Of a stretch of DNA of 64,000 bases, positions 1-64,000 are shown piece by piece. Position 1 is the stretch's first letter. Every line of letters starts with the position of its first letter. The DNA comes from Astrocystis sublimbata (taxonomy: Eukaryota; Ascomycota; Sordariomycetes; Xylariales; Xylariaceae). The notes under the pieces were generated by a model. That model was not told the origin of the DNA. It was given only the letters and a program-made list of their open reading frames with translations, and searched no databases. The position numbers were made by a program, and so were the translations under genes. The DNA is taken from the NCBI GenBank assembly GCA_022453515.1, contig JAJNNY010000007.1, positions 186,001-250,000 on the forward strand, read 5' to 3'.

Positions 1-170
1 AAAATGAGTGATCAGTCATGATTTCCTATTCACGACCATGAAAAATCGTTCCCAACTACCTTCATTCACTGGCTCCTTCCTTGCAGCAACCCTCACCATC
101 GAACCTAAACAACCAGGAACTTGATATTTCTTCCCTTGCCCAGACGCTAGCGACATTCAGCGACTACACA
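1..170. other. Upstream region of MYND gene, possibly with an intron end
   Basis: No complete gene is visible. A pyrimidine-rich stretch ends in a good 3' splice site (CCTTCCTTGCAG, last base 84) and the reading frame is open from there into the MYND gene. An earlier exon, coding or 5'UTR, may therefore lie partly outside the window. Confidence 0.4.
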
Positions 171-1613
171 ATGGCAGAGCAAAACCGCAAGGTCAAGGCC
201 GGCCTTCCATGCAGCAATGCAATCGAGGGACGCGCTGCTTGTGGCTTCGATCCAAAGGATGGCGGGAGAAGTCTCGAAGCTCTCAGAAGCTGCACAATCT
301 GTGCCTCCGCAGCCAAATTGCAATGCTCTATCTGTGCAACTGTGAGTGCATTGACTTCATCCTATCATTCTCATCCAAGCTGAGACAACCTGCAGTGGTA
401 TTGCGAGCCGAAGTGCTTGAGGAAAGACTGGCCTCACCACAAGTTCCTATGCCGGAGCCTCCGGGACGATTTCAGTAACGAGAACGCCCCGGCCAACAAT
501 GTGCGAGCCATCCTCTTCCCCATGGATACCAATCAGCCAACCTGGGTATGGATCAATCTCAAGGTCCTCGATCTTTCCATCACAAGAGCTCTTGGGATCA
601 CCATGCCAAAGCCGCTCAAGAAAGCCGTCAACCAGCTCGCCGCAGTAGACATCAACAAAAGTCTAGCGCACCGCGAGATAGGCCACGGAATCCGTCAATT
701 TACCGCTCCAAAGGCGCGTTTTGGGGGCCATCAGGGCCATCATATCAACAAGTCTATCTTCGCTCTGGCCGACCCGGGAAGTCTCAAGACGTACTTTGGT
801 TCTGCCATCTACATTGGCTTTCGCACTGATCAGGCCCACGGCACCCCCAGGATCTACTATGAAGATACCAGTCCCCGCGACCTACGTATGATTATTGAGT
901 GGTACCATACTCGTCCTGAGAACCCATTCATTTCCAAAGCCCACCGTCTGCCCTTGAATTCATATAGCTCCTATGGCAGCCCGAAGAAGGACGTCTCACT
1001 CTGGCCAGCTTTTAAACTCAACTGCTTAGGTGACACAGACCGCTTGAACGAATTGACTCCGGGTTCTTGCATTGTCTGGGAAGTGCAACAGGTTCAGGTG
1101 CTGTCCGAAGACATCCTCGGCAGTCGGATGGAGAGTGACTTTATCGCCATGGCTGAACTTCCATGGGTTGTCCAACCGGTCCATGGCACCTTCGATCCCG
1201 TCGCCGATGAAGGAAAAGAGACAGATCTTCTATACAACAAAGGGGGGATGGTTTTTGCTCCCCAGATTAAGAGGAGTTTCCATAGCTGGCATCTTGATAC
1301 CATCGACGGATGGGTCCTTCCAGCTCACCTGACATCCGAATACTGCGGCTCTTTTCTGGTCATGCACAAGGATGGTGACTTGATAATCCAGGAGCACGTC
1401 GAATGCTTTTGCGAATTTGTCAAGTCGTGCTTGGATGCTGCCAATCCGCTTATGACTTATGCGACCAACGAGGAGGGCGTCAGGCGGGCTCTGATCGGCG
1501 AAAGCGAGTTGGCACAGTACATCACAAGGGAAAACTTCGAGGCTTTCTGGCGTGGGCTTGTTGGCGCTAACGCCGAAGAGATGATGTACCATCCTTCGCC
1601 TTATGAGATTTGA
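171..1613 (+). CDS. MYND-type zinc finger protein (2 exons)
   Basis: Proposed exons are 171..341 and 396..1613 (462 aa), with a 54-nt intron that starts GTGAGT, has a GCTGAG branch-like site and ends CTGCAG. Splicing completes a MYND finger that is split in the genome: Cys41, Cys44, Cys52, Cys55, Cys60, Cys64, His72 and Cys76 fit C-x2-C-x7-C-x2-C-x4-C-x3-C-x7-H-x3-C. MYND fingers bind proline-rich partner peptides. The roughly 380 residues after the finger match no family I can name, and no SET domain motif is seen, so this looks like one of the many fungal MYND-only proteins of unknown role. The first in-frame ATG is at 171. The frame stays open upstream to a possible acceptor at 84, so the N-terminus could be longer. 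Confidence 0.75.
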
Positions 1614-2328
1614 GATTTTAGATGACAGGTGGTGAGTGTCAGGCACTGGGGTCGCAAGAGGGTCAAAGCAGGCTCATGGGTACTAAACCAAAGCTTTCCG
1701 AAGCCCAATACTTTCAAGATACCTTCTAGGAGCTCGAGAATCAATCATATCGAGCCTTTGCTCGCTTTGTTTTGTTAGACAGCCTATCCCTCTCTTTGGA
1801 GTGATAGACATCTAGCGGCGCTCCCGTCGGAGGCTTCTAGTCTATTCGACACTTTTGGCGATGAGTCGAGAGTAAAGAATCGCTACGTTCAATGAGCTTG
1901 GTAGTCAATACTATAGATCAAGACGTTGCATCGCATGCACTTCAAAATGTGCTAATTATACTATGCCAAGCCGTATATCTGGCTATTTTTTTCCGCCAAA
2001 AGGAACAGTGATCATTTTGGAAACTACTCCATATTATAGCAGACAGGAAGAAATCATTTGATTTTTTTTCTTAAACCGATTTACTCATTGCACTGTTCCT
2101 GATGATAAGGAGACTCGATTAACAAACGTTGCTTTTTCTATGGCACTACTAAAAGTGATTCGCTCACTTCTTTATACTTCTCGGTCAACAATCACCGGAA
2201 ACGGCAGTGAAAATACCCTTAGTTCCAGCCTATCAATAACCTAACTACGGCAGAATCCTCATTTCCATCTTTCTCCTACTTCGCATATCACCACTATATG
2301 AATGTGATGTCCATCAGCCAACATCAGC
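1614..2328. other. Intergenic region between MYND gene and kinase gene
   Basis: This is AT-richer non-coding DNA holding the 3' flank of the MYND gene and the promoter of the kinase gene. I see no ORF, RNA gene or repeat in it. Confidence 0.6.
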
Positions 2329-3966
2329 ATGGAAACACCTGTTGGTCGAGAACCCCCCGTCCACGGGGGTGGTACAACCCAAGATCTGTTTTCGAGAGCT
2401 AGGGACCTAGCGCTTGAGACCGCAAACGCAATTGCGACTTCGAGAACGTGGCGTTTTGAGAGAATGCTAGGTCATGGCAGCTACGGAGTGACCCTGTTAA
2501 TCAGCGAAAGGGATCCCTTACGCCCAAGTCGTTCAAGAAGAGTAGTACTCAAGCTACCATTGAATCAAAATCTTGGCATCGATGACTTCGTCCGCGAATC
2601 GCGAATACTTGGGGTAGGTTGGCATTTCATCCTACTGCTGCGCCGGCGATAATGTTGACCAATGTTGCAAACTAGGCGATGCGCGGTCATGCGCACATCG
2701 TTCAACTCATTGATTATACCGGAAACATTTCACGTTTTGCACCCAGAGGTGGCAGAGTACGGCGCGCTTTGAGGCGTGCATTCAGCGCCTTTAGAAGCCC
2801 TCCTAAGAACTTGTTCGCTTATTTATGCGGTTTGCGCCGGACTGATGGCCCGGCGCTAATCTTAGAATACTTGGAAAATGGGAACCTCGATAGAATCATG
2901 GACCAAATATACTATCGCCGTTATCAATTGCCCAACCGACTTCTTTGGGGCTGGTATCACTGCTGTGAGAAACTATTCCTTTCTCATCTGACCGTAGACA
3001 GTTTGCGAACATAACTGCTGACTAAAAGCAAGTGGTAAGCGCCTGTGTCGCAATGACATATGAGAGACAGGATCCTCTGCCTCGGCGTGTGGAGTTAGAG
3101 AGGCTTCATGGAAGTTATAGGCATTTACGACTATCTCACGAGGATATCTTTAATAGAAATATCATGATTGGCGACCATGATCCCTTGGTCCCAGAACGTC
3201 AGTATAACCGAAATCTATTCATATCCTCATTCTTCTCACTTGCAGATGTGGTGCAGTGAACTGCATCTGTTTATGCGGGGTTGTCGTTTTCTCTGATCAT
3301 TATTTGCTGATTCCGAATTTTCAATAGACCGAGCAACACCAAAGCTAGCATTGATCGACTTCGGACTTGCTCGCGAACTGCGTCCACGTCAGGTAAGTCC
3401 CTGAAATCTTTTTCTACTGTTTTGATACTTGTTGGGGGCATAGAACACCCATCTCGGTTCTCTAAAAACCTGCAAAACCCAGTATTTCTCGATTATACGC
3501 AGAAATGACTTACTTTAGTGTGCTGCATAGGAGCGGGAAGCCGAGAGAAGGAATCTAGACGCGATCAGTCAGGTAGTTATCTGCTTTCTAACAACCGTTA
3601 AACCCTGTGACTGATAAACCGAATTTCTAGGTAATACTACACTTGATTAATCCACCATTGAGCCTGAATGCTCGAGTTGTTCGTCCGTACGAGTGGAACG
3701 GGATGCGAACTATGGGAGCAGGTCTGTTCGATGAAAGGCGAACTTCGTTGTTAGACCCTGAGCTACGGACGCTTCTCGCCGAATCACTTAGAATCGGAGT
3801 TAATGGGGAGCCATTGGGACGACCCTCGTTACGGGAAACATACGAAAGAACACGGCAAGGGATGCTAAAGCCAGCGGAGTCGTATCAAGCTCGGGTTCGG
3901 GAGAGTGATGATTATATCCGAGTGAGGCTACAGCGCTTTATTCTTGATGCTAATCAAGAATGGTAG
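2329..3966 (+). CDS. Divergent protein kinase-like protein (6 exons)
   Basis: Proposed exons are 2329..2613, 2676..2964, 3033..3197, 3328..3392, 3531..3572 and 3631..3966, all joining in frame (393 aa). Kinase landmarks appear in order: glycine loop LGHGSYGV (residues 47-54), VVLK with Lys75, a candidate alpha-C Glu90, the catalytic loop HED (227-229) with Asn234, and DFG (257-259). The HRD arginine is replaced by glutamate, while the catalytic Asp, metal-binding Asn and DFG Asp are kept, so activity is possible but unproven. The activation segment and C-lobe are short and unlike standard Ser/Thr kinases. This fits the expanded, lineage-specific kinase-like families of filamentous ascomycetes. 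The substrate is unknown. The short exons 4 and 5 (65 and 42 nt) are supported by frame and splice sites only. Confidence 0.7.
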
Positions 3967-5441
3967 TAAATGTTATCTACATGAAAGTGTTAATTAACTG
4001 GGAGGGCACCTAGAGGATAAATAGAGCAACAGTTTTCATTTGTGGTCAATCACATCCACCATCACAATAGTCTCACGATGCACTGTATGTTCTTAATGAC
4101 TGCGTGGGTACCTAGGTACTTAGAGGCAATATGGAAAATCTACTTTATCTATTATGCTATAATTTCACTGTATCTGCTTTCGTACTCAATCGCGCGACAA
4201 CAGTGAGATATGCAGTAGCCAATGGTAGCTCCTCCAATGGGTAAACACACCAAGCAACATTGTGGACAACTGGAGTCGATGAGAATAAGCATTGAATGGC
4301 TCTTGGTTTGCTACCTATCTCGAAGTAGACGTATACCTTTAAGTCCGTACCGCTATCAAGTTGTATGTGCCGGTATATACGGCTACCTAGGTAGCTGCAG
4401 TTCTTGTGGCAGATGGTAATACACCGGTACCTTTCTTTATGTTCCTTCAATTCACTCGTGAACTGAGACATCTGTAAGCCCACGTCATGTTACGAAGTCC
4501 CTCATTTTTGAGAGGTAATCAGTAGTCAATACAAAACCTCGGATCAGAAGTAGCAACACAGCATCAAACTCAGACCCAGCGAGTTTTATGAAGGCCAGTA
4601 ATAAGGTTCTTCAGGTCGTGCAGTAGACTATGGTCTGTTCACTAACTCACTAACCTACTACGTAAGTAATCACCAAGGTCCCCCATGCTTCATTGTCTTA
4701 ATGCAAGTCGACCCCATTCCTTCTGTTGAGTGAAAGTACAAAAGCAATATCATCATAATCGAACTATATCATGTCGAAATGCAAATCATTGTGCAGGGCA
4801 TCGGACCGAGACATGATCGCCTTATTTAGCTCTTACTCGCATCAACACCACGTGGAACTGAATGAAGTGATATTATAGTTCAACGGGGAATGACAAAGAG
4901 TGTTTGGTGCCGGAACCGGCATCGCGCATAACGCAGCATCCAACCTGAATGTGTAACGCTTATCCTGTAAGCACGTCTGTTCTTGACTAGTCCAAATTCT
5001 CATTGTTGTCAACGCGACTGACGATGTCATCAATGAATGTGTGATGGTATGCAAGTTGCTCGCTTATACTTCCCGGGTCCGGGTTGTACAATACCTACTG
5101 CAAATCCGGGGCCTAGATCCGGGGTAGGTCTGGGTTGGCTCAGCTTTTGTGTCCTGTGGTCTTTACATCGAACGCTAGTAAAAGATCATACTGTCAGGAA
5201 AGCATAAAATGTCGGGTAATTTGCATGCCCGATACATGATGCAGGAAACAAAGAAAATGGCGGGGAGGATAGATCGTCATGTCTCATTATACGGCATATA
5301 GTATCTCGAAGAGTGCACGATGATGCAGCATATAGACGAGATATCCCACGCGTGCTGCGTGGCCTGCAAACCGATGGACTCGAGGCCATGAGTCTTCTCA
5401 TACCGTGCAACTCTAATTGTATCTGAAGACAGAAAGGCAGT
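3967..5441. other. Gene-free stretch before the GH92 gene
   Basis: No ORF here has the codon structure or family resemblance of a gene. The stretch carries two copies of the dispersed CCTAGGTA motif (near 4108-4120 and 4384-4394) and the promoter of the GH92 gene. Confidence 0.5.
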
Positions 5442-8419
5442 ATGCATTTCGCCATGGAATCAAGGGTGCTGCTGTCTCAGCTTCTGCTGTCAGCATTGGC
5501 ACACACGACCATGGCCCAAGTTGACTACTCACAGTATGTGAACCCATTCATCGGCGGATTGGGGCCTTTCGAAGGACTTGCCTGTAAGTTGTCGATCTCT
5601 GAACCCAGTGTCTGTTGCTCAAGCTAGGTAACTAACATGCGTGAAGATGGAGGAGGTAACATCTTCGGTATGTATTCCCCAGAGTCATTTATCCCCTTTA
5701 GGCAAGCCTCGGAGGTATAAATCGCCCTCAGGGGTACAAGTGCCCCTGAGACGACCCCTGAATCACATCGACCTCTTTACCCTAAAAGGCAATTACTGAC
5801 TCGAACGGGAAGTGGGCGCGGCGATGCCCTTCGGAGTGGTGAAGATGGGCATCGATACTTTGGAGCAGAATATCAGTTTCGCGACCCCTAACGGCGGTTG
5901 GACGCCAGAAGGTCTGGTCACAGCCGTCAGTATGATGCATGAGCACGGTACGGGAGGCTCACCAAAGTATGTAATTATCTTGTTGGAGTTCTTCATTCAT
6001 GTTTCTGGCAAGTGCCAAGAGCATGGATTACCCTGGACGAGTATTTGTACTCCTGAGATACTTGAAAAGCCCTCTTCCACGAGCAATCTTTTTAATATAA
6101 AAGTCAATTACTGACGCTAGCGGTATAGGTACGGGGTTGTGTCGCAGATGCCTCTCACCACCGTGGATGAGCCCGTAAATATCCTCGACAACACGACCTA
6201 TTGGCAAAAGCGGGTGGGTGACGATGTCGCGAGTGTTGGATACTATAAAACCAAGCTGGAGAACGGGGTTACGATCCAACTCTCGGGCACTCATCATGCG
6301 GGCATTGTGCAGTACGATTTCCCCTCGAGCGAAAAGCATGTGTTAGTCGACGTATCTCACTATCTACCCTCATTGTACGCCGGCGATACGGGCCAAGTGT
6401 TCATAGATGGCGAGATCAACGTAGATGGCGCTCACTACACCGGCTACACGACTACCAAGGGTGGATTCTCCTTGAGCGGTCCCTTCACCGTGTACTTCTG
6501 TGGCGAGTTCGAGACTGAGCCGGATATGGCGCGTACTTTTCGTGGCAGAAACACGCTGCCAAATTTGGGCTATCGCTCATACAGCGGTGAGCCCATCGGC
6601 CAGCCGACATTTAGCTCGAACGGGCGCATGAGCGAGAAGGCAGGGCCACTCGCCGATCGCATCGGTGCCGTGTTCACTTGGGGCGCCAATGCAACGGATA
6701 CACAAGTCAGATCACGCATCGGTATATCCATGATCTCAACGGAAAAGGCTTGCAGACGGAATTACGAAGAAATTCCATCTTGGGATCTCAACAAGACAGT
6801 GTCAGCCGCTGTTGACGTCTGGAACAAAGAAGTTTTCAGTCGCATCCAGGTACCCACCGATGAGTCCGCCAATAAGACGAACTTGAGATTGTTATACTCG
6901 TCGCTCTACATGATGCATTTGATGCCCTCTGATAGAACTGGCGAGAACCCTGACTGGGAGTCGGAAGAGCCATCTTGGGACGACTTCTATGCGATATGGG
7001 ATACTTTCCGCTGCACTGTCAGCCTGTGGCACTTGATCCAACCAAAAGCCTACGAAGGCCAGATCCGCTCCCTCATCGACATCTGGCGTCACGAAGGGTA
7101 CATGCCAGATGCTCGATCCGGCAACTATAACGGAGTAACCCAGGGCGGCAGCAATGCCGATAACATGTTGGCAGATGCCTACGTTAAGGGCCTGCGCGGA
7201 GGTATCAATTGGACCGCGGGTTACCAGGCTATGGTAAAAGATGCCGAGGTTACGCCACCCAATACTTTCTTCATATATGATCGTCTAGCTAGCGTCAAAG
7301 AGGGTCGAGGTGCGCTGGACGACTGGAAGAAGCTTGGGTATGTCAGCATCGACAACACTCGTTGCATATCTAGAAGCGTCGAATACTCTTTGAACGACTA
7401 CTCCGTGAGCGTCGTAGCGGCGGGCGAGGCCCCCAAAGATGTGGACAAGTATTTGAAGCGAGGAGCGGGTTGGCAGCGAACCTGGAATCACGACACCGAA
7501 AGCGTGAGCTTCAAGGGGTTCCTGACGCCCCGGAACTCGAATGGGACCTGGGATAATAAGGACTACAACCCTGCGAAATGCGACGGGCCTGACGGCTGCG
7601 AGTTTCGTGCCGTTTCGTACGAAGCGACGCCATGGGAGTATTCTTTCAGCATTTCACATGATATGGAGACACTCATCCAGTTCATGGGAGGCTCTGACGA
7701 GTTTGAGCGGAGACTGGACTATATTGTGAGTGTATTCCGACACGTCCAAATTCAGGACGGCAGATATTATAACATGATTAACACCATTCAGTTCCTCCCA
7801 AACACAGGGCAACAAGATCTCGGTGTTAATGGCGTAGCAATAACAACAATCATCAATCCTGGGTAAGGTTCCCTGCTCCCAAGTTCTTCCTGGTACTCTT
7901 TTAATAGAATTATGGGACTGAACTTCCAATAGCAACGAACCTGATTTCGCGACACCTTATCATTACAATTATATCAACAAGCAACATAAATCTGTGAACC
8001 AGTCACGGGCACTGGCAAACCAATACTTCGATGACACCATGCGCGGTCTTCCAGGCAACAGCGACTCGGGAGCTCTGAACACCTGGTTAGTCTGGCAGAT
8101 GCTCGGGCTCTATCCAATTTCTACGCAGCCGGTTTATCTACTAGAGTCACCGTGGTTCGCCGACATCAATGTCACCGTCAACGGAAACGCGACCGTACGC
8201 ATAACATCAGACGGCGGAGCAAAGGATCTGGGCCAAAAGGGTTTCTATGTGAAGTCAGTGAAGATCAACGGGAAAGAGTGGGACAAGAACTGGTTCAATC
8301 ATGAGGACATTATGGTAGAAGGCGGCACTATCGAGTTCTCGGTTGGGGAGGATCCCCTGGTTTGGGAGACTGGCGATGCTCCCCCGAGCCCAGGCCATGT
8401 GGAACTCAAAGACTTGTAG
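5442..8419 (+). CDS. Secreted GH92 alpha-mannosidase (5 exons)
   Basis: Proposed exons are 5442..5583, 5647..5667, 5813..5966, 6129..7862 and 7933..8419 (845 aa). The second exon is only 21 nt and encodes the YGGGNIF stretch. Residues 1 to about 25 form a signal peptide (Arg, Leu-rich core, AHTTMAQ). The mature protein starts with YVNPFIGG and continues GAAMPFGVVKMGIDT, the typical opening of glycoside hydrolase family 92. The C-terminal domain has the family motif GLPGNSDSGALNTW at about residues 722-735, containing the catalytic-site Asp region. GH92 enzymes are calcium-dependent exo-acting alpha-mannosidases, mostly alpha-1,2, acting on N-glycans or fungal mannans. An extracellular role in trimming mannose is inferred. 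Two start codons (5442 and 5454) are possible and both keep the signal peptide. Confidence 0.9.
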
Positions 8420-11400
8420 GTAAGGGTACCTGAAGTAGTACGGCTCTGCTGCTACACGCCACATGGTTCCTATGCTGTGTAGGTACCTAGGTGTAGGCTG
8501 GTCTTGTTCAACTGCGTATCAGAATGAATGAAGTGTTGGTCGAACGGCGTACTTTTATTTGTAAATGAGCGTCACCTTTTTGACCTGCAGTTGGGCTGAC
8601 CGCCGCACCGCCATAATTACCTACCTAGTAGCTAATGATGATATTTGCTTTTGTGCCAGCCGAGCCAACCTTCTCTGCTCTATGGGTTCCTTGTCTAGGC
8701 CAGAGCTATCGCATATCATAGAGCGATACTAAAAAATACCCATGACAGGTGGCGGACTGATAGTCGCAGAGAAGTACAAATCTGCTTATGCGTCGTTGAT
8801 AAGTCCAGTTTGGGCAGTGTCTCACTTTTACACCAACGAGTGTTGTCCCCGATGTGGCGACTTCGATTGACGAAATTTGCAAAGCAGGAAGATAATGTGT
8901 GTAGTCAAGATACACCTCAAGTCTTGAATTAGTTCTCTAGGAGTTCTATTCTCGTAACTTGATTAATTCACGAATGAGATTGGCTGTCTTAGCTGAACAG
9001 CATGATGAAACAATGTTTGAGCTCCGATCGAGGTAAGGATCTTCGAGACCTACCGTAATTGATTTTCACACATTAAGATTGGTGACGAATAAATGCCGCT
9101 ACGAATGTCTTCTGCGAAAGCTTGATTGTGGCTAGCAAGTCTTTTACTTCACCAGCGAAAGCGGGGTATTAATCTAGCTCTCTCCAAATCAAAATAAGAA
9201 TGCAGTTGAAAGGCTGTGTAACCTGCTCATGTCAAGTCGTAGTGCTGAACCGGAAGGGGTGCCGGTGTAAGCTGACCTGGTCACTTTCATGTAGTACAAC
9301 AATTAGCTATTCGCGATATTGCCCAGGTACCCATGCTCATGAGGTGAGAAACGAATGACACTGCCTTACCACTACCTACTGTGGGATGGCAGGGACATCT
9401 AAACTTTCACACTTCGTGTTGGGTATGTCGAAGATTCACATGCTGTTCGGGTATATGTAAAAAGCAAGAGCTGAGCGACGTGTGGAGGTGTGAGCGACAC
9501 AGTACTTGATGTGGCATCGCAGGGCAGCTCAAGTACGCTATCAAAACAGCCCTCATACGCGTTTGGTCTGTTTCTCACAATCTAGAGGGGGGCAATCGTT
9601 CATCATTAGGCTGAACGTACAGCCCGTCAAATGGACTGTTAGGGCAACTGTGTTGCGGTTTGTTACCCAGGTTTGACCATGAATGGGAAGGAAAGGGTCA
9701 GAGAAAATTCTATACATAGGAATCACTTTTTCCTCTGCATATTGCTACGTTGCAAGTCGCTTCATCAACACCGCAACCGAGAAAGTGATGAATGCTGCAC
9801 GAATGCCCCTTCAGCACCAACAGCTTCAAGGTGACTGGTCGCCTAAGATGATCACCCACGTTGGACAATCTCGGTTCGGAAACACACCCAAGAGTACATG
9901 GAGTATAGCCGAGAAGACATCGACATTGTACCATAACTCAGCGCCGCGCGTAATCAATTAGTGTAGGTCTCCTCTGACCCATGAGAATCCAATTGTTAAG
10001 ATGCCACGGCCGACCGATGACTATATTTGGAGGGCATATGCTCTGCTCATGTATGACTCGGCTTTTTCTAGCGCACCACGGCACACAACAAGAGGCTGAC
10101 AACGGTGTCAGCAACGAGTCAGGATGCTTATATCTGCTTGGCCGGGCTTCCGTGATGTTACCGTACAAGTGCATGGGCAGACTGAATGTAGATTGGTCTG
10201 GAGTAACAACCTATGGTAGCAAGAAAAGACTAGTGGTTCCTTGGATCGCGGTCAAGTGGTGTGATGCATGCGTTTTGCATTGCGTAGGAGCCGACAAACT
10301 CCAACAAATGCCTCCGGTGGGAATCCTGTCAGTGGTTAGCATCCGGGGATCGAGAACCGCATTGCATAAGTCCTCACCACGTAGCTTTTCGTTAACACAA
10401 AACCATTTATTGATGCGGCAACTCACGATGTGCAGTTGTTCCTTGGATTAAAAGCTGCCCTCGGCTGGCAAACCAAGGCACGACGAAGAGAACTGTGTGT
10501 AATGTAAAGAGGCCCGACTTGCAAGGCGTTCATGACAAGACAGTGGTGGTATGCTCAGTTCAGCTGGCTTGGCGATATCCCGGATATGCTGTTTTCTATC
10601 GCAACTGCAGAGATATTGCACAATATTGATGGCTCTACATAGATATATCGCGTAGCTACGTGAGACACAGGTGCGCCAGTTGCAGGACGACCCATACACA
10701 TGTACAATTGTTACCTGCGGTAGACGCGTGGATTAGAGGGAATAGTCAACGAGCTAGGGGCAATCACCACACATCTTCACCCAGCAGGATACCCACGAGT
10801 CTGTACCTAGCATCCAATGTATTGATCATGAGGAATCTTGGCTGCCTGCAAGTCATCGCTGACCGAATAGCTCTAAAATGACCTGGTGCGGTCAGACTTA
10901 GTCCGAAGTAGGGCGCGATATAAATTATCTTGTATTTTGTATATACAACGATGGTTTGAAGATAATATGTAATGTGTCGGTAATTGTACACAGACGTGAC
11001 TCTCTCTTATCGCAACTAGCCATGCTAGCGTACAGCATATGCTAACTAGTAAGTACTTGGGCATGCCAGGGGGCCCGGCTCGCCAGTCCAGTATTGTACC
11101 CAAGAAATCAATCTTAGGCAGGGGTCTTTCCAGCTCTCTGGGTGTCTAGATGTCTGGTATCGTTGCCTGACCCGGATAATTCCTTCAACTTCCCTCATGG
11201 AGGGTTGGTAGTTGGCGAGACCTTCGCAGCTGAGCCCTCTAACCCAGCCAGCGTCGGCTCGTGCCGGAGTGAGGCCATCGTCATCAATCCGCTGGGGGTA
11301 CTGTAGTACAGTACCGTCCGCAACGCCTCCCTCGCACGTCGCAATGATCACTCAGCTTACCACGCAGCAACATCCGCAGCATCCCCAAGGACTGCAGAAC

Positions 11401-12700
11401 GCTACCAACTTGCATAGGGAGGCCCAGGTATCTATCAGGCGATTTCAGCACTGGTCAGTCCATACTAGGAGTCTTTTCCGCCAAGCATGCAAAATGTTGC
11501 AGCGAGTGCAACCCACCACTGCGACCGTTACATACATGCAGTGAGTGTTTTGGGTGGTTCGAGATACCTATCAACTTGAGGCCTTACCTGAGCTATCTAC
11601 ATGATGCGACCTGGTCGCTTTTCGCAGGCCTTTTGCACCGAGCACATCCTGAACAGGCATCTCGAAGTGGCCGATAGGCCCAAAACCATGTGCATATATG
11701 CCATATGCACACACCATATGCCATACACCAGCACCTGTCGGGGTATTCTACGATCTTGCAGCTGCCAGAACCGATCGTAACGCAGCAGTAGCAGCAGTAG
11801 CAGCAGCCCAATTGGAATGGTGCGCTGCGGTAGGTCAGCCACAGCGCGATAGGCAATGCGCAATGCGCGTGGTCTTCGTTGGAATGCCCTGTCGTTTCCT
11901 ACACTCCTTCTGTCTGGCATCTGCTCTCTTCCCCACGATCCGCAGGATTGCACTTGAGCGTCTTCCTTTTTTTTCTTTCTTTCGTTAATCGTGGCTATGC
12001 AGTGCTTTTTGCTTGGCTTCGCACGCAACTGAGACCTCCCACTTGACCACAACTTGCATTTTTCGACCAGTATTGACGCTGTCTGGTGGTGGCGGGACGA
12101 TCACAGATCGCAAAGTGGTTGGTCGAAACGGTGCGCGCATGGCTTATCCGCCGCCTCTGTACATGATCGCAACGCCTCTTGCACTAGCATTCCAAAAAGA
12201 AAAGAGAAACACCGGCCACTCTTGGGCCAAGTCGCAGTTCATAAATGTCGGTACGCTTCGTCTGAAACCTCGATGAACTATCGATTCCGCTCCCTGGCAT
12301 TTGCGAGAATCAAAATCCCTCCGCCAAATTCTGCGAACTGTCTGTCAGACTCTGCATCAGTCGGCGCATGTTATCGGCGACTTAGACATTGCCACGGTAA
12401 GGGTATATACATCTGGTCGCAACGTCCTGGCTATTGCTAGCCAAGAAGATATCAACACGTGCGATCAGTCGGCATCGCCACCCCTACTGTTATAACGACG
12501 TAGGCTTCACAACACATCACTTGTCAGCGTGAAGATATCCCGTGTTCCTCCACGCCGCCCTGACAACCGTCCAACAATTTGACGTGGCTTGGCGAAGCGA
12601 GTAATCCATTTAACATCGTGGAAAGCAGGATCTGCAATTGTTGCCTGCATTGCGATCCTATCTATCTAAGACTGCTTCGCCAGCATAACGAGGCCTGATC
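8420..12700. other. 4.3-kb stretch without a supportable gene
   Basis: ORFs of up to about 156 codons occur (for example 9981-10451 +), but none has a family match I recognise, and they overlap opposite-strand ORFs of similar length. Copies of the TAGGTACCTAGGT motif sit near 8481-8497 and 8618-8630. A pyrimidine-rich tract around 11,965-11,990 and the GC-richer segment from about 11,200 look like promoter and 5' leader of the gene starting at 12701. No transposase or reverse transcriptase fragments are readable. Confidence 0.5.
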
Positions 12701-15700
12701 ATGTCGGGGCGCAGTGCATATGTACGGAAAAAGATCACAGAACCCAAGACTGGGGAGAAGGGCGCATCCACCGCCCGAGGGCGTTCGAAATCGAGTAGCG
12801 GCCACAACACGATCGACGATGGCTCCGTCTACGATCATCCCATACCACAAGGCACTGGATTCGGCACCACCAACGCGCGACTCCTCAAGTTTTCGGACCC
12901 GGCGCATGACGGAGAGGCTGTTCACTATCGGTCCGAGCTGGCGAACTTAGGCAGCACCAGTGGCGGAAGCCGAGGAGGTAGCCGAGGCGGTAGCAGCGAG
13001 CACGACAGGCGAGAATTGGGCTTGCAAGCTCAAGGCCCGATGCCGGATTATGCATACGCAAGAGCCCGAAAGCCAGTGTTGAAAACAGAGGACGTATCCG
13101 GCATCGAGCGGTCCGGGTTCCGCAATGCCGTGGACAAGCAAAGCAGCAATATTCGAAAGGGACTAACGAAAGCGTTCACCCTCGGACTCAAGAAGAAGAA
13201 AGAGGTCCAGTATCCAGATCGAGCTACCTCATCGGTTGCGTTGCGGTCTCATTACTACGATGCAGACGAGTTCGTCCCCAGCGGGATGCCTTCTCCGCCC
13301 ATTCATAAGTCAGCTGGTGCGATATCACGGAACATGGATCATCTGTCGGCCTTGACACCGCCCCCAGTTATAAAACTCCCTCCTGTCCCGTCTCAAACAG
13401 CACTGCCGATCAAGCGATGGGTTGGTAGCGGCCGGCCTGTGCAGAGGTGGAACAAGTTGCGAAAAGATCCCGAGTTGTGGGATCCCAACGGCGACGTCCT
13501 AGTTTATTTCGGCCGCAAGGGTCAACTACATCGTCCGAACCCATCTTTCCGGCTCTCCTCTCACATCATCGAAGCTACAGAATCTCGAGCTCTTATCACT
13601 CTGCTCCGCGAGGGATCCACTGAGGATGAATATAGCCAAATTAGTTCGCCGCCATCACCAGTCGGCGCGCCGCCCATGCTAGTACATAACAGCTATACAC
13701 ATCTAGGCCAGGCCACACCACCCACGTCCGATGATAACGCGCAGGCGGACGTGGACGGCCAGATCTCGTATGAAATGTATTTCCCTACACCCCCCAATCT
13801 CACAAAAGTTGAAGCGCAGCGCCACGCTATCACCACCCGCAACGTCTTTGCGCTCTTCTATCACGCCTCCCTGGTTGGGCTCTCTTTGTTTCAAGCGTTG
13901 CAGGATCTTCTCGAGCGGCTTAACACATACATGGAACCAGACACAGACAATGTCGGCACTATTCTCAACTACCTGTCGGCGCGGGGCATAGATGACGCGA
14001 GGAATGATCCCGAGACGGCCGTGTCGATGCTCGCGTGGTCAGAGACGCCCGGCGTGCGCTGGGAAGAAGGGTGGCGTGAAGCCTTCCTCCACTGCGCCGG
14101 TCAGTATACGCGACTTGAGGATTGTGCAGACTTCCGGCATCTGACCCCTATCACGCGAGCGTTGCTCGAGCGCGCGTGTCTCGAGACGCAGCTTCGCGTG
14201 CAGGCGGCCGAGGAGCGCTTGGCTCTCTTCACCTTCGCTGACGCCTGGGGCCCGACGCCCAACAGCAACACGGCTAAAGCAGCGGCGGAAAGACTTCAGC
14301 AGTTCTTCATCGGTCATTACTTGCGGACCTGCGGGACGTGGCCCCCCTCCGGGAACAGCGCGCATACAGCAGATGGCGAGGATATGTGGCTGACGCGGAC
14401 GATGGCGCAGAGGCTGCAAAAGGACTTTGGTGCGCTATATGACTACCTCGTGAACCGCGACGTAGTGTGGGACGAGTCGGAGATGCGCAGCAGCCGCAAG
14501 TGGATGATGGTCTCGGAGAGCGGCAACAAGTCGTTCGAGGCGGACAGCGACGACCTTCCGCTCACGGATCTGCTGATTGAGTTCGACAACCGCATGCGCT
14601 TCCCGCACATTCCGCACCCTTACCCCCTCGTGCCTGATGCGATTCCTGTAGCCTCATCGCCCCGGCCCGGCAGCGCAAGGGATAAGTTCAGGAGGGACAG
14701 GGACAGAGACAGAAATGCCAGGCCTGCCACTAGCAACGACGACCGCACGCTCGAGCGCCGTATCCAGCTCTCGTACACGGAGGCCAGCAACATCTATAGC
14801 TTGGGCTCCGAATTCGCGCACTCAGACCTCATCGAGAGCTTCGTCAAATTCGAGAAGACGGATATGATCGGGGCCGTCAACCCATTCACGGCCCGCCGGG
14901 GCCGCTGGGTCCTCATCTACGCCATCCTCCAGACCCTCGCCAGCGTCTCGGTCGACTCGCCCAACGCGCGGTACAAGGACGGCGTCGTGTACCACCTGAG
15001 TCCCCGCCTCCGGGGCACTCGCACACCACCGTGGAAGCCTGTCTCATCTACGTCCTCGTCGGCAAGCGAGGCCGCACACGAGCTGTCGCACTGCTGGGTG
15101 ATGCCGCGTACATGGAACACGGCCAGCAACGATAGCGCAGAGTCGGACGCTTCGAATGGCAGTGGTAGTGGAGGTGGAGACCCTGTCGTGCGCATGATTC
15201 GCAGCCGCGCACATAAGTTCCCACGGCCGCCGTCGAGCCGGGCCAGTCGGTCGACTCACACGACATACAATGCCCACCATACGGGCGGAGGCGGATGGCA
15301 GACGCCCTCGATGCGTTCGAGTGCCACAGCCACGCCTACAATGTGGGGAGGCTCGAGCGCCATGAGCGTCTACTCAGACGACACGGCGACGACAGCCAGA
15401 AGTAGCGGACGCATTTTGATGTCACAGTATCATCAAGGCAGTAACCACGTAGGAGGCTACATAAACAAGAACCTGCCGCAGCCCCCTCCCCAAAGTCGGA
15501 GCCACAGTCGTGGACCTGAAAGCCTTGCGCGCACCGAGCGGAGCACTACGACGTTCAGCACGGCCACCTTTGGTCCTGGGTCCGGGTTTCACAATATGCC
15601 TACGCCTATGCCCATGCCCACGAACAGCGACCGCGAGAGGATGAAGGCGGCGAATCTGCACAGCTTCCACACGAACAACGGCACTCTGACGGCGCTCCAT

Positions 15701-16072
15701 CCGCCCTCCAAATCTACCTCTACCTCCACCTCCCCTTCTACCCGCGATGGGAACCAGAACAACCCAACATGGCCGACGAGGACACAATCCATACATCGCA
15801 CGCAGCCGCCCGTTCCGCTGGATCTGCTTTCCATCGGGGGCGTCACGGGCAAGGGGGATTTCTTCGCGGATATGCCGTATACGCCGACTAGCCCCGGAAG
15901 CAAAGGGGGTGATGGCGAAAGGGATAGGGATACGGGTAGGAACAGGGATAGCTTCGTGGAGCAGTTGCCACTCTCTCTGGGCTCTGAGGCCCTGGGGCGG
16001 GGCCCCGTGATCCGCGACTTCGATGAGTTGGACTCAGTCGTGGAGGAGAGCGGGTTTGAGAATCGGATCTGA
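12701..16072 (+). CDS. Large intronless fungal protein, DUF8004-like
   Basis: A single open frame of 1123 codons starts at an ATG whose N-terminus is basic and disordered. Two ordered blocks are visible. Residues about 240-300 contain IKRWVGSGRPVQRWNKLRK and GDVLVYFGRKGQ. Residues about 375-780 are helical, with RNVFALFYHASLVGLSLFQ and, late in the block, the stretch SEFAHSDLIESFVKFEKTD, followed by a hydrophobic LIYAILQTLASVSV. The last 300 residues are Ser/Thr/Pro/Gly-rich and low complexity. I associate this arrangement with the fungal DUF8004 proteins, but from memory and without a search. No catalytic motif is apparent. A structural or regulatory role is possible, and the function is unknown. 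Confidence 0.75.
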   Translation: MSGRSAYVRKKITEPKTGEKGASTARGRSKSSSGHNTIDDGSVYDHPIPQGTGFGTTNARLLKFSDPAHDGEAVHYRSELANLGSTSGGSRGGSRGGSSEHDRRELGLQAQGPMPDYAYARARKPVLKTEDVSGIERSGFRNAVDKQSSNIRKGLTKAFTLGLKKKKEVQYPDRATSSVALRSHYYDADEFVPSGMPSPPIHKSAGAISRNMDHLSALTPPPVIKLPPVPSQTALPIKRWVGSGRPVQRWNKLRKDPELWDPNGDVLVYFGRKGQLHRPNPSFRLSSHIIEATESRALITLLREGSTEDEYSQISSPPSPVGAPPMLVHNSYTHLGQATPPTSDDNAQADVDGQISYEMYFPTPPNLTKVEAQRHAITTRNVFALFYHASLVGLSLFQALQDLLERLNTYMEPDTDNVGTILNYLSARGIDDARNDPETAVSMLAWSETPGVRWEEGWREAFLHCAGQYTRLEDCADFRHLTPITRALLERACLETQLRVQAAEERLALFTFADAWGPTPNSNTAKAAAERLQQFFIGHYLRTCGTWPPSGNSAHTADGEDMWLTRTMAQRLQKDFGALYDYLVNRDVVWDESEMRSSRKWMMVSESGNKSFEADSDDLPLTDLLIEFDNRMRFPHIPHPYPLVPDAIPVASSPRPGSARDKFRRDRDRDRNARPATSNDDRTLERRIQLSYTEASNIYSLGSEFAHSDLIESFVKFEKTDMIGAVNPFTARRGRWVLIYAILQTLASVSVDSPNARYKDGVVYHLSPRLRGTRTPPWKPVSSTSSSASEAAHELSHCWVMPRTWNTASNDSAESDASNGSGSGGGDPVVRMIRSRAHKFPRPPSSRASRSTHTTYNAHHTGGGGWQTPSMRSSATATPTMWGGSSAMSVYSDDTATTARSSGRILMSQYHQGSNHVGGYINKNLPQPPPQSRSHSRGPESLARTERSTTTFSTATFGPGSGFHNMPTPMPMPTNSDRERMKAANLHSFHTNNGTLTALHPPSKSTSTSTSPSTRDGNQNNPTWPTRTQSIHRTQPPVPLDLLSIGGVTGKGDFFADMPYTPTSPGSKGGDGERDRDTGRNRDSFVEQLPLSLGSEALGRGPVIRDFDELDSVVEESGFENRI

Positions 16073-17215
16073 ACGTGTGGTCGGATCTGGTGTGCAACTG
16101 CATTGGGGCAGCGGCGCTTATTAGATGGCAAGCTCGGTCTGTTTGTCTTTTTATCAACGAGGTGATAGAGGGGGGAGGAGTCGCTTTGCTCCCGTGGGTA
16201 CTTACCTACCTACCCGTGCCAACCACCACAATTCTCTCACTCCCGTTTTTATGGATCTTAATGTCGTCTACTTCCACTTCTTTATTGTTTAAAGTAGCGA
16301 AAGGAGGGTTTTTTCTTCTTAAAAGACTATATATACCTCTGTTCGTCCGAGCGACGATGCGCTAGCTGGTTGTAGTTGGGGCCAATGTTAAAGAAGCTGG
16401 GCGCTCGAGTTTCGTTTACGAGTATTTGGCGTCGGTTTCCCTGTGGCTAACTAGGTCTTAGGTACTAGGAATGTCGTGTGAAAAATAGATGCAATGTCTA
16501 CTTACTTACACATGTCTAAGACCAATATTATGTTTGATCCTGCAATAACCATTGTATAACCTATAGACTGGCTTTCAAATAAGTTCTATATAACCAGTTC
16601 ATAACGATATGATGAACAGGACATCTAAGGGCACGTGCATCTGATTTCACATTGTGTGCCGGGGATCTTGTAGAGTTTCGAGTATTGTTGGCGGCAATCT
16701 ACTTGGTTGATGCCTAGGCCCTGGTCACCCTTTTTCTAACCCATGTGCAGACTTCCGAGATATTCTCGATCATATCTGCCGAACGTTGCGCAAAACCATT
16801 GTGCAATGTTTTGCCGTCTTTGTCATATTTGTGTTGATCCTATTCTTAACATCTAGCTTTCTTACCACAGCGACTTGACCTATTAGAGACGTCCGTTCCA
16901 ATATCTCGACCAGCAATACAAGGGAACTCCCCTAGATTTCTTGGAAATAAGAAAGAAGCGAAGCATATACCAAGAAGCGGTGTTCTTTTCTTCTAACCAA
17001 TAGAACTACAACCAATAAAGACAGCGTGTCCTGTCTATATACAAATCATGGAATTGCTCGTTGTTCAGACAATGCATTCTGCGGATAATACAATTCCATC
17101 GTCTCCCGGTCATAATCCTGAAACCTGCTCCGACCTTCTCGATCGACGTCTTTGTACTACCGCAACTGAACCTGATACCGCAATAAGGGGGTGCTGAATG
17201 AACAAAGGAAAATGA
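16073..17215. other. 3' flanks of two convergent genes
   Basis: AT-rich non-coding sequence lies between two genes that end towards each other. It has several T-rich runs and a copy of the CTTACCTACCTACC type repeat near 16200. I see no gene or RNA. Confidence 0.55.
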
Positions 17216-18566
17216 TTACTGTCTAGCGTTGTCCTGTCTCCTCAGCTCGTCACGGAACGCGTTTCCAGAAGCGGGCGGGCGTTCCTCGGTCGGGGTCCCA
17301 GCGAGGCTGTCCAACGCGTCACTGTCGCGCCTGGGTCGGCTGGGCCGCTCAGCGGGGAGATCATGGTAGACCTCTCCGCCATCGGCCTGGACCTCACGCT
17401 CCATGAGCTGGATGCGCTCCGTCGCCTTGGCGGCCTTATTGCGCTTCCCGAAGCCGAATCGACTCTTCTTGGTGACGTCGTAGTTCCGCCCCATGGCGCT
17501 GCCGGTCTTGAGCTCGATACGACGGTGGTGGCGGTTCCATATACATGTGCCTGCGACGACGGCGATGATAAAGCCGAATACGATGGGCAACGCAATGGAC
17601 AGGACGGTGCCGGGGGCGAGCTTGCCGTGGGCATCGGCGACGGGCCCGGGGCGGGTGGTGATGTGGATCTGAGGCCCGGGTCTCTCCTGATGCTTGCCCT
17701 CAACAGAGGCGACGAGCTTGATACTGATGTTCTGAGAACCCTGGTGCAGCAGGACCTTGTCCTCCATGAGGATGCTGGTGTAGCCTGCGGCGGCGGGGGT
17801 GAAGACGGACATCAAGGCGGGCGACTCGGTTCGTTCCTCGCCAGTGGTGGAGTTGATCCAGTTGCCGACGACCTGGACGGTGGAGTTGCGGCCGCCGAAG
17901 TAGTCAGGGTCCCAGGTAACTGTGATGGGTTGGTCAGCTAGAGCGGCGATTGCGGTGGACAAACGTACAGTAATAGGTGGTGCCGATGTAGAGCGGATCC
18001 TTGCCGTCGGGCTTGCACCAAGGCGCGAACTCGCCATCCTTGTTCTGGCAGACATTGTAGGAGCCGGCATCATTCTTGCCGGTGGCAGCGGGAGCAGGGG
18101 GGGCGGAGCCGGTGCTGGTGTAGACGCCGCCGTTGCTGGTGTAGGTGAAGACGGTGGCGGTCAGGTCGTGAGGCGCGGCGGACAGAATGGTGGGAGTTCC
18201 GGAGACGGTGGTGGAGATGGGCGTGATGGTGTGGGCCTTGCCGTCGTCGTCGACGGTTACCCAGGGGGCCAAGGCACCCTCGACGGACTTGGTGTTGGTG
18301 GCCTCTGATGCACTGGTGGAGGTGGAGGTGGACTCTGGGGCATCACCCGAGGCATCTGAAGCTGAAGCAGTCGTGGTCTCTGGAGCGGTCGTGGTCTCTG
18401 AGGCGGTCGTGGTCGGTGAAGCACTCGCGGTCTCGGCAACGCTTGTGGTCGCGGTGGTCGCGGCGGTGGTCTCTGTGGCTCTGGGCCGGAGGCGCAGGGG
18501 ATTCGGGATGGCGTTCGTGGTGGCCAGCAGCCAGCTAGCCACGACGAGGGAGGTGGCTGAACGCAT
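17216..18566 (-). CDS. Single-pass surface protein, Ser/Thr-rich ectodomain (2 exons)
   Basis: Minus-strand exons are 18566..17969 and 17919..17216 (433 aa), joined across a 49-nt intron (GTACGT..ACAG). The N-terminus is a signal peptide (SLVVASWLLATTNAIP). Residues about 30-110 are a Thr/Ser/Ala/Glu-rich, probably O-glycosylated stalk. A Cys-containing block (NVCQNKDGEFAPWCKPDG) and a TYY-FTWDPDYFGG segment follow, the latter reminiscent of extracellular beta-sandwich modules. One membrane helix lies at about 303-326 (TVLSIALPIVFGFIIAVVAG), followed by a basic and charged cytosolic tail of about 105 residues. The layout resembles WSC/Mid2-type wall sensors, but no WSC cysteine pattern is present. 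A role in wall sensing or adhesion is inference. The start at 18566 gives the signal peptide directly. Confidence 0.75.
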
Positions 18567-19540
18567 CTCGGCTGGAGCAAACTTGCTGTCGGGAAGTCGG
18601 GAGACGAGTGGATTGATAGAGAATGCGCGAGATAAGTGAACGAACGGGACAGTCAAGAGATGGAAATAGGACGGAATAGGGCCTCGGCGCCAGTGAGCAT
18701 GCGCATGCAACGATTGACGACGTTGGAGCCGCGTACGGTGCGTACACAAGAACTACAGGTTGGAAAGAGGTGTCTAACCTCGGATTGGAACGAATGGAGA
18801 GGTTGAGTTGGTCAACAGAGAAGAGAAGAAGATGTTTTGCAGATGATCAACAAATTACTAACATAGTAAAGCTGAGCCGACTCGACGCCCAAGCGGAAAC
18901 TTTACAGGTCGCCACCCCGGCCCCCGGCACAGAAAATGGCGCGTTCTAGGTACAGTACGGTCCACCTGTTAGAGGGATCCACACACCCACAGTGTCCTTC
19001 GACCCCTGGAGCTAGTGGAGTTCGGCCTCTACCACGCCCCCCACGCATCCACGCATGCCACGGTCCACCACGCGCGCGGGCACCCGAATTCTGCTCCGAT
19101 CAAATCTCTTGGCTGATCCGGGCCAGCCGCAATAACGTGCATTAGCGTCGCATTCTCCATTTATCAAGTGCATGCCAGTCATCTTGAGACGACTCTCCAT
19201 CGTTGTCCATCGACGTAACCAGTACAAACACAACTCGGAGACAAATCTGCAAATTTCGCATCTGTCGCATAACCCATACCAGATCCATAGCTTGATCATG
19301 CTAGATATACTCAGGTATTCCACAGATGAATACTTTCGTGTCCCATCTCGAGTCGCGCGTCCTTGCTTGATTACATGAGGATGTTACATAATTATCATTA
19401 TCCTCCCCCTCCTCCTTTTTCCTTCTCGCTTCGCTCCGCTTCGGTGTATCATATGAATCATCGTCAAAACGTCGCCTTGAATAATTACCATTACGCCAGG
19501 ATATGAAAGGGAAATTCGTGAGCATGCATGCCATGTGTAA
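18567..19540. other. Intergenic region
   Basis: It holds the promoter of the minus-strand surface-protein gene and the 3' flank of the next minus-strand gene. Only overlapping short ORFs without protein character are present. Confidence 0.5.
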
Positions 19541-20785
19541 TCACCAGGGATCAAGATCGCTATCGCCACCAAAGTGTGCCCGCGAGCCGTCTGGGTTCCG
19601 GTAGACGGGCATCAGAGGCGTACCGAAGACTGAGGTGCCGCCGCAGCCGCCAGCCATCACGTCGAATCCCCAGCTCGGCACGCCCTCCTTCATGAACCCA
19701 GACACCCGCGTTCCCGCCATTGCCTTCTCTCGGAGCTCCGCGAGTTTGGCCTCTTGTATGCGCGAGGGTTCGCACTGCCGCTCGAGCTGGGCCTCGATGT
19801 GCTCCATGACACCGATGTCCTTGATCACTTGGTCGTATCGACGACGGCCTTGTGTCAGGGCACTCTTTCTTGCACCGGCAGCTTGCGGCTTTCTTTTGCG
19901 TTCGTTTACGAGGCATTGACCTATGCGTGGGCATTTGAGGAGTGGGTGCTTCTGCATACATACATCTGCGCCTCCAACCTGATCTCCGTCTCTGTCTCCG
20001 TCTACGTCTACGTCTTCATCGTCGTGCTGCCCTTCGGATTCGTCATCGGTGAAGTCGGACCAGCATGCCTCTTCTACTAGTGTTGCGACCCCTTGGGCCT
20101 TCCTGGTGTGGGATAGAGAAGGGGGGCGTGGCTTGGGGCTGAGCTGGGGGTTGGGGTTGAGAATGGAATTGGGGACGGGAATGGGAGTCGTGGTGGCTGC
20201 GGGCGAAATGGGCTTGTGCGCCGCTTTCTGTCGCCTCCGGCCCCTGGCCGGGTACGGGCTTCTGTGTCTCTGCTGTCGAGCCTGTGCAGGTGCAGGTGGA
20301 GGTGTGGGTGCGCGTTCTTGTGCATGATTATACGTGCGGGCAACGTGGTGCTCTGCACGGTGATGCGTCTTTTTGGCGGCGGCTGCTTTGCTTTTGCGGC
20401 TTCGGCCTCTGCCAGGTTTGACATGCTCTTCGAAACGGAGGCTGGTGCCGTGGTGTTGCGCGCATTTCGAGTTCGCGTCCGGGTGCGGTGCCGGCGCCAA
20501 TGCTAGAGCGGGTGCGTCGACAGACGTGGCGATGGTGGTAGCTTTGGATTGTGTAGTAGTTTCGGTGCTTGCGGGTTTCTGCAGTCGCTCGCACTCGCGC
20601 ATGTCGCGCATGTTGCGTAGCTCGCGCTTCTGGAGCTCTGCGTCTTCATCTTTGGCGTATGGAATGGAGCTCTCGGGGAAATCAATGACTGTGGCTGTTG
20701 GCTCCGAGTGTCCTGTGCCCGAGGCTCGCCAGCCCTTTACAAAGATATATCCAAAGAGCGCCTTTGGTTGTAAGGATATAGGCAT
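19541..20785 (-). CDS. Low-complexity hypothetical protein
   Basis: A single 414-codon frame starts at ATG 20785. I do not recognise a family. Residues 1-75 are mixed (MPISLQPKALFGYIFVKGWR start), followed by a long Ala/Pro/Lys/Arg/His-rich region and an acidic Asp/Glu/Gly patch. The C-terminal 110 residues are better ordered (RRRYDQVIKDIGVMEHIEAQ, then a Gly-rich GGCGGTSVFGTPLMPVYRNP). That C-terminal block looks like the conserved part. The Cys-containing stretch around residues 275-300 could be a retained intron, but the available donor and acceptor would give an intron of only about 43 nt. The protein is probably nuclear or disordered by composition. No function is assigned. Confidence 0.55.
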   Translation of the reverse strand: MPISLQPKALFGYIFVKGWRASGTGHSEPTATVIDFPESSIPYAKDEDAELQKRELRNMRDMRECERLQKPASTETTTQSKATTIATSVDAPALALAPAPHPDANSKCAQHHGTSLRFEEHVKPGRGRSRKSKAAAAKKTHHRAEHHVARTYNHAQERAPTPPPAPAQARQQRHRSPYPARGRRRQKAAHKPISPAATTTPIPVPNSILNPNPQLSPKPRPPSLSHTRKAQGVATLVEEACWSDFTDDESEGQHDDEDVDVDGDRDGDQVGGADVCMQKHPLLKCPRIGQCLVNERKRKPQAAGARKSALTQGRRRYDQVIKDIGVMEHIEAQLERQCEPSRIQEAKLAELREKAMAGTRVSGFMKEGVPSWGFDVMAGGCGGTSVFGTPLMPVYRNPDGSRAHFGGDSDLDPW

Positions 20786-22119
20786 CGTGGGCTAACGGGG
20801 CTTATATCATCTTGGTGGATGTGTCGGAGTGTTGAATTGATGGGGAGGGGTCTCGGGGCTTTTCGCGCGCGTGCGAAGCCTCGGCGGAACTGGGTGAGGG
20901 CAGACAGGATGTGGTAACAAAGGTGGCGATGGCGACGGTGAGGGCGCGGGGGTGCGGAAGAGCAGGTGCGAGAGTGTGGATGGTGTACCCAACCACAACC
21001 AAACTGAGAAGGCAGGCAGGACCCGGAGCTGTTGTCCGGAGGTATTCCAAGTCTGAATGGTTGGGCAGGTGCGAGTAGCACTCGACTGCCTGAGTGTGCA
21101 CTGCTCTTGCTCTGGATTGCCTTCTCCTTCTCCCTTCCAACTCTCTTCTCTCTCATCACTCGCCGCCGACCCTTCTATACCTATCTCCCGTTATCTGCCT
21201 GCCTACCTGCCTGCCTACATGTAGGTACCTACTCGAACTCGAGGGAAGGAGGGGGATTCGCGATTCACGGACGAAGGTTGACACAGGCTCGATGCTCATG
21301 TAGCGCAGGCGGACAGAGAGATGGCCATGTGTATCGTCGCTATTCCTCTGGTGCTCCCTCTGGTGCTCCCGCCTGTGCTCCCCGTGTTGCCTCGCTCCCC
21401 ACGATCGCAACCTATCTGGGCCGAGTCCGTAGAGAGCCAACCCTGCCACCTGCATGTAATTCGAGAGAGGTCATGTATACATGTACTTTCAATTACGCAA
21501 GCCAATGGGCCCCGTCGTTGCTCGTCGAGAGGCAATCACTAGGCGGCAAAGCTTATAAGTATAGGTAAGTGGTGATTACATACTACCAGCTACTGTATTC
21601 TCGGCGAGTCGATTTGCTGTGCTACATGTGCAAATAGACTCTGTACCTGCTTCGATTTACCCTCAACTAGGTTCGCCGGCCAGTAACACCAGACCGCTTT
21701 CACACACCGCTCAATGCATCTATGATGCCTATCATTCATTATACACCAGTGTTGCGGTCCGAGACGACTCAGAACCCGTCAGGACTGTCTTGAATACGTC
21801 GCTTGATAAGTATCTGAATTCTCGATTGAAATGATTCCATCCCCTGTTGAAAACTTCGTAGTATCTGCTATCCACGAGTAGCCTAGTCGTCCGGCGATCC
21901 CGTGAGCCGTGAGATCTCTTGTGGCTTTACTTCGCTTGTGTCAGAATCCACGACCTCGAATACAGGGCTGACCCATTGGCAACCAAATCCCAACACTGGG
22001 ATTGCGGTGAAGATGCCCAAGTACCTAGGTAGGTAATTACTTTAGTAGGTACTCAGCTATGCAAGCGCAAACTGTAACTTTAAAAGAATGCTGGTTCGAA
22101 TGCGGACAGGCGTCTCTAC
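20786..22119. other. Intergenic region with dispersed palindromic motif
   Basis: It contains the promoter of the 19541-20785 gene, with CT-rich tracts around 21,120-21,220 and a CCTGCCTACCTGCCTGCC block near 21198-21215. CTAGGTAGGTA-type motifs lie near 22021 and 22117. The 178-codon plus-strand ORF here has no protein character. Confidence 0.5.
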
Positions 22120-22902
22120 CTAGGTAAGTTCAAGAACCATGATTATTGCAGGGGGCCGTTCTAGATTTAAACCACAACGCACCCCATTCTTCCGAGCACA
22201 GATTCTCACTTTCTCAATAGCACCGAAGATCCAAGCAACAGAACTAGCATGAGAAACTTACGTCGGCTCGGGCTTGCCACGTCTATTGACATGTAAGTAA
22301 GTATAGCAAGCAGCGCTGAAAGAAAAGAATTCTCACGTTCACTTGTTCAGCATGGTACTATACGAGTTTTTAATCAGCTATGATATGATACTTTAGAAGG
22401 TTGTATTGAATCCTTACAGCGATTTGGTTCCCCGTGTCCTAGAAGGGAGAGTTAAAATGTGCTTAGAAACACATTCGCAGTAAACACTTACTCGCTTGGC
22501 GGTGATGGCGTCCTAATATCCATAATGTAAGACTTAATGTTGATGAAGACGCCTTCGCATCGGGAGGGTTGGCATATTTAACTCACGGCAAGCTTTGCTT
22601 TATGCTTCTACCCAAGAGAATAGTTAGCTGGTATCCAACACAGAGTCGCTGGGGTTATAGGCTTACTTCGAGACTGTGTTTGGCCCACTAAGTGTGTAAT
22701 ATTAGTAGCTCGTGCTATTAGATAATAGGTTTTGTGAGGTTAATACCTCCCCCGTTCCCGGTGTGGTCGTCTATACGTGTAAGAGTTAGCTTTGTCCAAG
22801 ACATAATGTAACCTTGAATCTTAACTTACCTTCTTCTTCTTCTCCTCCTCCCTTTCCTCCTCTTCCTTTGGAGGGTGGGTCGGACGCGGCGCGTGTGGAC
22901 AT
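22120..22902 (-). CDS. Micro-exon gene, small protein of unknown function (about 9 exons)
   Basis: On the minus strand I read exons 22830-22902 (from ATG), 22747-22770 (24 nt), 22667-22687, 22587-22607, 22492-22512, 22418-22438, 22337-22357, 22262-22282 (each 21 nt) and 22120-22212 (to TAG). Introns of 49-74 nt start GTAAGT/GTGAGT/GTATTA and end AG, and several have CTAAC or TACTAAT branch sites. The first three are exactly 59 nt. If exon 4 uses the inner AG at 22598 (11 nt instead of 21), the frame from ATG 22902 runs to TAG 22120 as a 101-residue protein. With the 21-nt exon 4, all exons read open in a second frame, whose start would lie upstream of 22921. Exons 5-8 (peptides DAITAKR, DTGNQIA, YHAEQVN, TWQARAD) are the same in both. 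The family is unknown to me. Confidence 0.5.
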
Positions 22903-22921
22903 GGGGCAAGAGGAGGGTGAT

Positions 22922-24081
22922 CTGAATCAGTCTTTGTAAATAGGTTGTTATTCAATGGTTCAATAGACAGAGGTCAATGTAAAAGGAATCGGAAATAAAC
23001 ATGCGATTGGATAGGACTTCGATAAATGATGGGGTAAGGGCAAGGTGTGGGAGAGACCATGAACCTACGTACATCTTCAACGTCAACTGCCTTTGCCTGG
23101 TAGCAATGTTGTTGATGCTTGAGTAAAATATGGCTTGAATTATATTATGAATACTGAATAAACAATGTGTAAGCATCAAATAGAGATAATTGATGGGCAG
23201 AGTCTGCAGTCGGTGGATTGACTTGGCATGTGGTGTTGAAAGGTGGTGTTTTCGATTGTTGATCGAGGATGATGACGAGTGGAAAATGGGAGGTCAAGAA
23301 TCTGCGAGCAGCAGTGATATGCATGCGGCACACCCCGCGGGTATTTGACTCTTCTTCACTGCTTCGCTGTTTCCTTTTATGTCTGAGATGTTATGTGCTG
23401 GCTGCCACCTTCCGACCTTTCTTCCTTCTCGTATTTACCTATATCGGAGGAAATTGGTACCAGGCAAGTGAGGAACACATCAATGCATGATGTCGCACTG
23501 GTTGTTCAAGAGCAACGAGGCCTTGAATATAGAAAGTACCTCCCTTCTCTTACCGGGTCCTTTAAATGGTAAGAGCACTCAATGGTTATGGCAATGTGTA
23601 TAGGTAGTTCGCTCTTTCAAGTTTGGTCTTCGGCATAGCCTTCACTGCTCCCCGAGTTAAAGGGTGATCCAGACCATTAATAAGTTGTTACATCAGAGTC
23701 TGTTATGCGTGGTCTCGATGCTGATGATGCTATCAATGCAGTGCGATAACCCAAAGCGAGCAGTCTCATGGCACAATGGGAATAAATCATTACTTTGCAT
23801 TGTCACGAAAGAGTGTCACAGGTTCATCAATTAGGTATCTATCTGGGTCTCAATAACTCAATCAATTCATGCTCGTAGACTACCACCAAAGCTTGCGAGA
23901 GCAGTGTAATTAATTACCCCCAGACCGATACCGACGACAAGACATATCGTGTTCCTCAAACTCTCATTTCTCAATCAGTTGTCCACCTCAAATGATCCCG
24001 ATATTCCCTCACAATGCCGACTGGCAGATCTCATGGCAAGATGCGAGCGAGAGACAAGTCCTCATGTGATGCGAGGCGAAT
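22922..24081. other. Upstream region of the micro-exon gene
   Basis: It probably holds 5' untranslated exon sequence and promoter of the micro-exon gene (possible donor GTACGT at 23069 on the minus strand), plus the 3' flank of the next minus-strand gene. Otherwise I see nothing. Confidence 0.4.
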
Positions 24082-24663
24082 CTACTTCTTGCCGGACGAG
24101 GAAGACGAGCCATACGAGTAGCTGTTGCCGGACGGCGCCGTGTAGGTGGAGCCACCCTGGCCGTTGTTGTGGTAAGTGCTACCATTGGGGTTGGAGTAGT
24201 AATAGGATCCATCGCTGGAAGGTGGTTAGTTTTCAGGGGGATCCATCGTATGCGCGAGACGAGAGACCATTGAAGGGGTAAACATAGGATAATCGCAGGA
24301 TAGGTAGGGGGGGGGGACTTCGAAGAGCCCAGAGCGACTCACGTGTTGGAGTAGTGGTACGAGTTAGAGTTCGAGGCTCCGCTACCGTAGTCGCGGGCGC
24401 AGTAGTGGTTGCCCTGGTTCCTTTTATCAGCCGGTCTGTACGATGAACAAGTGCGCTTGGCAGGTGAAGATATAGAGAAGATGTGGATGTATTTGGGCCT
24501 CGGAGATGGGCGACTGTGGCAGAACGAAGCAGAAGCTGGTCGGCTGGGTGGGGTATTGTTGGCACGGGCTCGGGTCAGGTCCGGCAGGATATATACCTAA
24601 GCTTACCTGGTCATTGGTGCCGGAGCTCTTGTATTCGTAAGAGTAACCCTGATTGTTCGGCAT
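24082..24663 (-). CDS. Small Tyr/Ser/Asn/Gly-rich conserved fungal protein (3 exons)
   Basis: Minus-strand exons are 24663..24607, 24413..24343 and 24214..24082, giving 86 residues. The introns are 193 and 128 nt and start GTAAGC and GTGAGT. The protein starts MPNNQGYSYEYKSSGTNDQG, continues through NHYCARDYG and repeated YHYSN/SYYYSNPNGSTYHNN units, and ends in a Ser/Gly stretch with Lys-Lys. The composition (Tyr, Ser, Asn and Gly dominate; one Cys) suggests an extended or disordered polypeptide. There is no signal peptide. I recall similar short proteins as conserved hypotheticals across filamentous ascomycetes, without function. A run of ten G lies inside the second intron (about 24307-24316). 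Confidence 0.8.
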
Positions 24664-25990
24664 CTTGATTGATCAAGTGAGGCGATTGTTCTGATACGAC
24701 TAGTTGCTGGCCTGGGTTGTCTGGTGTCTGGAGGGGGAGTTGGTCAAGCGACGTTGTGTTGATGAGTTAATGTGCTGGTGCGTGATTTCTCAAAGACCGG
24801 GAGCGAGGAGCAGAGTCGAACTTAAATAATGGTCAGCAAGCAACTATGACCAGGTGGGATGGTACGATTGTTGTCAGGGCACAACCACACCGCCGCTTCT
24901 GTTGCCGGGCACACGTTAGCGTGAGGTGCCCGTGCTTGATTGCTACTGTAGTGAATGAGGTGGTCTTCACCTGGGCAGCAGCTTGACGTACGGTGCGAGA
25001 CAAATGATATATCATTAATTGCATATGCGGGTGTTATGTGATGGCTTTCTACATGGATCTATCACCAACGTTTCAACTATAACATCAAGAAGCGCTAGTG
25101 ATGTAAGACGCCCAAATAGCAATCAATCTCGTGGCTCCCCTTCACGGACTGCAACTCCAAACCGAGAGAGAGTAAAGTGACGGGGAAGATACAAAGCCCA
25201 ACGTATTGGCTGGAGTGATGGTAAGCGTTTTGGTTTGGGGCGCTCGAACCGTGATCGCGAGAGCAAAATTGATTTCCCTACATGACATACCGGTCAGCGA
25301 TCGAATGGCAGGTAAATGTAATGATAGCACGGATTGTCAGTCGGAGTTTAAGCAATTGGATGGATGTATACATACACGGCTGTTCATGCCGTGGCTTTTG
25401 TACGTGAAATTGCCGTTGCCGGACATTCTCGAGGTAACTCTTGGGGATTGCAAATTCTTCTGGGAAGGAAAGCCGAGTTGATGAAGCACTGGTTGAATGG
25501 ACGAACCTGAAATTCGAGATAAATGAAGACCCAACATTCTATTGCATAGCTGTATACCAGTCTTTCACCAGACCTCCTTCGCGTTATCCGTTGGAGTTTG
25601 ACGGATTGATATCTTTCGAAGGCTGTCTCTGGCATTCGATGTGAGGGGTCCCTTGGCAACACCCTGGCCCTCACATGCTCCCGTGATGGCAGGAAAAGCA
25701 ATCCTATCATGCGCAGCGTATGATACTGCAAGCCATGCAGCAATGAGTCATCCAGGGCAACGGACCATACATACAGTCAATAAAATAGTAAATATGACAG
25801 TAAATGTTCGTTCCATGTCATGTAATTTGCAGAGAAACCTCAGCGTTCATACGCCGAAAGCCGTGGTAATATTCCTGGTATCTAGTCTAAGCCCAATGCT
25901 ATCTACAACGTCAGCAAAAACGAAACGCAGGCAGCACATATCTAGTCTATCCCAAAACATGCAAGGTTGATATTACGCAGACGTAGGATT
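24664..25990. other. Intergenic region
   Basis: It contains the promoter of the small Tyr-rich protein gene and the 3' flank of thioredoxin reductase. Overlapping short ORFs on both strands show no protein character, and I see no RNA gene. Confidence 0.5.
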
Positions 25991-27111
25991 CTAAATCTTG
26001 CCCTGGGCAGCGCCCTCGCGGTCATCCTCCTCGAGATCTGAAAGGTATTTCTCGGCGTCTAGAGCGGCCATGCAGCCAGTGCCTGTATTGAATTATGTTA
26101 GCTGCAAGCCACTTTCACATGGCGCGGGGGGGTTGAGGGGAGAACACATACCGGCGCTTGTGATGGCCTGTCTATATCTCTTATCCTGCACATCACCAGC
26201 AGCAAATACACCCTTGACGCTGGTCAGAGGCGTGCCGGGCTCGGTAACGACGTAGCCCTCGTTGTCCATGTTCAGCTGACCCTTGACCAGGTTGGTAGCC
26301 GGGTCGTGGCCGATGGCGTAGAAGAGGCCGTTGGCCTCCAACGTCTCCTGCTCGCCGGTGGAGGTGTTCTCGACGACCAGGTGGGTCATAAGCTTGCCGT
26401 CACCCTTGATCTCAACACCCTTGCTCTGGAAGCGCACGGTAACCTTGGGATGGGCCAATAGGCGCTTTGCCATGATGCTGCTGGCGCGCAGCTGATCCCT
26501 CCGCACGAGGACGGTGACATGGCTGCCGTACTTGGTCAGGAAAGTCGCCTCCTCAGCGGCGCTGTCTCCGCCGCCGATGACGACCAGGGGCTTGTTGCGA
26601 AAGATAGGCACGGCACCGTCACACACAGCGCAGGCGCTGACACCTTGCTGCCAGTATGTCTCCTCGCCGGCTAGCCCGCCTCGCTTCGCGGAGGCACCGG
26701 TGGCTAGGATGACAGCGTCGGCTGTGTGGACCTCGCCGTTGCCCCATTCGGTCTCGTACTTGAAGGGTCGCTCGGACAGGTCGAGCCTCGAGACGGTCTC
26801 GCTGATGATGGTGGTGCCGAACCGTTCTGACTGCTTCTTCATGTCTTCCTGTTTACAGGTGTCAGCGTTGGAACGCGGTACCACTACTCGCGAGCAACGA
26901 GGGCACGCACCATCAGGTCGCCGCCCATGATGCCCTTGGGGAAGCCGGGGAAGTTCTCGATGTCGGTGGTGGTGGTCAGCTGGCCACCGGCAGCGACACC
27001 ATTGGCCATGAAACCCTCATAGAGAACGGGCTTCAGCTCGGCACGGGCGAGGTAGATGGCGGCGGTGTGGGCGGCGGGCCCGGAGCCGATGATGACGACC
27101 TTGTTATGCAT
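25991..27111 (-). CDS. TRR1: Thioredoxin reductase, low-Mr type (3 exons)
   Basis: Minus-strand exons are 27111..26911, 26848..26152 and 26082..25991 (329 aa from the first ATG). The enzyme is a homodimeric flavoprotein that passes electrons from NADPH through FAD and a redox disulfide to thioredoxin. Visible motifs are the FAD-binding GSGPAA (residues 9-14), the [12 protein letters not shown] segment, the redox pair CAVC (Cys140 and Cys143), the NADPH-binding [13 protein letters not shown], and the C-terminal FAD motif [21 protein letters not shown]. Length and order match fungal cytosolic TrxR (yeast Trr1, Neurospora cys-9). The open frame continues 5' of the ATG into a basic, acid-free segment, listed separately, which suggests a second, mitochondrial form. 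Confidence 0.96.
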
Positions 27112-27249
27112 GCCTCTGGCTGCGAGCTTGGGGACCTGGGTGGTTCGGTTCGAGTTTTGCTGGAGGCCGGCGGTAGCGAAGGCTGCGATGGAGAATCCGG
27201 GAACGCCTGCGCGAAGGACGGTTCGTCGGAGGAAAGCGGAGGAAAACAG
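27112..27249 (-). other. Possible CTG-initiated mitochondrial presequence of thioredoxin reductase
   Basis: The TrxR frame is open upstream of its ATG until a TAG beyond about 27310, with no ATG, GTG or TTG. A CTG at 27249 with A at -3 would add 46 residues, beginning [19 protein letters not shown] and ending KLAARG. The segment has five Arg, one Lys and no acidic residue, typical of a matrix-targeting presequence. Either CTG initiation or an unseen upstream ATG exon could use it. Confidence 0.5.
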
Positions 27250-28583
27250 TTTGGCGGTATTGAAGGATGGGATCGGAGGAGAGGGGCAGAAAGCAGAAAG
27301 CGAGACGGGCGCTATTTCATATATAGTCTATCTTTTGAGAAATTAGAAATTCCAGTAATGCGCGCGGACGGGGGCGGGTGAGACTGCGGTGGTGTTATGC
27401 TGGTAGTATGCTACCTTACCTACTGCGCAGAGCTCCAGGGTTGGCAGAGTGTTCCAACCCAAGAGTGGAGGGGCCGCGGCGATTTCGGCAAGGGCGAAGG
27501 TTGATTAGGTACCTAAGTACATGGGGACTTCAGGTTTGGCCTTAGTCGCTTTCGGGAAGGAAGCACGTCAGAGGGCTTCGCTATTTGATCAACAAAAATT
27601 CCTAATACTCTTCCTCATGCGTGTGACCGCCCGTAATTACTATGATACCTGCACGGAATTAATGCGCATGGCCGAACCACCTAGAAGGAAACTGAGAGCC
27701 GGGACCGTTTGGCTGTTGTTGTTTTTTGGAATCTTGTGACACCGATTTCAAATATCCTTCTTCAGCCATTCGCCTGCTCGCCTGTGTCGGTACCTTTTTT
27801 CAGGGTCTCTTTTTGTCCCCCTGATCGACCATCAACTCAGGTCCAGATAGGGCTAGACCTCTTGTAGGTATGTACCGGGGGATCAGATAGCCCCGCATGA
27901 CGAAGTCAGTTGCTTATTAAACCTTGTACCTAGGTAGTTTTCATGTGCCAAAGCGGCCCGCCGCCTCGCCTCGGGATGGCCCATGCGCCTCATCTTGCGA
28001 TGCATTGAGTTAGTTATGAATCTAACGGGGCAGACAGCGCCAGGCCGAAGGCGGACGATGGCCACACCTGAATCTGGCCGAGGTCTAGCCAGCACCAGCA
28101 AGCCATCAAGGTCCTTTGTCACATTACCTAGGTGCATGTAGGTATCATCGTAACGTCGTAACATTATTCATCAAGGAGACAACAGCGAGGATGTAACACC
28201 ACATATCTTTTTGACGAAATCAATGGAATCAAATTGATCAGTGCAAATACACGTCTTCGCATCTAGATTCAACAGGATCTTGAAGCGGCATCACACCAGC
28301 CCTCTAGCCGCCGATGACGCCCCTCCATGCCCACTTGTTAGGGTCCGAGTGATGTCGTTGCCAAGCACAAGTGACACCCTCACACCCTCACACCAATCCA
28401 CCAACTCTACGAACACAAGTACCCCTACAGGCCACCGGCTTCTCATTTCGGATTGGATTCGAACTGCCTAATATTCCAATTGTCCAGCCAATGAGAACAC
28501 ACAACATCAACTTACCACAATTGCTAAATGGCTTCCTTTTGTATTTTATTATAGCATCATTGGAAATATAGAAAACGGTCAAA
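27250..28583. other. Divergent intergenic region, TrxR and PQ-loop genes
   Basis: It includes both promoters. Copies of the palindromic GGTACCTA/ACCTAGGTA motif occur near 27507, 27927 and 28126. A TCACACCCTCACACC repeat lies near 28378-28394. No gene is seen. Confidence 0.5.
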
Positions 28584-29856
28584 ATGGCACCCCAGGGTGA
28601 CATACCGCTTGCGGCAAATGTTCTCGGTGTAAGTGAAGTGCCATAGCTTTTCGCCATCAGGGACTCAAGCACAACTCTTATAAGCCGGCGCTGACCTGAA
28701 GTCCCGAAGACGATCGGAACTGTGCTATGGTCGATTCAACTCATCCCACAAGCATGGTCGAATTGGCGGAAGAAGTCAACTGACGGCTTCCCCGCCATCA
28801 TGATGTTCCTATGGGCAATCAGTTCGTACTGCCGACCTAATAGTAAAGCCGATAGTCCCAGCTGATCGATTCGTGTATCAGGTGGTGTACCCTTCGGGAT
28901 ATATGCCGTCGTCCAGAACTTCAACATCCCGATCCAAGTGCAGCCGCAGATTTTCACCTTTTTCTGTTTGGTTAACTGGGGCCAGACCCTGCTGTATGGC
29001 CAGTGAGTTATTCATCAAAAGACCAAGCCCGACGCTGAGTTTTGACCGCGTCACTGTGTCGTGGAAAGATCTGATGTGGTGTAACAGCAAATGGCCGCTT
29101 TGGAAGGCTCTTATCGCTACAATTAGCACAGCTGCTATCTTTGCCGGTGCCGAGGCTGCCTTGATTCTCACATTACGCGTACGTCTCTGCAGGTTATACT
29201 ACTACTGACAGGCCTGTCCCTAACGAGAGCCCAGCCTGTCTATCATGCGGGAAATGAGACTCCGATCCTAGTCATTGGAATAGTCGCAGCTATCCTTCTC
29301 GCCGCGGGCCTTCTACCCCCTTACGGCGAAGCCTGGAAGCGCAGGGGTCGGATCATTGGAATCAATTTTGTCTTCCTGTCCATGGACTCGCTGGGTGCAT
29401 TGTTTTCCCTATTCTCGCTCGTGGCCCAACATACATTTGATGTTCTCGGCGGTGTCATGTATATCATTTGGTACGCACGGAGCAAAAGCTTTCCATCCCA
29501 CATCGGATATCATGCGACATTGAAACACTAACGCCCATTGCAGCATTGTGCTAGAAATCGGCATCTTTTCATCTCACTTGATCTGGCTTTGCCGAACTCG
29601 CCACACCCGCAAGGCCGCAAAATGCGATGGGAAAACATTTGACGACGTCATGTTTGAGCATCAACAGCAGGGATTGCCCTTTGTATTTGCTGAGCGAAAG
29701 TCGCTTTGGCCGTGGAATAAGGATAAACACGATGAAGAGATGGGCGGGCATGATGTCGATGAGATATCCGTTCCGCACTCGACACCACCAAAGGCTCAAG
29801 ATGAAAGAGACGAAGACGAAAAGGATAGAAGCGGCCAAGACTCGGATCTCATGTGA
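28584..29856 (+). CDS. PQ-loop repeat membrane protein (6 exons)
   Basis: Proposed exons are 28584..28628, 28710..28821, 28882..29002, 29088..29178, 29235..29470 and 29544..29856 (305 aa). Introns are 56-85 nt, mostly with CTGAC or CTAAC branch sites. Two PQ-loop motifs are visible: IQLIPQAWSNWRKKSTDGF and IQVQPQIFTFFCLVNWGQ. About seven hydrophobic segments follow the SWEET/cystinosin/Ypq arrangement. The hydrophilic C-tail is acidic and lies after the last helix. Family members move amino acids or other small solutes across vacuolar, lysosomal or Golgi membranes. The yeast YDR352W/Ypq proteins are the closest well-known relatives by layout. The substrate is not deducible. The exon 2 acceptor at 28709 was chosen because it restores the family consensus NVLGTIGTVLWSIQLIPQ. 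Confidence 0.85.
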
Positions 29857-30123
29857 GCGCATCTCGATAGATGAGGGGAAACAAGCACTTTGTCGAGGGC
29901 GCCAACGAGCATGACGACTTAGGAGCAGTCCACAACTTAGTCGCTCGCGAACCATTTCTCTCTACTTTGAAACCTCAATGAACTAGTATCCGAGTCGAAA
30001 TGAATCTAATTCGGTTGATTACTACTGATGCTGCGCCGGAACGAGCCGGAAACATCACCGCCGAAAGTCTCTCGCCGTGCGCTTAGCCATATATTCTCAA
30101 GCCCTTGGAAATCAAGCATCTGT

Positions 30124-31381
30124 CTACGCCACCGAAGGCCCCGTGCCCTGCTCCTTCAGATCGGCGCCCTTCCCACCGTACTCAGGCGGCAGCATCTGGC
30201 CTAGAGGCACCTTACTCCCACCGAAATTCTCTTTAGCGAGCGTGGTGCCATTGGCCATGGGATGGAATTTCTTCTACAAATGACAGTCAGCAGCCATTTA
30301 AGATTATCCATTATTAGAATGAGTCATACACAGAGGTGGTGGAAGTGAATGATCAAAGGAGGGCTGAGAATAGGGGCAAGATACTTACGATGGTACGCGC
30401 AGCCACAAAGAGCTTCATAAAGCCGTACATGAAGCCCATCAGGGCGGGCACGTTGACGAAAAACTTCTCCTTTAGGAGCTCTGGGTAGGCGGTAGCGAAG
30501 ACTTTAATGGTCTCGGTACTCGCAGTCTTGACCTGAGGTGCTTGGCGCAGGAATGACACGCCCTTGTAGTCGTGCACCTGGAACATCTTGTACGGATCCG
30601 CGTCCGGGTCGGATGTGATGGGCGTCGTGGCCGTCGAGAGCGAAAGTTCTAACACGGCTTGCTCCATCAGGGCGACACGCCATTCAATGAACCTGAAGGC
30701 CTTGTTGAGTGATTGCCGGTAGTAAAAGAATGGGGTTGAAGAGAAGTATACATGATGCTGACAGGGTATGCATCGAAAGAGTAATGGATAGAGATGGACA
30801 CATGCACGATATCATGAAAAAATGATAGTAACTTACTCTTTAAGGTCTCCAAAGGTGACATCGATCGACTTCACATTTCCGTAGACATTCCAGGTGAAGA
30901 TCTCCCGGGGCTTCTCCTTGCTGTCTCCCTCTTCGGCGTGAACGGTGACATATCCCAAGCCGCCAAACTTGTCCTTAGAATAGGTCTTCTTGACGAGCTC
31001 GAGCGGCTGCGTCTCCTTGCGCCAATCGAGGGTCTTTGTCAGCTGATCCTTCGCTCGAACAAGATCCCCATCGTTGGCGTTCAGGTACTTCTGGAATATG
31101 ATCTGGGAGGGGATGTGAGAAGACGGGTCTGCTAGTGTCACGCCCCAGATCTCCTTGTGGTCATGGGCTTTGGCGCAGGCCCAGAGATTTTGGAGTGGGG
31201 TTTTCGATGTCTCTGATGCTTCTGCCTCTGTCGTCTCCTCTGTCTCTGCCTTTCCCGGTGCCGGCGACTCTGCGTCTACCAACGTCTTTGGCTCTGGCGG
31301 TGGGGCCGGGGTTGAGGTGGTTGGCATTGGTGCTGCCTCGGGCGCTGGTGGCGCGGTCGAGGTCGGTTGCTCTTCACTCAT
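30124..31381 (-). CDS. SFH5: Sec14-like phosphatidylinositol transfer protein Sfh5 (3 exons)
   Basis: Minus-strand exons are 31381..30837, 30692..30389 and 30273..30124 (332 aa). The N-terminal 75 residues are Pro/Thr/Glu-rich and disordered. The CRAL-TRIO N-domain follows (SQIIFQKYLNANDGDLVRAKDQL), then the lipid-binding domain (MFQVHDYKGVSFLR, and YPELLKEKFFVNVPALMGFMYGF, the Sec14 floor region). The C-terminal part (LPPEYGGKG) matches fungal Sfh5. In yeast, Sfh5 is an atypical Sec14 protein that binds heme through His and Tyr near the pocket. The HDY here may be the equivalent site, which is inference. It acts at the ER/plasma membrane or cytosol in phosphoinositide handling or heme response. 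It is divergent to NPR2, 605 bp away. Confidence 0.93.
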
Positions 31382-31986
31382 GGTGTCTACTGGCTAGATG
31401 TGTCTAGGCTACGATGTGCCTATGACTTCGAGCCCTCTGGTCGAAATGGATGTGCATGTATTTGCTTTTTAATAGATTACAAGGTCTACTGCAGATGATA
31501 CAATGCATTTGTTTGATTTATAGAGAGGTTCCGGGGAGTGGGTCGCGGGTCGCTTCAGGGGCACCGGGCCTCGCCGGGGACCACTCACCCACTGTGCCTA
31601 TAATCCCTGCTCACCTCGCAACCTTAGTAGGTACACTTAGGCTTTAACCGTAAGTGGTCTAGCCCAGAAGCTCGACGACCATGAACAGCAAACCATGCAG
31701 CAGCTTGGCTCTTCCCATTCGGTGCAGGTGCTCCCTAGCCTCCTAGGTAAAAGGTGAGAGGTCAGTTACGGCCCTCACAATAGGTCTCGCTGATATCCTC
31801 ACTCATCAGAATATGAATTTCATATGATATACCTCGCCGGTTCATCTAGCCCAATCCCCATGAGCGCCACTAAGGCTCCGTTTAAGTGTCATGAGACGAC
31901 AAATGGTGGAGAACGTCATATCGCCATGTAGCGTCTCATACAACTGAACTTGAACCTCCACAGTCACTATAGAAAGGATAGACAAG
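31382..31986. promoter_or_regulatory. Shared intergenic promoter region of SFH5 and NPR2
   Basis: This 605-bp non-coding segment between divergent starts has a CTAGGTAAAAGG motif near 31743. I see no ORF with protein character. Confidence 0.55.
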
Positions 31987-34133
31987 ATGATCCAAGGCAT
32001 ATTTTACGCCAGGTTCCTTCCACAGGAAGGTGAGTTACAACCTCCCGGTTTCTTTTATAAACCTTTTACCTTTTATATGGATGGACAAATAATCAGGCAT
32101 GTCTCATTGATATCATGCCTCGAATTTTCAAGTGTTGCTCTCATCACTGATCCCTCATCCCTCATACTCAAATGAAGGTATACGCATGGCCAAGGACATA
32201 TACCGACCAATACAGACTCACAGATATATTCATAGACGAATACTAAACTGAATCCAGGCACCAAAGTTGTCGCACAATCACCACCAGGCTGCATCGTAGC
32301 CACCGAGTTCACACCGCATCTGAAACCGCCGCTGGTGGACTTCGACATCGTGCAGGAGTACATCATCCCGCGCAAGGCCTTCTTCAACCGCTTCGTGACC
32401 GTCAACTCGCCCGACGGGAAGCACAGCATCCTAGGCTTCCCCGTCTCCATCCCGCACGAGCGCTACCACCGGAACGAGTTCATATTTAACTTCGGCCTCG
32501 TCATCGAGTCCGATGTCGACCACATCCCCTACGAGCGCCTCGTGCGCCGCCTTGCCGTCACGTTCGCCGAGATGGAGCGCCAGAACGGATACCTGAGTAC
32601 CGAAGGCCTGATCAACGACGGGAGACGACCTATTGGGAGTCTGCTGGAGATTGTGAAGGAGGACCTGAATAATTACGGGGAGTGCATGATCCCCATCGGT
32701 TCGTACTTCTTCTCCCGCTTCTCAATTCCCCCTTTTCCCCATCCCATTGTAATTCATGCCTCCTAATACGTGATATCTACACTGCCACAGACGAGGCCAA
32801 CACCATCAACATGAAACTATTCCCCTACCACGCGCCCCCTCCGCCCGTCCACGGCTGGCACGTCCCCGTGCCCAAGACCAAGCTCAGCGAGATCGTCGAC
32901 TCGACCTGGGACCTGACGCTGCAGCGCATCATCCCGCACGTGGACGGCGTCAACGACGTGCGGCGCATCGCCTGGCTCGCCGACGTCTCGCTGCCCCTGA
33001 CCCAGTGCGCCCTGCAGCACCTGCTCTACTACGACACCGTCCTCCTCCTTGACATGTTCTTCTTCGGCTCCTGCTACGCCCTGCGCCCGGGCATCCACGA
33101 CTTCGTGGCCAACCGCGGCAGCCTCGTCGACGAATGCGCCGCGTATGTGTGCATCTCGCCTCCGGTACTACCGGGTGGCAGTAGTTCTGGCGGCGGCGGC
33201 GGTAGTGCAAAGAAGTCCGCGAGCAGCAGCACAATCGCCACGGGTCTCGGTATCAACGTCCCCGCAACTTCCTCTACTACAACGTCCACCTCCACCTCCA
33301 CCTCCCAGTTCCTCGACCCAACATCATCATCATCAACGGCGGCGGCCGGAGAAGGGTCCGCAGCCAGCCGTCCGACGACTTCCTCGACCATCTCAACAGC
33401 CCCACAAGCCCCCGTCTCGCACTACCAGCTGATCAAGCTCATGACGACCTTCTGCGTCGGCCGCAGCGTCATGGAGTGGGTGCGCCTGCACCAGGAGGCG
33501 GGCTTCGACGTGCTCCGTCACGTGGACACGCGCAGGCTCGTCCAGTTCGGCGTGGTCAAAGGCCTGCTGTACCGAGTGCACAAGTATGGTGTTTCCAAAT
33601 CGTACCTGACGCTCCTGGCGACGGGGAGAAGGGCGGGTGGCGGCGATATGGGAGGGGGTGGGAAGAAGGCGAGAGAGGAGAAAGCCAAAGCCATCCAAGA
33701 TGATAAGGGGAAGCAGGAGCAGAAGCAGAAGGGCAAGAGCACAGGGAAAGCAACAGATGCTGGCAACGAGCAGGACAGACAGTCGAATATCGACGACGAC
33801 GACAACGGCCTGGAGATGAAGATCAGTCGCAGACGCATGAGCAGATTGCGGGTGCAAGACATTTACGCGGATGAGTATCTCGGTGATGACAACAACGACG
33901 AAGAGTACGTGGACAGGGCGACGGACGAGGAGCAAGATGGCGGAGAGGACGACGATGGAGAAGGAGGGGAAGAGGTGGAGGACGAGGCGAAGACGCGCAG
34001 GAGAATGCAGCGGTATGTCGATGGTCGCCACGCCTTCGATCAGATCATCACCGAGCAGAATGTCACCGATGCCGAGATCATGCGGAAGCTCAAATGCTTC
34101 GGAACTAACGACGTGGCAATCTTGTATCGCTAG
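31987..34133 (+). CDS. NPR2: GATOR1/SEACIT subunit Npr2 (3 exons)
   Basis: Proposed exons are 31987..32029, 32258..32698 and 32791..34133 (608 aa). Npr2 works with Npr3 and Iml1 as the GAP complex that restrains TORC1 at the vacuole when nitrogen or amino acids are short. Diagnostic blocks are the N-terminal MIQGIFYARFLPQEG, the longin-like DFDIVQEYIIPRKAFFNRFV, FVTVNSPDGKHSILGFPVSI, and HERYHRNEFIFNFGLVIESD. DVRRIAWLADVSLPLTQCAL and the C-terminal winged-helix end (AFDQIITEQNVTDAEIMRKL) follow. Two insertions interrupt the C-half: a Ser/Thr/Ala/Gly-rich one (about residues 305-390) and a Lys-rich then acidic one (about 465-575). The first intron has a perfect TACTAAAC-type branch site. Confidence 0.94.
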
Positions 34134-34474
34134 AGTTGTTGCTGCGTCATTACATACAAGTCACAGGCCAGGCAGCGGTCCATCGCAGGTAGCCTGTCCG
34201 CAGTGACCGACCTTTTCTCTCCAAAGCAGAAGCACAGAGCCGAGTGTTATAATATACACAACTGTATAGTTATGATATGACATCGTGTTCAAATACTCTT
34301 GGATGATCATTTACACATCTCTACATAGTACCATACCACACATGGTACAAATGAATAGCCTCAAAAATCCAGCCGCCAAAACCTCGTCGAGGTAAACAAA
34401 CTACAAAGTCTAGATATTTATATATACACAATACAACTTAGAGTACAGGCGAGGTATTTGATTACGACTAATTA
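34134..34474. other. Convergent 3' flanks of NPR2 and mitochondrial TyrRS
   Basis: AT-rich non-coding sequence holds the terminators of both genes. Nothing else is seen. Confidence 0.55.
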
Positions 34475-36668
34475 TCAAATTTTCCTTTGAAATCTTTTCT
34501 CGAAGTCCGCAGTCTCGGCCTCGTTGTAGCGTGAGCGTCCTTCCGCCCTCTGCAACCGAGCCGATTTTTCGTAAGCGAGGAAATTGTCAATAGCCGCCGT
34601 TCTTTGCTCAACCGATCCCTTTGTTTCGGATTGCCACTCGGGCCGCTTGTACTGGTCGGCCCTTGGCAGCTTCACGACGTGTTTGCGCGGGAATATGATC
34701 TTTCCAGTTGTGGGGTCGTCTGGGAGCGCGTTATTCCGTTCATGCCTTATGCGCGATAACTCCTCGCCCGCGCTCTCCATCTCGTGCCTCGAGAATCTCC
34801 GCTTCGTGCTGCCGCCCGTCTCTTTCAGCAGCTGGCGCAGCTGGCGCACTTGACCCTTGCCTTGTTCTCCGGCGTAGGCCCGTCCGCTCGAGGCCCAATC
34901 CTCGTCGCTGACCATCTCGACGATGCGGATGAAGTGCTTACCTCGACGGAGGATGAGTAGCTTGCCGTCGATCAGGAAGTTCTTGGTGTCTGCAGGGAAC
35001 CAATGCTTCACGGGCGTGAAAGTCAGTTCGCCTTCCGCCATCACCGTATTGCCATGGTGCGCGCTGCGACCTGGCGCACCACCTACGTAGGCTCCCTGAT
35101 GGGCGACGAGGCGGTGAGCAGCGTTGGCGCTCTCCGCGAGACCGGCGGCGTGGAGAATGCGCGCTATTCCTTTGCCCATGATAAGGGACTCGGGGAGTTG
35201 GATGTCGGGGCGGAAACTGAGCGCACGACCGATTGTTGGAGGAGTTGTCCGATCGGGGTATGTGCCCAGTTCTTCTTCGGCCGTGGATAAGGCGGGTGTA
35301 AGTGTAGGTGTTTCATTGATTAGTAGCGTCGTGCCCTTGGAAAACATCTGCTTGTGCTGTTCTCGAGTGATCCCGGCCTGTTCAAAACTGTGGACCAAGG
35401 CGAGGACTTCGAAAGCGAGGGTGTGGTGAGCATGCCGCTTGGGAGGGTCTAGGTTATGCTCTTCCATGACCTTGGCGATCTGCTCGAGGGGCAGAAATGT
35501 GAAGAGCTTGAGCAGCTTCTCCACTTCGTCATCCGGCCTTCGCATGAAGTAGCCGTAGAGGTCGAAGGAGCTGGTCTGAAAAGGGTCGAGCCACATGGCG
35601 TTGCCGGCACTCTTGCCGAACTTGTTGCCGGCCGAGTCGGTCAACAGGGGCACGGTGAAGCCGACGGGGGTGTTCAGCAGGTCAGCGGGAATCTTTCTTT
35701 GGACGTCTGTGTCGGTGTCGCGCAAGAGCTTGACGGCGTCGATGCCGGCGACGATGTTGCCGTACTGATCAGAGCCGCCGATCTGCATGCAGACGCCCTT
35801 GGGCCCCGAGAACATCTTCCACCAATCCCAAGCCTGCATCATGGGGTAGACGAACTCGGCGAGGGAGATGCCGTCGCCTTCGCTCATCTTGCGCTTGACG
35901 GTCTCGCGGCTCAGCATGGTGCCGACGCGCATGCCCTTGAAGAGGCGGTTGACGACTTCGATGAAGGTGGTGGTGTTGTACCAGGCGCTGTTGTTGCAGA
36001 GCTCGCGGTTCCAGGCCCACTCCTTCTCGAAGCCGTAGCGGCGGGCCTGGGCGTCGACGTTCATCCACATGCGCTTGAGCTGGTAATGCATCTTGGTGAC
36101 GTACATGGTGCGATCGGCGCGGGGGGTTTCGTCGCGGGTTTTCAGGCGACCGGTGGGATCGCCGACCTTGGCGGTGGCGCCGCCGAGGACGGTGATGGCG
36201 CGAAAGCCGTGCATGTACATCCAGAACAGCGGCATCAGGGGCAGGAGGTGGCCGAGGTGGAGCGAGGAGGCAGTCGGGTCGATGCCGACGTAAGCGCCTA
36301 TGCGCTTGCGGAGCATCAGCTCACGGATCTGGTCGTCGGTGCTGCAGAGGCCGAGGGGCCGGTGACCGTCAGCAAGAATTGTCCCCATCCCGTCTATGGT
36401 TGTGGCCATTGATAGACTGTACGTACCCGGCCGTGTCCTTCACAAATCCGCGCTCTCTGAAGCTGTCCCAGAGGTGGCGCTCCTCCCCACGCTCGATTCG
36501 TTTGGCCTTCTCAGCCCAGGCCTCGTCGGCGTGACGACGCTTCTCGATAGTGCCAAGATGGAGGGGCCGGCGTTGCTGGCGGCTCGCGGCCATAGATCGG
36601 AGGAAACATGATCGACAGAGGGTCATGCGCGCCGCACTCGAAGCTGTGCGCAGAAACCGACTTGACAT
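34475..36668 (-). CDS. Mitochondrial tyrosyl-tRNA synthetase, CYT-18 type (2 exons)
   Basis: Minus-strand exons are 36668..36427 and 36341..34475 (702 aa). The N-terminus is an Arg/Ser-rich, acid-free mitochondrial presequence (MSSRFLRTASSAARMTLCRS). A charged helical extension follows (TIEKRRHADEAWAEKAKRIE). The class I synthetase core shows GIDPTASSLHLGH (HIGH box SLHLGH), GGATAKVGDPTGR, QIGGSDQYGNI and KFGKS, the KMSKS-like loop. The C-terminal half has the S4-like RNA-binding region (LLILRRGKHFIRIVEM). It attaches tyrosine to mitochondrial tRNA-Tyr. In Pezizomycotina this enzyme (Neurospora CYT-18) has also gained group I intron splicing activity through the N-terminal H0 extension and small insertions. 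The extension seen here fits that class, but splicing activity is inferred. Confidence 0.93.
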
Positions 36669-36979
36669 GACGACTGGCAATGTCGGTGGTGGTGGCGGTG
36701 GCGGTGGTGAGTTTTGAGGCCAAGAGGATTTGTAGAGCGTTAAAGCTCTGGCTCTGAGAACCTAGCACATGGGCAAGAGACAAACTGGTCGCGGAAGGCT
36801 ATCGTTAATTCGTAGTGGTGAGTAGGTGAGTAGGTGGAGGCTACAAACGCGATGTAGGTTAGTAAGGTTAGGTATCTTGAGGTGGTGAGCCCTTCTCAAT
36901 TCACCTTCACCTCTCCCTACCCACCACCCACTTACTTTTTTAAAGTGGAGCCCCGTTTGCGGCGGGCTGCCCGTCACCT

Positions 36980-37033
36980 GCCTAGGCGAGCTACCTTGTG
37001 TACCTACATATGTACCTACCTAGGTAGGTACAG
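36980..37033. repeat. Dense cluster of CCTAGGTA/TACCTA palindromic motif
   Basis: Several overlapping units (CCTAGGCGAGCTACC, GTACCTACATATGTACC, TACCTACCTAGGTAGGTAC) occur within 54 bp. The last is a palindrome around CCTAGG. It is one of the densest examples of a motif dispersed through the intergenic DNA of this window. Confidence 0.7.
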
Positions 37034-37534
37034 ACCCTCAATTTCTCGCAGATGCAATGCCCCGCGCCCTTCAAGGAAGGTACCTACCTACACAAGCGCG
37101 GGCAGACAGTGCATCTGTACTGTTTGCAAGACAGCCGACATGAGACGGGATCATAGGTACATCCAATCACTGGTCGGAGCAGGCGGCCAATCACAGACGC
37201 CTTAATTGTCCCTCGGCAATCTGGCGAGCTGGCTGGAATGCCCGACCGACAGCAACCGTGCACCGTTAGAAAGTCCAACCAATCCGCTCTCCACTCTCTG
37301 CATCATCGTTTCTTAATCCATCTTCCGTCTTCAACCTTCAACCTTCAATATTCACCTTGACGGGCAGAGCTCAGCACTGCCGACTGATGATTTGGCCAAT
37401 ATTGTACTGTTTGACACAGGCAACCAACCACACTACCTCAGAGAAGCAGTAGCAGTAGCAGTAGCCCTCGCACTCGCATTCTCGGGTCATCATCGCATTT
37501 TCTTTCCTTACTTCAGATACAGCACAACACTACT

Positions 37535-37571
37535 CACACACACACACACACAACACACACACACACACACA
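37535..37571 (+). repeat. (CA)n microsatellite in SDH4 leader
   Basis: A CA dinucleotide run of about 37 bp with one interruption (CAACAC) ends a few bases before the SDH4 start codon, so it lies in the 5'UTR if transcription begins upstream. Confidence 0.85.
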
Positions 37572-37577
37572 TCCACG

Positions 37578-38417
37578 ATGGCCTCCGCGCTGCGTCCCAC
37601 GCTATTGAGGCAGACTGCCCTCTCAGCCGCGCCCCGACGAGCCGCCACCTCTGCCCTCCTATCGAGGACGACATCACTCCAGTCGCCCATCGCCCAGGGC
37701 GCTATGCGCGTAGCCGCATTCCACGCTTCCAGCCCCAGAAGTCTGCTTCCTCCCGGACCCCGTACGTAATCGCCGCATCATGGTGCCTGTGCCTTCGCCG
37801 ACCATTCGCTAACCGTGCACCCCACCACTTTGCAGAGGTCATCAAGGGAACCGGTATGTGCCTCGATATGCAGGTGGACTAAGCGATTCCTATCTGTCCT
37901 GCCAGCCAGCTACACCCGCCGACCGGCATTGCCCCGCGCAAACCCGAGCAGAAGCCTACAAGAGCTGTGCCAATTTTGCAGTTTTGCAATGTGCTGTTGT
38001 GCTGGGTTATATCAAGTCAACATAGATCAGACTGCATAGATACTGACCCAATTCGGCAATACAGTCAACGACGCTGCCCCCGTCCCCGATCCCAGCCCTA
38101 CCCACGGCTCCTACCACTGGACCTTCGAGCGCGTTGTCGCCGCTGGCCTCGTGCCTCTGACCGTCGCCCCTTTCGCCTCCGGCTCCCTCAACCCCGCCCT
38201 CGACGCCATCCTGTGCGCCCTGCTGCTCGTCCACAGCCACGTCGGCATGCAGTCCGTCATCATCGATTACGTCCCCAGTCGCAAGTACAAGGGCGCCAAC
38301 AAGGCCTTCATGTGGGCCCTTAACGCTGCTACCATCCTCGCCGGCATTGGCCTTTACGAGTTCGAGACCAACGATGTCGGTGTCACCGAGGCTGTGAAGC
38401 GTGTCTGGAAGGCCTAG
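37578..38417 (+). CDS. SDH4: Succinate dehydrogenase membrane anchor subunit SdhD (3 exons)
   Basis: Proposed exons are 37578..37761, 37836..37853 and 38065..38417 (184 aa). The middle exon is only 18 nt. Residues 1 to about 50 form a mitochondrial presequence (Ala/Arg/Ser-rich, no acidic residue, FHASSPRSLLPPG). The mature part begins near VIKGTVNDAAPVPDPSPTHG. Three membrane helices follow: around VVAAGLVPLTVAPFA, AILCALLLVHSHVGM and AFMWALNAATILAGIGL. HSHVGMQSVIIDYVPSRKY carries the heme-ligand His region and the Asp-Tyr pair of the ubiquinone site. The protein anchors complex II in the inner membrane and helps bind quinone. It is divergent to the mitochondrial TyrRS gene. Confidence 0.95.
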
Positions 38418-38988
38418 ATCATCAGTGGGCGCATTTGTATCCTTCGTGAAAGCGGGACGGAAGATGTCATCTCAGTCTAGTCATTCATCGCGCATACTTC
38501 AACGCACGAGAGCCTTCTCCTGTGCCACGAGTATCAGGATAGCCCTGAGCTTAAATCATCGACTGTGAGTCTTTGATTAAGGCTGACGGCAAGAACCAAG
38601 CACGAGATAGCCCCACGAGCAGCGCGAGTGAGAGAGGGTACCGAATGATTTTCTCTCAAATAGGAGGCTGCTATCTCAAGGGAAAAACATTCCTGGTTAA
38701 AAGAGACTCAGGCAGGGAATGAGGCTAGTGCCCACCCTTCCCGGCTCCGGCCCGAGTCAGTCAGTCGTGTATCCAATACAATCCGTATATACCAAACAAT
38801 ATTTTGCTGCATACCAACCGTTATATTGTAACATAGAGTGCACACAACGAACACCTCAGTGTTTGCATGTTGGTTGTATTCTTCTCGTGAACTTTGGAAA
38901 GGTCGACCGTGAATTGAATTTGAAATTATTCACATTCGAATCTGTTATCAGCTAATGTGGGAGATAGAAAGGTGTAGCAGGTGGCTGC
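38418..38988. other. Convergent 3' flanks of SDH4 and VPS53
   Basis: Non-coding 3' sequence with no motif of note. Confidence 0.5.
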
Positions 38989-41770
38989 TCATTCGCCACT
39001 ATTCCCAGCACCTCCGCTCCCACTGACATCCCGCTTACCGAACCGCGCGCCGAGCCCGCTGATAGCGATATCTCGCCGGAAGAACTTTCCGAAGTTCCGC
39101 AGGTTCTCGTTGATGCTGGCCGCGTTCTGTGCGACCCCGGCGACATTTCCACCTGCACCGCCACCACTGCTCTCGCCTCCGGGCTGCGAGGGCGTCCCTA
39201 TCCTCTCCACACCATCACGCGCCGCCGACAGGAGCTTCTCGCCCAAGCTCGCGGGATCGAAGCGCGCGCCGCCCCCTCCACTCGTGCCGCCACCCGTAGC
39301 AGCATTAGTGAGCGCACCTGCCGAGCCGGCGATCTGCAGACCCCCTGTGCTGCCCAGGCCGCTCGCGTTCATCAGCGAGCCGAGCAGGGGGTTGGACGCG
39401 ACTAGTTTATTGTTATTGTTAGCGGCGCCGCCGGAAGACGAAGAAGACGCATCCCGATGGATCTGGAAGAGCTCGACTAGGTGGGCCTGATCCGCCTTGC
39501 CGCGCACGCCTTTGAGCTCGAGGAGCTTGCGGAAGTTGACGTCGCTGCGGTCGCCGATGTGAATGAGGTAGGCCTGCACCAACCCCTCGGGCGGTGTCGG
39601 GCGCACTTGTAGCGTTTTGAGGAGCGGGTCGATGCGTGTCATGGTACTAGCCACGCGCTTGGTGAAGGACGCCGGTGGAGGCTGGGGTGGCGTTGAGGGG
39701 TTGTGGTAGGAGAGGAGGTCCGAGAAGGATTTTGTGAGCACATATTTGTCTAGGAGCATCTGTTGCAAAACATGGGGAGGTTAGTATTGAGATCGGTATG
39801 ACCAGATGGGTAGGTGAGAGGGACAGCACTTACCTGCTCAGCTCCGACCTCTGATATAGGTCGACACTGCACAATATGTCCGATGTACGCATTTGCGATG
39901 TGCTCAACCAGATTATCCGCAAACGCCCTCGCGTACTGCGGCTTGACCACGATCCCCAGAATCTCCTCCGTCTTTGCGTTCATGTTGGACACTAGCTCGC
40001 CAACGTATGAACTCTGGTCCCCGACGCTCTCCATCTTGCTCCAATTCGTGTTCTTCATCTCCCGCCATGCGCCCTCACACTCCGCCTCGACCTTGTTCAC
40101 GAGCGCCAGCACCGCCGTGCTTGCCACCCCCAGGAACGCGTCAGCCTGCGATGAAAGGTCGATCTGCGACACGAGCTCAGGGTCGATCCGCTTCTTGATG
40201 TTCTCCTCCAGCTGGCCCGTGTTGGTATGCCAGAAATCGGCCGTGTTGAGCACCAGGATGATATCTTGCACCGAGGCCGCCGTCTGAGCTGGTCTTTGTA
40301 GGATGGCGAGTAACACCTGCTGCGCGTACTCATCCAGGTACTTGGCCAAAGTCTTGGTGAGGTCCAGCAGTCGCTCGCTCGTAGACAGCTTTGCACACTG
40401 CGATAGCGTGAGCTTGTAGAAATGGAAGAGCTCAATGGCCGAGCTGATGACAGCCTGCGGCGAGAACTCGTCGTCGGCAGGCAGTAGCGGCTGGGCTTTG
40501 TACTTGGGCATCATGGCCGCCAGAGCCTTGTCCTGGGATTCGACCCACAGGCTCAGGTAGGGCTCGAAAGCGACGGATATGGACCCGTTGAAGCTCTGCG
40601 TCCGCTCGTCTGCGGAGCTCAGGGTGTCGATGCTCGCGCGCGGCTCGCTCGAGAATCTCCGCTCTATGCTCTGCTCGAAGTCCATGGTCTCCTGCAGGCA
40701 GCTAAGCAGCAGGTTCACGTCGATCTTGGCGCCGTCCACGCGGCGCATGCTCTTCTCGAGTATGCCCTTGTAGTCGTCGCGCGTGCCGTCGCAGAAGGCC
40801 ATGGCCAGGGTCTCGCCGACGTGCCAGTGGGGCGGGAAGATGGAGGCGTGCTCGTCCTCGTAGGCCTTCATCATGCGCTTAAACCAGGCGTAGCGGCGGC
40901 CGATGTTGTCGAGGCTGCCGGCCTCGTCGTTGCCACGGAAGACGTGGCGGTACTCGCGCAGCTCGGTGTTGACGTACCAGGTGACGAGGCGGGCGCGGGC
41001 GGTGTCGCCGAGGGCGTCCATGACGTGGCAGGCCTCGACGAGGGTGGCGCGGTGGGCGGCGACGTCGCCCTTGGCGAAGGCCAGCTCGAAGTCATCGCAG
41101 ACCTGCTCGAGCAGCTCACGCTGGACGTCGCCGACGCCGCGGCTGAGGGTGGCGATCTGGTCGATGGAGCGGTAGCTGTGGAAGTGGCGCATGAGCTGCA
41201 GCACGGCCTGCAGCAGCGAGGCACACTCGCGGTACTGGCGCGAGCGCGCGAGCCCGCGCAGCTGGTCGTAGGCCGTCGTCAGCATCTGCAGGCGCTTGAG
41301 GGCGGTCATGGACAGGGCCAGGTTGCGCTTGGTGCCGTCGAGGCGCTTGATGTCGGCGGTCATGGCGGTGATGTTCTGCTCGGCCTCGACGGCGCGGGCG
41401 CGGACGGTCTCGATCTTGCGGAACAGCTCCTGCAGCTCGGCCTGGGCCGACTGCATGCGCTCGAGCGACGAGTTGGGCCCGTAGGCCTGCGCCGTCTGGC
41501 GGGCCTCGATGTCGGCCTCGAGCGCATGCTGGCGTGTCTGCAGCGTCGCGGCCGCTCGCTTGACCGCAGCAGCCGACGAGACGGTCGACGGATGGGCGAA
41601 GACGAGGTTGAGGTGCTGAAGGGGATCGTAGTCGGCTGTGTCACGTCGGGCTCATGTCAGCGGGTTCGCCCTCTACGCTCTGTTGATGAACGAACACGGC
41701 TCTGGTCCGTCGGGGTTTCTGCTCTCTCACCTGCGTCGAGCGACGACAGTTCTGCCACGGTACCGTTCAT
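38989..41770 (-). CDS. VPS53: GARP complex subunit Vps53 (3 exons)
   Basis: Minus-strand exons are 41770..41731, 41635..39834 and 39759..38989 (870 aa). After a short first exon (MNGTVAELSSLDA), the second opens with ADYDPLQHLNLVFAHPSTVS, a hallmark of Vps53, then long helices including MQSAQAELQELFRKIETVRA. The C-terminal exon has MLLDKYVLTKSFSDLLSY, SFTKRVASTMTRIDPLLKTL and VNFRKLLELKGVRG, matching the conserved Vps53 C-domain. An unusual tail of about 130 residues follows, rich in Gly, Ser, Ala and Asn. Vps53 with Vps51, Vps52 and Vps54 tethers endosome-derived vesicles at the trans-Golgi network. The tail is probably disordered and lineage-specific. Confidence 0.92.
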
Positions 41771-43101
41771 GTTGTGCGTCGATGTTGCGTAGCAGATGAG
41801 ATATCGATGGTCTCACAATGGCATGATCAGGTGCCTAGCCGAAGACGGAGACGAGGGTGGTGAGGTCCCCGGGATTCCCAATGCTAGAGGTAGTATGTGC
41901 AATGTCCATATAGGCATTTATGCACTTGCGATGGTGTAGATGATGTGTCAAACGAGGAGGAGGGTGTTGTGCCTGTTAGGCACCTTGAGACCCGACCAAC
42001 TGTTTTTTTCGATGTTGATGATATTCAAGGTTGTTGCTATATGTCAAGTAGGTATGTAAAGGTTTCGAGGTAAAGCTACATGTACCTAGCGAGGCTTCCA
42101 GTAGTAGCTACAATAGAGTACCTGGCAATGGCTGTTACCTACCTAGGTATGATAGCCTGGCACCTGGTCGCCTGGAGAGCTCCACTCCAACAACGTACCT
42201 TGCATGAAGCACATGCCAAGGGTCCGGAACCCCTTTATCGTCACCATGTCAAAGCAACAGGTCACCTTATAGGTAGCGCCATAGTGGCACCACTGGTTGT
42301 AGATACTTCGGTATTTCCTATGCCATTTTTCGTCAAGGCCTGCCTCCGGGATGACATGATTGAAATACAGTACCCCAGGTACGTACTCGTGCATACGTCT
42401 GATTGTTCAACTATATCGATGCCTTCGCGACTCTTGAATTGACAATTGCATTACGCTTTCCATATCGTGGTACTTATATTGCTTATTTATTTACTCATTA
42501 CTATCGAATATCACGCACATTGGGCAGGCAGATTGATCTATAGGAATATTGTACGCTGTGTTGTACCCACAGGCTATCAATTTCGAGGTCATTGGTCATA
42601 TGGTCTACCCGAAGTGTTATTACCTTGTCGTCCGCCTGAGCAGACATCATGATGTTGTTTAAACTACTCTTGTACTAAGGACACCAACACTCAACCATAT
42701 TAACTCCACGTCGTAAAACCCGAACGTGGCCAGTCTGCAAAGGAACCGTGTCGGACGCGATTTGAGATAACCTTGAGATGGCGGAAATCATGAGACTCGA
42801 GATGTGTCCGTGTTATAATGACCCTCTCCTTCTCCCCGACGTCACCGTCGCCGCCGACTTGGGGAACAATGTTGAGCTCCCAATATATTGGGTTTCACAC
42901 CTAGGAATAAGATGCACTTGATACAGCCCAGTCCAATTTACAAAGCCGTAGGATCACCTCCACAAAGGCAAGTTGTATGTGATGAACGTCCAAGCCACGC
43001 CCATCTTCTCCCTCCCCTTCTTAACAGCCTCGTAGAGGGCCACGTCCCGTCAAGGACTGTTGGGAGAAACAATTAGATTATGAGCACCCGTGCAGGACCA
43101 A
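41771..43101. other. Intergenic region between VPS53 and DSK2
   Basis: It includes the VPS53 promoter and the DSK2 3' flank. TACCTACCTAGGTATGATA lies near 42136-42154 and GTACCTAGCG near 42082. The ORFs in both strands have no protein character. Confidence 0.5.
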
Positions 43102-44436
43102 TTATGAGGTCAGTAAATGCTCAATGGCACCCTGAACGCTCCCGCCGCTCCTTCGTAGCGCCTCTATGTTTCTATCGAAGTCGTAGAATCCCATATCGTT
43201 TAGTTGGCGCAGCTGCTCGGCGTATCGCTCTTCGGGTGGTCGGTTGTCCGCCGGGGCCGCCGGGGCTCCACTTCCGCCCATACCCATCATCTGCATCATC
43301 TGCTGCATCGTCTCGGGATTCATGGGTGGCAAGTTACCGAATGGATTGTTGCTAGAGGCTGGATTGGCACCACCGAATAGACCTGCGAATGGGTTGGCAG
43401 GCGGCGCACCCGCGGCACCCTGCGCGTCTCCTGTTTGCCCCTGACCTTGGCCCTGGTTCTGAGACTGGCCAGTTGCCGCAGCAGCGCCGGTGTTCGTGTT
43501 TGGTGCGAAGAGGCCACCAAGGTTCAAGCCCGACAGATTAGCCATGTTCTGCAAGGCCGCCGGATCGAAGGGATTGCCAGGCTGGCCCGAGGCGTTGCCG
43601 CTGCCGGCGGCGTTGGCGTTGGCGTTGGCGGTACCGGGCGTGGTGTCGGTGACCCCGGGCATGGGAAAGGCACCCTGAGATCCAGCACCGCTGTTCATCA
43701 TGCGCTGAAAGCGAGCAGCGCTCCGAAGCGCCTCGGGGTTGGTCATCATCTGGCGAAACATGGGCGATCGCAGCATTTCACGTGCATTGGGGTTGTTTCG
43801 GAGCATGGGATTTTGCTGTACCATCATGTCGAGAAACTGGTCATTGTTCATCATCTCGTTCATCTGTTGAGCGACGTTCGGGTCGCTGAGCATGTTGGCA
43901 AGCTGGTCCTCGTCCACCATACGCGAGGTCATCTATGAGCAGGGTTTTCGGGTCAGCAGTCGCTCCAATGCAGGCAGTCGAAGGGGCAGAGAGGGGAGAC
44001 TTACGCCGCCGTCGGGGCCAAACAAGTCGGCGGAGGGAAGATTGGCCATGCCGGCATAGCGGGCGCCCGTGAGACTGGCCAGAGGGTTGTTGGCAGTGCC
44101 GGCAGCCATGTTGGTGGGGACCTGGGGCGCGGCGGGAGTGGAGGACGAGGTGGAGGACGAGGCAGGGGCCGAGGTGGGATTGCTGGCAGCACTCTTGACG
44201 AGATGAAGGGTGGTACCCGCCTTGATCTTACAAGTAGCCAGAGTGTCCTCGTTCTTCATGACGCGGCCAGAATAGATCAGTCGCTGGCGCTCGATGGGGA
44301 TATCCTCAAAGTCGGCGCCGGCCAGCCTCGTCTTCAGGGCGGCAACGGTGGCAGACTCGGGCATGGTGATGGTATGGGACCTTTCGCTCGAGGTCCTGAC
44401 TTTGAAAGTGAGCTGGGAGTCGGCAGAGTCGGCCAT
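43102..44436 (-). CDS. DSK2: Ubiquilin/Dsk2 UBL-UBA shuttle protein (2 exons)
   Basis: Minus-strand exons are 44436..44005 and 43932..43102 (420 aa). The ubiquitin-like domain is at about residues 9-80 (LTFKVRTSSERSHTITMPES, IERQRLIYSGRVMKNEDTL). A Ser/Pro/Ala linker leads to an STI1-like region rich in Met and Asn (LANMLSDPNVAQQMNEMMNN, FRQMMTNPEALRS). A Gly/Asn/Ala/Gln-rich stretch follows. The C-terminal UBA domain holds LRQLNDMGFYDFDRNIEALR and GGSVQGAIEHLL. Dsk2 carries ubiquitinated proteins to the proteasome, using the UBL for the proteasome and the UBA for ubiquitin. All domains are in the usual order and complete. Confidence 0.96.
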
Positions 44437-44787
44437 GGCGGGGTGCAGTGCGCCGGACGAGGTTAGGGGATGCTGTTGGGTGGTGTTGCGGCTCTGGCGC
44501 CGGGGTGGAATCGGAGATGCGTGCGTGCGTGCGTTGCGCCGACGCACCCTGCTACCTACCTAGCTTGCCAGTCGTTTGGCTTCACTTGCTACTCAAAGAC
44601 TCGCAATCAAAAAAGAGACAGGTCTGCGGGGTCCAAGGCAGGTGAGACGGCAAGGCGATGCACGGGATGCACGGGATGTGCGCACGGGTGCGGGATAACA
44701 GGGGTGATAACAGACGGTGGGAATGGTTGCGGGAATGACGAACGATATCGACGCAGACGCAGACACAGACGTTGATGTAGATGTGAT

Positions 44788-44812
44788 GTTGCTGTTGCTG
44801 TTGCTGTTGCTG
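44788..44812. repeat. (GTTGCT)n microsatellite upstream of DSK2
   Basis: About four GTTGCT units lie about 350 bp upstream of the DSK2 start codon, in its promoter or leader. Confidence 0.8.
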
Positions 44813-45299
44813 TATGTAGTGCAAAGCAAAGTCAGGTAGGTACAAAGGCGCAGTGCCGCAAAAATGTAAGCCAGAATACAAATAAATGATTCGAAGTTGG
44901 ACAGAAGGGCTTCGAACTGTTTAGACCTTCAGATTTCCAGATTGGGTCTCATTGATTGGGAAGTGGCCAACAGGACCCAACAGCAGCAGCGGCAGCAGCA
45001 GGCGATGATGCGATGGCCAGAACCATGGCCGATGGCTGATGGGGGCAAGGGCGTGGTGGGGCGATAAGTAGGCTGCCGCCCAACAGCTCTGTCCCTCTGC
45101 TACGGCACCGACTACCTAAGTACATAACTACATGGAGTGAAGGAGCCTAGCAGGGAAGGCACAGTGTAGCCTAGATTCTACGTACAATTACTAGGGTTTC
45201 TACAGGACACAGTAACCTATCCCAATACATCCCACTTTCTACTCCGACCTTTCCAACTCATGGTAGGTAGAAATGAACTAAACAGTGAAAACCAATAGC

Positions 45300-45376
45300 G
45301 CTGTTAGGAATCGAACCCAACTCACTATTTGTGTGCTCCTCTGGCAGTCCGTCTCACTGGCACGCTGGTAGGTGGT
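45300..45376 (-). other. tRNA-like relic with perfect B box
   Basis: On the minus strand, TTGGGTTCGATTCCTAA (plus 45304-45320) forms a proper 5-bp T-stem with a 7-nt TTCGATT loop and contains the Pol III B box GGTTCGATTCC. An outer AGCGT/GCGCT pairing is possible over about 70 nt. No canonical D-arm or anticodon loop can be folded, so it is likely a decayed tRNA or tRNA-derived element. Confidence 0.3.
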
Positions 45377-45865
45377 AGGTACTGGCATGCATGCCCTCAT
45401 GCACTTTTCACCTATCATTTATATACGACAGAAGACGCCCTAGGTAGGTAGAAATGGTATCATTCCACAGGTAACTTTGGTTCAATTTCTGAAGATGCGA
45501 GCATTCAACCCACTTTCAAAATGCTACAGATAGTTAGCTGCCCCGTGAGTTTGTCCTCTTGGTGTCTCCCGTTCTCTGCACGGGCAGAATCTAGGTAGGT
45601 ATGTAGCATACTAATACGAGCGCCTGCTTACCCCAGAACCATCCACGAAAGCATCTTCCTCGAGGTTGCCTTGTAAGTTGTTGCTGTAAACCTAACAGCT
45701 AGTTGTTGTTTGAATAAGGCGACCGTTAAGAGTCGGTCGAATCAAAAAAAAGTGTACCTAGCCCTACGTAGGTAGGAGGTAATAAAGAAATCTTTCCAAC
45801 TGCAAAAGGTGTCATCAGTCTTGGGGACTCCCTTGGTTACCCATCATAAGCTGGCAGGGGCCTAC

Positions 45866-45891
45866 ATGTGCCTAGGTACCTAGGTAGGTTA
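45866..45891. repeat. Tandem palindromic motif (CCTAGGTACCTAGGTAGG)
   Basis: Two overlapping CCTAGG palindromes are joined by GTAC. It is another dense instance of the dispersed intergenic motif. Confidence 0.65.
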
Positions 45892-46214
45892 TAGCGATAT
45901 GTGTCCAATCAGACGTCATGCCGAGGCAACGATTGCGCTGTCTAGGCGCTTACAATCGTTGTTGTCCTGCCTTTCTGAGCAAGCAATTGCAGTACTTTGG
46001 GTATTTAGGTACCGGATATCGATTCCTCCCATTCTCATCTCAGCCGAGGCATTGTCGAGTTCATATGTACCAGGTGCAATACGATTACAAACGAAGTCAA
46101 TTCGTAGACTCGCCTCGCCTCAACTTAGCCGTTACGGGAAATCGCCAAAACAATATCCGGCTGCTATATAAAGACTCCAATTGGGGAACGGGTTTCACGA
46201 TACTTATACGAGTC

Positions 46215-47390
46215 ATGCATGGAATACAGATTGCTCAATACGTCAAGGTAAAGCAAGCCAGGCAGAAACCCCAACATCAGTGAGCCTCACGGAGCGAACC
46301 CATACTGATCTCCACCCATGATAGGGGCCGAAGGAGCTTCAGGTGACGGTGCTCGCCGACCCGAAGCCGTCAAAGGATCAGTATCTCATCGAAGTGCATG
46401 CCGCCGCCACCAACTTCTTCGACATCTTACAGATACAGGGCAAATACCAGAACCAACCTCGTGAGCTTTGACCTGAGCTTTCCTAAACTCTCTTTCTCTT
46501 CGTCTATATTCGTCCCTGCACACATTATCTATTGACCACGGCTTCTAGCATTCCCTTGGGTATCTGGTGCTGAATTCTCTGGAATTGTCCTCGCCGCCCC
46601 GTCCAACTCTACGTCCCCCAAGTTCACCGTCGGTAGCCGCGTATTCGGCGCCAGCCAAGGGGCCTACGCGACCAAACTATGCGCTACCGAAGAGCAGCTT
46701 CTGCCCGTGCCGCAAGACTGGTCCTTCACAGACGCCGCGGGTCTCTTCGTGACGGCTCCGACTAGCTACGGCGCCTTGGTCCTGCGAGCTGGCGTCAAAG
46801 CTGGTGACTGGGTCCTCGTCCATGCTGCTGCAGGCGGAGTTGGACTGGCCGCTGTTCAAGTCGCCAAGGCCTTCGGCGCCACGGTCATCGCGACAGCAGG
46901 GACCGCGCGTAAGCTGGAGGTCGCCCGCGCTTTCGGTGCCGATCACGTCATTGACTACCGGGACGCCTCCTGGCCCGATCAGGTCCGCAAACTCACGCCC
47001 AAAGGTCGCGGTGTCGATATCGTATATGACCCTGTCGGACTAGTGGATAAGAGCACCAAGTGCGTCGCTTGGAATGGCCGCATTCTCGTTGTCGGTTTTG
47101 CTGCCGGTTCCATAGAGAAGGTGGCTATGAACAAGGTCTTGCTCAAGAACATATCACTCGTCGGTATCCACTGGGGTGCATACTCGAAGTTTGAGAGGGG
47201 GACAATTCCTGTGGTTTGGGAGGGCATCGGCAAGCTCATTGCCGAAGGGAAATTCAAAAGCACTGTGTTTTCGGATAAGGAGTTTGTCGGGCTCGAGGCA
47301 GTTCCCGATGCCTTAATAGCTCTTGGTGGCAGGGAATCGTGGGGCAAAGTCGTCGTCAAAGTTCCGCAGCTGGGTGGAAGCAAGCTGTGA
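46215..47390 (+). CDS. NADPH:quinone oxidoreductase, zeta-crystallin type (3 exons)
   Basis: Proposed exons are 46215..46247, 46325..46460 and 46549..47390 (336 aa). This is a medium-chain dehydrogenase/reductase without the zinc ligands of alcohol dehydrogenases. The N-domain has EVHAAATNFFDILQIQGKYQ and PWVSGAEFSGIV, as in quinone oxidoreductases. The Rossmann fold carries the dinucleotide motif HAAAGGVGLAAVQVAKAFGA. FGADHVIDYRD and ILVVGFAAGSIEKVAMNKVL follow, with a C-terminal VVVKVP. It is expected to reduce quinones or enones with NADPH in the cytosol. The first exon was chosen because MHGIQIAQYVK joins GPKELQV in frame, the usual start of the family. Convergent with the MBL gene. Confidence 0.9.
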
Positions 47391-47717
47391 TTGCCATGAC
47401 TCTCAAGGTGCATTACGTAGGTAATTTACATGTACATACCTACCTAGTATAATGGTAGGTATCTAGAAGTCGGTTAGCGCCCGAGCTCCAACAACACTTG
47501 TACATACGCTGCTACCGTCCAGCGATAGAACTTTTAACGACTTGCAGTAGCATATTCTTCGGGATTCTTTGGGATTTGCCAAGTGAGTTGGTATGTACGT
47601 GTGGGATAGATGTCACCGCATCAAATAGCACGCTGAAAGCGATCATAACAAATGCTACCATAGGGGACAGAGAACCTTACGTTTTCCACTTTTTATACCT
47701 ATCCGGGTATTGGTGCA
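47391..47717. other. Short convergent intergenic region
   Basis: The 327-bp 3' flanks of two convergent genes contain CATACCTACCTAGTATAATGG with nearby GGTAGGT, another cluster of the dispersed motif (about 47408-47462). Confidence 0.55.
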
Positions 47718-48671
47718 TCACGCAACTGTTTCTTTCAATATCGCGTGTTCACCATGCCCAGAAAACTTGATCTGTATCTGCATACTTTCCAACACCCGCC
47801 TCTTCACCTCTCCTGGCGTCTTCACAATATCCATACCGGCAAACGCACCATGAGTACTTGTGAACTCGTAGTTCTTCAAGATGCTCCACATATACTCGAG
47901 CGCGTCAGGTGCCAGCGGGATCATGTTCGGGTAACTGTACATGAAGGCATAGCTGCTCATGCCCTTCGGCCTCTCGCGCGTCACGCCCTGCGCATCCGCA
48001 TCCCAGTTCCCAAGCCCAGAAGGCGTCGCGAGAAAGGTGTCGGCAATCAACAGCCTGCCCTCGTATAGTAGCACCAGAGACCCTGGGAAATGCCCAGCAA
48101 GCTTGAGAACCTTGGTGCCGAGGACGTGCGTCTCTGTCTCTGTGATGAAAACCTGTTGTGTATCGTCTCGTTGGACCAGCCACTCTTGATCCTCTTGCGC
48201 GAGGTACACGGGACATTTGAATGCGCGCGCCCACTCGAGGTGCGTCGAGTAGTAGTGGGGGTGGGAGATGACGATGGCCTTTAAGCCGCCCAAATCCTGG
48301 ATCTTCTCAATCGTCTCGGAATCAAGAAATGTGATGCAGTCCCATAAGACATTCCCCCCTGCTCCCTGAACGAGAATGGCCCGTTGTCCGATGGCGAACT
48401 TGGGCTCGGTGTGGATGGTGGTCAGACCCGGAGCCCCTGGTATGGGTGTGAAGACATTCCTGTGCCCTGTCGAGTGTAGAGTGTCGAGAGATATGAAAGA
48501 CTGGCCGGTTGGCGGCACATACTGTCGCGGGTCGTCGCATATCAAGCATGTGGTGACCTCGTGCTTGTCGACGGTGGGAAATTGGGTGCCGCATGTTTTA
48601 CAGACTAACCAAGATGCAGTCTGCTTGGGGTTGTAGGATCCCGATAGCTGTTTTCCTGATGCCATCCTCAT
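47718..48671 (-). CDS. Metallo-beta-lactamase fold hydrolase with N-terminal Cys pairs
   Basis: A single exon of 317 residues starts at ATG 48671. Another ATG lies two codons on. The N-terminus has two Cys pairs (CKTCGTQF and CLICDDP) that could form a zinc ribbon. The MBL metal site is recognisable as SHPHYYSTHLEW (H-x-H-x4-H) with a later GHFPGSLVLLYEGRLLIADT supplying a His and an Asp ligand. The second half of the classic HxHxDH box lacks the usual Asp-His, so the second metal site may be altered. Similar proteins are common in fungi as uncharacterised MBL-domain proteins. The reaction is unknown. Confidence 0.85.
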   Translation of the reverse strand: MRMASGKQLSGSYNPKQTASWLVCKTCGTQFPTVDKHEVTTCLICDDPRQYVPPTGQSFISLDTLHSTGHRNVFTPIPGAPGLTTIHTEPKFAIGQRAILVQGAGGNVLWDCITFLDSETIEKIQDLGGLKAIVISHPHYYSTHLEWARAFKCPVYLAQEDQEWLVQRDDTQQVFITETETHVLGTKVLKLAGHFPGSLVLLYEGRLLIADTFLATPSGLGNWDADAQGVTRERPKGMSSYAFMYSYPNMIPLAPDALEYMWSILKNYEFTSTHGAFAGMDIVKTPGEVKRRVLESMQIQIKFSGHGEHAILKETVA

Positions 48672-49622
48672 CACAATATTTTCGTCTTGAATTGGAAATC
48701 AATGTTAATGCCAATCGATGTTCATGAGTCGACCTCGCATCCAAGGTTGTGTATATCCCATGCTACGAGCCCGGATCCATCGTATTCAAGTTATTCCTCG
48801 AGAGATATGTGACTCATTTGTTGGATTCGACCAGACCGGCAGCCTAGTCTTATTAGAGGCTCAACAACATAGTGGAAGCGGAGTTCAGCCCGTCCGTCTA
48901 AGTATGACGGTTCACGTGTTCAGATTTCCACGCCATCAAACCTGCATAATTAAGGTACCTAGCACCCTATGTTTTGGGACGACGACTCCATCCTGTTCCG
49001 CCCTCAGCTCTTCCTCACTTGCAGTCCCCAGTTGGGGTATAGTAGGTGCAAGTGCGAAAGAGACACGAACAGATAGATAAGTGGTAGTACTTACCGAAGT
49101 ATGTACAGTACCTATGTAGGTGCCTAGGTAGGTAGGTACCCCTATCTCGCCTATGGCGGGGTCGTGGTGGGGTAATGGGAGCGGGAAGCGGGCATAGCGG
49201 GGAAGTGCCCCCATCTCCGTGCGGAGAAGTCCCATGCGGTTGTGTTAGTCGCGGCCGGCTAGGTACGGTTGCGCACGCATATACCATGTGCATGTGAGTT
49301 TATCTCCGTCAACACGGTGAGTACATACACCTTGCATGTATGCCTGATAAGAACTCGAAGTTGCGTGGGGTTTAGGATACCTTACCTACCTGCAGTGCCC
49401 AACGTATACATGTAAGCACCCGCTTCCCGCTTTCTGAATCCTGATTCGATTACTTTTCCTTCTTCATTTCCGTGCAAAGCACTCGCATTTGGTTTTACTA
49501 TTCGTTCGCAAGCAATCAAGCAAGCTTGGCGTCGAAGTTGAGAACCAGCCCCTTTCCGCTGTCTCGTGACCACCTGCTTACCAACCCCGGGCCTCACCTC
49601 ACCACTGTTCATCAACGCCACC
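48672..49622. promoter_or_regulatory. Divergent promoter region of MBL and amidase genes
   Basis: The 951 bp contains GTGCCTAGGTAGGTAGGTACC at about 49121-49140, one of the strongest copies of the dispersed motif, and no gene. Confidence 0.5.
49107..49141. repeat. TAGGTAGGTAGGTACC motif block
   Basis: Units TACCTATGTAGG and CCTAGGTAGGTAGGTACC are adjacent, in the intergenic space between divergent genes. Confidence 0.65.
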
Positions 49623-51454
49623 ATGGTTTTTTTCCTCGATTATCTACAGCATAGACGCGACTGGTAGGTTCAACAAGGTGTTTCACATCTCCCCTCCCCG
49701 CCGTTATGTCATTCTACCTCCCTCCCTCTTGACTTTTGCCCGCTAATAGGTGCCTAGCCAATTCAAGCAGAATGAACGGACAGAGAGGATCAAGGCACTG
49801 AGCCGGTATAGAGGGCCTTTCACCCCCCAAGACAGGAAGATTGTGGACAGGCCAATCGAAGAACTGGTTGAAGATGTGCAGAAGGGAAAACTTCGACCAT
49901 CAGCCCTGCTTGACACCTACGGCAAGGTCGCCCTAAAAGCTCATGAGAAGACCAATTGTGTGACCGAGGTGATGATCTCGGAAGCTGAGGGCTGGATTCA
50001 GGATGCGTCAATCAACTTCAAAGGGCCTCTAGCTGGCATTCCCGTAAGCTTAAAGGACACCATCAACGTCGGCGGCTTCGACTCGACCGTAGGCTTCAGT
50101 AGTTTTGTCGGCAAGACCTATGCAGAGGATGGCCCAACTGTGCGACTCCTCAAGGATGCTGGCGCCGTGCCGTACGTGAAGACCGCCTGCCCGATCACTC
50201 TGCTCAGTTTCGAGTCGACCAACGATGTGTGGGGACGGTGTACGAACCCCCACAACAGCAAGTACTCGCCCGGCGGCTCAACCGGCGGCGAGGCCGCACT
50301 CTTGGCCTTGGGCGGTCGCATAGGTATCGGCAGTGATGTTGCTGGCAGTGTTCGAGCCCCTGCACACTTCTCTGGCATCTACTCGCTTCGATGCTCGACG
50401 GGACGGTGGCCTAAAGCTGGCTTCGCAACAAGTATGCCAGGGCAAGAGGGTGTCCCCAGTGTTTACAGCCCCATGACCCGCACCCTGAATGACCTCACGT
50501 ACTTCACTCGATCTATCATCGGCATGCAGCCGTGGAAGTATGACTATTCAGTCCATCCTCTCGCATGGCGTGCCGATGTCGAAAAGGAGTATGCAGCGAA
50601 GAGCAAGTTGCGCGTGGGCATCATGCGGACCGACGGTGTGGTAGATCCGAGCCCAGCTTGTACTCGCGCTCTTGAAATGACAGAGGCGGCTTTACGGCGA
50701 GCCGGTCACGAAATCGTAGAGATTGACCCGCCGTCGCCCTACGAAGCACTGTATCTGGGCGCGCATTTGTTGAATGCGGATGGATGTCAGATGTTCAAAT
50801 CCTTCATGCGATTCGGCGAATGGAACGACAAGGGAGCTGACCAAATGGACTGGCTGATGAGGCTACCGCGTCCCTTCAAGTACATATACTACCTTTGGGT
50901 CAAGTATATTCGAAATGATGCCGTGTGGGCTGGGCTTGTGGAGGGCTGGCACCAGAAGACGGCCTATGAGAACTGGCAACTCGTTGCCAAGCGTGAAGCG
51001 TACCGCAGTAAATGGTTCGAATGGTGGAATAAGGAAAACATCGACTTCATTGTCACACATACGAATGCGACACCTGCAGTGCCCCATGATGGAATGAAAG
51101 ATGCAGTCAGCAGTTGTGGCTACACATTCCTTTTCAATCTGGTACGTCTCATCGTTTTCAGCCTCACGTAGGTTGCTATGCTAATAGCCGCAGCTTGACT
51201 ACACTGCTGGTTGTGTTCCCATCACGCATGTCGACAAAGCCCTCGACAAATTGCCACCCGGTTTCAATATCCGCAAATTAAACGGTGTTGCTCAGGGTGC
51301 CTACAAACTTTACGATGCCGAGGACATGCACGGCCTTCCGGTTGCCATTCAGGTTGTGGGCCGTAGACTAGAGGAGGAGAAGGTGTTAGCCGTCATGAAG
51401 AGAGTTGAGGATGCCCTCGGAGAACAGAAGTACAAGCATCTCGAGCTCGATTGA
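49623..51454 (+). CDS. Amidase, amidase-signature family (3 exons)
   Basis: Proposed exons are 49623..49663, 49758..51141 and 51194..51454 (561 aa). The family uses a Ser-cisSer-Lys triad: Lys in SLKDTINVGG, the first Ser in YSPGGSTGGEAALL, and the nucleophile Ser in SDVAGSVRAPAHFSG. The C-terminal part (LPVAIQVVGRRLEEEKVLAV) is also typical. Related fungal enzymes act on acetamide, fatty acid amides or other small amides; the substrate here cannot be told. Exon 2 has two nearby acceptors, TAATAG ending 49749 and CCTAG ending 49757. Only the second keeps the frame with MVFFLDYLQHRRD, the usual start of this subfamily. No signal peptide is seen. Confidence 0.88.
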
Positions 51455-53223
51455 ACATGAGTGCGTTCATTTGATTAGCGCAGCCGTAGTTCACGTTTAA
51501 ATACCATATTCATAACTTGTCCCTTTCCAGAAGTGAGGTCAGGTTGAAATTGATCGAAGTGAGTCGTCTCTTTAAGCTCCAAAAGCATTATGTGTAGGGT
51601 CTACATTTTCCATCTTTTTATAGAAATCGATGGCGCCATCAAGTTGTTGTTAGTTACCCCCGACGTTATAAAGAAGGATATATCTATCTGTTTAATATTA
51701 TATTTCGCAATAACCCCCTTTCCATCACGAAATCTCGGGATAAACTCATTTACATCTAATTATCCACTGCCGGTTGCTTACATGGCGAGGTCTGATATAA
51801 TTATTTTGAGAATTGAAGTTGCGGTCTTGGTTTCACCCATCCTGCCTTGGTCAATATGCTCCGGAGTGAAGAAGCAAGTCATGTAATCTTAGAGTGAGGG
51901 AGAAGTGTGAGGGTGAAGGTTCAATCATATCTCTCCCCAACTGATACAGGGATATACCTAGGTAGTGTGAAAAACAGATACAATCTAACATGATAGGTAC
52001 TAACTTCTCGTGCGGCACAACACTCGAACATTCCTAATCCCTTGAGAGTGGTGTGACACGGTTTGACCAACTAGGTAGGTAGATAGGCTTTGATACATGC
52101 TTTCGAGGGATTGATGACTGCCTTGTGTGACTCTGTCTTCATCCAGTGTATCACTTGCCCAGTTCCGATCATGTCAAGAGACTGGATCTTACCATGGTCA
52201 TGTCATGCAAGGGCCCAAATTATCACAGATGCGCAAAACGGTTCTTTTCACTATCGTTCCCATCTGCACCAGATCCTACAGCACCACCATTTACCAAATC
52301 CAGTCTGCTTTTTCAGTGACAAAATGCTTACCAGTATGCCTCCTGACTCCAACGCATCGCGCAACAGCTCGACGTCAGTGGTAAACGCGCCCAACAGCTA
52401 CACGAGGGTCATCACAACTATACCTGGACGTTGTATTCATCCGTCAGGGCTAGCCACTATGCTGCGAGCTCGGTTCGGCAATGAATTCTCGGTTGAAGTT
52501 AGTCCTAATATCATCCCACAGAAAGCAAACTTTGACTGTGATAGTTGCGCGCCGATATTTACAAGATTTCAGCGAGGTACAAGGTGTCATGGGATGACAT
52601 ACGAAAGTGTTATTGAGACCATACTCCAAACTCGGCGGTTACGCGTCGGGTACCTGAGGGCCGGCATCAAGATTGGATTTGGGGGTGTTCGTGGTTGGTT
52701 AACGGGTACTGTATGATTCATACCTGGATCGGAGAATGGACTTTAACAAAATACCTACTTAGTATATGATGTGGTAGCCAGCCTCTTTAGCCAGTCAGCA
52801 AAACCCATCACTATTGGCTCGACATCCCTTTTGCCCAACAGCCGCCCGCATTATCCTCTCAACATGACTCGACTTCCAGTTAGTTTATCAAGATATATCA
52901 TAGAGCACGTTTCGACCACATAGACCTCTTCTGTTTTTTTTTTATTCACTACCTACCTTACCACAGTGGTTTTTTTGCTCTCTACCAACCCCAGCCGATA
53001 GCAGATCTACGGCTATTATGAACAAGCACATTGATGAAATGTTGGTCACTGACAACTTATGGTCAAGTACAGGTCAATCCCGCCAATCGAGATCGATATT
53101 TGCAGCATAGGTAGAGTGAGACCGGAAACGCATCTCCTTCCGAGTGTAATTGGTAATATACAATTGGACAATGCATCTCCTCGGCAATGAAACTGTACCT
53201 CTTGGTTTTTTCCCCCTGTTTAC
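51455..53223. other. Gene-poor region between amidase and MFS genes
   Basis: It is largely AT-rich, with motif copies near 51957 (ACCTAGGTAGTG) and 52070 (CTAGGTAGGTAGATAGG). The only sizeable ORF is listed separately with low confidence. TTTACCTAGGTGCG abuts the MFS stop at about 53219-53232. Confidence 0.5.
52324..52716 (+). CDS. Doubtful hypothetical ORF
   Basis: An open frame of 131 codons follows ATG 52324, and the frame is open further upstream to about 52090. It has Ser/Asn-rich residues early and an FGNEFSVEVSPNIIPQK segment. No family, signal peptide or splice support is evident. It may be a small lineage-specific gene or a chance ORF. Confidence 0.2.
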   Translation: MLTSMPPDSNASRNSSTSVVNAPNSYTRVITTIPGRCIHPSGLATMLRARFGNEFSVEVSPNIIPQKANFDCDSCAPIFTRFQRGTRCHGMTYESVIETILQTRRLRVGYLRAGIKIGFGGVRGWLTGTV

Positions 53224-54924
53224 CTAGGTGCGTTTCGACTTGACCGACCGCCACTCTATCGTTAGACTTCCAATGATTGTTGCTGACGCCAGAGCAACTA
53301 CGAAATACCATGTTTCTATGATACTTTTATCGATTCCGACAAGAACTTCGTCAATCTTAGTTAGTGGAACACTGCGTACGATTTCGCTTAAACCGTTGTT
53401 CTCGATCATGCTCCTATCCAGGCCGGGAACAATGTCACCAATATTGACCCAAAGTTGGTTTGTAAATAGGACTTGTGCAGTAGTAATGGCCACAGCAGGC
53501 CCAAAGGATTGCGCAAACAGCATGATTGATAAGCCGAGCGGGACGTCCTGCGCAGGTAGAACTGCCTGAACTGCATTTTGAGGACCTGAGAAGCCAATAC
53601 CATAGGCAAGGCCCGACAAAGCAGTGTATGAAATGAGCTGAGCGAGGCTAGTATCGGGTTTGAAGGTTGTTATCAACCCCGCGGCAACAGGCATTATAAT
53701 AGAAGCGAAAAGCATGAATGGCGCATAATGACCAAAAGTACTCGTGCCGGCACCGTGTATGAACGAGCCAACGATAGCGCCGATGATAATGGGAAACAGC
53801 ATGTAGCCGCTTCTGGCAGGAGAAAACCCTCGCACAGTCTGGTAGTAAGTGGGCAGGTAGTACTCTAAGACATTCCCTGTGCTGTTGGTTAATAGGATGA
53901 AGAGAAACCCAGCGATGACAGTCCGGCGCTTGATAATGCGCAGAGGCAGGGCAGCGGCATCGCCGCGCCGATACTGATTGTAGGCAAAAGCGGCGAGCAA
54001 AACAGCGAAGACAACAAGAGGGCCGATTACTTGAGCACTGTTCCAGGGATATTTTATGCCTGCCCATGACAGCGCGAGGAATAAGCTCGTCAAGGCCGGG
54101 AGGAATAGGAGGTTGCTCAAGAGGTCTAGCTCCAAAACTTTCTCTCTGAAGGTCATGCGGTTAATGGCGCTAGGTTTCGGCCTATCGCAGAAATAGAGAG
54201 CTGTCAGAGCCAGTGTGACGACTCCGACAGGCGGGCTGATGTAAAAGCACCATCGCCACCCGAGTGTCTGGGTTATCGCGCCACCGAGGAGGGGCGCGGC
54301 TAGGGTAGCGATGCCCTCGATGCCGCCCATGATGCCCAGAAACATTGGCCGTTGGTGCAAAGGTGTTGACTGCACGAGGATGACCAAGCAACCTGCGAAG
54401 ATGCCGGCCGAGCCAACACCAGTAACGGCCCTTCCGACGACGAGCATGGTAGACGTCACAGCAGTGCCACAGAGCAGCGAGCCGGCTATGGAGACAGCAT
54501 TGGCAAGTAGGAAGAGGCGCTTGGCGGAGAAGAGTTGGAAGGCCTTGCCAAACAGAAACTGAAAGGCGCAGACGGTCAGCCTGAAGGCGGACGAGTACCA
54601 GCCGACGTCGGCGACAGTGTGAAAGTGGTCGGTAATGCTCGGCACAGCAGTAGCGACGATGTTCATGTCGATGCTGGCCAGGATCAGAGCGACACCGACG
54701 GTCAGCATGACGAGCCAGAACTGAGCACCTCGCGGGTACTCGGACTGGGCGTCTACATCAGCGGCACCATGCTGTTCAGTCAGCTGGTCGACTCGGCTCT
54801 CCCGGGGCCCGAGAGGAGGGCCCGCAGCCGGCTCGTGAGCACCATGATGGCCGGCGTTGTCGACAATGCGGGCTGCTGGGTACTCGGTTACCAACGCGAC
54901 TTCTGTCGCGGCGAGGGATGTCAT
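53224..54924 (-). CDS. MFS drug/metabolite exporter, DHA2-like
   Basis: A single exon of 566 residues runs from ATG 54924. After an acidic cytosolic N-terminus of about 55 residues come a series of hydrophobic helices consistent with 14 membrane segments. Visible family marks are ILASIDMNIVATAVPSITDH (helix 1), GRAVTGVGSAGIFAG (motif C-like) and LLGGAITQTLGWRWCFYISP. DHA2-type exporters use the proton gradient to move drugs, toxins or metabolites out of the cell. No biosynthetic cluster of PKS or NRPS type is next to it, so the cargo is open. The next minus-strand gene is an F-box protein and does not indicate a substrate. Confidence 0.9.
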   Translation of the reverse strand: MTSLAATEVALVTEYPAARIVDNAGHHGAHEPAAGPPLGPRESRVDQLTEQHGAADVDAQSEYPRGAQFWLVMLTVGVALILASIDMNIVATAVPSITDHFHTVADVGWYSSAFRLTVCAFQFLFGKAFQLFSAKRLFLLANAVSIAGSLLCGTAVTSTMLVVGRAVTGVGSAGIFAGCLVILVQSTPLHQRPMFLGIMGGIEGIATLAAPLLGGAITQTLGWRWCFYISPPVGVVTLALTALYFCDRPKPSAINRMTFREKVLELDLLSNLLFLPALTSLFLALSWAGIKYPWNSAQVIGPLVVFAVLLAAFAYNQYRRGDAAALPLRIIKRRTVIAGFLFILLTNSTGNVLEYYLPTYYQTVRGFSPARSGYMLFPIIIGAIVGSFIHGAGTSTFGHYAPFMLFASIIMPVAAGLITTFKPDTSLAQLISYTALSGLAYGIGFSGPQNAVQAVLPAQDVPLGLSIMLFAQSFGPAVAITTAQVLFTNQLWVNIGDIVPGLDRSMIENNGLSEIVRSVPLTKIDEVLVGIDKSIIETWYFVVALASATIIGSLTIEWRSVKSKRT

Positions 54925-55434
54925 GGTTCGGGATGGTATGGGGATGGTATGGGGAGACAAGCTTATGCTTCATTGTCGACACCGAAGGCATGTTTGTGTT
55001 GCACTTAACTTAAGTATACCTTAAGTACCTGGGTAGTACTAGGAGATAGATTGGTCGAACAGAAAGTGGTTGTATTGGGAGAGAATCTACTGTGTGGGCT
55101 AGGCATCTAGGGTGTGCCTGTAGGCTTAATTACCTACCTTTCAGCATACTCAAAAATGGAACCGGACCTGATTGAGAGGAGAAAAGAATGCCCTCGGGGG
55201 AATCCACCGCTCCCTCTAGTTGCTTCAAGAGGGTCCAACACCTCGGGCTAGCCACACATTGTCCTTGTCGTCGAAAACATCAGGCTGCAATGCCACTGGC
55301 TTGACCCGAAGTGACATCAATAGAAGACTGTAACCTGACATGGGCTTTGACGAAGAAAAGAGAGTCACGAATCATTTAGTCTGCCTGTATCTTGTCGCTT
55401 TCCTTGTAAAAGCATGGACACTGGAACTCCTTAG
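54925..55434. other. Promoter of MFS gene and 3' flank of F-box gene
   Basis: 510 bp of non-coding DNA with an ATACCTTAAGTACCTGGGTAGTAC motif variant near 55017-55038. No gene is seen. Confidence 0.5.
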
Positions 55435-57378
55435 CTACTCGGTAACCGAATATTCGGCGCGGATAGGATTTGGCTCGTGGGACGAGGGATTCATGATGTA
55501 ATCATGAATTCTATTTCGTAGCTTAAGCATCGCCTCACTAACCCCATACCACCCCGGATGACCTCTATTGCGTTGTGGGTCAAATTCGCCGCCCTGCGGA
55601 TTTATTAACCCTGACCGTGAACCTGCTCTTCCGCGTAAGAGATCGAGAATGCTGGCCCACCGGCCACTGAGTAGTGTTATATTTAGGAGAAGGATGTCAA
55701 CCCGATCATTGATGTCGCTTTCCGGTTCAAGAAAGGATATCATCTCTTCCAGCTCTTCACCATGAACGAAACACTCAAGGAGATATATGTCTCTCAATCT
55801 TGTTCGCCTTCGACTGTTGAGCATAGGGCCGATGCTCCAACAACGCAGACCATCATTTGGACAGCCAATGCCACACAGGTGGATGAGTTCGAGGCTCTCA
55901 GCTTCTAACATTGTGGACAGAAATTGTTTGACACCATCCTTCGTCGGGCAGCTGCCGAGCGGATTTGCCACCCGGAAGAGGAAACGCTCTAGGTTCCCGG
56001 CCAGCTGGACGAGGCTCCCGCGAACCGTCGGGCGAGGAAGTAATAGAGCGGATTGGAACCTGGCACGTAGCAATATTCGTAGGGTTTGTAATTTGACAGC
56101 GGACCCTGACAATGCTACTAGGATTGGGATAATGACGCCCACGGGTAGCTCATAACCAGAAGTGATATAATGATCGCCTGCGTTTAAGTATCTGATATGT
56201 TTTCTACCCATCTCTACAGGATCCTCGACTAGGTCATATATAGCTTCATGATCGTGATCGCCATCCTCGAACGATAAGTAACGAAGCGAGGGCATGTTAG
56301 CCAATGCAGAAGTCACGGCCAAGACAAAATCTCCGCTTTCGAGAAGCTCTTGTTGGTCCTCATAATGCTGGCGGTATTCCCCATGGCACGTTTTAAGAGC
56401 ATCAACATACATCTTCGATCTGAAAGTATCGCCGCCATCTTGGGCGAGCCCGGCCGGCGCATCAGTGACCGAGTCCCAAGCTGCACCAACCGATTCGTAC
56501 TTTTGGCACAGCGAGTCATAGTCGAGACACGAAGTGTCCGGACTTTGGGCTCTCCACGGCCGTGCACGTCCCAGCGAGTGTGTCTCGAAGACGTGGTACT
56601 GTCGTTTGGTCCACATGCGCGCAAAGGTTTGCAGATTGGTTGCGACTTCGGAGCTATATATCCCTAGTTGGATTCTGACGCCGTGAACACCGTTGCGAAT
56701 AAGGGGACTTTGCGAGATATGGTGGAGGCGGGATATAGAATCAGCCCGGATGAGTACGTCCAAGTGGCGGAGTAGGAGGTGCGAACTGGTGGCGCAAAAG
56801 CGGCGACACGTGAGGCGTGCGTTTTGAATGTCGCGCGTGTGCCGCATGCCGGGATATGAGGTGGTCACGAGGTCGTCGTAATCAGAAAGGAGATGGCGGC
56901 ACCGTAGATGCTCGAATATGCACACGAGTAGCTCGTCAGGCAGGTCTAGCACGCCGAGCGGCCGCAGTGCATGACGGCTCAGTGCATTGATCCTGTCTCG
57001 CACGCGCGATTGACAGATGCTTGCGTGATGAGTGAGACGACGCAGGGAACGGCGATGCAGAGCGCGGTGTAGCTGATGCAGCAACGGCAGTGACTCCAGT
57101 CCATCGACACGGCCTTTGGGCGAGCTCCATTCGGCATCCAAGCGGTCGATATCCCGTAGATAGGAGTATAAAGTAGACAGGTCTGTTGTGGAGGCATCTC
57201 TCTCCAGCCACGCGGAGCTGCTCATGCAGTCTATCATGCGCTCAAAGGCATCGCATAGAACGCAGACGCCGCCCGACTCCTGCGGCGATGCCTCTTCCGA
57301 GCACCATTGCTCACTTGACCTGGATGCTAAGAGAAGCAGATCCTCCCATTTATTAGCGAACGTTGTGATTCCAGTCAT
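55435..57378 (-). CDS. Large F-box-like protein
   Basis: A single exon of 647 residues. An F-box-like motif lies at about residues 145-205 (VLDLPDELLVCIFEHLRCRH, then NARLTCRRFCATSSHLLLRH), where LPDE and the later LTCRRF are the usual landmarks. About 140 residues precede it. The C-terminal 440 residues contain leucine-rich helical stretches without clear repeats. F-box proteins link substrates to Skp1-cullin ubiquitin ligases. Fungal genomes carry many poorly conserved ones, and this gene's substrate is unknown. It is intronless, unlike the split F-box-like gene near 62.3 kb. Confidence 0.75.
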   Translation of the reverse strand: MTGITTFANKWEDLLLLASRSSEQWCSEEASPQESGGVCVLCDAFERMIDCMSSSAWLERDASTTDLSTLYSYLRDIDRLDAEWSSPKGRVDGLESLPLLHQLHRALHRRSLRRLTHHASICQSRVRDRINALSRHALRPLGVLDLPDELLVCIFEHLRCRHLLSDYDDLVTTSYPGMRHTRDIQNARLTCRRFCATSSHLLLRHLDVLIRADSISRLHHISQSPLIRNGVHGVRIQLGIYSSEVATNLQTFARMWTKRQYHVFETHSLGRARPWRAQSPDTSCLDYDSLCQKYESVGAAWDSVTDAPAGLAQDGGDTFRSKMYVDALKTCHGEYRQHYEDQQELLESGDFVLAVTSALANMPSLRYLSFEDGDHDHEAIYDLVEDPVEMGRKHIRYLNAGDHYITSGYELPVGVIIPILVALSGSAVKLQTLRILLRARFQSALLLPRPTVRGSLVQLAGNLERFLFRVANPLGSCPTKDGVKQFLSTMLEAESLELIHLCGIGCPNDGLRCWSIGPMLNSRRRTRLRDIYLLECFVHGEELEEMISFLEPESDINDRVDILLLNITLLSGRWASILDLLRGRAGSRSGLINPQGGEFDPQRNRGHPGWYGVSEAMLKLRNRIHDYIMNPSSHEPNPIRAEYSVTE

Positions 57379-58244
57379 TGGGGTTTAGTCTTGTGCCAGT
57401 CTCGCCAGTCTTTCGAAGTTGAGCCTCGAGTTGTTAGTTGTTGGATTCACCGAGTACCTCGCTACTCGGCTCGGCTACAGGGGTGTAAGTAAACTTTGGT
57501 CTGTAGGGCCCAGGAAGAAGAGGTTGTATTGGTGTTGGTTCTGGCTAGCTGATGCCATCCATCCATGGATTCCAGGTGCGCCAGGCGAGCCAGGGGGCCA
57601 GGCATGGAGGCATGTCTGTCAGGTCCCGTTCCCCTGTTGTTCGGTACTACAGTAGGATTGTTGGCCTTGGCCGCAGGTGCCTCAGCAGGCGAGGCGGGCT
57701 TACCTACTCGCCTTAGGTATACCTACATGTAGGTGAGTATCTTCTTCTCGTGATGTTTACTGTGTAGGTATTCATGGTGTGTTGTCGTCAATGCTAAGAA
57801 CCGACCACGTGCTGCACCATCATATTCCGAGTATTGCGACATTGGTAGTGGGAAGCGATGGACTGCTAATTTTGGACTAGTACGCCCATTGGCGGCATCT
57901 AGATAAGGCAATGTTACTCCGTGACACTGGAAAGAGGGCCCTTCCTCCTACACTTGTTTATTCCCGGAGCGCAGTCGGGGATGGAGTCACCTGGACCTTT
58001 TGGATGGAGGTTAAGGAGCGAGCTACTAGCCTGAAGTAGGAATCCAGTGCCGACCGTAGAAAAGCTTGTCTCCAGTACGATGTCGGCATACGCGACGATA
58101 TGGAGACTGTCTTCGTGGAAGAGATGCAAATACAGGCATACGGTGGCTACTGGTGGCACACCTAGGGTGACCGTGTAGGTATAAAGAGCTCACTTCGTCC
58201 CCTTGCCGTTCTGATTTATTCATTGAGGTAGGTGATCTAGCAAG
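57379..58244. other. Divergent intergenic region
   Basis: It holds the promoters of the F-box and hydroxy-acid oxidase genes. A perfect palindromic unit TACCTACATGTAGGTGAG-type motif lies near 57720. No gene is seen. Confidence 0.5.
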
Positions 58245-59958
58245 ATGGAACTCAAAATGCACGCACTCGGGATCATCGCAACGCTGGTGGCGTCCGCCCA
58301 CGCGGCACGTCCATTCCTCGAGGAGCCAGACACAGGCCTTGACCTCGTCGTCGGAGAGCTCGCCGTTAGTGTGTTGCCTAACCTCAACGACAGTATGCTA
58401 CCTACCTCCAGACTCATTTTCTTTCAGTGATAAGGGTGTCTGTGATCAGTGGAGTTGCTTAGTTTCACTCTTAGACGACCTCGATGAGTATGTAGGTATT
58501 CACTGACCCCAGCAAACTGCTTGTTATAGTGGTTTGTTTACACGACTTCGACTGGGCTGCCCGCAACTATCTGCCTGCTCTCAACTACACCTACTGTGTG
58601 TTTGCGACAATGCTCCCCATCTCCCGGCGTCTGTGTGCTGACCAATCCACGCCCAGATCGCCAGGCGGCCGGAGGTGAAGGCTCATACCGTAACAACATG
58701 GAGGTCTTCGCGAACTACCGCTTTATTCCAAGGCAGATGCAGGACGTCACTCCGCTGAACTCTACCTTGTCGTTCGTGTCCTAGGCTGCATGCCTATTTT
58801 GTGACTCCTATGGCGGCAGCTAACCTGGGCCTAGTACTTCTATTCTGGGCTACAACTTCAGCCTGCCGTTTTTCATCGCACCAGCTTCTCGTGGGGCTTA
58901 TGGCCACCCGAAGGCCGAGGCTGGGCTCGTCGAAGCAGCTGGTCGTGAGGGTATCCTATATGCTGTAAGTCTCTTGCCTGGCTTGTTATTGTCAGGCCAA
59001 ATTCAACTGACTGAACACACAGCGATCTCAATATGCCACGCTCTCCATCGAGGAGGTCCACGCGCTCAAAGCCCCTGGTCAGGTTCTTTTTCAGCAGGTA
59101 AGCAAATGGTGCTTAGTGCTCCCCTGCTGAACTCCAATAACATAGTCTTCCCTAAGTTCTACCGTGCACCGACTCTTGAAGAGGACCAGGCCAATCTCGA
59201 TGAGATTGCTAGGGTGGGCGCCCTGGGCATCATGTTGACTGTTGACACATACTCGTACGGGTCGAGAATCAGGGGCATTCGCTATGGCTTCGATGTCACG
59301 TACGTGCTGCAGTACTTCCCTCGTGGCCTTCTGCTAACTGCGGGGGGGCAGCGAGAATCGCGGTTATCGGAATGTAACTGTAAGGACGTGGCGAATTTCA
59401 ATTCCCAAGAGTTCTGCTGACGTTGAATGCTGGTCCAGTGGGACTACTACAAGACTCTCCGTAACATGACGAAACTCCCCATTGTTCTCAAGGGCATTAC
59501 AAACGTTCACGAGGCCAGGGATGCGGTTGCGAATGGCGTTCCGGCCATCTACCTTTCCAACCATGGGGGCCGCCAACTCGAGACGAGTCCCTCAGCTCTC
59601 GAGGTGGCTCACGAGATCTACCTGCAAGCCCCTGAGATCTTCAAGCAGGTCGAGGTGTACGCCGACGGCGGCATCCGTTATGGATCCGATATTCTCAAGC
59701 TCTTGGCTTTCGGCGTCCGCGCTGTTGGCCTTGGCCGGCCTTTCATGTTCGCCAACGTCTTCGGCGTCGACGGCGTGCAGCGCGCTATTCAGCTGCTGAA
59801 GAACGAGCTGTCCCGCGACGCTGCGAACTTGGGTCTTGCTGACCTAAAGGCGCTCAACACTTCTTGGGTATGACTCAGCCGCTCACCCCCTTTTATGAAT
59901 GCTAACTCCATGCTTGCAGATTCAAACGGTACAGAGTGCCTGGATAGGATTCCTGTAA
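58245..59958 (+). CDS. Secreted FMN-dependent 2-hydroxy-acid oxidase/dehydrogenase (9 exons)
   Basis: Proposed exons are 58245..58392, 58530..58595, 58657..58771, 58835..58964, 59023..59097, 59157..59299, 59352..59379, 59439..59867 and 59920..59958, all in phase (390 aa). A 28-nt exon (7) is needed to keep the frame. The N-terminus MELKMHALGIIATLVASAHA is a signal peptide. The TIM-barrel core has NYRFIPRQMQDVT, PFFIAPASRGAYGHP, SNHGGRQLE with the catalytic His and Arg, and YADGGIRYGSDILKLLAFG for FMN phosphate binding. The family oxidises L-lactate, glycolate or other 2-hydroxy acids. There is no cytochrome b5 domain, so it is oxidase-like, not flavocytochrome b2. Several exons are short, but nothing is broken. 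Extracellular placement is inferred from the signal peptide. Confidence 0.85.
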
Positions 59959-60733
59959 TCTGATGACTGGCTAGGGGTGGAAGGTGAAAAAGGGGGAAAG
60001 GTGGAAGCTGGAGGAGCTGTCTCGGCTGTGACATTGCAAGGCGAGAGCTGCATTAGCATTCCACTAAGCCTTACCAGCTCGCTGGGCAGTCAGCCCGCTA
60101 CAGGAGAAGCAGGCACTAACTCAATATACCTAGTAATCGCCTTGTTCCCGAGGTTAGCGGCATCCACTTACCAAAGGTACCTAGGTACTTGTACCATTGG
60201 ATTGGATTCAAATCCAACTAGCAGGGTTCTCTCAGTTCGTCTTTCGTTACCACAGCTGGAGTTGTGAGGCAGGCCCGAGGCACAGTGTAGAATAAGGGAC
60301 CCCTCACGGCTAAGGAAGGCCAGGTCACTAAATTCATCTATCTTGCTCGTACATCTTACTTTTGGGTGTGGTTAATCAATCTACTCTATTCCAGAGTATA
60401 GCATACCTCTAAGTAGGTACGTACCGAGGATGCTAGGCACGGTCCATACCTGCCTGCTTTCCAGATAGTGACTGCACATCTGGGCAGGTAATGTAGGTAG
60501 GCATAGGCAGATGCGCGAAGCGTGGCCCGGGATGGCCTCGCAATGACCTCAATCCTGGCCATATCGACATTACGTACCTAGGTAGTTGGCCCATGCAGCT
60601 GGAAATTTAATTCAAGCGTACGGAGCAACCTTATACCCTTGTAGGTTGTTGCGGTGCTTCGACACAGGTATTGATACAAGAAGTTCTCTCACCCAGGAAA
60701 CGTACCCTCTCCAAGCTTATCGACGCTCCCACG
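59959..60733. other. Intergenic region
   Basis: It contains three clusters of the dispersed motif (GGTACCTAGGTACTTG near 60177, AAGTAGGTACGTACC near 60412 and CGTACCTAGGTAGTT near 60574). No gene is seen, although the reading frame of the next gene is open upstream to about 60671. Confidence 0.5.
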
Positions 60734-61849
60734 ATGAAAACCAACGTCGTCAACATAAGCCCCCTCGAGGTCTGGGCGGACATCGAACAGACCTCGACAG
60801 CAAAAGCGCGTGGGGACTATTCCACCACAGCACGATTCAACACCTCATTCCACACTGAGCGAGAAGCGCCCCATCTCCCGAGCAGACCCTCCGAGAAACC
60901 ATACTCGTTCAAGAGATGGCTTCCTCTCATTCTCCGTTCGCGCGGGCTCGCCTCGTCCGACGCCCAGGTTGTCACGCTTTCGCGGGCCCAGACCCGATTA
61001 CTTCTCAAAACAGCCGATGCCACCATACCGTCCGGCTCAGCCGCCATCAATCGCCTCTACCGAGAGGACATCGATGAGAAGATCGTGCCCGCGTTCGACT
61101 CGTTAACCTTCCCCGCCGACGGCCTGTTCATGAGGCTGGACGCCTGCTCCGCCAAAGATGGCGTGCGGAAAAGGCCGTGGGTTCTTGCCCTGCACTCTGT
61201 CGAGGAGGCTCTGCTGCTGCTGTTGACATCCCAAAGAGCGAGCAATGCAATGTTTCATGTCCTTGATAGTGGCGACAAGGAAATGGACATATTCTTCCTC
61301 TCCTGGAATCATCGCATGCAGAGCGACAGGGAATATCGAGTGTTTTGCCCGCCCTTTCACAGTCCAGATTCGCTGCGCATTTCGGCAATCAGTCAGTACA
61401 GGTGGCACAGAGAGTGGTTCTTCAATCTCGCGCCCGTGGAGGAAAAGGAAGAAGCAGTTGAAAAGATAGCTAAGGGGGTGGCCGCGATTGCCAAGCAAAT
61501 CGCGGCAGAGGTAGATGGCGAGGAGGAGATGGACATGTTACTGATGCGGCAAGGGCTCACATTCGACGTGTTCTTCGATCACGAGTACGATCTTGTCCAG
61601 CTGGTCGAACTCAACACGTTCGGTGCCAGGTCAGCATGTGGGAGCTGCGTTTTTCACTGGATCAGGGACAGGAAAGTGCTAGAAGGTGGCGACGAACACG
61701 CTGATGTAGAATTCAGGCTCAGCTATGTGTGGCCAAGGTGGAAACCTTCCGATTCTTCTGCTGATGATGATGAAGACGAAGAATGCGACGACGAGGAGAT
61801 TGAACAGGTCATCGAGGGAATCGATGGAGTGGCGGTCGTGCCCGGATGA
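60734..61849 (+). CDS. Cdc123/D123-like protein
   Basis: A 371-residue single exon starts at ATG 60734. The frame is open 21 codons further upstream without an ATG, so an earlier exon is possible. Blocks resembling the D123 family appear in order: GLFMRLDACSAKDGVRKRPW, VEEALLLLLTSQRASNAM, DREYRVFCPP, ISAISQYRWHREWFFN, and FDVFFDHEYDLVQLVELNTFG. The tail is strongly acidic (DDDEDEECDDEE). Cdc123 is an ATP-grasp-fold factor that helps assemble eIF2. This copy looks more diverged than the orthodox housekeeping gene and may be a paralogue. The assignment is from motif memory only. Confidence 0.65.
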   Translation: MKTNVVNISPLEVWADIEQTSTAKARGDYSTTARFNTSFHTEREAPHLPSRPSEKPYSFKRWLPLILRSRGLASSDAQVVTLSRAQTRLLLKTADATIPSGSAAINRLYREDIDEKIVPAFDSLTFPADGLFMRLDACSAKDGVRKRPWVLALHSVEEALLLLLTSQRASNAMFHVLDSGDKEMDIFFLSWNHRMQSDREYRVFCPPFHSPDSLRISAISQYRWHREWFFNLAPVEEKEEAVEKIAKGVAAIAKQIAAEVDGEEEMDMLLMRQGLTFDVFFDHEYDLVQLVELNTFGARSACGSCVFHWIRDRKVLEGGDEHADVEFRLSYVWPRWKPSDSSADDDEDEECDDEEIEQVIEGIDGVAVVPG

Positions 61850-62316
61850 ACGAAGACAACTGCCATCTTGACGACGTTGTCTACCATAGATAAACCAATC
61901 GTTTCCAAACTAAACGTACTTTATTGTCTATTTTATGTATTCAGCGCGTCAGACGTGGTAAGTGCATGGTCAGGTAGGCAGTTGAGGCAGTTGAGGCAGT
62001 TTGCACATTGGTGGTGGTGTCGCCATTCTATTCTCGGTTTCACACTTTGGAAGTCCGTCCCGCTTACATCCCACTTTTCTCAACATTAGCGAATTTGGAG
62101 GCTGCCTGGTGACGGGTGATGTATCTGTTCCTTTTATTACCAACACTGCGTGCCAAGCTCTAGCGCCATGTACCTAGATAGCTGCCTAAAGTATGAATGA
62201 CGCAGCCAACCCTCCCTCTACTTCTACAAAGCTCATTGACATGTCCATAGATACATCAACCTTAGTGATCCCCCGAATCATCAGCGCGCCTCCCCCTTTA
62301 GCCTTTTCTTCCCAAC
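61850..62316. other. Intergenic region
   Basis: 467 bp of non-coding DNA with a GTTGAGGCAGTTGAGGCAG short tandem near 61981-62000 and GTACCTAGATAGCTGCC near 62169. No gene is seen. Confidence 0.5.
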
Positions 62317-63952
62317 ATGCTTCTTCTTGATCTGCCCTCGGAGCTTCTTGACCAGATCATTCGAGAATCGATACCCGAGGGGTTCGAAGGCATTATCTCC
62401 AGCTGCAGGACATTACATCAGTGCGGCAGGCGATATGTCCAACAGCATAGGACCCTCAAGGAGCGATACCGTCTAATGAGGATTGATGCACGTTTTGACA
62501 CTTCTTGGTTGGCAACTTTCGCGGATGAACCCATCATACCATGCTACGCGACCACAGTCGATTTGCACGGACGGGGTGTCGGCGTACGCCCCGAAGACGG
62601 TGACACTCGACATGGTTTCGAATACATGCGACAACGGGTGCGAACACTGATTGAACAGTCCCCATATCTCGCCATCGAGGGTGTTGATCTAGATTTCTGG
62701 AAGGACATGTTACTGTCCGACCTGGATGACGATGATATTTATTCCGATCATAATCTACCCCTCGGCATATTCTACCTCACCTTGTTCCCGAACGTCCAAC
62801 ATCTGATATTACCGTGGTCGGCGCCGGGAGGTATACCTTACGATGACCGTAGAAGGGCAACCGATCAATATGAACTGGTTTTGAATGCAATTGCGCGCGA
62901 AAGCCGATCCAAAAGTAATCGCAGAGCCCTCGGCAAGCTTAAGCGCTTAGATTACCTGCTGAACGCCGATTACAATATTCATCAACAGTTGCAGTTCCTT
63001 CTTCCACTGCTCACACTACCAGAACTGGAAGTCCTTTACGCGAGGAGTCTCACGGCGATTGACTTCCATCGAGAATTCAAATGGACACACGTTGAACAAC
63101 ATTCCAAATTAGAAACCATCGAGCTCGTACATTGCTGCAGTATGTAACCATTCGAGTCGTCCCCCCACCCCCCTCCTGAAGATTTTAAGCAAGAAAGCCC
63201 CTCCAACGAGCACCTCTGCCCCTGAGATACCAGCAAGCTCTCAAAGCGTGAGTGATTCTCACTTTTCATGGTACTCGCTGACTTTGGTAATTAAAGTGGA
63301 CGCTGTGGGAATATCAGAGTTGTTGGCTCACACCCCCAACTTAACAACTTTCAAGTATGGACACGCATCTAAACATCACGGCATGGAAGCCTACTGGGAC
63401 GCGGGTAAATTCGTTGCCGCCATTGAAAAGCAAGTTGGTAGCCAGCTACAGCATCTCGCTGTGACCGTTGAAGTGAACTCGATCAATGGCATTAACGCTG
63501 GGGTCACATCTATGCACGGATTCAGCAGGCTTCAGACCCTCGAAATGGACCTCCTAACCTTTTACGGGCCATCGATTGAATCCGGGGAGAAGGCAGGGAT
63601 ACTGGAAACACCTCCCAGGCCAGGCCATAGACGATGGACCGTCGACGCGATTCCGCCTCTCTCTGAGATATTGCCACCATGCCTAAGAACTTTCACCTTA
63701 TTTGCCCACTCCTGGAACAACTTGCAGATAGATGGCAAAGCCATACTGTTGCTGTATGACGGCTTCCGCTCTGCGCGCCCTTCATGCCTACCTCGCCTCG
63801 ATGCTTGCACTGTCCGACTTGCTGTCCAATCTAGGGGCCAATATATCCCTCGCTACGAGGAGATCTGCAAGCACCTCTCGTCTGAGAGAGTTGAGTGTAG
63901 TGTTCTGCTAGTTGATGATATTTCGGAAAGAGATGGCTGGGAAGTCTTATGA
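62317..63952 (+). CDS. F-box-like/LRR-type hypothetical protein (2 exons)
   Basis: Proposed exons are 62317..63139 and 63297..63952 (492 aa), joined across a 157-nt intron that starts GTATGT and has a GCTGAC branch site. It begins MLLLDLPSELLDQIIRESIP, an F-box-like start in which LPSELL is the core. Irregular leucine-rich segments follow (LILPWSA, LPELEVLYARSL, LETIELVHCC, LTTFKYGH, LQTLEMDL), suggesting a degenerate leucine-rich fold. These features are typical of fungal F-box proteins with poorly conserved substrate domains. The gene is complete and lies 47 bp from the window end. Which substrate it recruits is unknown. Confidence 0.7.
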
Positions 63953-64000
63953 TTCTGCAAGGATGACGAAAAAAAAAGATGTTCCTCAAGCTCTTTATAG

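Follow-up and report, generated by a model that had tools for sequence, protein, structure and literature searches.

A putative micro-exon gene with a row of 21-nucleotide, phase-0 exons in the filamentous fungus Astrocystis sublimbata

Introduction

The micro-exon genes (MEGs) of schistosomes are described, in the accessible part of that literature, as built from symmetric exons of 6-36 bp that make up about 80% of the coding region and as encoding products almost all of which are secreted or membrane-anchored (PMC5825161). The bicycle genes of aphids form a large family with about 17 exons per gene, almost all of phase 2, and are marked by CYC motifs, as far as the available account goes (PMC9168663). 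A third animal case is the vertebrate muscle gene TNNT3 (troponin T), in which the 5' alternatively spliced exons form a run of one phase class that has been ascribed to exon shuffling (PMC2447309, in part). Among fungi, functional micro-exons are stated, in the available part of one report, to have been previously undescribed in filamentous species before a regulated 20-nt exon was found in Trichoderma (PMC11121469). The Phanerochaete chrysosporium P450 genes also contain micro-exons, coding for 2-10 residues, together with frequent introns of 45-55 bp (PMC1184071, in part).

Here we describe a locus of Astrocystis sublimbata that lies on the minus strand of the window, the whole 64-kb stretch of contig JAJNNY010000007.1 that was analysed. 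The locus resembles the schistosome MEGs in its short symmetric exons, so that skipping keeps the frame (excerpts of PMC5825161), but differs from them in a uniform length of 21 nt, a micro-exon share of ~60% of the coding sequence, a single DNA copy and no evident signal peptide. With the bicycle genes it shares poor sequence homology and numerous internal exons that are unusually small and in one phase (excerpts of PMC9168663), but it has nine coding pieces and one DNA copy, and the CYC motif is absent from its translation. The original prediction had drawn an analogy to these genes, which is weakened by the phase: 0 here, as against 2 in nearly all bicycle exons according to the same excerpts (PMC9168663). 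The Xlr2 micro-exon of Trichoderma virens is likewise a filamentous-ascomycete micro-exon overlooked by gene prediction; unlike the symmetric 21-nt row reported here, it is a single exon, its 20 nt not being divisible by three, in a zinc-cluster regulator (PMC11121469, in part). In contrast to the present locus, the P450 micro-exons lie in large enzyme genes, and the accessible text describes no uniform run (PMC1184071). In TNNT3 the heptad-coding exons are the 3' ones rather than the same-phase 5' run, as far as the available part of the account states (PMC2447309).

Results

Exon-intron structure

Rebuilding the exon chain from the sequence gave one 24-nt exon followed by six 21-nt exons between 22770 and 22262 on the minus strand, in agreement with the original prediction. 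These exons form part of a gene model with nine coding pieces (E1-E9), all on the minus strand:

23069-23074, minus strand: E1, coding part of the likely first exon, ATG TAC, followed by donor GTAGGT
23068-22932, minus strand: I1, 137 nt, donor GTAGGT, acceptor AAG
22830-22931, minus strand: E2, 102 nt, proline-rich then glutamate/lysine-rich, open in phase 0
22747-22770, minus strand: E3, 24-nt micro-exon TTTPGTGE; the intron before it has GTAAGT, GCTAAC and TAG
22667-22687, minus strand: E4, 21-nt micro-exon WAKHSLE; the intron before it (I3) has the weak donor GTATTA, 1.5 bits
22587-22607, minus strand: E5, 21-nt micro-exon KHKAKLA ("exon 4" of the original prediction)
22492-22512, minus strand: E6, 21-nt micro-exon DAITAKR
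22418-22438, minus strand: E7, 21-nt micro-exon DTGNQIA
22337-22357, minus strand: E8, 21-nt micro-exon YHAEQVN
22262-22282, minus strand: E9, 21 nt, TWQARAD, followed by GTAAGT
22283-22829, minus strand: I2-I8 with the exons between them, seven short introns whose best-scoring branch adenine lies 14-17 nt before the acceptor end

The introns of this ladder, I2-I8, measure 59, 59, 59, 74, 53, 60 and 54 nt, and all seven end in a TAG acceptor. The claim that the first three are 59 nt each was thereby borne out, and the proposed range of 49-74 nt held for 53-74 nt only, the 49-nt intron after E9 requiring a GAG acceptor. All nine coding pieces are divisible by three and, when translation starts at 23074, every junction falls between codons (phase 0), which gives an open frame of 86 codons and a coding core of 258 nt; as had been foreseen from the exon sizes, exons could in principle be skipped without loss of frame. 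Eight of the nine pieces are 6-24 nt long and symmetric, together 156 of 258 nt when E1 is counted with its 6 coding bases and E9 as 21, and were any one of the seven ladder introns retained, the reading frame would be shifted or meet a stop. Around the 21-nt exons, splice-site scores are moderate to strong with the exception of the I3 donor (GTATTA), which together with I1 (GTAGGT donor, AAG acceptor, longer than the other introns) provides the weakest sites of the gene model. Five of the 21-nt exons (E4-E8) are bounded by introns on either side. The "up to six" of the original prediction is reached with E9, whose end at 22262 depends on splicing at the GTAAGT that follows, a donor for which no acceptor is convincing; otherwise this exon is 39 nt long and contains the stop.

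The probable start of the gene, 23074, lies outside the range 22120-22921 covered by the original prediction; it is favoured because all junctions are then of phase 0. The alternative ATG at 22902, whose frame the original prediction had followed, was rejected: from there the 21-nt version of E5 runs into a stop, and an 11-nt version, besides requiring an AAG acceptor within E5, would no longer match the other exons in length. The two frame options formerly offered for this exon therefore arise from the out-of-frame ATG at 22902, and the start at 23074 removes the doubt, making the 11-nt option unnecessary. The true start is nonetheless uncertain because an in-frame ATG lies upstream at 23176. 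It would add 34 residues, mildly hydrophobic and with no acidic residue; the frame upstream of 23176 is open to 23293, and the 34 codons have a GC content of 0.34, a value nearer to leader or intron sequence than to the exons. The leader (23324-23074, minus strand) has further ATGs at 23324, 23229 and 23176, the last of them in the frame of the gene, and these are possible starts of upstream reading frames or of a longer N-terminus.

At the other end, the E9 donor GTAAGT is perfect; reading through it gives VSFSC and a stop, with a last exon of 39 nt that ends at 22244, and splicing to a TAG acceptor at 22161 gives NGPLQ and a stop, further acceptors being possible and none convincing. Downstream of E9, the ~260 nt examined contained no further micro-exon that combined a YAG acceptor with a donor scoring at least 4 bits. 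The first of the frame-open chain searches described below ran on past E9 to a 30-nt exon behind a GAG acceptor, which was judged weak. The gene would thus span about 23074 to about 22100-22244 on the minus strand, with both the N- and the C-terminus uncertain.

Tests of the exon ladder against chance

Candidate introns were scored for donor, branch and acceptor against a filamentous-ascomycete consensus taken from general knowledge, identical for locus and controls, and chains were sought in which introns of 45-85 nt surround exons of 9-36 nt. The sample consisted of the 64-kb window and 20 stretches of 10 kb from the same contig (264 kb, both strands), a small part of the 1.18-Mb contig and the 42.6-Mb genome, and shuffles of the whole 264 kb preserved dinucleotides within 1-kb blocks. 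When chains were required to be frame-open (multiples of three, phase 0), the locus ranked first in the 264 kb with a score of 59.7 versus 26.5 for the next chain, and 59.7 was reached by none of 400 shuffles (0 of 100, maximum 40.4; 0 of 300, maximum 49.4). A Gumbel fit put the rate of such a score at ~5e-5 per 264 kb; over 42.6 Mb, ~0.008 would be expected. The chain recovered by this search begins at I4, omitting E3 and E4, because the I3 donor falls below the cut-off, and it includes two weak introns added after E9, one of which uses a GAG acceptor. The firm part of this chain, I4-I8, scored 47.3 alone, a value reached by one of 400 shuffles. In a stricter search, limited to YAG acceptors and to donors scoring over 1 bit, the chain recovered was precisely I2-I8, and its score was 66.7 versus 27.6 for the best chain elsewhere and 38.0 for the largest of 200 shuffles; the cut-offs of this search and phase 0 had been chosen with knowledge of the locus. 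With the frame condition dropped, the chain at the locus was ordinary (60.1, reached by 97 of 300 shuffles).

The lengths of the exons were also compared with the shuffles. The locus contains a run of five exons of equal length under either set of cut-offs (E5-E9 under the first, E4-E8 under the stricter one). Under the first cut-offs a run of five occurred in none of 400 shuffles and a run of four in two, and under the stricter cut-offs 200 shuffles gave at most three. For the in-phase lengths of the seven ladder exons alone, the chance value is (1/3)^7 = 0.0005. A plus-strand chain at 45598-45818 with two 21-nt exons (24.6) and the other micro-exon chains of the 264 kb had scores within the shuffle range and were taken as chance.

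From I2 to I8, the branch adenine lies 16, 15, 17, 16, 14, 17 and 16 nt from the acceptor end; the branch of each intron was taken as its best-scoring hexamer, and its position is no part of the chain score. Among 3067 shuffled candidates scoring at least 12, 11% fall within 14-17 nt and 12% within the fullest four-base range. Real candidate introns of the 264-kb sample scoring at least 21 have the branch at 12-16 nt in 19 of 40 cases, so that the spacing in the ladder is close to that of strong candidates.

Coding signal and predicted protein

The micro-exons have a GC content of 0.56, versus 0.38 for the introns. A codon score trained on 2594 codons from six genes with Pfam matches assigned +0.20 per codon to the six 21-nt exons when read in frame 0, as compared to -0.34 and -0.86 in the other frames. 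Nearby sequence in which no gene is known was divided into 2026 overlapping pieces of 126 nt; 448 of these were stop-free, and none reached +0.20. Taken singly, E2, E3, E5 and E8 had slightly negative codon scores.

The predicted product has about 90 residues: a proline-rich head is followed by a glutamate/lysine stretch and then by a tail of 42-50 residues that is prone to form a helix. From the favoured start at 23074, inspection by eye revealed no hydrophobic stretch and no evident signal peptide, which, together with the lack of a second DNA copy, leaves the suggested likeness to secreted, diversifying effectors unsupported. A probable intracellular location, with action through the helix by binding or oligomerisation, is a guess. 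The reading of one heptad per exon, also part of the original prediction, found weak support: helical periodicity reached p ~0.04 over the 42 residues that the six 21-nt exons encode, and heptad position 6 across E4-E9 is occupied by L, L, K, I, V and A, a weak hydrophobic seam. The exons are mutually dissimilar, both as peptides (p 0.14) and in DNA identity (p 0.56), values that lend no support to a recent duplication of an exon-intron unit. The intron cores gave a mean z of ~0, with a best pair at z 2.6 among 21 pairs, and an old duplication of the unit is conceivable.

Homologues, copies and genomic surroundings

A DNA search of the 42.6-Mb genome matched only the locus itself, indicating one copy. 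In the protein-level genome search only the E2 part of the locus was matched, because exons of seven residues cannot match singly, and diverged paralogues made of such exons would be missed by it. The protein database gave no candidate for the micro-exon protein among proteins of ~47-150 residues and 10 among those of ~120-380 residues, none at an E-value of 10 or better. Pfam, NCBIfam, Rfam and PDB yielded no relative at usable E-values (best Pfam 0.16, best NCBIfam 0.028, far below curated cut-offs), and in a scan of viral contigs 22 stretches fitted the pattern, of which none was confirmed. A literature search on fungal micro-exons, consecutive micro-exons and 21-nt exons, which covered few subscription papers and some sources in part, brought up no comparable fungal row. 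Within the limits of these family and literature searches, the statement that no standard fungal family has such a build held.

The same protein database contains many Xylariaceae proteins as well as A. sublimbata's own Psg1-type neighbour protein (100%), which has matches in many other Xylariaceae at lower identity. Since this database gave nothing for the micro-exon protein, the gene model is probably absent from the annotation of the species and, in recognisable form, from that of annotated relatives. Small exons are frequently missed by annotation, according to the accessible parts of two reports (PMC8831610; PMC11121469), and the silence of the database therefore does not show absence. 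The gene could be lineage-specific or unexpressed. The Psg1-type gene is one of several ordinary conserved neighbours in the window:

6121-7866, plus strand: GH92 gene
17216-18160, minus strand: Psg1-type gene
32673-34133, plus strand: NPR2 gene
34475-36439, minus strand: tyrosyl-tRNA synthetase gene
39750-41651, minus strand: Vps53 gene
49750-51171, plus strand: amidase gene
53224-54969, minus strand: MFS transporter gene

The window further contains an 1127-codon open frame without a Pfam match (12689-16072, plus strand) and, upstream of the locus, the end of a minus-strand gene (24500-24082) which, after an apparent short intron, has a tail rich in tyrosine, serine, asparagine and glycine as judged by eye. 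On its other side the locus is flanked by an ORF at 20791-19541. The palindrome TAGGTACCTA occurs at 18 sites with at most one mismatch in the window versus 0.96 expected (e.g., 8480-8489, 21222-21231, 27506-27515 and 45873-45882), and has 1502 exact sites in the genome versus 99 for the reversed control word.

Discussion

Consensus splice sites, a common frame, regular branch positions and codon bias are directly present at this locus. We consider it to be a real, probably unannotated protein-coding gene of A. sublimbata with a product of ~90 residues, whose tail is encoded by one 24-nt and six 21-nt phase-0 pieces, and assign this reading a probability of roughly 0.7. As judged from sequence, the ladder very likely exists as a coding structure, an unusual one among filamentous fungi.

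Fungal introns in the size range of 53-74 nt are thought to be recognised as units. The spliceosome would accordingly take each 53-74-nt ladder intron as such a unit (intron definition), in which case exon size would not be limiting. Since a 21-nt exon offers no room for two complexes simultaneously, adjoining introns would leave in turn. This applies to the ladder an argument made for plants, in the available text of one report, that micro-exons are unable to carry complexes for both flanking introns, which are then removed successively (PMC8831610). Most mRNA would include all exons. Were one 21-nt exon skipped, exactly one heptad, about two helical turns, would be lost, with frame and helical register unchanged. 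A further reading, a heptad-cassette gene in which each 21-nt phase-0 exon stands for exactly one helix heptad and the skipping, gain or loss of a cassette alters the length of the helical rod while frame and register are kept, is doubtful. If true, no row of equal, symmetric micro-exons would have been described from a filamentous fungus before this one, within the literature examined, and the fungal spliceosome would process seven short introns one by one over exons of 21-24 nt.

Several other explanations were weighed against a regularly spliced coding gene. It is unlikely that the locus is a MEG of the schistosome type, in which symmetric exons are alternatively skipped to give many protein variants. 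Such use would be compatible with the build, all coding pieces being symmetric and of phase 0 so that the skipping of any internal exon keeps the frame, and a single 20-nt micro-exon is described as a switch in another filamentous fungus in the part of that report available (PMC11121469). However, the moderate-to-strong splice sites, that of I3 excepted, speak for regular inclusion, a signal peptide is not evident, the DNA search revealed no second copy, and pieces of at most 36 nt make up ~60% of the coding sequence (156 of 258 nt) as compared to ~80% in schistosome genes, according to the excerpts cited (PMC5825161).

Less probable still is a recently arisen or decayed locus that is spliced without yielding a useful protein or is no longer expressed. 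The lack of a homologue, the low complexity of E2 and the slightly negative codon scores of E2 and E3 would fit this explanation, but a frame open over 86 codons and seven ladder exons in one phase, at (1/3)^7 = 0.0005, argue against it. A non-coding RNA with several introns, the common frame of its exons being accidental, is very improbable: splice signals alone are no proof of coding, and the chain without the frame constraint was matched by 97 of 300 shuffles, yet the equal lengths, the common phase, the codon bias in the right frame and the GC contrast between exons and introns all count against it. Twin introns (stwintrons) misread as introns around tiny exons are hardly credible, even though they are known from the right fungal group (Hypoxylaceae and Xylariaceae; PMC12403724, in part) and a split donor can be read at E4 (G before I3, TGGGCC after it), since for the [D1,2] type that was checked, in which the donor of the external intron is interrupted after its first base by an internal intron, the junction bases at the other micro-exons forbid such a split and the reading at E4 would take one base from E3 and break the frame.

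If transcripts confirm the protein-coding gene proposed here, it would be a fungal counterpart, presumably separately arisen, of the animal genes composed of small symmetric exons. It would also provide a test of how an intron-defining spliceosome deals with exons too short for two complexes. The micro-exon gene was unfound by protein search while a neighbouring protein is annotated, and it may represent a class of genes missed by standard fungal annotation; whether there are further genes of this kind might be seen if genomes were searched for exon length and phase instead of protein similarity.
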